Source: Cypionkella sp. | GTDB lineage: Bacteria; Pseudomonadota; Alphaproteobacteria; Rhodobacterales; Rhodobacteraceae | Direction of reading: 5' to 3' | Assembly (NCBI GenBank): GCA_025458085.1 | Contig: JALOTC010000007.1 | Location: 1 to 36,548, forward strand | Length of the DNA stretch: 36,548 nt | Shown: piece by piece, positions 1 to 36,548 of the stretch | Layout of the letters: each line of letters opens with the position of its first letter | Position numbering within the stretch: the stretch's first letter is position 1 | The notes under the pieces: model-generated | What the model saw: only the letters and a program-made list of their open reading frames with translations | The model's database searches: none | Told to the model about the DNA's origin: nothing | Position numbers and translations under genes: made by a program

Positions 1-290
1 GGCTGGCCCAAATACTGCACCACACCGGTGCAGAGCAGCGGCTCGTCATGGGCCGAAGGGCTGCAATCGGGCATGTCGGGCAGATCCTCCGGCCCGATCA
101 CCGCCACCACACCGGGGGCCGCCCGGACGGGGCCAAGGTCGAGCGAGAGGACATCGCCATGCGCAATGGTCGAAAGGCCAAAGGCCAGATGAAGGGCGTT
201 GGCGGGGAGCGGAATGTCATCGACATAGCGCGCCTGGCCTGTCACATGCAGGGGGGCCGCATCATGCGGCAGGGGTTTGCCCATGGTCAT
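1..290 (-). CDS. xdhB: Xanthine dehydrogenase molybdopterin-binding subunit, N-terminal part (runs off window start)
   Basis: Reverse complement from ATG at 290 reads [43 protein letters not shown]..., typical of the XdhB N-terminus; ATGA overlap with the xdhA stop. Confidence 0.85.
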
Positions 291-1603
291 GGCATGACCT
301 CCAGCACATGGGTCTGTTGTCCCGCAAGGTCATGGACATAGCGCATCAGCATGTTCTGCGCGGCTTGCAGGCGATAGGCGCTGCTGGCGCGCATGTCGGA
401 CAGCGGCGTGAAATCCTCTGCCATGGCGGCCATGGCGGCGCGGATCGCTGGCTCCTCCCACGGCTGCCCAAGAAGGGCGGCCTCGGCCTTGCTTGCGCGT
501 TTCGGGATGCCGGCCATGCCGCCAAAGGCGATGCGGGCGGTGCTGACACGGCCGCCTTCAACCGAGATGTTGAAGGCCCCGCAGACGGCCGAGATATCCT
601 GATCGAAGCGTTTTGAGAGTTTGTAGCAGCGCAAGGCGGGGGCGTGGTCGGGGATCGAGACCGCCTCCACAAGCGCGATCAGCGCAGGTGGGCTGTCACC
701 GATCGGGCTGCCATTGGCGATATTGCCGCCGATAGTCGCGGCATTGCGCACTTGCACGCTGGCATAGCGGCGCAGCAGTTCGGCAAAGGACGGATGCAGA
801 GGCTTCATCGCCTCCCATAGGGTGCTGATCGTGACCATCGCGCCGATGCGAAGCTGACCCTCTCGCCTTTCGATCTGCTGAAGTTCGGCGATGCCGTTCA
901 GGAAGGCCACGGGCGCAAGGTCGCGCAACTGTTTGGTGACCCACAGCCCCACATCGGTGGCCCCGGCGATCAGCGTCGCCTCGGGATGGGCCAGATACCA
1001 TGTGGCAAGGTCATCGACGGAGTGTGGGCGGAAGGCGGAGGAGGGGGGGCTGTCTGCCCCCCCACTGGCTGCGCCAGCCCCCCCCGAGGATATTTCGGAA
1101 CAGATGAAGGCGTGATCGGATTTCATCCAGTCCGGCACGGGGGCTTCTGCCGCAGCCTCTGCCGCGCGCAGGATCGGGGCGTAACCTGTACAGCGGCAGA
1201 GATTGCCGGCGAGTTGGTCGTCATGGTCGCGCTGCCCGTTCAAATGGGCGGTGGCCATGGTCACGATGAAACCGGGCGTGCAAAAGCCGCATTGCGACCC
1301 GTGGTGATCAACCATCGCCTGCTGCACCGGATGCAAGGCCCCATCCGGCCCGGCGATGCCTTCGACCGTGCGCACGGCCTTTCCTGCCAGTTGCGGCAGG
1401 AAAAGGATGCAGGCATTCATCGCGCGGCTGCCCTGTTCATCTGTCACCATCACGGTGCAGGCCCCGCAGTCGCCTTCGTTGCAGCCTTCTTTGGTGCCGG
1501 TCAGGCCGCGCCTGTCGCGCAGCCAATCCAGCAGGGTCCGTGTTGGCGGTTCGCCTTCGACACGGACAGGCGTTCCATTCAGTAGAAACGCGATCCCCGA
1601 CAT
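287..1603 (-). CDS. xdhA: Xanthine dehydrogenase small subunit (2Fe-2S plus FAD domains); apparent internal deletion in FAD domain
   Basis: [10 protein letters not shown]...[68 protein letters not shown]; start taken at MSGIAF inside the ORF. Confidence 0.92.
1043..1095. repeat. G/C-run palindromic (REP-like) element inside xdhA linker
   Basis: GGGGGGGC-TGTCT-GCCCCCCC hairpin, then TGGC-TGC-GCCA and GCCCCCCCC followed by GAGGATATTT; alternative pairing GGGGGGGCTG/CAGCCCCCCC. Confidence 0.55.
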
Positions 1604-1841
1604 TCTGTTCAGTCCGCCGCCTTCTCCCCGTTCGAGGCGTGATGCATGCCCGCCCGATGCGGCGTAAAGCGGCACATGCGCCCCATGGGCGTTTCCCGCC
1701 CGTTTCCCTGTTTGACCATGAAGCCGGGCCAGATGCCACTAGGCAAGCGGAAATTCTTCTCATGTTTTTGAAGAAGTCTCAATGCTTGCCTGAAAATCAG
1801 GCGGTCTTTCCGAGGCCCGCGCGCTTCGCTAGGGTCATTCC

Positions 1842-4800
1842 ATGGCAGCACCGCGATTCATTCACCTGAGGGTTCATACTGAGCATTCGCTTCTGGAAGG
1901 GGCAGTGCCGGTCAAGAAACTGGTCAAGCTTGCAGCGGGGGCAGAGATGCCCGCCATTGCCGTGACCGATACGAACAATATGTTCGCCGCGCTGGAGTTC
2001 TCGGTGACGGCCCTTGGCGCGGGCGTCCAGCCGATTGTCGGTTGTCAGGTGAGCCTAGCCTATGATCCCGCCCAGCCCGGCGAGAAGCCGCGGCTGCCTG
2101 CGCCCATCGTTCTGCTGGCGCAGTCGGAAGCGGGTTATATGAACCTGATGAAGCTGAATTCCTGTCTTTATCTTGGCAAGGGGGGACAGCTTATTCAGGT
2201 GACGCTGGAGGAGCTAGAGGCCTTTTCCCAAGGGCTAATCTGCCTGACGGGCGGGGCGGATGGGCCGGTGGGGCGGCTGTTGCAGCAGGGGCAGGATGCC
2301 AAGGCGCGCGCCTTGGTGGAACGTTTGGCGCGTGCCTTTCCGGAACGGCTCTATGTGGAGTTGCAGCGCCATCCGGGCGAAGGCGGTCGCCTGCCCGAGG
2401 CAGAGGCGCAGACGGAACGCGGGTTTGTTGAGATGGCCTATGATCTGGGCCTGCCGCTTGTCGCCACGAATGATGTCTATTTCCCGAAAGCGGAGATGTA
2501 TGAGGCGCATGATGCGCTGATCTGCATTGCCGAAGGGGCCTATGTTGACCAGCAGGCCCCGCGCCGCCGATTGACGCCGCAGCATTATTTCAAATCCGAG
2601 GCAGAGATGTGCGCGCTTTTCGCCGATCTGCCCGAAGCGCTTGAAAACACCGTCGAAATCGCGCGGCGTTGTGCCTTTGCCGCCTTCAAACGCAAGCCTA
2701 TTCTGCCGCGCTTTGCCGAAGATGAGGTGGAGGAATTGCGCCGTCAGGCCTGGGAGGGATTGGAGGCGCGGCTGGCCGTGATCCCCTTGGCCGCGCCCCG
2801 CGCGGAATACGAGGCCCGGCTGACCTTTGAGTTGGAGATCATCGAAAAGATGGGCTTTCCCGGCTATTTCCTGATCGTGGCCGATTTCATCAAATGGGCG
2901 AAATCACAGGGCATTCCGGTCGGGCCGGGGCGGGGGTCGGGTGCGGGTAGCCTTGTGGCTTACGTGCTGACGATCACCGATCTTGACCCCTTGCGCTATG
3001 CGCTGCTGTTCGAACGCTTCCTGAACCCCGAGCGGGTCAGCATGCCCGACTTCGACATCGACTTCTGCATGGACCGCCGGGAAGAGGTGATCCGCTATGT
3101 GCAGGAACGTTATGGGCGCGAAAAGGTGGGGCAGATCATCACCTTCGGCGCGCTGTTGTCGAAGGCTGCCGTGCGCGATGTAGGGCGGGTCTTGCAGCTG
3201 TCCTATGGGCAGGTGGACAGGCTTTCCAAACTGATCCCGGTCGAAGGGGTGAAGCCTGTCAGCATTACCAAGGCTTTGGCGGATGAACCGCGCCTGCGGG
3301 AAGCCGCGAAGGAAGAGGTGGTGGGGCGGCTTTTGACCTATGCCGAACAGATCGAGGGGCTGTACCGCAACGCCTCCACCCATGCCGCTGGCGTGGTGAT
3401 TGGCGACAGGCCCTTGGATGCGCTGGTGCCTTTGTATCAGGACCCGCGGTCCGACATGCCCGCCACGCAATTCAACATGAAATGGGTGGAACAGGCGGGG
3501 CTGGTGAAGTTCGACTTCCTGGGCCTCAAGACCCTGACCGTGATCCAGAATGCCATCGGCCTGATCCTGAAGGGCGGGCGACCGCTGCATCTGGCGCAGG
3601 ATGGGCGGGTGCTCTACACCCCGCCCGCGGGGGCGGAAAACGACATCGGTCACATTCCCCTGGATGACCCTGCGACCTATGAGCTTTACGCCGCCGCCCG
3701 CACGGTTGCGGTGTTTCAGGTGGAAAGCTCGGGCATGATGGATGCGCTCAGGCGCATGAAGCCCACCTGCATCGAGGATATCGTGGCGCTGGTGGCGCTC
3801 TATCGCCCCGGGCCGATGGAGAACATCCCCGTCTATTGCGAGGTGAAGCACGGCCTGCGCCCGCTGGAAAGCATCCATCCCACCATTGACCATATCCTGA
3901 GGGAAACCCAAGGCATCATCGTCTATCAGGAACAGGTTATGCAGATCGCGCAGGTCATGGCGGGCTATAGCCTTGGCGGGGCAGATTTGTTGCGCCGCGC
4001 GATGGGCAAGAAGATCCCCGAGGAGATGGCCAAGGAGCGCCCGAAATTCATCGACGGGGCCAAGGCGACCCATGGGATCGACGCCAAGAAGGCGGGGGAG
4101 GTTTTTGACCTTCTGGAGAAATTCGCGAATTACGGGTTCAACAAATCCCACGCTGCGGCCTATGCGGTGGTCAGCTATCAGACGGCATGGCTAAAGGCGA
4201 ACCACCCGGTTGAATTCATGGCCGGGGTGATGAATTGCGACATCCACCTGACCGACAAGCTGGCTGTCTATAAGCGCGAGCTGGACCGCATGGGGATCGA
4301 GGTCGTGCCGCCTTGCGTGAACCGCAGCCTTGCGACCTTTGACGTGCGCGAGGGCCGCGTGATCTATGCCCTTGGTGCGTTGAAAAATGTGGGTGTGGAG
4401 GCGATGCGTCTGATCGTGGAGGCGCGGGGCGAGAAGCCTTTTGCCACGCTTTTTGATGTGGCCCGCCGGGTCGATCTGAAAAAGGTGGGCAAGCGGCCCT
4501 TGGAAATGCTGGCCCGCGCCGGGGCCTTTGACCTGCTGGAGCCAAACCGCGCCCGCGTGTTCGAGGCGTTGGATGCATTGGTCGCCTATTCGGCGGCGGT
4601 GCATGAGGCGGAGGCGAGCAATCAGGTCAGCCTGTTCGGGGATAGCGGGGCCGATATTCCCGAACCGCGCCTGCCGTGGCGGGATGATTGGCTGCCGATG
4701 GAACGGCTGAGCCATGAGCATCAGGCGATCGGCTTTTACCTGACAGGGCATCCGTTAGATGATTATATGGGGGCCTTGCGGAAAAAGGATGTCCGCACTT

Positions 4801-5324
4801 TGGCGGAACTCACGCAACTTGCGCAGCGCGGGCCGCTGGTGGCCAAGATCGCGGGCTCTGTTTCCGCACGCCAAGAACGCAAAAGCGCCAAGGGCAACCG
4901 CTTTGCCTTTGTTCAGCTTTCGGACCCGACGGGGCTTTATGAGGTTACGGTATTCTCGGATGTGCTGGAGGTTGCGCGCGACCATCTGGAGCCGGGGCGC
5001 AATGTGGTGCTGACGGTGAAGGCGGACCCGGATGGCGAGGGGGTGAAACTTCTGGCCAATGCGGTGGCCCTGATTGATGCCGTGGCCGATGCGGCGGCGG
5101 CCTCTGATCTGAAAATCCACATCAATCGGGCGGAGACTTTGGCCGCGCTTGCGGGCTTGTTGGACAAGGTAGAAGGGCGCAATCGGGCGGATGTGTATGT
5201 CTGCATCGCCTGCGAGGATGGGCAGGAGATCGACCTGAAACTGCCGCGCCCCTATCCGGTGACGCCGCAGATCAAGGGCGCGATCAAGGCGATGCAGGGC
5301 GTGATGATGGTGGAGGAGGTCTGA
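1842..5324 (+). CDS. dnaE: DNA polymerase III subunit alpha
   Basis: 1160 aa; PHP domain start FIHLRVHTEHSLLEGAV, GPGRGSGAGSLVAYVLTITDLDPLRY, MPDFDIDFCMDRREEVI, FNKSHAAAYAVVSYQTAWLKANHP, C-terminal OB domain. Confidence 0.98.
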   Translation: MAAPRFIHLRVHTEHSLLEGAVPVKKLVKLAAGAEMPAIAVTDTNNMFAALEFSVTALGAGVQPIVGCQVSLAYDPAQPGEKPRLPAPIVLLAQSEAGYMNLMKLNSCLYLGKGGQLIQVTLEELEAFSQGLICLTGGADGPVGRLLQQGQDAKARALVERLARAFPERLYVELQRHPGEGGRLPEAEAQTERGFVEMAYDLGLPLVATNDVYFPKAEMYEAHDALICIAEGAYVDQQAPRRRLTPQHYFKSEAEMCALFADLPEALENTVEIARRCAFAAFKRKPILPRFAEDEVEELRRQAWEGLEARLAVIPLAAPRAEYEARLTFELEIIEKMGFPGYFLIVADFIKWAKSQGIPVGPGRGSGAGSLVAYVLTITDLDPLRYALLFERFLNPERVSMPDFDIDFCMDRREEVIRYVQERYGREKVGQIITFGALLSKAAVRDVGRVLQLSYGQVDRLSKLIPVEGVKPVSITKALADEPRLREAAKEEVVGRLLTYAEQIEGLYRNASTHAAGVVIGDRPLDALVPLYQDPRSDMPATQFNMKWVEQAGLVKFDFLGLKTLTVIQNAIGLILKGGRPLHLAQDGRVLYTPPAGAENDIGHIPLDDPATYELYAAARTVAVFQVESSGMMDALRRMKPTCIEDIVALVALYRPGPMENIPVYCEVKHGLRPLESIHPTIDHILRETQGIIVYQEQVMQIAQVMAGYSLGGADLLRRAMGKKIPEEMAKERPKFIDGAKATHGIDAKKAGEVFDLLEKFANYGFNKSHAAAYAVVSYQTAWLKANHPVEFMAGVMNCDIHLTDKLAVYKRELDRMGIEVVPPCVNRSLATFDVREGRVIYALGALKNVGVEAMRLIVEARGEKPFATLFDVARRVDLKKVGKRPLEMLARAGAFDLLEPNRARVFEALDALVAYSAAVHEAEASNQVSLFGDSGADIPEPRLPWRDDWLPMERLSHEHQAIGFYLTGHPLDDYMGALRKKDVRTLAELTQLAQRGPLVAKIAGSVSARQERKSAKGNRFAFVQLSDPTGLYEVTVFSDVLEVARDHLEPGRNVVLTVKADPDGEGVKLLANAVALIDAVADAAAASDLKIHINRAETLAALAGLLDKVEGRNRADVYVCIACEDGQEIDLKLPRPYPVTPQIKGAIKAMQGVMMVEEV

Positions 5325-5338
5325 CGCAGGACGCGTCA
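5322..5338. terminator. Small hairpin spanning both convergent stop codons (dnaE / mch)
   Basis: TGACGC-AGGAC-GCGTCA; dnaE TGA is 5322-5324 and the mch stop (TCA on +) is 5336-5338. Confidence 0.4.
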
Positions 5339-6361
5339 AACCGGCATCAAAGCCCAATAGTCGAGGTCGAGCAGCACTTCTGGCAGATACTTCCCATCCG
5401 CACCCCGCAAGGCCCTCGCCGCGCCGCGTGTGGCCACAAGGCGCAGGCGAATGGCCCCCACGCCGGGGCTGCTCGTTTCCGCTTTGTCCAGCACCTCGGA
5501 CCAAGCGCGGATCGTATCCCCCGCGAAACAGGGGTTGGCATGGGCGCCCGCGTTCAGCGCGACGATCATTTGGGCATTGGCCAAGCCGTTGAAAGACAAC
5601 GCGCGCGCCATGCTGATGATGTGGCCGCCATAGATCAGCCTTTTGCCATCCTCGCGCGCGGTGGAGTCGAAATGCACCTTGGCCGTGTTCTGCCACAGGC
5701 GCGTGGCCATCATATGCTCTGACTCTTCGATGGTGACACCATCGACATGGTCGATCACTTCCCCCACCGCATAATCGCCCCAACGATGCGGCTCGCCCGC
5801 GAGCGTGAAGTCGTACCGGGTGAAATCGAGCCTGCGCGGCAGAACAAGCGCCTCTGGCACCACCACGGGGGCAAGTTGCGGCACCACGGCATCTGGTGCA
5901 GGGGCGTCTGGGTTCCCTTTGCGCACCATGACCCAGCGGACATATTCCAGCACCGGCTCGTCATCCTGATTGAAGCCGCGGGTGCGGACATAGACGACAC
6001 CGGATTTGCCGTTGGAATTTTCCTTCAGCCCGATCACCGTGCTTTCGGCGCGCAGCGTATCGCCGGGGTAAACGGGTTGCAGCCAGCGCCCTTCGGCATA
6101 ACCAAGATTGGCCACGGCATTGAGGCTGATGTCGGGCACTGTCTTACCAAAGACAAGGTGGAAGGCCGCCAGATCATCGATCGGCGCGCGGTCAAGGCCA
6201 GAGGCGCGGGCGAAAAGGTCCGAGGAGTAAAGCGCATGCCGCGCCGGATAGAGCGCGTGGTAGAGCGCGCGTTCCCCGCCCGAAACGGTGCGCGGCACCG
6301 CATGGAGGATGGTTTCGCCAAGGCGATAATCCTCAAAGAAACGGCCGGGGTTCGTCTTCAT
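5336..6361 (-). CDS. mch: MaoC-family dehydratase, likely mesaconyl-CoA (beta-methylmalyl-CoA) hydratase
   Basis: About 341 aa double hot-dog protein KTNPGRFFEDYRLGETILHAVPRTVSGGERALYHALYPARHALYSSD...; close to an Mcl2-like gene. Confidence 0.85.
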   Translation of the reverse strand: MKTNPGRFFEDYRLGETILHAVPRTVSGGERALYHALYPARHALYSSDLFARASGLDRAPIDDLAAFHLVFGKTVPDISLNAVANLGYAEGRWLQPVYPGDTLRAESTVIGLKENSNGKSGVVYVRTRGFNQDDEPVLEYVRWVMVRKGNPDAPAPDAVVPQLAPVVVPEALVLPRRLDFTRYDFTLAGEPHRWGDYAVGEVIDHVDGVTIEESEHMMATRLWQNTAKVHFDSTAREDGKRLIYGGHIISMARALSFNGLANAQMIVALNAGAHANPCFAGDTIRAWSEVLDKAETSSPGVGAIRLRLVATRGAARALRGADGKYLPEVLLDLDYWALMPV

Positions 6362-6380
6362 CACAGGCTCCTTTGGGCGG

Positions 6381-6584
6381 TTACAACTCGCCCAGTTTTA
6401 ATTCCGGCGCGTAGTCGCCCGGGACTTCCTTTACCACCGCCTGCCCGCAGCGCATGACACCGCGGGCGGCGTCAAAGGCATAGGTCGGGTCGCCATGCAG
6501 CGCCCAGCCCTTGTTCAAGGCGGCAGTGACCTTGTGGCAAAAGGCCGAAGTGTCGTCATCCGACAGGAAACGATAAAGTTTCAT
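6381..6584 (-). CDS. DUF1737 domain-containing protein
   Basis: 67 aa MKLYRFLSDDDTSAFCHKVTAALNKGWALHGDPTYAFD... Confidence 0.8.
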   Translation of the reverse strand: MKLYRFLSDDDTSAFCHKVTAALNKGWALHGDPTYAFDAARGVMRCGQAVVKEVPGDYAPELKLGEL

Positions 6585-6588
6585 GGCC

Positions 6589-7140
6589 TTACCCCCAAGG
6601 CTGCACGCCCAGCCAGTTGTGGATCAGCATGACCACCACCGTCACGACAAGGGTGATGACCACGGCCACGACCTCTTTCGACGCGGGGCGGGGTTCGGGT
6701 GGGGTCCAGATGGGTTGGGCCCGGTTGATCACGATCACCTCGACCACGGCCCAAGCGAGCAAGCCGCCAAAGAGGATCAGGCTGGGCGCATCGCCATTCA
6801 CGAGCAAATGCGCGACTGCCCAGGTCTTGAAGCCGGTCAGTTGCGGATGCCGGACCTTGCGGGCGAGCCATGTCTTGGCCCCATCGGCGGCGTAAAAGTA
6901 GATGGCGAGGATCATCAGAAGGTTGTTGATACCCACCAGCGCGGGGTTACGGTCCCACCACGGATACGCCACGGCCCGGGCGGCACCATAGCCGAAATAC
7001 ATCAGCGCGACGCTGACGATCAGGGCAAGCGTCACGGCCAGGCGGCCCCCATTGCCCATACGGGCGCGGGCATCTGGTGCCACGCGTTTGAACAAATGCG
7101 CGGCCCACCAAAGCGCCACACCAAGGATCAAAAAGGTCAT
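6589..7140 (-). CDS. NnrU family integral membrane protein
   Basis: 183 aa multi-TM, MTFLILGVALWWAAHLFKRVAPDARARMG...ARKVRHPQLTGFKTWAVAHLLVNGD. Confidence 0.85.
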   Translation of the reverse strand: MTFLILGVALWWAAHLFKRVAPDARARMGNGGRLAVTLALIVSVALMYFGYGAARAVAYPWWDRNPALVGINNLLMILAIYFYAADGAKTWLARKVRHPQLTGFKTWAVAHLLVNGDAPSLILFGGLLAWAVVEVIVINRAQPIWTPPEPRPASKEVVAVVITLVVTVVVMLIHNWLGVQPWG

Positions 7141-7176
7141 CGGAACATCCTCCGGCTGTTTGCCGGCACCATGGCC

Positions 7177-8031
7177 TTATTCCGCCATGGCTGCAATCGC
7201 CTCGGCCTTGGCCAGAAGTGACCGGGCTGTGGCGACATGCAGGTTTTCGACGATCTTGCCATCAACCACGGCCACAGCTTCGCCGCGTGCAATCGCTTCG
7301 TCATAGGCCACGATCTGGCGGCGGGCGAGGGTGACATCCGCCTCGCTGGGGGCAAAGGCTGCATTGGCGATGTCGAGCTGTGCCGGATGGATCAGCGTCT
7401 TGCCGTCAAAGCCCATGTCGCGGCCCTGTTCACATTCGGCGCGCAGGCCCTCGTCATCCTTGAAGGCGTTAAAGACGCCATCCACGATAATGCGCCCATG
7501 CGCGCGGGCGGCTAGGAGGCAGAGGCCAAGCCCAGCCTGCATCGGCAGGCGGTCGGCGCGGAAACGGCTGCCGAGTTCCTTGGCGAGGTCATTGGTGCCC
7601 ATGACCATGCCGTGCAGCGCCGGGTGGGCCGCGATTTCGCCTGCGTTCAACATGCCAAGCGCGGTTTCCATCATGGCCCACAGCGGTTTGCCGGGGGCGA
7701 GGTTGGCCACAGCCTCAAGATCACTGGCGCGGCTGACCTTGGGGATCAGAAACGCATCCGCGCCGGGGTGGTTGGCAAAGGCCAAGGCATCTTCGCGCCC
7801 CCATACCGTATCCAGCCCATTGATCCGCACGATCCGCGCGCGGTTGCCGTAATCGGCGCGCAGGGCTTCGGCGAGGATTTCACGCGCGCGGGGCTTTTCA
7901 TCGGGGGCCACCGCATCTTCCAGATCGAAGATGATAGCATCGGCAGGAAGATCACGCGCCTTTTCCAGCGCCCGTTCCTTGGAGCCGGGGATGTAGAGCA
8001 CCGAGCGATAGGGGCGGTTTGGCAGGGACAT
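7177..8031 (-). CDS. mcl2: HpcH/HpaI-CitE-like CoA ester lyase, likely (3S)-malyl-CoA thioesterase
   Basis: MSLPNRPYRSVLYIPGSKERALEKARDLPADAIIFDLEDAVAPDEK...GFDGKTLIHPAQL; neighbour of mch-like gene. Confidence 0.82.
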   Translation of the reverse strand: MSLPNRPYRSVLYIPGSKERALEKARDLPADAIIFDLEDAVAPDEKPRAREILAEALRADYGNRARIVRINGLDTVWGREDALAFANHPGADAFLIPKVSRASDLEAVANLAPGKPLWAMMETALGMLNAGEIAAHPALHGMVMGTNDLAKELGSRFRADRLPMQAGLGLCLLAARAHGRIIVDGVFNAFKDDEGLRAECEQGRDMGFDGKTLIHPAQLDIANAAFAPSEADVTLARRQIVAYDEAIARGEAVAVVDGKIVENLHVATARSLLAKAEAIAAMAE

Positions 8032-8245
8032 GATTCGATCCTTTGTAACAAAGTTGCGCCAGAAGCACGCATTGCGCCACAAATGGCAAGGGTGATTTTG
8101 CCGCGGCGCAGCAAAAACGCTACCCCCAATTCCTTGCGCGCGCCTTGCGTTAACCCTTTGTGGAGCGATCAGGCGCAGCCTCGCTCGGGGAAAGGCGGCT
8201 GGGGCGGGTGAACACAGGGGCCGGATCGGCCCAGAAAGGTAGAAC

Positions 8246-8551
8246 ATGGCGATGATCCGTGCGTTCCCCCTCGCGGTGCTGACCGCGACTCTTGCCCCGC
8301 TGGCGGCCATGGCCCAGAATTGCGGCCCGCGGGATGCGGTGCTGGCGACCCTGTCAGGGCAATATGGTGAAGTGCGCCAAGGTATTGGGCTGGCTGGTCC
8401 GAGTGGCGTGGTGGAAATCTTTGCCTCTGCCGCAACGGGGACATGGACCATCACCCTGACGCGGCCTGATGGGCTGACCTGTCTTATTGCCTCGGGCGAT
8501 CATTATCAGGCTGAAAACGCCACCGTGCCCGTACCCGGAAATCCGGCCTAG
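8246..8551 (+). CDS. Small secreted protein of unknown function
   Basis: 101 aa; signal peptide MAMIRAFPLAVLTATLAPLAAMAQ followed by one Cys pair (NCGPRD / LTCLIAS). Confidence 0.65.
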   Translation: MAMIRAFPLAVLTATLAPLAAMAQNCGPRDAVLATLSGQYGEVRQGIGLAGPSGVVEIFASAATGTWTITLTRPDGLTCLIASGDHYQAENATVPVPGNPA

Positions 8552-8696
8552 AGCGATTTTCTGGCAAGGGGTGCGGGTGGTGAACAGCTTCTCCCGTCGA
8601 CGATGTGGTTTCGCCTGAGTTCAAGACGGGCGTGTTGTGATGGTGTTCAGGGCAGTCACCTCTCTGGGGATGCGTGCGACGAAAGACACGGCCCGA

Positions 8697-9944
8697 TCAG
8701 CCCTCAACCCCGCCTCCCCCACCCTGCCCCGCCGCGCGGAACCATTGCACGATCTTCGCGCGCTCTTCCGGCTCCATCCAGCTCAAGTTACCGGGCGGCA
8801 TTGCATGGCTCAGCCCCGATTGCAGATAGATGCGCCGCGCCTCATGTGCGATCTGCGCCTCAGTCTCCAGCACCACGCCCTTGGGCGGCCAATGCAACCC
8901 CTCCCACACCGGCTCTGCTGCATGGCACATGCTGCAACGACCTTGCACGATGCTGACCACGTCTTCAAACCCCGGTGCTGCGGCATGCATCAGCGCGGCC
9001 CCCTCCAGCCGCGCTTCGGCCTGCGGCACCGTGCGCATCGGTGCGGTCGACAGCCAAGCGATGACAAGGAACAGGATCGCCGTCACCGCCCAAGTCCACC
9101 ACGGGCTTCCCTTCCCCGCATGTTCCGAGTTGAAGAAATGCCGGATCGTGACGCCCATCAGGAACACAAGGCTCGCGATGATCCAGTTGTATTCCGTGGC
9201 AAAGACCAGCGGATAATGGTTCGACAGCATCAAAAACAGCACAGGCAGCGTGAGGTAATTGTTATGCGTGCTGCGCTGCTTGGCGATCTTGCCGTATTTC
9301 GGGTCGGGCTTGCGGCCTGCCTTCAGGTCCGCCACCACGATCTTCTGGTTCGGAATGATGATCATGAACACATTCGCGCTCATGATCGTGGCGGTGAAAG
9401 CCCCCAGGTGCAACAGCGCCGCTCGACCCGAAAAGACCTGGCTGTAGAACCACGACATCCCCACCAGCACCACGAACAGCGCCACCATCACCATGGTCTG
9501 GTTCGCGTTCACAAAGACCTTGCAGATCGTGTTATAGGCGACCCAGCCAAAGGCCAGCGATGCCATGGAAATCGCCACCGCCTGCCAGACCGAAAGCTCC
9601 ATCACCGTCGGGTCGATCAGGAACATCTCGGCCCCAAGGTAATAAACCAGCACCAGCATGACAAAACCCGAAAGCCATGTGGCATAGCTTTCCCATTTGA
9701 ACCAAACGAGGTGTTCGGGCAGGCGTTCCGGCGCCACGAGGTATTTCGTGATGTGATAGAACCCCCCGCCATGCACCTGCCATTCCTCGCCATGCGCGAG
9801 CGCTGGCATCCCTTCGGCCTTTTTCAGCCCAAGGTCCAAGGCGATGAAATAAAAGGACGACCCGATCCAGGCGATGGCGGTAATCACATGCGTCCAGCGC
9901 GCGGCGATCTCCACCCATTCCCACAATACCACCCAGTCATACAT
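8697..9944 (-). CDS. puuD: Urate hydroxylase PuuD: membrane protein with C-terminal cytochrome c domain
   Basis: MYDWVVLWEWVEIAARWTHVITAIAWIGSSFYFIALD..., multi-TM, C-terminal CSMCH heme motif. Confidence 0.88.
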   Translation of the reverse strand: MYDWVVLWEWVEIAARWTHVITAIAWIGSSFYFIALDLGLKKAEGMPALAHGEEWQVHGGGFYHITKYLVAPERLPEHLVWFKWESYATWLSGFVMLVLVYYLGAEMFLIDPTVMELSVWQAVAISMASLAFGWVAYNTICKVFVNANQTMVMVALFVVLVGMSWFYSQVFSGRAALLHLGAFTATIMSANVFMIIIPNQKIVVADLKAGRKPDPKYGKIAKQRSTHNNYLTLPVLFLMLSNHYPLVFATEYNWIIASLVFLMGVTIRHFFNSEHAGKGSPWWTWAVTAILFLVIAWLSTAPMRTVPQAEARLEGAALMHAAAPGFEDVVSIVQGRCSMCHAAEPVWEGLHWPPKGVVLETEAQIAHEARRIYLQSGLSHAMPPGNLSWMEPEERAKIVQWFRAAGQGGGGGVEG

Positions 9945-10066
9945 GGCGCGTCTCCCTTCGCTTTGGCAAAACGCTATACCGCCGCGCACTTTGCTGTTAA
10001 TCCTGCAAATATCGGATCACTTTCAAACCAGCCCGAAAGATCGCTGGGCGCAAGGCAAAGCTGACC

Positions 10067-11008
10067 ATGAGCTATGTGAACAACATCCGTATGTTCGTTC
10101 GTGTCTATGAATTGGGCAGCATGAGCGCGGCGGCCCGCGATCAGCGGACCTCGCCCGCCGTTGCCAGTGCCCGAATCTCTGAATTGGAAAAGCATCTGGG
10201 CGTCCGGCTCTTCAACCGCACGACCCGCAGCCTGCAACCCACCGAAAACGGGCGCATCTTCTATGATGGCGCGCGCCGCGTGCTGGAAGCGATCGAAGAT
10301 GCGGAATCGGCGGTGATGGATGTCACCCAAAACCCGCGCGGCACGATCCTTGTCGCGGCCCCCCTTGGCGTAGGCCGCCGCTTCATCGCGCCCCATGTTC
10401 CCGCCTTCAAAGACCTCTACCCCCTGATCGACGTGCGCCTGCGCCTGTCAGACCGGGTGATCGATGTGGTGGGTGAAGGCATCGATGTGGCCTTCCACCT
10501 TGGCATTCTGGAGGACTCGACGCTCAAGGTCCGCCTGATCGCGGATTGCCCCCGCATCCTCTGCGCCGCGCCCGATTACATCGCCCGGCGCGGCAACCCA
10601 CCCGATGGCGCGGCCCTTGTGGCCGACCGGCATGATTGCCTCAACCTCCGCTTCCCCGGCGCCAAGGAATTTCAATGGACGCTGATCACCCCCGAAGGCC
10701 CCCGCCGGTTTGAAATCACCGGCCCTTTCGAAACCGACGATGGTGATGTGCTGACGGGCTGGGCCTTGGCCGGGCGCGGCATCGTGATGAAACCCCTGTT
10801 CGAAGTGGCAGGCCATATCCGCGATGGCCGTCTCGTGCCTGTCGCCACTGCCTCCCCCCCGCTTCCCGTGCAACTGTCCTCTCTCAGCCAGCATCGCCGG
10901 CTTAAAGACCCGAAAATCCGCCTGTTTACCGATTTCATGGCGCAAAAAATCCGCGAGGAATTGCGCCGTGCTGGCGGCCTGACCGTGCCGGAGCAGAGCA
11001 ACCTTTGA
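10067..11008 (+). CDS. LysR family transcriptional regulator
   Basis: N-terminal wHTH MSYVNNIRMFVRVYELGSMSAAARDQRTSPAVASARISELEKHLGVRLFNRTTRSL. Confidence 0.93.
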   Translation: MSYVNNIRMFVRVYELGSMSAAARDQRTSPAVASARISELEKHLGVRLFNRTTRSLQPTENGRIFYDGARRVLEAIEDAESAVMDVTQNPRGTILVAAPLGVGRRFIAPHVPAFKDLYPLIDVRLRLSDRVIDVVGEGIDVAFHLGILEDSTLKVRLIADCPRILCAAPDYIARRGNPPDGAALVADRHDCLNLRFPGAKEFQWTLITPEGPRRFEITGPFETDDGDVLTGWALAGRGIVMKPLFEVAGHIRDGRLVPVATASPPLPVQLSSLSQHRRLKDPKIRLFTDFMAQKIREELRRAGGLTVPEQSNL

Positions 11009-11097
11009 GGGCCAAGACTGTTTTGGCCAAAGCATCACCGTCCGCCCTTCAGCCAGTGAGCGCTTGGCGCTTGGCGATTTTCTACTTGTGCCCCACC

Positions 11098-11787
11098 TCA
11101 GTACCGTGTCGTCATGCGGTGTCCGGCGTGATGCACCAACCGAACAAGCGTGACGGTCCGGTCATCCCAGCGTGTCAGGCGTTCCATCTGCAAAAGCGCC
11201 GTCCCTTCCGCACAATCCAGATGCGCGGCCAGGCCGGTGTCGGCAGAGGTGGCTGAAATACTGATTTCCACTGCAGAGAAGGGGATCTGCGCCATCAGCC
11301 ATTCCGTTGGCCCGGCAGCACGGAAATCCGCTGTCCGCGCCTGCGGAAGCAAATCAAGGTTGATCCAGCGGTCCTCGTGCAGCCACGGCAGGTCATCAGC
11401 GAAGTGCAGGCAGATCAAGTGTCGCACCTGTGCACCCTGCGGCAGAGCCATACGGGCCAAAAGCCAATCAGGTGCAGAAGCCACCTCTGATCTGACCAGC
11501 GCATAGCGGTAACGGCGGCCTTGCGCTTCCACCTCTTGCCGGGCGATCGGAATGTCAAACCGAGCCTGACGCAAGGGCGAGAGCCTGACCCGAGAGCCGG
11601 ATTTGCGCTTGCGCTCAAGGATGCCTTCTTCGGCCAATTCGCGCATCGCGCGGTTCACGGTCGCCCGCGCGGCAGCATAGGTTTCGGCGAGTTCAGTCTC
11701 TGCGGGAAGTAGGCTGCCGGGGGGCCATTCGCCCCTTGTGATCTTGCCAAGGATATCGGCCTTGATGTCGCGAAAGGTGCCAGCCAC
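11098..11787 (-). CDS. GntR-family (HutC subfamily) transcriptional regulator
   Basis: GTFRDIKADILGKITRGEWPPGSLLPAETELAETYAAARATVNRAMRELAEEGILERKRKSGSRV plus UTRA-type C-terminus; likely GTG start at 11787. Confidence 0.85.
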   Translation of the reverse strand: MAGTFRDIKADILGKITRGEWPPGSLLPAETELAETYAAARATVNRAMRELAEEGILERKRKSGSRVRLSPLRQARFDIPIARQEVEAQGRRYRYALVRSEVASAPDWLLARMALPQGAQVRHLICLHFADDLPWLHEDRWINLDLLPQARTADFRAAGPTEWLMAQIPFSAVEISISATSADTGLAAHLDCAEGTALLQMERLTRWDDRTVTLVRLVHHAGHRMTTRY

Positions 11788-11940
11788 GCTTTTCCCCCGT
11801 GTTTCACTCAGACATAACGGAAATCGGCGCAGACAAAAACACCCTCTGCGTACACGGGACGCCGCCTTGCGGCGCTTCATCCGATTGACCAGACCTGCCC
11901 CAAGCGCCAGAACGGGCAGAGACAAGGCGCAGGGGGCGGC

Positions 11941-12481
11941 ATGGACGGGCAAGCGACAGGAGAGACCAGCGCAATCTCGGCAATCGTCGATTTCATGGCG
12001 ATGGGTGGCCCGGCCATGTGGGCCATCGGGGTGCTGTCGGTTTTGACCCTGGCGCTTATTCTTTGGAAGGTGATGCGCCTGCTTTCCATCGGGGCATGGT
12101 CTGGCGGAAGGCATACGGCCCGTGCGCTTGATCTTTGGGCAGGGGGAAAGACGGCAGAGGCATTGGCGGTGCTGGAAGGGCGGCAATCCCATCGTGCGCG
12201 TCTGGCGCGGGCGGCCATGCGGGCCGCGCTTGACCCCGCGCTTGACCGCGAGGCCGCAGAGGCAGAGACGACCCGCACTGCCCGCGCATTGCTGGCAGAG
12301 GCGCGCTCTGGCCTTCGCGGCTTGGAACTTGCCTCAACGATTGGGCCGCTTTTGGGGCTTCTGGGCACGGTCACCGGCATGATCACTGCCTTTCAGGCGC
12401 TGCAAGAGGCAGGCAGTCGCGCCGATCCTGCGACTCTGGCCGGTGGGATTTGGGAGGCGCGTCAATCCGGCAGGCGGCAGA
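11941..12481 (+). pseudogene. exbB: MotA/TolQ/ExbB proton channel family protein, apparently truncated by a deletion after LAGGIWEA
   Basis: TM1 and TM2 (LELASTIGPLLGLLGTVTGMITAFQAL...DPATLAGGIWEA) present; expected TM3 segment absent; the frame continues out-of-phase through exbD to 12750. Confidence 0.75.
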
Positions 12482-12859
12482 ATGATCTCTTTTGGGGAGG
12501 CCCAGCGCAGGCGGCGTCCGAACTTGACGCCGATGATCGACGTGGTCTTTCTGCTTTTGGTGTTTTTCATGCTCGCGTCGCGCTTTGGCGCAGACAGGGC
12601 GCTGCCCCTTTCCGTTGCGGGGCAAGGGGGGGACTATTCCGGCCCGCCGCGACTGGTAGAGATCCGGCCCGAGGCGATCACGCTGAACGGGATCGTGGTC
12701 GCGCCAGAGGATTTGGCCACGGCGCTTGCGCCATTGATGGAAGCGCCTGACGATCTGATCGTCCTGCGCGCCCGCGACGGGGCTGATCTCCAATCCCTTG
12801 TCGGCGCGATGGACGCACTGACGGCGGCAGGGCACAGTCGGCTTGTTCTGGTGGAGTGA
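12482..12859 (+). CDS. exbD: ExbD/TolR family protein (copy 1, canonical Asp)
   Basis: MISFGEAQRRRRPNLTPMIDVVFLLLVFFMLASRFGADRALPLS... Confidence 0.88.
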   Translation: MISFGEAQRRRRPNLTPMIDVVFLLLVFFMLASRFGADRALPLSVAGQGGDYSGPPRLVEIRPEAITLNGIVVAPEDLATALAPLMEAPDDLIVLRARDGADLQSLVGAMDALTAAGHSRLVLVE

Positions 12860-12863
12860 GGCG

Positions 12864-13292
12864 ATGGATTTTCGCGCCCCGCCCCGCCGCAAGCTGGATG
12901 AAAACCTGCTGCCCATGATCAATGTGGTTTTCCTTCTGCTGATCTTTTTTCTGATTTCGGCACGGCTGACCGCGCCCGAACCCTTTGCCATCACACCGCC
13001 CGAGGCGCGGGTAGAGGCTTCGGCCGATGGCCGCTTCACGCTTTTCCTTTCGGCAGAGGGGCAAATGGCCTCGGCCGAGGCGGCAGAGGAGGCGGCGCTT
13101 GCGGCATTGGTCGAGGCGCGGGCCGCGCATTGCGCGCAGGCCGATTGCGAGGCTGCGCCGCCCAGCCTCACGCTGCGCGCGGATGCGGGGCTGGAGGCGG
13201 CACGACTGGCCTCGCTCCTCCCACGGCTTGGCGGGCTGGGCTTTGCGCGGATCGAACTGGTCGCCACCGGCACGGGCGGGGCGGGGCCATGA
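12864..13292 (+). CDS. ExbD/TolR family protein (copy 2, Asn at proton-path position)
   Basis: MDFRAPPRRKLDENLLPMINVVFLLLIFFLISARLTAPEPFAI...; single N-terminal TM, ExbD-like periplasmic domain. Confidence 0.85.
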   Translation: MDFRAPPRRKLDENLLPMINVVFLLLIFFLISARLTAPEPFAITPPEARVEASADGRFTLFLSAEGQMASAEAAEEAALAALVEARAAHCAQADCEAAPPSLTLRADAGLEAARLASLLPRLGGLGFARIELVATGTGGAGP

Positions 13293-14182
13293 CGCCCGGA
13301 CAGATGCAGGCGGGCTTGGCCCTTGCGGCAGCGCTGGCGCTGCATCTGGGCGCTTTTGCGCTGCATCCCGGCCCTGCGGGGGCGGTCGCCTCTGGCGATG
13401 GCGGGGCGGCGCTCGTGTCGCTGGAGGCGGCACCAGCCTCCATTTCCTCAATGGTTGCCGCTTGGGACAGGCCCCCTGAGATGGCGCAAGAAGCCCCTGC
13501 CCCGCCACCGGCGCCGACCCTGGAAACCTCGGTTCCTGCGCGCCCGATCCTGCCAACGGCATCGCCCACGTCCGCCCCTGCCCTTCTCATATTGCCTACG
13601 CTGCTGCCACCGTCAGAGGCAGAGGCCACGCCGCAACGTCAGGCCGAAGCACCGGAAGCACCGTCGGAACCTCCACCCAGCACCCGACCGAAGCCCCGTC
13701 CCGACCCCGTGGCACAGCGCCCCGCGCAAACCGCGCCGCAACGGGAGCGCGCGCCCGAACAACCGGCGCGTCGCGATGCGCAGGCCGCTGCCCCCTCTAC
13801 CGGGCAGGCGGCACAACGCGCGGCGGGAGCGGGCGGGGGCGCACGGGCCGGACAAGGTGGATCATCCGAGGCGGGAACCCTGTCCAAAGCAGCGATCATT
13901 GACCTGCGCGCCGAATGGGGGGCGAAAATCCGTGCACGGATCGAAAGCCGCAAACGCTATCCCGCAGGGGCGGGGCGAGCGACGGGGACCGTCACCCTGC
14001 GGCTGACAATCAGCCGGGCGGGGGCTTTGACCGGGGTTTCGGTGGCAGGCCCCTCTGGCCATGCGGCTTTGGACGAGGCGGCGCTGCGCGCAGTGCGGGC
14101 GGCGGGCAAATTCCCCGCTGCGCCAGCCGGTCTTGCCGAGGCGAGCTATAGCTTCACCCTGCCCATGACCTTTTCTCGCTAG
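13289..14182 (+). CDS. tonB: TonB energy transducer
   Basis: ATGA overlap with ExbD2; N-terminal TM with His (LALHLGAFAL), long Pro-rich region, C-terminal RKRYPAGAGRATGTVTLRLTISRAGALTGVSVAGPSGHAALDEAALRAVRAAGKFP. Confidence 0.88.
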   Translation: MTPGQMQAGLALAAALALHLGAFALHPGPAGAVASGDGGAALVSLEAAPASISSMVAAWDRPPEMAQEAPAPPPAPTLETSVPARPILPTASPTSAPALLILPTLLPPSEAEATPQRQAEAPEAPSEPPPSTRPKPRPDPVAQRPAQTAPQRERAPEQPARRDAQAAAPSTGQAAQRAAGAGGGARAGQGGSSEAGTLSKAAIIDLRAEWGAKIRARIESRKRYPAGAGRATGTVTLRLTISRAGALTGVSVAGPSGHAALDEAALRAVRAAGKFPAAPAGLAEASYSFTLPMTFSR

Positions 14183-14275
14183 GGCAAGGCAGGGTCGCCC
14201 GGCTTGCGAGAGCGGGGAAAGGGCGCTACGCCTTTGTCGCGGTTTTGGCCTTTCCCGGCCCATCAAAGGTGCCCG

Positions 14276-15040
14276 ATGTTTGACCTCTTGACCCACATCG
14301 CCCATGACGCGGGCCGTCTTGCGCTCGACCATTTCGGGCGGTTGACGGAAGTGGTGGTTGAGGAAAAAGGACCGCTTGATCTTGTCACTATCGCCGACCG
14401 CGCGGTGGAGGCTTTGGTGACCGAAAGGCTGCGAGCCGCCTTTCCCGCAGATGGCATCATGGGGGAGGAAGGCGCGCGCCATCCCGGAACATCCGGCCGG
14501 GTCTGGGTGATCGACCCGATTGATGGTACGTTCAACTTCGTCCGCGGCGGACGGCAATGGGCGGTATCGATTGGCCTTTTTGCCGAGGGACGACCGATCT
14601 TTGGCATTGTCCATGCGCCGGCCGCTGGGGCGACGCTGGCTGGGGGCCTCAACCACCTGCCCCTGATGAACGGCCAGCCTCTGCCGCCCCTCGGCCCTTT
14701 CCGGCCCGCGCGCGGGGTGGTTGGCCTTTCGGTTTCACCGCTCTTTGCCTCTGCGGAAAGGCAGGAGATTTTGCGCCGGATTACCGACGAGGCCGGGTTG
14801 ATGCTGCGGATCTGCAATGCCTCGACCTGGTCGCTCATTGAACTCGCTACAGGTGAGGTTGATGGACATATCGGCTTTGGCGAAAGGGCATGGGATGTGA
14901 TGGGGGCGCTGCCCGTGGTGATGGCGCTTGGCGCGCAAGGCACTTTGGATTGGTCGGCAACACCGCTGATGGAACGGCTGCGACATGTGGTGGGCAAGCC
15001 CGACCTCGTCGCGCTCTGCCAAAAGAGCGGGATCATCTGA
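14276..15040 (+). CDS. Inositol monophosphatase family protein
   Basis: IMGEEG, WVIDPIDGTFNFVRG and ERAWDVMGALPVV motifs. Confidence 0.92.
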   Translation: MFDLLTHIAHDAGRLALDHFGRLTEVVVEEKGPLDLVTIADRAVEALVTERLRAAFPADGIMGEEGARHPGTSGRVWVIDPIDGTFNFVRGGRQWAVSIGLFAEGRPIFGIVHAPAAGATLAGGLNHLPLMNGQPLPPLGPFRPARGVVGLSVSPLFASAERQEILRRITDEAGLMLRICNASTWSLIELATGEVDGHIGFGERAWDVMGALPVVMALGAQGTLDWSATPLMERLRHVVGKPDLVALCQKSGII

Positions 15041-15067
15041 CTGCGGGTGCCCCTTACGTAATGGAGA

Positions 15068-15089
15068 GGGCCGGAGAAACCTCCGGCCC
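15068..15089. terminator. Bidirectional hairpin between convergent genes
   Basis: GGGCCGGAG-AAAC-CTCCGGCCC, perfect 9-bp stem between IMPase stop (15040) and SBP stop (15113). Confidence 0.7.
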
Positions 15090-15112
15090 AACCCCTTTAC
15101 CAGTAGAGGCGC

Positions 15113-16201
15113 TTACTTGCCCCAGATCTTGCTATAGGCTTCGCGGTAGCCGTTGCCCGGATCAAAGATATTACCGTCCCCGCCATCGAAGCTGATATTC
15201 TCTGCCGTCACCACATGGAGCGGTGAGGTATAGCCGGACCATTCCGCCTTGTTCACCGCGCGGTTCAATTCGTCGATCAACTGCCAGCCTTGCAGGTTCA
15301 GCGGCTCCGCCACTGTCACCGCCTGATACTGGCCCGAACGAATGCGCTGATAGGCGCTTTCAGAGCCGTCGCCTGCCGCGACGGCCTTCGGTGCGCCATC
15401 GCCGGGGATGCCAGCAGCCGCGAGGCTTGGACCCATGAAGTCGAAATAGATGTCATTGATGGCCAGCGCGTGGGTCCAGCTTGCACCGTATTTCTGCAGC
15501 AGGGCGGTGGTGAGCGTAGGCATACGGTTCGAGGTGTCGGCAATTGGCGTGTCTACATATTCAAGGACCGTACCGCCCAGAGCCTCGATCGTTTCCTTGA
15601 TCTTGTCGGCCTTGGCAATGGCGATGGCATATGTCGAGTCAGTGAAGATCACGACGCCCGGCTTGCCGCCCGCATCAGCAAAGGCCCATTTCGCCGCCGC
15701 TGCGGAAACCTCCATTGCATCCGTCGAAACGTTGGCGAAAAGGCAATTGTCAGGATCGGGCCCGATGACAGGCCCTGCATGCCAGCTCACCATCGGAATG
15801 CCCGCATCGCAGGCCTGTTTCAGCGCAGCCTGCTGTTCCACGGCGTCAAAGCCATTGATGATGATCCCGTCGGGCTGCAGCGCCAGCGCCTGACCAAAGG
15901 CCGCCGCCCGGTTCTGAACCGACCCCGCACCATCCAGCACGGTCACTTCCCAGCCGATCTTGGTGCCGGCCTCTTGAATGCCAGTGGTAACCCCAAGTAT
16001 GCCGCCATTCTTCATATCGGCAGCCAGAACGACCACGCGCTTGCCTTCGGCTGCGGCGGGGCCAGAGGTCGGGCCATCCCATTCGATTTTCTGGCCAGCA
16101 TATTTCTGCACATCGGCCATAGCCTCTGCGATGGCATCGGCCTGTGCAGGCATCGCCGCAGCCAGCGCGATCAGCGATACGGCAAAAGTTCTTCTCAGCA
16201 T
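15113..16201 (-). CDS. Sugar ABC transporter substrate-binding protein (RbsB-like)
   Basis: Signal peptide MLRRTFAVSLIALAAAMPAQA; periplasmic binding fold GKRVVVLAADMKNGGILGVTTGIQEAGTKIGWEV...ALQPDGIIINGFD. Confidence 0.88.
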   Translation of the reverse strand: MLRRTFAVSLIALAAAMPAQADAIAEAMADVQKYAGQKIEWDGPTSGPAAAEGKRVVVLAADMKNGGILGVTTGIQEAGTKIGWEVTVLDGAGSVQNRAAAFGQALALQPDGIIINGFDAVEQQAALKQACDAGIPMVSWHAGPVIGPDPDNCLFANVSTDAMEVSAAAAKWAFADAGGKPGVVIFTDSTYAIAIAKADKIKETIEALGGTVLEYVDTPIADTSNRMPTLTTALLQKYGASWTHALAINDIYFDFMGPSLAAAGIPGDGAPKAVAAGDGSESAYQRIRSGQYQAVTVAEPLNLQGWQLIDELNRAVNKAEWSGYTSPLHVVTAENISFDGGDGNIFDPGNGYREAYSKIWGK

Positions 16202-16225
16202 GGTCTTCCTCCCTTGGAAAAGCGG

Positions 16226-17248
16226 TTACTTTGACTTTGCGCCCTTCTTGCGTTGCGCATATCCGGCGATGCCGATCGCGATCAGCAATGTCGCGCCGTT
16301 GAACAACGGTTCTACCCAGAAGCTGCCGCCGAATTGCTGGATGCCCGAGATGCCCACGGCAAGGATCATCACCCCAACGATGGTACCCCAAACGTTGACA
16401 CGCCCCGGCTTTATGGTGGTAGAGCCGAGGAAGGCCCCAACCAATGCGGGCAGCAGGAATTCCAACCCGACGCTCGCCTGCCCGATCCTTAGTTTGGAGG
16501 CGAGCAACACCCCCGCCACGGCCGTGAGTAGCCCTGATGTCACAAAGGCCCCGATGACGAATTTGCGGGTGGGTATGCCGTTCAACTCGGCCGCGCGTTG
16601 GTTTGCACCAATCGCGTAAAGATATCGGCCGATCGGTGTGTATTCCAAAACAACCCAGAGCGTGACCGTGATCGCCAAGACATAAAAGGCGGTGATGGGC
16701 AGGCCGAAGACGAAGGTGCCGTTGATCGCATAAAAGGAGTCGGGGAGCGCGCCCACCATCTGCCGCCCGCCCGTATGCCAGAGCGCGAGGGCGTAAAGGA
16801 TGGTACCCGTGCCCAGAGTGGCAATGAAACTGTCAATCCGCGCGACTTCGACCAAAAGGCCGTTCAATGCACCGGTCACCACTCCGAGGATCAGAACGAT
16901 GCCAACCGCCATTGGCCAAGGCAGGCCAGCCATGGTTTGCAGGCTGATGGCGAGGATGTGCCACAGCACGATCCCGTAGCCCACCGTCAAGTCAATCCGG
17001 CCCGCGACCATTGGGATCATCGCGGCCAGCGACAACAGCGCAATGATTGCCTTGTCTGACAAAATTGCCCGCAGGTTCAGCATGGTCGGGAAGGTCTGCG
17101 GCAACAGGATCGAAAACAGCACGATCAGCCCGAACATCAGGATCACCAGCCCATAGGTCGGGGCGAGCCGGAACGCCTTTTGCATCAGGGACAAGCCCTT
17201 CAGTTCATCTTTTGTGGGTTCGACAGCGTTTGATTCAATTCCGGGCAT
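16226..17248 (-). CDS. Sugar ABC transporter permease (RbsC-like)
   Basis: Multi-TM, IPMVAGRIDLTVGYGIVLWHILA, NGIPTRKFVIGAFVTSGLL, LPALVGAFLGSTTIKPGRVNVWGTIVGV. Confidence 0.92.
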   Translation of the reverse strand: MPGIESNAVEPTKDELKGLSLMQKAFRLAPTYGLVILMFGLIVLFSILLPQTFPTMLNLRAILSDKAIIALLSLAAMIPMVAGRIDLTVGYGIVLWHILAISLQTMAGLPWPMAVGIVLILGVVTGALNGLLVEVARIDSFIATLGTGTILYALALWHTGGRQMVGALPDSFYAINGTFVFGLPITAFYVLAITVTLWVVLEYTPIGRYLYAIGANQRAAELNGIPTRKFVIGAFVTSGLLTAVAGVLLASKLRIGQASVGLEFLLPALVGAFLGSTTIKPGRVNVWGTIVGVMILAVGISGIQQFGGSFWVEPLFNGATLLIAIGIAGYAQRKKGAKSK

Positions 17249-17255
17249 AATGTCC

Positions 17256-18749
17256 TCAGGCAGCTTCTCCGGCCGAGGCGGCCTGGATCAGGGATTCGGT
17301 GGAAAGATCGATGCCGGTCAGTTCCGCGACGGGCAGCCCACGCGAAAAGACGATGGCACGATGGCAGATGGCGGCGATTTCCTCGAAATCGGTCGAAACA
17401 ACGAGCACCCCCATTCCCGAGGCAAGGGCCTGATAAAGGAGATGGTAAATCTCGGCCTTCGCCCCCACGTCGACCCCTGCAGTCGGGTCTTCGGTGATGA
17501 GCAGCCTGCGCCCACTGTCTAGCCAGCGCCCAACGACGACCTTTTGCTGGTTCCCGCCCGAAAGCGCCTCGATCGCCAAGGTCGGATCGTTGGGCGAAAG
17601 CCCAACACGGCGTCCCAACGCGCGGGCGGCCTCCTCCTCGCGCCGGGGGGGCAGCGCTGAAAGAAGGCCCCGCCCCGTGGCCGAAGGGTTCAGGAAGGCG
17701 TTTTCGCGGATTGACAGGCCGGGGGCGACGCTTTCGGCCACACGGTCGCGTGCGACCAGTCCGATGCCCGATTGCATTGCGCGTTGTGCGCTGCGCAGGT
17801 CGGGCGCGGCCCCATCCAGCACGATGCGGCCGGCATGAGGCGTCACACCAAAGAGCGCACGCCCGATATCCTCGTGCCCCGCTCCACGCAGACCAGCAAG
17901 ACCGAGCAACTCGCCCCGCCTGATCTCAAAGCTGACCGGACCGACGGCCGGGGTGGCCAGCCCCTCGACCCGCAGGATAGCAGGCCCCTCTTGCACGGGC
18001 GGGCGGGCAATCTCTCGCGCTTTGCGCCCCACGATCAGGCTGACCAACTCCTCAGGGGTCGTATGTCCGATTGGCCGCAGCCCAACCATCTGGCCGTCGC
18101 GCAGCACTGCCACACGGTCCGCGATGCGGAAGATCTCGTCCAGCCTATGGCTCACATAGATCATTCCCACCCCTTTTTCCCGAAGCGGACGCAACGCGGC
18201 AAAGAGGCGCTCCACTTCATCGGCGGGCAAGCTCGCAGTCGGCTCGTCCAGCACAAGAAAATCGCAATCGGCGGCCAGCGCCCGCGCAATCGCAACAAGA
18301 GACTTCTGGGTGCGCGTCAGACTGGCCACCCGGGCCGTGGACGAAAAGTCGGCCTCTACCAAGCGCAGCGCAGCATCTGCCTTGGCTTCCGTGGCGGGCC
18401 AGTCAATCCGCCGGCCTCTCCGGACATAGCCCAGTGCAAGCGCAATGTTTTCGGCGACGCTCATCCATTCGATCAGGCCAAGGTCCTGATGAATAAAGGC
18501 AACCTTCTGTCCACCCGTCTTGCCCGCCTCGTGGAAATAGGGTGTTCCATCAAGGAATACGCCACCTTCGTCGGGGCGATGTATACCGCCCAAGACCTTG
18601 ATCAGAGTGGATTTTCCTGCGCCATTTTCGCCAAGAAGGGCTACGATCTCTCCCCGATCGACCTTTAGTGAGATGCCCTTCAGCGCTCGCGTGCCGCCAA
18701 AGGATTTGACAATGCGATCAAACAGCAGGCCGCCGGTGGACGATTGCAT
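17256..18749 (-). CDS. Sugar ABC transporter ATP-binding protein (RbsA-like, two NBDs)
   Basis: LLGENGAGKSTLIKVLGG Walker A; SGGNQQKVVVGRWL; 497 aa. Confidence 0.93.
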   Translation of the reverse strand: MQSSTGGLLFDRIVKSFGGTRALKGISLKVDRGEIVALLGENGAGKSTLIKVLGGIHRPDEGGVFLDGTPYFHEAGKTGGQKVAFIHQDLGLIEWMSVAENIALALGYVRRGRRIDWPATEAKADAALRLVEADFSSTARVASLTRTQKSLVAIARALAADCDFLVLDEPTASLPADEVERLFAALRPLREKGVGMIYVSHRLDEIFRIADRVAVLRDGQMVGLRPIGHTTPEELVSLIVGRKAREIARPPVQEGPAILRVEGLATPAVGPVSFEIRRGELLGLAGLRGAGHEDIGRALFGVTPHAGRIVLDGAAPDLRSAQRAMQSGIGLVARDRVAESVAPGLSIRENAFLNPSATGRGLLSALPPRREEEAARALGRRVGLSPNDPTLAIEALSGGNQQKVVVGRWLDSGRRLLITEDPTAGVDVGAKAEIYHLLYQALASGMGVLVVSTDFEEIAAICHRAIVFSRGLPVAELTGIDLSTESLIQAASAGEAA

Positions 18750-18805
18750 GACTGGCCCCTCCCGGCGCAGATGGTCACCTGCTACCGGCTTCCCCCTCCA
18801 CTGGT

Positions 18806-18815
18806 TTACCGGTAA
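18806..18815. promoter_or_regulatory. Candidate second palindromic operator
   Basis: TTACCGGTAA perfect 10-bp palindrome between ABC ATPase and lacI-1. Confidence 0.4.
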
Positions 18816-18859
18816 CGTAGGCAGAGTGGCGTGGGTCCACCATATCTGTCAAGCGAGAA

Positions 18860-18873
18860 GTTAACGATAACAT
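18860..18873. promoter_or_regulatory. Candidate LacI-family operator O1
   Basis: GTTAACGATAACAT in divergent intergenic region of ABC operon and lacI-1. Confidence 0.65.
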
Positions 18874-18903
18874 GAGCCGCGACATTCCGCCCCGGAGGCA
18901 TCT

Positions 18904-19899
18904 GTGAAAGCCAGTTTGGAAGATATCGCCCGTGTGGCGGGTGTCTCGAAAATGACCGTCAGCCGCGTTCTGCGCGGCGCGTCTGGCTTTTCTGATGAAA
19001 CACGGGACCGCGTCCTGCAAATAGCTCAGAACCTTGGCTATGTCCCCAACCGACTGGCTGCCGCCTTCGGCGCGGATCAGGCCAGTACACTGGTCGGCAT
19101 GTGCGTGCCGCGACTGACCTCTGGTCTGTTCGGGCATGTTCTCGATGGCGTTGACAGGGCGCTGACCCGGCTAGGCTTTCAACTGATGATCGGGGCCAAC
19201 AACCATTCACTGGCGGAAGAGGAGGCCTGGATCCGACAGGTGGTCAGCTGGCGTCCGGCAGGCCTGATTCTCTCCGGCCGCACGCACACCCCTGCGACGG
19301 TCGATCTGTTGCGGCTATCGGCCCTGCCTGTCGTCGAAATCTGGGACCTGACGACCCGCCCGATCGATCTTGCCATCGGATTTTCTCATGTCGATTGCGG
19401 GGTCGAGATGGGTCAACACCTGATCAGGCGAGGCAGACGTCGGATCGGTTATCTTGGGGCGCTGGCGCGTGCTGATGTGATGGGGGCCGCGCGGCTGCAA
19501 GGGCTGCAACAGGCTCTGCAACAGGCCGGCCATCCGCTGGAAGCGGTGGAGATACTGCACGACGCCCCCGGCTTCTATGCCGGGTACTATGGGCTAGAGA
19601 TGCTTCTTGCCCGCGCGCCGGAATTAGATGCGGTTGCCTTCCATAATGATGAAATGGCGATCGGAGGGCTGGCATGGTGCCAGAAATGTGGGCTTCGCGT
19701 TCCCGAAGATATCGGTATCGCAGGCTGGGGCGGGATGGAGGCCGCCTCGATCCTGCCGCGCAGGCTCACCACAACGCAGGTCCCAACCACCGCTATTGGC
19801 AAGGCCGCGGCCGAAGCGCTGGTCGCGCGGCTACAGGGCGCAAATATACCAGAGGTCACGGTTCTGCCGACCCGGCTCATCCCCGGCGAAACGGTCTAA
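18904..19899 (+). CDS. LacI family regulator 1 (GntR/IdnR-like), GTG start
   Basis: SLEDIARVAGVSKMTVSRVLRGASGFSDETRDRVLQIAQNLGYVPNRLA; GntR-like signature LPVVEIWDL. Confidence 0.93.
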   Translation: MKASLEDIARVAGVSKMTVSRVLRGASGFSDETRDRVLQIAQNLGYVPNRLAAAFGADQASTLVGMCVPRLTSGLFGHVLDGVDRALTRLGFQLMIGANNHSLAEEEAWIRQVVSWRPAGLILSGRTHTPATVDLLRLSALPVVEIWDLTTRPIDLAIGFSHVDCGVEMGQHLIRRGRRRIGYLGALARADVMGAARLQGLQQALQQAGHPLEAVEILHDAPGFYAGYYGLEMLLARAPELDAVAFHNDEMAIGGLAWCQKCGLRVPEDIGIAGWGGMEAASILPRRLTTTQVPTTAIGKAAAEALVARLQGANIPEVTVLPTRLIPGETV

Positions 19900-20026
19900 A
19901 CTCTCCTCATCCCTCGTTTGGCTTCTGAATTTCCCCCCTTCATCTTGGCAAAATGACTCGGGCCGTCGGTCCTCGCCCCGTGCCTCAAGGACGGCGTGCC
20001 GCGCCTTACCCCTTGAACAGGGGCCA

Positions 20027-20908
20027 TCACATCCCGTTTCGATTCAGAACCACTGCGTAAAGGCTGGTCGTCGCTGTGATAAACAGCCGATGCTTGGCCC
20101 TGCCACCAAAGCAGAGGTTAGACACGATCTCTGGCACAAGGATCTTGCCCAGAAGCCTTCCGTCCGGCGCAAGGCAATGCACGCCATCTGCTGCCGAGGA
20201 CCAGAGATTACCCTCCGTATCCACCCGCATTCCATCGGCACAGCCGGGGCTGATCTTGTGAAAGAGCCGCCCGTTTTCAGGCCGCCCCGCCACCATGTCA
20301 AAGACACGGATCGATTGGGGGTCAGCGGAAAACATCCGTCCCGTATCGGCAACATAAAGACGGCTTTCATCAGGGCTAAATGCCAGACCATTGGGGCAGG
20401 CCATATCGGTAATCATCGCCTCTAGCTTGCCATCGGGGGGCAGACGATAAACAGCGCAGGGTAGCTCCTGCGGCGCGCGGAAACCTTCATAATCGGTCAT
20501 GATCCCGTAATGCGGATCGGTGAACCAGATCGTGCCATCCCGCGCGACAACGACGTCGTTGGGGCTGTTCAGCGGCTTTCCCTCAAAGCTGTCCGCCAGC
20601 ACCGTCACGGTCCCATCCCATTCGGTGCGCGTGACGCGCCGGGTTCCATGTTCGCAACTGATCAGCCGACCTTGCCGGTCACGGGTATGACCATTCGCGA
20701 ATTGGGAAGGCGCGCGAAAGGTGGTGATCCCTTCCTCTGTCCAGCGCAGGATGCGATTATTCGGAATATCCGAGAACAATAGACAATTCTGGTCGCCAAA
20801 CCACACGGGGCCTTCTACCCAATCAAAGCCGGTGGCCAGCCGTTTCAAGGGCGCGTTCCCCATCACATAGGTCGCGAAGACTGGGTCTCGGATTTCAAAG
20901 GAAGTCAT
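20027..20908 (-). CDS. SMP-30/gluconolactonase/LRE family protein
   Basis: GFDWVEGPVWFGDQNCLLFSDIPNNRILRW, GKPLNSPNDVVVARDGTIWFTDPHYGI, CPNGLAFSPDESRLYVADT. Confidence 0.93.
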   Translation of the reverse strand: MTSFEIRDPVFATYVMGNAPLKRLATGFDWVEGPVWFGDQNCLLFSDIPNNRILRWTEEGITTFRAPSQFANGHTRDRQGRLISCEHGTRRVTRTEWDGTVTVLADSFEGKPLNSPNDVVVARDGTIWFTDPHYGIMTDYEGFRAPQELPCAVYRLPPDGKLEAMITDMACPNGLAFSPDESRLYVADTGRMFSADPQSIRVFDMVAGRPENGRLFHKISPGCADGMRVDTEGNLWSSAADGVHCLAPDGRLLGKILVPEIVSNLCFGGRAKHRLFITATTSLYAVVLNRNGM

Positions 20909-21059
20909 GCAGGGTATCTCCCGGTCTATGCCGTACAGGGGGAAGCATGGCCTTTACCTCAGCCTTACCGATCCGGCAGGGCGTTTCAAGACAGGCGTAG
21001 GGGTCCAGCAGGCGGGCAAAAGGCGGCGGGGTGACCGTATTCGCGGCGATCAGGGTCAT
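20895..21059 (-). CDS. Candidate small ORF (54 aa), unknown
   Basis: ATG at 21059 overlaps idnD stop (ATGA); ends 14 nt inside the SMP-30 gene; MTLIAANTVTPPPFARLLDPYACLETPCRIGKAEVKAMLPPVRHRPGDTLHDFL. Confidence 0.3.
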   Translation of the reverse strand: MTLIAANTVTPPPFARLLDPYACLETPCRIGKAEVKAMLPPVRHRPGDTLHDFL

Positions 21060-22087
21060 GAAAAGGCAATCTGCGCCTTCATCGCCTGTGTTCGGTCCGA
21101 GGCGAGACGGAAGGCCACCTCTGCCTGATCCAACGGTACAGTCTGAGTGATCAGTGGCTTCACATTGATCAATGCCTTCTGCATGAGACCAACCCCAAAG
21201 GCGAATTCCGAATGGAAGCGGAAAGAACCGCGCAGTTCCAATTCCTTTGCGGTAATTGCCATCATGGGCAGTGCCATATCCCCGCCAAGGCCCAATTGCA
21301 GGATCACCCCTCGCGGACGCAAGGCCGGAATGGCCCCGGCCAGGGCGGCGGCAACGCCGGTGCATTCATAAAGCACATCGAAACTTCCCTTATCCGCCGC
21401 ATAGCCAGCCAGCGCATCGGGATCGCGCCCGGTGTTGATCACCCGGTCCGCCCCGACCTTTGCCGCGAGCGACAGGGTGAAATCCGAAAGATCGGTGGCC
21501 ACGATCTCTGCCGCGCCTGCCCGCCGCGCCGCGAGGATCGACAGAACACCAATCGGCCCGCAGCCTGTGACGAGCACGCGCTTGCCCAGTATCCCGCCCG
21601 CGCGGGCCGTGGCATGGAGCGTCACGGCCAAGGGTTCGGCCATCGCCGCCTCGCCCGCCGTCAGCCCCGTGGCATCGACGCATTGGCTTGCATCCGCCAC
21701 AAGGCTTTCGCGAAAGGCCCCCTGAATATGGGGAAAGGGCATGGCAGAACCGTAGAAGCGCATGTTGAGGCATTGGTTCGGCAGGCCCTCCAGACAGTAA
21801 CGGCACCCCCCGCAGGGGCGCGAAGGCGACACCGCGACAAGCTGCCCCGGCTGAAAGCCAGTTACGCCCGGCCCTAATTCCTCGACATAGGCCGAAACCT
21901 CATGGCCGAGGATCATCGGCTCACGCAGGCGCACGGCGCCAAAGCCGCCATTGTGGTAGTAATGCAGGTCAGACCCGCAAATCCCGCCAGTCGCAAGGCG
22001 CAGGCGCATCTGGCCGGGACCGGGGCGTTCCGCGGGCCGCTCCTCGATCCGCAGGTCATGGGCGGCGTGGATGACGATCGCGCGCAT
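21056..22087 (-). CDS. idnD: Zinc-dependent MDR dehydrogenase, likely L-idonate 5-dehydrogenase
   Basis: MRAIVIHAAHDLRIEERP, GGICGSDLHYYHNGGFGAVRLREPMILGHEVSA, PCGGCRYCLEGLPNQCLNMRFYGSAMPFPHIQGAF. Confidence 0.87.
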   Translation of the reverse strand: MRAIVIHAAHDLRIEERPAERPGPGQMRLRLATGGICGSDLHYYHNGGFGAVRLREPMILGHEVSAYVEELGPGVTGFQPGQLVAVSPSRPCGGCRYCLEGLPNQCLNMRFYGSAMPFPHIQGAFRESLVADASQCVDATGLTAGEAAMAEPLAVTLHATARAGGILGKRVLVTGCGPIGVLSILAARRAGAAEIVATDLSDFTLSLAAKVGADRVINTGRDPDALAGYAADKGSFDVLYECTGVAAALAGAIPALRPRGVILQLGLGGDMALPMMAITAKELELRGSFRFHSEFAFGVGLMQKALINVKPLITQTVPLDQAEVAFRLASDRTQAMKAQIAFS

Positions 22088-22088
22088 G

Positions 22089-23042
22089 TCACAGCACCGG
22101 GGTAGGCAGCGGCTTGCCCGCGAAATGCGCGGCCAGATTATCGCGCACCAGCTGGCCCATGGCCTTGCGCGTCTCGAAGGTGCCGCTGGCGTGGTGGGGC
22201 TGCAACAGCACATTGGGCAGAGACAGGAAGCGGGGGTTCAGCTTTGGCTCGCCTTCGAAAACATCCAGCGCGGCAGAGCCAAGCCTGCCGCTTTCCAGCG
22301 CATCCAGCAGGGCGTTTTCATCAATGTTAGAGGCGCGGCTGATGTTGATCAGCATCCCCTCTGGCCCCAAGGCCTCGATCACGCGGGCATTCACGATGTG
22401 GCGCGTGGCGGCCGAGGCGGCGAGGCTGACGAAAAGGAAATCCGACCGGGCGGCAAGCGCCACGGGATCGGCGATGAATGCCCATCCCCGCGCCTCTGCC
22501 TCTGGCTTGGGGGCACGGCTGGAATAGGCGATCTCCATGTCAAAGCCCGCCAGACGTTTGGCCACTTCAAACCCGATCCGGCCAAGGCCCAGAACCCCGG
22601 CGCGCTTGCCCCAAACCTTGCGCTGCAAAGGGTATAGCCCCTTGGCGGCCCATGATCCGTCGCGCACCCAAGCCTCGGCCCCGATGATACCGCGTGATTG
22701 CGCCAGCATCATCCCCACCCCCAAATCCGCCACGTCATTGGTCAGCACATCGGGCGTGTTCGTCACACGAATGCCGCGTGCGCGGCAGGCGTCCAGATCA
22801 ACCGCATCATAACCCACGCCATAGACGCTGATGATTTCCAGATTCGGGCAGGCCGCGATCATCGCTGCATTGGCCCCAAGTTCGCCGCGCGTGGCGATAC
22901 CGCGAATCTTCGGGCCATGTTCGGCAAGAAAGGCCGCTTTGTCCGACGCCTCGAAATAGCGATGCGCATGATAGGCGGCGTCGAGCGGGGCCTGATCCCA
23001 TTCCGGGTAAGGGCCGACTTGCAGGATATGGGGCTTGTCCAT
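22089..23042 (-). CDS. D-isomer specific 2-hydroxyacid dehydrogenase (GhrB-like 2-ketoacid reductase)
   Basis: VLGLGRIGFEVAKRLAGFDMEIAYSSR, LINISRASNIDENALLDAL, LLQPHHASGTFETRKAM. Confidence 0.88.
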   Translation of the reverse strand: MDKPHILQVGPYPEWDQAPLDAAYHAHRYFEASDKAAFLAEHGPKIRGIATRGELGANAAMIAACPNLEIISVYGVGYDAVDLDACRARGIRVTNTPDVLTNDVADLGVGMMLAQSRGIIGAEAWVRDGSWAAKGLYPLQRKVWGKRAGVLGLGRIGFEVAKRLAGFDMEIAYSSRAPKPEAEARGWAFIADPVALAARSDFLFVSLAASAATRHIVNARVIEALGPEGMLINISRASNIDENALLDALESGRLGSAALDVFEGEPKLNPRFLSLPNVLLQPHHASGTFETRKAMGQLVRDNLAAHFAGKPLPTPVL

Positions 23043-23060
23043 CTTCTCTCCCATCGGGGC

Positions 23061-23089
23061 TTGACAGCTTTTGTTAACGATAACATAAA
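23061..23089 (+). promoter_or_regulatory. Candidate promoter with operator O2 in the -35/-10 spacer
   Basis: TTGACA (23061-23066), 17-nt spacer containing GTTAACGATAA, CATAAA (23084-23089); operator TGTTAACGATAACATA at 23072-23087. Confidence 0.55.
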
Positions 23090-23134
23090 CAGCAAATCCC
23101 CCGCTTGTCGAGGGCGAAGTGAAGGAGCATCAAG

Positions 23135-23890
23135 ATGTCGGCCCAGCTTTTCGATCTGACCGGGAAACGCGCGCTGATCACCGGATCGTCGCAGGGCATC
23201 GGCTTTGCCTTGGCGCAAGGTTTGGCTGCGGCGGGGGCAAAGGTGGTGCTGAACGGGCGCGATACGGCCAAATTGGCCGAGGCTGCGGCCCGGATTACGG
23301 GCGCGCAGACACTGGCCTTCGATGCAACCGACCACGAGGCTGTGCGCGCCGCCATCGACGGGTTCGAGGCGCAGGGCAATGAGATCGACATTCTGGTGAA
23401 CAACGCCGGGATGCAGCATCGCGCACCATTAGAGGATTTCCCCGCCGATGCCTTTGATCGGCTGCTGCAGACCAATATTGCCAGTGTCTTTCATGTGGGA
23501 CAGGCGGTCGCGCGCCACATGATCGGGCGCGGACGGGGCAAGATCATCAATATCGCCAGCGTCCAGACCGCACTCGCCCGTCCCTCCATCGCGCCCTATA
23601 CGGCGACGAAAGGCGCCGTTGGAAACCTGACGAAAGGCATGGCGACCGATTGGGCGAAACACGGGCTGAACTGCAATGCCATCGCACCGGGCTATTTCGA
23701 TACACCGCTCAATGCGGCACTGGTCGCGGACCCGGCCTTTAGCGCGTGGCTGGAAAAGCGCACCCCCGCAGGGCGGTGGGGCAAGGTGGAGGAGTTGCAG
23801 GGTGCCTGCATCTTCCTCGCATCAGATGCGGCGAGTTTCGTGAACGGCCATATCCTCTATGTCGATGGCGGGATCACGGCCTCGCTATGA
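23135..23890 (+). CDS. idnO: SDR oxidoreductase, likely gluconate 5-dehydrogenase
   Basis: LTGKRALITGSSQGIGFALAQGLAAAGAKVVLNGRD, NNAGMQHRAPLEDFP, YTATKGAVGNLTKGMATDWAKHGLNCNAIAPGYF. Confidence 0.87.
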   Translation: MSAQLFDLTGKRALITGSSQGIGFALAQGLAAAGAKVVLNGRDTAKLAEAAARITGAQTLAFDATDHEAVRAAIDGFEAQGNEIDILVNNAGMQHRAPLEDFPADAFDRLLQTNIASVFHVGQAVARHMIGRGRGKIINIASVQTALARPSIAPYTATKGAVGNLTKGMATDWAKHGLNCNAIAPGYFDTPLNAALVADPAFSAWLEKRTPAGRWGKVEELQGACIFLASDAASFVNGHILYVDGGITASL

Positions 23891-24384
23891 CCCTACGCGT
23901 GGTGATCATGGGCGTCTCGGGCTGCGGCAAATCCAGCGTGGGCGCGGCGCTGTCGGTGCGCCTTGGCATCCCCTATCGCGATGGCGATGATCTGCACCCT
24001 GCCGCGAATGTGGCCAAGATGCGCGCGGGCATCCCCTTGGGGGACGAAGATCGCTGGCCATGGCTGGACCGCGTGGCCAACGTGCTGCGGCGCGAGGCAC
24101 CAGTCCTCGTCGGTTGCTCTGCCCTGCGCCGCGCCTATCGCGACCGCATTCGCGCGGGCGCGGGCGGGCCTGTGCGCTTTGTCCATCTGACAGGAGGCCG
24201 CGCGGTGATCGCGGCGCGGATGGCTGCGCGCGAGGGGCATTACATGCCGCCTTCGCTGCTGGATAGCCAGTTCGCCACGCTGGAACCGCCCGGCCCGGAG
24301 GAGGCGTTCAGCATCGACATCGACCAACCGCTTGCCGCCATTGTGGATGGCATCCTTCCCGCGCTTTCAGGAGAGACACGATGA
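23887..24384 (+). CDS. gntK: Gluconokinase
   Basis: MGVSGCGKSSVGAALSVRLGIPYRDGDDLHPAANVAKMRAGIPLGDEDRWPWL; ATGA overlap. Confidence 0.93.
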   Translation: MTLRVVIMGVSGCGKSSVGAALSVRLGIPYRDGDDLHPAANVAKMRAGIPLGDEDRWPWLDRVANVLRREAPVLVGCSALRRAYRDRIRAGAGGPVRFVHLTGGRAVIAARMAAREGHYMPPSLLDSQFATLEPPGPEEAFSIDIDQPLAAIVDGILPALSGETR

Positions 24385-25268
24385 CCGGAACCGTTGCACT
24401 GATTGGCGCGGGCGCGATGGGAGGGGCCATCGGCGCGCGGCTGGTGCAGACCGGCACCCCATTGGTGGTCTTTGACCTTGACCCTGAAAAGGTGGCAGCG
24501 CTGGTGGCGCTTGGCGCAAAGGCCGCGCCTTCAGCCGCGGCGGCAGCGGGGGCGGCGCAGGCCGTGATCCTGTCGCTGAATGCAGCGCGGATCGTGCGGG
24601 CGGCGGTCTTTGGGGCAGAGGGTGTGGCCGAGGGTGCCGCCCCCGGCACGCTGATCATTGACATGTCCTCGATCGACCCGGAGTCGACCAAGGCGCTGGC
24701 GGCGGATGCGGCAAGCCATGGCCTGCGGTGGGTGGACAGCCCGCTTTCGGGTGGCATCCCGAAGGCTGCGACCGGGGAACTCACGCTGATGCAAGGCGGG
24801 GCCGAGGCGGATGTGGCCGAGGCGCAGGCGGTGCTGGCGGGTGTGGCCGCGAACCAGACGCGCATGGGCGGGCCGGGCGCGGGACAGACGACAAAGCTGA
24901 TCAATCAGGTGCTCTGCGGTCTTGGCTTTCTGGCCGTGGCCGAAGCGACCGCCCTCGCCCAAGCTGCGGGCGTCGATGCCGATATGATTCCGCGCGCCCT
25001 GCGCGGGGGCCGCGCCGATAGCGCGATCTTGCAGGAATACATGCCCCGTTTTGCCCACCGCGACTATCGCCGCACGGGACGGATCGACAATATGGTCAAG
25101 GATCTGGATGGCGCGGCCGATCTGGCGCGTCTGACCGGCACGTCGATGCCGCTGACCATGCTCTGCGCCGAAATCCACCGGATGCTGACAGCGGCGGGGC
25201 TTGGCGGCGAGGATCAGGCCGCATTGATGGAATTCTTCAAAGGACCGGAAAAGGAACAATTCAGATGA
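24381..25268 (+). CDS. NAD(P)-dependent beta-hydroxyacid dehydrogenase family protein (3-HIBDH/GarR superfamily)
   Basis: VALIGAGAMGGAIGARL Rossmann, DSPLSGGIPKAATGELTLMQGG, GAGQTTKLINQVL; ATGA overlap with gntK. Confidence 0.88.
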   Translation: MTGTVALIGAGAMGGAIGARLVQTGTPLVVFDLDPEKVAALVALGAKAAPSAAAAAGAAQAVILSLNAARIVRAAVFGAEGVAEGAAPGTLIIDMSSIDPESTKALAADAASHGLRWVDSPLSGGIPKAATGELTLMQGGAEADVAEAQAVLAGVAANQTRMGGPGAGQTTKLINQVLCGLGFLAVAEATALAQAAGVDADMIPRALRGGRADSAILQEYMPRFAHRDYRRTGRIDNMVKDLDGAADLARLTGTSMPLTMLCAEIHRMLTAAGLGGEDQAALMEFFKGPEKEQFR

Positions 25269-25600
25269 TCACCCGCTATGCCCTGTTCGAAGGCAAGGTG
25301 CACGAAGGCCAGACCGAAGCCTTTCGCAACGCCGTGCTGACCGAAATCCTGCCGAAGTGGAAGGCTTTCCCCGGTGCCTTGGCCGTGCGGGTGACCTTTG
25401 CCGAAAGCCGGGACGAAGGCGCGCCGGAATATCCGCTGATCCTTGCCATCAGCTATCCCGACCTTGCGGCGGTGGACCGCGCCTTGGCCAGCCCTGCGCG
25501 TAGTGAAGGCAAGGCCGCGACAGAGGCGGTTCTGGCCCGCTATTTCACAGGCCGAATTCACCACCACATCACCACAGCCCATGATCACGAACTGGTCTGA
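25265..25600 (+). CDS. Small protein, possible dimeric alpha/beta-barrel (Dabb/ABM-like) fold, unknown function
   Basis: 111 aa MITRYALFEGKVHEGQTEAFRNAVLTEILPKWKAFPGALAVRVTFAESRDEGAPEYPLILAISYPDLAAVDRAL; ATGA overlap with upstream gene. Confidence 0.75.
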   Translation: MITRYALFEGKVHEGQTEAFRNAVLTEILPKWKAFPGALAVRVTFAESRDEGAPEYPLILAISYPDLAAVDRALASPARSEGKAATEAVLARYFTGRIHHHITTAHDHELV

Positions 25601-25677
25601 GGTGGCAGGCCTATGACGGGGCCGATCACACAGGGCGGGGGCTGGATTCAGCTGCGGGGGGAAGATAGCTTGCGCCC

Positions 25678-26694
25678 ATGACCGCATCGCGCAAAGCCCC
25701 CACCATGACCGATGTCGCCCGTCTTGCGGGCGTCTCGCCCATGACGGTCAGCCGTGCCTTCAAATCCCACAGTTCCATCAGCAGCACCACGCGGGATGCG
25801 ATCCTGAAGGCGGCTGATGAACTGGGCTATGTTTTTGACAGCACCGCTTCGAACCTGCGGTCGCAGAGGACGGATTTCGTTGCTGTCACGATCCCGTCGA
25901 TCAACAATGCGAACTTTGCCGATACTGTCCGTGCGCTTTCAGACGGGCTGAAATCGCGGGGGCTGCAAATCCTGCTGGGCATGACCGATTACGACATGAC
26001 CGAGGAGGAAAGGCTGATCGAACAGCTTTTGCGCCGCAGGCCAGAGGCGATTGTGGTGACCGGGGGCAACCATACCCCCCGCGCGCGCAGGCTTTTGGAA
26101 AACGCGGGCATCCCGGTCATCGAAACATGGGATCTGCCCGCCGCCCCGATTGACCATGTCGTGGGCTTTTCCAATGCCGAGGCCGTGCGCGGGATGGTCG
26201 ATCATTTCGTGGCCCAAGGGATGACCCGCATCGCCTTTATCGGCGGGGACGCCAGCCGCGATACGCGTGGGGCTGACCGGCGCGCAGGCTTTGTCGCGGC
26301 GATGCAGGCCCATGGACTTGATGCCTCTCGCCTGATCGCAGCCGGCCAACCACCGATTTCGATGCGCGAGGGGGCAGAGGCGATGGCGCGGCTGCTGGAC
26401 AGCCTGCCCGACACCGAAGGGGTGATCTGCGTCTCGGACCTATCGGCCTTTGGCGCGCTTGCGGAATGTCAGCGGCGCGGTATTGCCGTGCCGGAGCGCC
26501 TGTCGATCGCAGGCTTTGGAGATTATGAAATCGCGGGCGTCGCGGTCCCCGCGCTGACCACGATCAACCCGCACCCGAAAGAGATCGGCCAGCGCGCCGT
26601 TCAACTGATCCTTGACCTGATCGATGGCAAAGGTGCCGGGCCTGCACGGATCACCATCACGCCTGACCTGATCTTGCGCCAATCAAGCCGTTAG
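25678..26694 (+). CDS. LacI family regulator 2 (GntR-like)
   Basis: APTMTDVARLAGVSPMTVSRAFKSHSSISSTTRDAILKAADELGYVFD; IPVIETWDLP. Confidence 0.93.
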   Translation: MTASRKAPTMTDVARLAGVSPMTVSRAFKSHSSISSTTRDAILKAADELGYVFDSTASNLRSQRTDFVAVTIPSINNANFADTVRALSDGLKSRGLQILLGMTDYDMTEEERLIEQLLRRRPEAIVVTGGNHTPRARRLLENAGIPVIETWDLPAAPIDHVVGFSNAEAVRGMVDHFVAQGMTRIAFIGGDASRDTRGADRRAGFVAAMQAHGLDASRLIAAGQPPISMREGAEAMARLLDSLPDTEGVICVSDLSAFGALAECQRRGIAVPERLSIAGFGDYEIAGVAVPALTTINPHPKEIGQRAVQLILDLIDGKGAGPARITITPDLILRQSSR

Positions 26695-26801
26695 ACGGAT
26701 AGGAGGCGGGCACTTCGCCGTTCCCTTGGCCGACATCCGCGCGGGATGGGTACGGGGTGGGCGGATCCCCCTTCAAGGGGACGGTCAAAAAGGACACGGA
26801 A

Positions 26802-26825
26802 AAAGGGGCGGTTGCCCGCCCCTTT
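26802..26825. terminator. Hairpin terminator between convergent lacI-2 and dctP
   Basis: AAAGGGGCGG-TTGC-CCGCCCCTTT, 10-bp stem; A-run on left gives a U-run on the minus strand. Confidence 0.75.
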
Positions 26826-26846
26826 CCTGCAAACCATCAGAGCCGA

Positions 26847-27821
26847 TTACTGCTGTGCGGCCAGGATCGCGTTCACAACTGCATCACCCTGTTCGGCAAT
26901 GAAGCTGTCCCACACGGGCTTCACCGCAGCTTGGAAGGCAGCGGCATCGACATCATCGTTCACTTCCATGCCTGCGGCTTTCAGTTCTTCGATCATGCCG
27001 GCTTCCTTTTCCTGCACGGCCTTGCGCTGCATTGCCACGGCTTCGGCCGCGACCTCGGCGATGACCTTCTGCTCTTCAGCTGTCAGGCTGTTGAACTTTG
27101 CGTCATTCATCACAAGCGCCAGCGCAGAATAGGCATGCTGGGTCAGGCTGAGGTGCTTTTGCACCTCGTTGAACTTGAACGACAGCACGATCCCGATCGG
27201 GTGGTCCTGCGCATCGACCACGCCGGTTTCCAGCGCGGTGTAAAGCTCTGCCACGGGCAGCTGCGTCGGGTTCGCGCCCAGAAGCGCGAACATTTCGTTC
27301 AGCGCCTTGGAGTTGTTGACCCGCATGTTCAGCCCCGAAAGATCAGCCGGGGTCCGGATCGGGCCACGGTTGTTCGTCATGTTGCGATAGCCGTTTTCGG
27401 GAAAGCCCAGCACCTTTAGCCCATGCTGGGTAAACTCGCCCGCGATGCCCTGCCCGATTTCGCCATCCAGCACGGCATAGGCGGTGTCGCGCGTGGGGAA
27501 CATGAAGGGCAGTTCAAAGGCCCCGGCCTGCGGCACAAGACCTGTGAAGTTATTCAGGCCCGACATGGCGATGTCGATGATGCCCGACCGCGCGCCATCG
27601 ATCATTGCGGCGTCATTGCCAAGCTGACCCTGCGGGAAGATCGCCACGGTGACCGAACCATTGGTCCGCGCCTCCACCTGTTCCTTGAAGAACAGCGATA
27701 GGGTCTGTTGCAGGTCCGTTTCCGGCGCAGCATGGGCGAGCTTCAGCTCCGTCTGTGCCTGTGCGCCGAAAGCGGCAAGGGCGAAGGCAGATGCCAGCCC
27801 GAGTGTCTTGAGAATATTCAT
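26847..27821 (-). CDS. dctP: TRAP transporter substrate-binding protein (DctP family)
   Basis: Signal peptide MNILKTLGLASAFALAAFGAQA, TELKLAHAAPETDLQQTLSLFFKEQVEARTNGSVTVAIFPQGQLGND. Confidence 0.92.
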   Translation of the reverse strand: MNILKTLGLASAFALAAFGAQAQTELKLAHAAPETDLQQTLSLFFKEQVEARTNGSVTVAIFPQGQLGNDAAMIDGARSGIIDIAMSGLNNFTGLVPQAGAFELPFMFPTRDTAYAVLDGEIGQGIAGEFTQHGLKVLGFPENGYRNMTNNRGPIRTPADLSGLNMRVNNSKALNEMFALLGANPTQLPVAELYTALETGVVDAQDHPIGIVLSFKFNEVQKHLSLTQHAYSALALVMNDAKFNSLTAEEQKVIAEVAAEAVAMQRKAVQEKEAGMIEELKAAGMEVNDDVDAAAFQAAVKPVWDSFIAEQGDAVVNAILAAQQ

Positions 27822-27836
27822 GTCAGTCCTCCCTTT

Positions 27837-29126
27837 TTATCGTGCAGTTCCGCCCAAGAAGCTGGCGGGGATGGTGATGAGTTCAGGAAACAGGATGAAA
27901 AGCCCCAGAAGCACGGTATAGGCCGCAACAAAGGGGGCGACGCCACGCACGGCTGTGCTCATGCTGACTTTGGCCACGCCGCAGATCACGTTCAGCACTG
28001 TGCCGACCGGCGGGGTGATCAGGCCGATGGAGCAATTCAGCACAAACATCAGGCCGAAATAGACCGGATCGATCCCCGCCATCGCGGTCAGCGGCATGAA
28101 CAGCGGCACAAGGATCAGGATCGTCGGCGCAAGGTCCATCACCATGCCGACCGCAAAGACGATCAGCATGATGACCAGCATCAGAAGGCGCGGATTGTCG
28201 ATCAGCGGCGCCAGCAGGACGCCCAGTTGCTGCGGCAGTTGCGCCACTGTTATCAGCCAAGAGGCAACCATGGCCGCGCCCACAAGGAACATAACCATCG
28301 CTGTGGACCGAGCGGCAGAGAGCAGCACCTCGAACATCATGGTCCAAGTCAGCGACCGATAGACCAGAAGCGAGATCACAATGGCATAGACCGCTGCGAC
28401 GACGGCTGCCTCGGTCGGCGTGAAGGCCCCCGAACGGATGCCGCCGATGATGATGACGGGCAAGAGCAGCGCCCAGAAGCCGTCTTTCAGCGCGGCCATG
28501 CGCTCCCGCCCACTGGCGCGGGGCATCGTCTCTATCTCTTCGTTGCGCATCAGAAAGCGCCAGACCACCATGAGCGTCAGGCCCATCATAAGCCCCGGCG
28601 CGATGCCAGCCATGAAGAGCTTGCCGATCGAGATATTGCCGGCGACCCCGATCAGGATCAGCGGCAAGGATGGCGGGATGATCGGCGCGATGATGCCGCC
28701 GGAGGCCAGAAGACCAAGGCTGCGCGCCTCGGGATAACCGGCCTTGCGCATCATCGGGTAAAGGATCGACACCAGCGCCGCCGCATCGGCCACGGCTGAT
28801 CCCGAAAGCCCCGCGAGCACAATTGAGGTTATGATCGCCACATAGCCAAGCCCGCCGCGCCGGTGGCCGACAAGGGTCATCGCCAAGGCGACGATCTTGG
28901 TCGAAAGCCCGCCGCGCGACATGACCTCGCCCGCGACGAGGAAGAAGGGGATGGCAAGCAAGGGGAAACTGTCCACGCCATTCACAAGGCCTTGGGCCAG
29001 AATGTCGGAACTGAAGGTATCAAGCTGGATCATCAAGGCGATGGAGGCCAGCAGAAGGGCAAAAGCGATGGGCAGGCCCACGAAAATGCCGAAAAACAGA
29101 ACGGCAAGGAAAAGGACAAGGGTCAC
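27837..29126 (-). CDS. dctM: TRAP transporter large permease (DctM family)
   Basis: Multi-TM VTLVLFLAVLFFGIFVGLPIAFALLLASIALM..., GSAVADAAALVSILYPMMRKAGY, IIPPSLPLILIGV; GTG start overlapping dctQ stop. Confidence 0.93.
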   Translation of the reverse strand: MTLVLFLAVLFFGIFVGLPIAFALLLASIALMIQLDTFSSDILAQGLVNGVDSFPLLAIPFFLVAGEVMSRGGLSTKIVALAMTLVGHRRGGLGYVAIITSIVLAGLSGSAVADAAALVSILYPMMRKAGYPEARSLGLLASGGIIAPIIPPSLPLILIGVAGNISIGKLFMAGIAPGLMMGLTLMVVWRFLMRNEEIETMPRASGRERMAALKDGFWALLLPVIIIGGIRSGAFTPTEAAVVAAVYAIVISLLVYRSLTWTMMFEVLLSAARSTAMVMFLVGAAMVASWLITVAQLPQQLGVLLAPLIDNPRLLMLVIMLIVFAVGMVMDLAPTILILVPLFMPLTAMAGIDPVYFGLMFVLNCSIGLITPPVGTVLNVICGVAKVSMSTAVRGVAPFVAAYTVLLGLFILFPELITIPASFLGGTAR

Positions 29127-29608
29127 GGCTGTTCCTCCGCCTTTTCGCGCAGGCGGCGCGGGTCGATGAAGCGGACAACTGCCACCCCGCCCATCAGAAC
29201 GGCAGAGACGACACCGGCAAGATAAAAGAGCGCCGAAGGCAAGCCCGTGAGTTGTGATGTATTGGCCCAGTTCGCCATGGTCTGATGCCATGAGCCGATG
29301 AAGAACATGACCATGCAAAGGATGACCACCATCCAGCAAAAGCGCCGCAGAAACGGCACGGCGCGCGGGAAAAGGCGTTCGGAGAATTCGCTAAGCGCGA
29401 GATGTTCATCGTGGCGCAGCGCCACTGCCGCCCCCAAAAGGACGATCCAGACAAAGCCAAGCCGCGCCAATTCCACCGATTGACGGATGCCCGAAGAAAA
29501 GCCGTAGCGCATGACCACATTGGCAAAAACAATGGCGATCATCGCGCCCATCAGTGCCACCAGCACGATGTCAATGATGGCCCATAAACGCCGGACAAGC
29601 GCCGCCAT
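29123..29608 (-). CDS. dctQ: TRAP transporter small permease (DctQ family)
   Basis: Four TM segments; MAALVRRLWAIIDIVLVALMGAMIAIVFANVVMRYGFSSGIRQSVELARLGFVWIVLLGAAVALRHDEHLALS. Confidence 0.88.
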   Translation of the reverse strand: MAALVRRLWAIIDIVLVALMGAMIAIVFANVVMRYGFSSGIRQSVELARLGFVWIVLLGAAVALRHDEHLALSEFSERLFPRAVPFLRRFCWMVVILCMVMFFIGSWHQTMANWANTSQLTGLPSALFYLAGVVSAVLMGGVAVVRFIDPRRLREKAEEQP

Positions 29609-29664
29609 TCTTCTCCCCCCTTTTCTTCGACACCCTCTTTGCCCTTGCCGGGTAAAGCTCCTCT

Positions 29665-29680
29665 GGGTTATCGTTAACCC
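29665..29680. promoter_or_regulatory. Candidate LacI-family operator O3a
   Basis: GGGTTATCGTTAACCC, containing the reverse complement of GTTAACGATAAC, in dctQ/lacI-3 divergent region. Confidence 0.62.
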
Positions 29681-29686
29681 AAATTG

Positions 29687-29697
29687 GTATCGATAAC
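29687..29697. promoter_or_regulatory. Candidate LacI-family operator O3b abutting lacI-3 start
   Basis: GTATCGATAAC immediately before ATG 29698; centre 19 bp from O3a centre. Confidence 0.55.
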
Positions 29698-30726
29698 ATG
29701 AAGTCGAGTCAACCCCCCGCCGGACCACGCCCCCCGACAATCGTCACCGTTGCTACGGCGGCGGGAGTCAGTCCCATGACCGTGTCGAAAGTGCTGCGCG
29801 GCACAGGGCGGATCAGCGCGGATACGCGCGAAAGGGTGCTGCGGCTGGCCGATCAACTGGGCTATGTGCCCAATGGCCTTGCCGGGGCGCTGTCGTCGCA
29901 AACAAGCCAGATCGTGGGCGTCCTGATCCCCTCGATCGGGGATATGGTCTATTCCGGCGTGCTTGCGGGCATCAATTCCGTCCTCGTGCCGCGTGGCTTT
30001 GCCGCGTTCATCGGCGAGACTTTCTTTGACCCAGAGGCAGAGGCGCGGCTGGTGCGGACGATTCTTTCCCTGAAACCCTCGGCACTCATCCTGACAGGGG
30101 GATTGGCCCGGACCGCAGGCACAGCGCATCTGTTGCGGCAAAGCGGGGTGCGCTGCGTGCAGCTTTGGGATGGCGATTGCCCCGATCTGGAGGCCACGGT
30201 GGGGCTGTCGCATCTGGCGGCCGGGCGGGCGGCGGCGGGGCTGTTCCTTGCCGCGGGGCTAGAGGAGGCGTGGTTCATCGGCGCGCAACTGGACCGCGAT
30301 CTTTGCGCCGCGCGACGGATGGAAGGGTTCCGCACGCAGATGGAGGCGGCGGGCGGGCGTTGCCACATCCATGCCGATGCCACCCGCCCCCGCGACACAG
30401 AGACGGGCGAGGCGCTGACGGCAGAACTGCTGCGCGCGGGCAGGCTGCCTGCGGCCATTCACTACCTCAACGATGCCATGGCCATCGGCGGGCTGCGGGC
30501 GCTTTTGGCGGCGGGGGTGGATGTGCCGGGGCAGACGTCGATCATCGGCTTTAACGGCACATCGCTGCGCCATGCGATCCAGACGCGGCTGACAACGATT
30601 GATGTGCCGCTGCATGATGTCGGCGCGCGGGCCGCACAGGCGCTGTTACACATGGATGCCTCTGGCACCGATCTGGTGCCCTTCCGCATCGTCACCGGAA
30701 CGACACTGCGCCGCCCCGAGCCGTAA
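29698..30726 (+). CDS. LacI family regulator 3 (GntR-like)
   Basis: TIVTVATAAGVSPMTVSKVLRGTGRISADTRERVLRLADQLGYVPNGLAGAL. Confidence 0.93.
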   Translation: MKSSQPPAGPRPPTIVTVATAAGVSPMTVSKVLRGTGRISADTRERVLRLADQLGYVPNGLAGALSSQTSQIVGVLIPSIGDMVYSGVLAGINSVLVPRGFAAFIGETFFDPEAEARLVRTILSLKPSALILTGGLARTAGTAHLLRQSGVRCVQLWDGDCPDLEATVGLSHLAAGRAAAGLFLAAGLEEAWFIGAQLDRDLCAARRMEGFRTQMEAAGGRCHIHADATRPRDTETGEALTAELLRAGRLPAAIHYLNDAMAIGGLRALLAAGVDVPGQTSIIGFNGTSLRHAIQTRLTTIDVPLHDVGARAAQALLHMDASGTDLVPFRIVTGTTLRRPEP

Positions 30727-30735
30727 GACCAACGC

Positions 30736-31773
30736 CTAACCGCGCAGGGTTTGCCCCCGGTCCAGTCTGGGCGTGATCTCCTCGCGCGCGCCACGGGGCG
30801 CACCTGCAAGGCGGGAAAGGATCATCCGCGCCGCAGACCGCCCGATGTCGAACCTGCGGGTATCGGTCGTGGCAATGCGCGGGGTGATGCCATCAAGAAA
30901 CTCAAGTCCCGAAAAACCAGCCAATCCCGTTTCTTCGGGCACCTTGCGCCCTGCGGCCTGCAAGGCAAAGAGCGCACCAGCTGCGATCATGTCATTGGTG
31001 CAATAGAGAAAATCCACCTCTGGCCAATGGGAAAGAGCCGTTGCCGCCAGTGCCCTGCCCTTTGGCACGGAACTCGCGCCATTATAGGACAGGCTCCCCA
31101 GAACCGGCACCCCTGCGGCGCGGAGCGTTTCCTCGAACCCGCGAAAGCGGCTGTCTTGCCGCCTGTCGCCCTGTTGCGCCGATCGCAAAAGCACCGCATT
31201 GCGATGGCCTGCCGCGATCATCGCGCGCGCCATCGCCACGCCGACACCATGTTGCGACACGCCCACCACACCATCAATGCCGGTCCCGTCGCTATCCATG
31301 ATCTCAACCACCGGGATATCCGCACGGGCCAACATGGCGCGGGTCGTGTCGTCATGCTCCAGCCCCGTCAGCACAACCGCCGAAGGCCGCCATGCCAAGA
31401 GTTCCGCCAGAACCTGCGCCTCGGTCGCCGTGTCGTATTTCCCAAAACCCAGCACGGCTTGCAAATCGCTGCCCTCCAGCCCCGCGTTCAGGCCCATCAG
31501 GACTTCGGGAAAGACCATGTTCGACATGCCCGGCACAATCACAGCGACGAGTGGCACCCGCGCCCCTGCCAAGGCGCCTGCGATGCGGTTCGGGACATAG
31601 CCAAGGCTGCGGGCCGTATTGCGGACCCGTGCGGCAATATCGCCCGACACCCCACGCTGCCCGCGCAGAACACGGCTGACGGTCATTTCAGAAACGCCGC
31701 AGGCCGCCGCGATATCGCTTTGCGAGATCTTCGACACGGGGCGCGGAGGGAAGGAACGCGAAGGGGATGTCAT
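30736..31773 (-). CDS. LacI family regulator 4 (GntR-like)
   Basis: KISQSDIAAACGVSEMTVSRVLRGQRGVSGDIAARVRNTARSLGYVPNRIAGALAG; IPVVEIMDSDGTGIDGVVGVS. Confidence 0.93.
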   Translation of the reverse strand: MTSPSRSFPPRPVSKISQSDIAAACGVSEMTVSRVLRGQRGVSGDIAARVRNTARSLGYVPNRIAGALAGARVPLVAVIVPGMSNMVFPEVLMGLNAGLEGSDLQAVLGFGKYDTATEAQVLAELLAWRPSAVVLTGLEHDDTTRAMLARADIPVVEIMDSDGTGIDGVVGVSQHGVGVAMARAMIAAGHRNAVLLRSAQQGDRRQDSRFRGFEETLRAAGVPVLGSLSYNGASSVPKGRALAATALSHWPEVDFLYCTNDMIAAGALFALQAAGRKVPEETGLAGFSGLEFLDGITPRIATTDTRRFDIGRSAARMILSRLAGAPRGAREEITPRLDRGQTLRG

Positions 31774-31862
31774 CCTTGGCTACCTTTTCCTTCTCGACTG
31801 GTCCGGTGACGTACCGGTGCGCTGACCGCCCCTGACCGCTGCACATATTCTGCTCACATCCC

Positions 31863-31878
31863 ATGTTATCGTTATCAC
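31863..31878. promoter_or_regulatory. Candidate LacI-family operator O4
   Basis: ATGTTATCGTTATCAC (reverse complement GTGATAACGATAACAT) upstream of lacI-4. Confidence 0.6.
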
Positions 31879-32073
31879 ACCGGCAGCACAATCTGCAATC
31901 CCACCCGCTGCCCCGGCGCGCATTCCTTGGGTTACAGGAAAGCCGGATTTTCCGTGACAGTACGGCGGAAGACAGGCAGATGTTGACATAGGCGTCGCAG
32001 AAGCTGCACCGGCGACCTGCCGGCACATCTTCTGCCAATGCCGCTTTGTTTTTCGTCGTCGGAGTATTGTGCG

Positions 32074-33327
32074 ATGCCTCGTCTTTCCGTTCTTCTTGCG
32101 GCCACAAGCACTTGCGTTGCCTTGGCCAGCCCTTCCCTTGCCCAAAGCGAGGGCACGGGCACCACCCCAGTGGTGCTTTGTGCTGGCGGGGCTGTCCCGC
32201 AGCTTGGCGAAGGCATCATCTCCAATGGATCAGAACCATTGCGCGCCCCAGCGGCGCAGGTTCCCAGCACCGAAGGGATCGCTTTCGCCTTTACCATCGC
32301 CGATGGCGCGCAGGATGTCCGGCTTGAGGCCAGTGCCGAAGGCGGCGGTGATCCAAAGCTTGTCCTTGAAACGCCCGGTGGAAGCGCTGTGGCGGAAAAT
32401 GACGACGGCCCCTTTGGCCTGTCGTCACTGATCGAGACGCGGCTGGAGCCGGGCAGCTATTGCCTGCGCGTCCTACCTGTCTCATCGGACAGCATGGTGG
32501 CGAATGTGCAGGTGGCGCGCGCCGATCAGCCGGCGCTGGTCAGCGACCCACAGGCGGACAGTGCTATTCCTGCCTGCGGACCGGATACTGATGCCCTGCC
32601 CTTGGTCGAAACTTCGGTGAACGCGGAAACCGCCGGCAAGACGCTGACCCGAAGGCTGGACCCGTCACCCGGATTATTCCGTTTCGAAATCACCGAGGAT
32701 GTGCCACTGCGCATCGACGCGCGAGAGGTGAACGGCAGCGATCCTATCCTCAAGCTCTTCGCAGCGGATGGCACGGTGCTTTCCGAAAATGACGACACTG
32801 TTGGCCGCAGCGCGCGGATGGATTTTCTGCCAAGCCTTCCGGCAGGGCAATATTGCCTTGGCGTCTCCTCACTCCAACCGACAGGGATGATCGACCTTAT
32901 TCTGGAACAGGTCAGCCCCGAGCAACTGGCGCGCGAAGCCTTTGATCTGGCGATGATACCGCCCCTTTCCGCCCCTGACCATCCGGTGCAGGAGATTGAT
33001 CTGACCAAGCAGCGCGAGGTGATCTTCACCTCTGGCTCCGCCGCCACATGGCTGCGCTTCACGCTGGATGAAGAACGTCTTGTCGATATCCGGACCTTTG
33101 GCAGCTTGACCGGTCTGGACCTGCAACTGTCGCTGTTCCAAGGGATGGAGCGGATCGCACTTGTGGATGACAGCGAAGGCATCGCGCCTGATGCACGACT
33201 GGTGGAGGTTCTTTTGCCGGGAACCTATTGGCTGGCGGTCAATGATCTTCGCGGCGGGGCCATGCAACGGCCCGCCGGATTGATGATCCGGCTCTTCTCG
33301 GAAGTGCCGCTTTCCACCACGCCTTAG
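32074..33327 (+). CDS. Secreted protein with three PPC-like repeats
   Basis: Signal peptide MPRLSVLLAATSTCVALASPSLAQ; repeats DPKLVLETPGGSAVAENDD...GSYCLRV, DPILKLFAADGTVLSENDD...GQYCLGV, DLQLSLFQGMERIALVDDS...GTYWLAV. Confidence 0.8.
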   Translation: MPRLSVLLAATSTCVALASPSLAQSEGTGTTPVVLCAGGAVPQLGEGIISNGSEPLRAPAAQVPSTEGIAFAFTIADGAQDVRLEASAEGGGDPKLVLETPGGSAVAENDDGPFGLSSLIETRLEPGSYCLRVLPVSSDSMVANVQVARADQPALVSDPQADSAIPACGPDTDALPLVETSVNAETAGKTLTRRLDPSPGLFRFEITEDVPLRIDAREVNGSDPILKLFAADGTVLSENDDTVGRSARMDFLPSLPAGQYCLGVSSLQPTGMIDLILEQVSPEQLAREAFDLAMIPPLSAPDHPVQEIDLTKQREVIFTSGSAATWLRFTLDEERLVDIRTFGSLTGLDLQLSLFQGMERIALVDDSEGIAPDARLVEVLLPGTYWLAVNDLRGGAMQRPAGLMIRLFSEVPLSTTP

Positions 33328-33845
33328 GCCGGTTCCGCCGCGCGGGCTGTCACTGCCTCTGCCCAGTCCAAGAGCGCCCTGCGCTCGGCTGGCAGGGGCG
33401 TGGCGAAACCGTCTGCAAAGGCCTCGAAGGCTGCAAGGTTCAGGCCATTGACGCCAACCAGAACGGGAATGCCAAGCCCGATCGCCGCGGCGATCACATC
33501 GCGAAAGCCCCGGCCTTCGGCTTCATGCTTGCCGAATTTGTTGACAATCAGCAGGTCAAGGTCGCGAGTAAGCCGCGCCTCGACCAGCCCCACCGCCGTT
33601 TCCAACGCCGCAGGGTCAAGCCGACAGCCCCGCGAGAATTGGCCCAAATGCTGGCTGATCCGCAGCACAGGCCCATCGGGCAGAACGCGAACGTCCATGT
33701 CACAGGGGCCATCTGTGGCACGTTCGGTGTTGATCTGCACGGTTCCGCCAAGGCGCAAGCCCCGCGCGGCAAGGTCGGCGGCAAGACCCGAAAGGATCAG
33801 ATCGGCATCACCCCTGCCGGGGGCCATGATATAGGCGAGTGTCAT
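33324..33845 (-). CDS. DUF2478 domain-containing protein (predicted nucleotide-binding)
   Basis: MTLAYIMAPGRGDADLILSGLAADLAARGLRLGGTVQIN...DLLIVNKFGKHEAEGRGFRDVIAAAIGLGIPVLVGVN. Confidence 0.8.
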   Translation of the reverse strand: MTLAYIMAPGRGDADLILSGLAADLAARGLRLGGTVQINTERATDGPCDMDVRVLPDGPVLRISQHLGQFSRGCRLDPAALETAVGLVEARLTRDLDLLIVNKFGKHEAEGRGFRDVIAAAIGLGIPVLVGVNGLNLAAFEAFADGFATPLPAERRALLDWAEAVTARAAEPA

Positions 33846-33882
33846 TTTCTTCTCCTCAGGGTCAAAGTCTCACGGCGCGCCG

Positions 33883-34515
33883 TCACTGCGCAGCCTCTTG
33901 GTGGAAATCGGGCGGCTGGAAATGGCCGGGGCCGATGCTGCAATCCAGATCGCGCAAGAGACCGTCTTTCAGTCCATAGATCAGCCCATGGACGCGAACC
34001 TTCATGCCCCGGCGCCATGCCCGCTGCAGGATCGGCGTTTCGCAGATGCGGCGCACACCTTCGATCACGTTCAACTCTGCAAGACGGTCGCGCCGCGCCT
34101 CTGTGTCACGCTCACGCCCCAGATCAACCGCATAGCCGCGCGCAAGGCGGCGGATCGGCTCCAGCCAGTGATCGGCCAGACCATGAGGCAGGTCCTCGGT
34201 CGCGGCCTTGACCCCGCCACAGCCATAATGGCCGCAGAGGATGATTTCGCGGACCTTCAGCGCGTCGACTGCGAATTCCAGCGCCGAGAGAAGGTTCATA
34301 TCCGAGGAATGGACGATATTGGCCACGTTGCGGTGAACAAACACCTCACCCGGATCAAGGCCCGCGACCACATTGGCCGGAACCCGGCTGTCAGAACAGC
34401 CGATCCAGAAGAATTCCGGGGCCTGAAGCGCGGCAAGCCGTGTGAAATAGTCCGGTTCTTGCGCATGGCGGCGCGCGGACCATGCGCGATTGCGCAGCAG
34501 CAGATCATTCAGCAT
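33883..34515 (-). CDS. Beta-class carbonic anhydrase
   Basis: FFWIGCSDSRVPAN, EVFVHRNVANIV, ILCGHYGCGGVKAA zinc-ligand motifs. Confidence 0.95.
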   Translation of the reverse strand: MLNDLLLRNRAWSARRHAQEPDYFTRLAALQAPEFFWIGCSDSRVPANVVAGLDPGEVFVHRNVANIVHSSDMNLLSALEFAVDALKVREIILCGHYGCGGVKAATEDLPHGLADHWLEPIRRLARGYAVDLGRERDTEARRDRLAELNVIEGVRRICETPILQRAWRRGMKVRVHGLIYGLKDGLLRDLDCSIGPGHFQPPDFHQEAAQ

Positions 34516-34589
34516 CTCTGCCCTCGCTGTCCTTCGGCAAAAGCGCGAAGACTTTGTGATCGAGTTTTTCTCACCGAACCCACCTGCCT

Positions 34590-35384
34590 TCAGATCGGGG
34601 CAAGGGTTGCGCCGGTGATGTCTGCGCGGGCTGCCAAGGTTCGGACAAACGCCTGAGAGGCCTGCGCCCATGCGGCTTTTTCCAAAGCGACCGCAATCTT
34701 CAGGCGCACAGCTTCAAAGGGAAGCACCTGCCCCGGCGCGATGGCGTTCAGGCGGATGATGTGCCAGCCATGGCGCGACAAGACAGGCGTCGGCGTCATC
34801 GCCCCTTCGGCCAGATCGCGCAGGGCGGCTTCGAATTCGGGCACGGTATCACCGGGGCCGATCTGACCCAGATGCCCGCCCGATGCTCTTGAGCCACAAT
34901 CGCTTTGCCGTGCGGCGGCGGCAAAGCCCTTTGCATCACCGGAAAGCGTAGCCAGCAGCGCCTTAGCCCGCGCCCCTGCCGCGTCACGGGCCAAGCTGTC
35001 GCGCGGATCGCAGGCGCACAGGATATGCGACACATCCCACAGTGGCGCGGAATGATAGCGGGCCGGATCGCGCGCCCATTCGGCACGGATCACCTCTTCG
35101 GTCACAGGCGAAACGCTCACCGCCACATCCAGCAACGCGCGGATCATGGCCTCCTCCTCTCTCTCGAACCGCCCCGGCGCAAGTTCCAGAGGATCGGCCT
35201 GAATCCCACGCGCGCGCGCCTCTTGCAGCAAAAGCGCCCGGATGGTCAGCGCCTGTGCCGCCTTGCGCCAAGCAATGCCGGGCTTGTCCTTTGGGGCCGC
35301 GTGGTTCTGCGCCTCGGCGGCGATGGCGGCTTGCGGGATGGTTTCGCCATTCACGACGACCGCGGGGAAAAGGGCTGCATTCAT
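34590..35384 (-). CDS. Parvulin-type peptidylprolyl isomerase
   Basis: DVSHILCACDPRDSLARDAAGARAKALLATLSGDAKGFAAAARQSDCGSRASGGHLGQIGPGDTVPEFEAAL...GWHIIRLN; a GTG at 35393 overlapping narI stop is an alternative start. Confidence 0.88.
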   Translation of the reverse strand: MNAALFPAVVVNGETIPQAAIAAEAQNHAAPKDKPGIAWRKAAQALTIRALLLQEARARGIQADPLELAPGRFEREEEAMIRALLDVAVSVSPVTEEVIRAEWARDPARYHSAPLWDVSHILCACDPRDSLARDAAGARAKALLATLSGDAKGFAAAARQSDCGSRASGGHLGQIGPGDTVPEFEAALRDLAEGAMTPTPVLSRHGWHIIRLNAIAPGQVLPFEAVRLKIAVALEKAAWAQASQAFVRTLAARADITGATLAPI

Positions 35385-35389
35385 CGCGC

Positions 35390-36178
35390 TCACTCCGCCG
35401 GGGTGGTGGCCGAAGAAGGCCGGGTCTTGGCCTGCCGCCTGTCAAAGGCGCGGCGGCGTTCGTCCAGCGGAAGGCTCCGGCGCGACCGGACGATCTGATA
35501 GCCGGATCGGCCCAGCAAATAGCGGAAGGGCGCCGCAAAGCCGGACCAGATATGCACCAGCCGGGTGAAGGGGAACAGCATGGTGATGATCAGCCCAAGG
35601 AAAATATGCAGTTTGTACAGCCAATGCACATCCACCACCGTGACCCATGCGTTGATGTTCCATGTCACCACGCTTTGCGACCATGTCATGAAGCGGACCA
35701 TTTCGGACCCGTCCATATGTTGCAGCGTTTGGGTGATGGTCAGCAGGCCAATCGCAAGTTGCAGCCAGATCAGCACCATGATCGCGATGTCAGGCATGGT
35801 GGAGGTGACGCGGATACGCGGATCGGTCAGGCGACGGTGGAGGAGCATCGAACACCCGATCAGCGCCGCAATCCCCGCAGGACCGCCGATGATGACCGCC
35901 ATCCATTGCTTTAGCCCATAGGGCACGCCCAGCGCATCCAACACCCAGATCGGGGTGAACAGGCCCACCAGATGACCGAAGAAGATGGTCAGGATGCCAA
36001 CGTGAAACAGGATGGATCCGAGGATCAGTTGCTTGCGCCGCAGAAGTTGGCTGGAGGCGCTTTTCCATGTGAAGGGATCGCGTTCATAGCGCGCGATGGA
36101 CCCCACAAGGAACACGGTCAGCGCGACATAGGGCATGACCCCGAAGATGACGAAGTTGATGTCGAAATCGCCGAACAT
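35390..36178 (-). CDS. narI: Respiratory nitrate reductase gamma subunit
   Basis: FGVMPYVALTVFLVGSIARYERDPFTWKSASSQLLRRKQLILGSILFHVGILTIFFGHLVGL...HKLHIFLG-type heme b helices. Confidence 0.93.
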   Translation of the reverse strand: MFGDFDINFVIFGVMPYVALTVFLVGSIARYERDPFTWKSASSQLLRRKQLILGSILFHVGILTIFFGHLVGLFTPIWVLDALGVPYGLKQWMAVIIGGPAGIAALIGCSMLLHRRLTDPRIRVTSTMPDIAIMVLIWLQLAIGLLTITQTLQHMDGSEMVRFMTWSQSVVTWNINAWVTVVDVHWLYKLHIFLGLIITMLFPFTRLVHIWSGFAAPFRYLLGRSGYQIVRSRRSLPLDERRRAFDRRQAKTRPSSATTPAE

Positions 36179-36179
36179 C

Positions 36180-36548
36180 TCAGGCACTCCTGTGCTGGGG
36201 GGCGTGGGCCGGTTTCAGAGAAGGGGGCGGCGCATCCATCACCGCCAGCATGTCGCGGACCTGCGGGCAACCTGCGTTCGGGTCGGGGCCGAAGGTGACT
36301 TCGGTCTCTTCCCAGACCGCATCCAGCGCCACCAGATCGGTAGGGTCGTCCTCGGGCTGGGCCAGCAGCCCGGCCAGTGCCTCGGCATCCACTTCGGCTG
36401 CGGCAAGGCCGGAAAGGGCGGCGAATGCGGCGGCATATCCGCTGTTGCGCCGCGCCAGACGACTGGCCAGCGCCTCAAGGATATGCGCCGCATCCGCCAG
36501 TATCTCCTGTGCTTCGGCGAAGGGACGCGTCGACAGGAATTCCAGCAG
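36180..36548 (-). CDS. narJ: Nitrate reductase molybdenum cofactor assembly chaperone, C-terminal part (runs off window end)
   Basis: Immediately upstream of narI; LLEFLSTRPFAEAQEILADAAHILEALASRLARRNSGYAAAFAALSGLAAAEVDAEALAGLLAQPEDDPTDLVALDAVWEETEVTFGP. Confidence 0.82.
   Translation of the reverse strand: MLEFLSTRPFAEAQEILADAAHILEALASRLARRNSGYAAAFAALSGLAAAEVDAEALAGLLAQPEDDPTDLVALDAVWEETEVTFGPDPNAGCPQVRDMLAVMDAPPPSLKPAHAPQHRSA

Follow-up and report, generated by a model that had tools for sequence, protein, structure and literature searches.

Four LacI-family regulator genes and a recurring operator-like motif are found together in one sugar-acid cluster of Cypionkella sp. (contig JALOTC010000007.1), within a window of 36,548 nucleotides. 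This raises the question of how sister repressors standing side by side are told apart at their promoters. On the left of the cluster, the minus strand carries an ABC importer operon with the ATP-binding protein as its first gene (17256–18749, Pfam ABC_tran), the permease (16226–17248, BPD_transp_2) and the periplasmic sugar-binding protein (15113–16201, Peripla_BP_4), and lacI-1 (18904–19899, Pfam LacI) lies divergently on the plus strand. The minus strand continues with an SMP-30/gluconolactonase-like gene (20027–20908, Pfam SGL), a zinc alcohol dehydrogenase (21056–22213, with its true start probably near 22087), whose nearest NCBIfam family is L-idonate 5-dehydrogenase (342 bits against a cut-off of 469), and a D-2-hydroxyacid dehydrogenase assigned by profile matches as GhrB/ketogluconate reductase-like (22089–23054). 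The plus strand then encodes an SDR oxidoreductase of the gluconate 5-dehydrogenase-like kind (23135–23890, above the cut-off of NCBIfam PRK07523), a gluconokinase of the GntK/IdnK type (23887–24384, above that of TIGR01313), a member of the 3-hydroxyisobutyrate/tartronate-semialdehyde dehydrogenase family (24381–25268, by profile matches) and lacI-2 (25678–26694). A TRAP transporter on the minus strand (DctP, 26847–27821; DctM, 27837–29126, its ORF listed to 29339; DctQ, 29123–29608), lacI-3 on the plus strand (29698–30726) and lacI-4 on the minus strand (30736–31773) complete the set. The enzymes fit a pathway of the gluconate/ketogluconate/idonate type, the substrate being suggested by the enzyme set. 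Directly left of the importer operon is an inositol-monophosphatase-family gene (14204–15040), and further left are genes for a MotA/TolQ/ExbB-type proton channel and a TonB-like protein (11941–12750 and 13130–14182), a GntR-family (UTRA) regulator with about 140 residues ahead of its HTH (11098–12192, minus strand), and mesaconyl-CoA-hydratase-like and HpcH/HpaI aldolase/citrate-lyase-like genes (5336–8454).

A pattern search of the window gave predicted operators at 18860, 23073 and 29667, and two more with one mismatch each at 29686 and 31865. These five had been listed by an earlier sequence-only reading, each next to a lacI gene, the start of an operon or both, and their positions and placement are borne out; the list was not complete, as a sixth, C-centred site, TTTACCGGTAAC (18805–18816, one mismatch), had been overlooked at the start of the ABC operon. 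The T/A-centred GTTAACGATAAC is present both in the divergent ABC/lacI-1 promoter (18860–18871), 55 bp from the C-centred site, and between the GhrB and SDR operons (23073–23084). At the TRAP/lacI-3 promoter, the T/A-centred GTTATCGTTAAC (29667–29678) and GGTATCGATAAC (29686–29697, one mismatch) form a pair 19 bp apart, and the last site, T/A-centred and matching the reverse GATAACGATAAC with one mismatch (31865–31876), is about 90 bp upstream of lacI-4. The operators are even palindromes with a central CG, as in the LacI/GalR family, and so are those of related loci; all of those in the window have T/A or C at the centre, and none has the G-bearing centre of CceR/GapR sites. At up to two mismatches on both strands, the window contains 9 matches, against 0.35 ± 0.67 in dinucleotide shuffles. 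In the organism's own genome (2.87 Mb searched, 236 contigs, 83% complete), GTTAWCGWTAAC occurs exactly at three places, all inside the window, and at eight places with at most one mismatch, five of them in the window. Within this genome, such clustering of the motif is unique to the window. The one-mismatch sites on other contigs (C122:24358 and C114:3824, in or beside ORFs, and C67:2401) are not tied to the present cluster. When any base was allowed beside the central CpG, three further exact sites appeared outside the window, all of them G-bearing.

The genome contains eight LacI genes, of which the window holds four. All four products score over the Pfam cut-offs for an N-terminal LacI HTH and a periplasmic-binding-like effector domain. 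In the tree they fall into separate supported clades, each with its own ortholog group, and LacI-4 is sister to CceR. The regulators are indeed paralogs, as the earlier reading stated, but old and separate lineages, LacI-1 being 32–34% identical to the other three. The GntR-like effector signature claimed for several of them also needs qualification: relative to PVVELMD of E. coli GntR/IdnR, only LacI-4 (PVVEIMD) is close, a W replaces the M in LacI-1 and LacI-2, and LacI-3 reads QLWD. None of the four exceeds the cut-off of an NCBIfam GntR or IdnR equivalog, the best scores being 229–295 bits against 400 (GntR, Pseudomonas type), 141–215 against 500 (IdnR) and 119–185 against 433 (E. coli GntR); judged by sequence, they are GntR-like proteins and not members of the GntR/IdnR equivalogs. 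The recognition and hinge residues are K15 M16 R20 F54 G55 in LacI-1, P15 M16 R20 L54 R55 in LacI-2, P15 M16 K20 L54 S55 in LacI-3 and E15 M16 R20 L54 A55 in LacI-4. Met16 is therefore common to all four, LacI-3 alone has Lys20, and positions 15/55 differ from one regulator to the next (K/G, P/R, P/S and E/A). Since its P15 M16 R20 belong to the same class as those of the others, LacI-2 does not have the divergent recognition helix once ascribed to it, at least where specificity is set. The genus-mate G136 has no close match to LacI-1, LacI-2 or LacI-3, yet LacI-1 and LacI-2 of Rhizobium/Allorhizobium relatives (L182, L185) are 75–80% identical to those of the window, which suggests that the module was transferred across orders. 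Gemmobacter aquaticus (L181) and Rhizobium sp. SL86 (L182) are examples of relatives that have the cluster.

Within a comparison of more than 100 related clusters, an alignment search with LacI-2 collected 80 loci from Rhodobacterales, Rhizobiales and others (51–83% identical, 1.53 Mb). The pattern GTTAnCGnTAAC, a GTTA half-site around nCGn, has 147 sites in 71 of the 80 loci, GTTA being the commonest half-site by far; 130 of the 147 are T/A-centred, and eleven other orders of the same four letters gave 0–1 matches each, although the loci are related by descent and counts across them overstate the independent events. Chance as the origin of the motif is ruled out by these counts together with the shuffles and the genome search. 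Other species have their sites at the same promoters and at matching offsets from LacI-2 (about −2.6 kb and +3.9 kb). The idea that the regulatory regions of such a gluconate/idonate-type cluster, with its several GntR/IdnR-like LacI paralogs, have one operator class in common is supported. Of 67 related SDR genes, 55 have an exact T/A site no more than 350 bp upstream and 12 lack one in that range, where no other centre occurs; the exact SDR sites in LacI-2 loci are T/A in 58 of 58 cases. In the window, the operator between GhrB and SDR fills the spacer of a predicted SDR-operon promoter (TTGACA, 17 bp, CATAAA; 23061–23089, plus strand), conserved in relatives, which a predicted GhrB promoter overlaps (TCGACA, 18 bp, TATGTT; 23111–23082, minus strand). 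The operator overlaps the predicted −10 elements of both face-to-face promoters, an arrangement seen in many relatives.

Which regulator would read these T/A sites? The earlier reading supposed that LacI-2 reads a different operator, and this fails against the 71 loci above, which include Rhizobium clusters with LacI-2 but without LacI-1 or LacI-3, where T/A-centred sites are kept at catabolic and transporter promoters. Because such LacI-2-only clusters carry the same sites, LacI-2 is the simplest and the predicted reader of the T/A operator; it is the constant regulator of the cluster, and no other is tied so closely to this operator. Five loci of a Roseobacter-like subclade (L282–L285, L291) have a divergent LacI-2 (47–50% identity, with F54 in the four that are readable), and these loci have a C-type site proximal to lacI-1 and mixed sites at SDR, which argues that the centre base is not fixed by residue 15 alone. 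A simple rule leading from F54 to C was also considered, and is insufficient given that the LacI-2 of L220 has F54 while T/A sites are kept; we claim no one-residue rule for the centre base. The same five loci offer a natural case of operator-centre drift.

The C-centred operator behaves differently. All 33 LacI-1 promoters have a pair of sites 53–58 bp apart, of which the ABC-proximal one always contains a C half, whereas the ABC genes of LacI-2 loci without LacI-1 never have a C-bearing site (0 of 29; 25 of their 27 exact sites are all-T/A). Of the 33 lacI-1-proximal sites, 20 are all T/A and 13 are C-bearing. Such a site is not T/A whenever LacI-2 is linked, a rule broken by the divergent-LacI-2 subclade, and the varying spacing speaks against a fixed helical phasing of the pair. 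A class-wide search for LacI-1 added one new ortholog. Between the two operators lies a conserved CTTGACA, whose TTGACA (18847–18852, minus strand) is the predicted −35 element of the ABC operon and is found as TGTCAA in most of 34 aligned promoter rows; this would put the C-type site close to where transcription is predicted to start, and the T/A site directly upstream of the −35. Since the T/A sites are also found in LacI-2 clusters that lack the other LacI genes, one might suppose that LacI-2 alone reads every site while LacI-1, LacI-3 and LacI-4 act on other, unseen operators. This is improbable, as the C-type site is found only beside LacI-1, where it persists in loci without LacI-2 in the 20 kb examined (L280, L286–L290), and a double site precedes all nine LacI-3 genes. 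A single regulator could nonetheless tolerate both centres at the LacI-1 promoter.

The double site was present in nine of nine LacI-3 orthologs, with a spacing of 19–24 bp, and 18 of its 19 sites are all T/A; at the TRAP promoter, LacI-2 and LacI-3 may plausibly compete. The site at 31865 is absent before the one other LacI-4 ortholog. In view of this absence, its T/A centre and the match of E15/A55 to CceR, we read it as a LacI-2/3 target rather than LacI-4's own operator, the most tentative of our assignments. LacI-4 is not the CceR ortholog, for the genome has a separate CceR-like LacI on contig C206 (also E/A at 15/55), 48% identical to LacI-4 and presumably corresponding to RSP_1663; it is mostly through such proteins that a LacI-4 query matches 134 of 150 family genomes at E ≤ 1e-40. 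Exact sites stand upstream of 16 CceR-like LacI genes; each contains a G half and none is all-T/A. The organism's own genome has exact G-centred sites upstream of edd, of zwf and of the CceR-like gene, in agreement with what is described for the CceR/GapR regulon (PMC4052901, PMC5507952). A G-centred pattern with one mismatch, GTTAGCGCAAAC/GTTTGCGCTAAC, recurs in this genome (G000) at C13:8053, C30:6809, C121:14605 and C128:5835, possibly as further CceR-type sites. It is very improbable that the global CceR/GapR, instead of the local LacI proteins, reads the sites of the window: it does share the half-site and is nearly universal in the family, but its own sites all bear G, and the T/A sites follow the LacI-2 cluster and not the universal LacI.

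The GTTA half-site thus appears to come in three channels, T/A, C and G, set by the base adjoining the central CpG, in agreement with a published LacI recognition code. In that code, by Camas et al. 2010 (PMC2978694), Met at AA-16 goes with TT at NT-5/-4, Arg at AA-20 with G at NT-6, and NT-2 is tied to AA-55, AA-15 and AA-5. Shared ancestry and Met16 lead one to expect a common half-site, which leaves the centre as the place where the paralogs can differ. Our regulators resemble this code in that GTT is predicted from Met16/Arg20; they differ in showing three NT-2 classes side by side in one genome and in that residue 54 (Phe or Leu), which the code does not include, may also play a part. E. 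coli GntR and IdnR have K15, as LacI-1 does, and seven of seven candidate sites at their known targets contain a C half. That gluconate and L-idonate system (GntI/GntII) likewise has two paralogous Met16/Arg20 LacI regulators with common GTTA-type operators and genes for idonate dehydrogenase, ketogluconate reductase and gluconokinase (PMC4052901). In contrast, the alphaproteobacterial cluster has ABC and TRAP transporters where E. coli has GntT/IdnT, as many as four local LacI genes in addition to a CceR-like one, a main regulator whose operators are T/A-centred rather than C-rich, and a mixed pair at the importer. CceR/GapR (RSP_1663), the central-carbon regulator of Rhodobacteraceae whose described effector is 6-phosphogluconate (PMC4419725, PMC5507952), belongs to the same LacI subgroup, with the same half-site and LacI-4 as its sister lineage, but it has G-centred operators (edd, zwf, its own gene) and a regulon that is global, not cluster-bound.

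The sequence-only reading had the four paralogs bind the same operator at similar affinity and compete, making a layered sensor. The GTTA half-site and Met16 common to all four agree with it, as do the T/A centres at both the LacI-2 and LacI-3 promoters, and E. coli GntR recognises IdnR sites too (Tsunedomi et al. 2003, as related in PMC4052901). We nevertheless regard it as unlikely. The shared class stands, but it is divided into subclasses by the centre base, which follows the regulator (C in 33/33 LacI-1 ABC-proximal, G in 16/16 CceR and T/A in 58/58 SDR sites), and LacI-4, which is nearer to CceR than to the others, has an upstream site that its other ortholog does not share.

We instead favour, with a probability of about 0.72, a module whose LacI-family repressors share GTTA by descent and are distinguished by the base that adjoins the central CpG. 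In it, LacI-2 would be the main local repressor at T/A operators, LacI-1 would take the C-centred, LacI-3 the double T/A and LacI-4 the G-centred sites. The sites, their positions, conservation and co-occurrence come directly from the sequence; from them we infer which protein would bind which site, with repression as the sign. Under this proposal, LacI-2 would act at three T/A places, the GhrB/SDR, ABC/lacI-1 and TRAP promoters. At the GhrB/SDR operator it would block RNA polymerase, repression by occlusion being favoured because the operators overlap conserved predicted promoter elements. The C-centred operator, where the ABC importer operon begins, would be read by LacI-1; with LacI-2 on the T/A site 55 bp away, a mixed pair of operators would gate the importer. 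The double T/A operator shared by the lacI-3 and TRAP promoters would be read by LacI-3, probably with LacI-2 as well. For LacI-4, as in its sister CceR, a preference for G-centred sites is predicted, and its own gene is probably controlled from a T/A-centred site. The repressors would be released by a putative effector, either a sugar acid or its phosphate. A stricter version, to which we give somewhat less than an even chance, has NT-2 as the only feature that insulates the paralogs from each other. LacI-2 and LacI-3 would use T/A, LacI-1 would use C, and CceR and probably LacI-4 would use G, the key being AA-15 together with hinge residues 54/55. ABC/lacI-1 would be a mixed two-operator gate, and its lacI-1-proximal operator would have moved between C and T/A as the LacI-2 lineage changed.

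The operators stand at gluconate/idonate catabolic genes, and this sugar-acid regulon is a variant within the GntR/IdnR kind that may have been described earlier. A motif seen in a single window has led to a natural test of the way in which sister transcription factors keep clear of cross-talk, and to a ready set of related repressor–operator pairs for circuit design. If the three-channel code is true, LacI-2 would prefer GTTATCGATAAC over GTTACCGGTAAC, and the T/A, C and G preferences would separate among GTTATCGATAAC, GTTACCGGTAAC and GTTAGCGCTAAC. If our reading is right, the published and largely untested link between NT-2 and AA-15/AA-55 would explain three operator classes in one genome, and regulon boundaries would be predicted for many sugar-acid clusters of Rhodobacterales and Rhizobiales.
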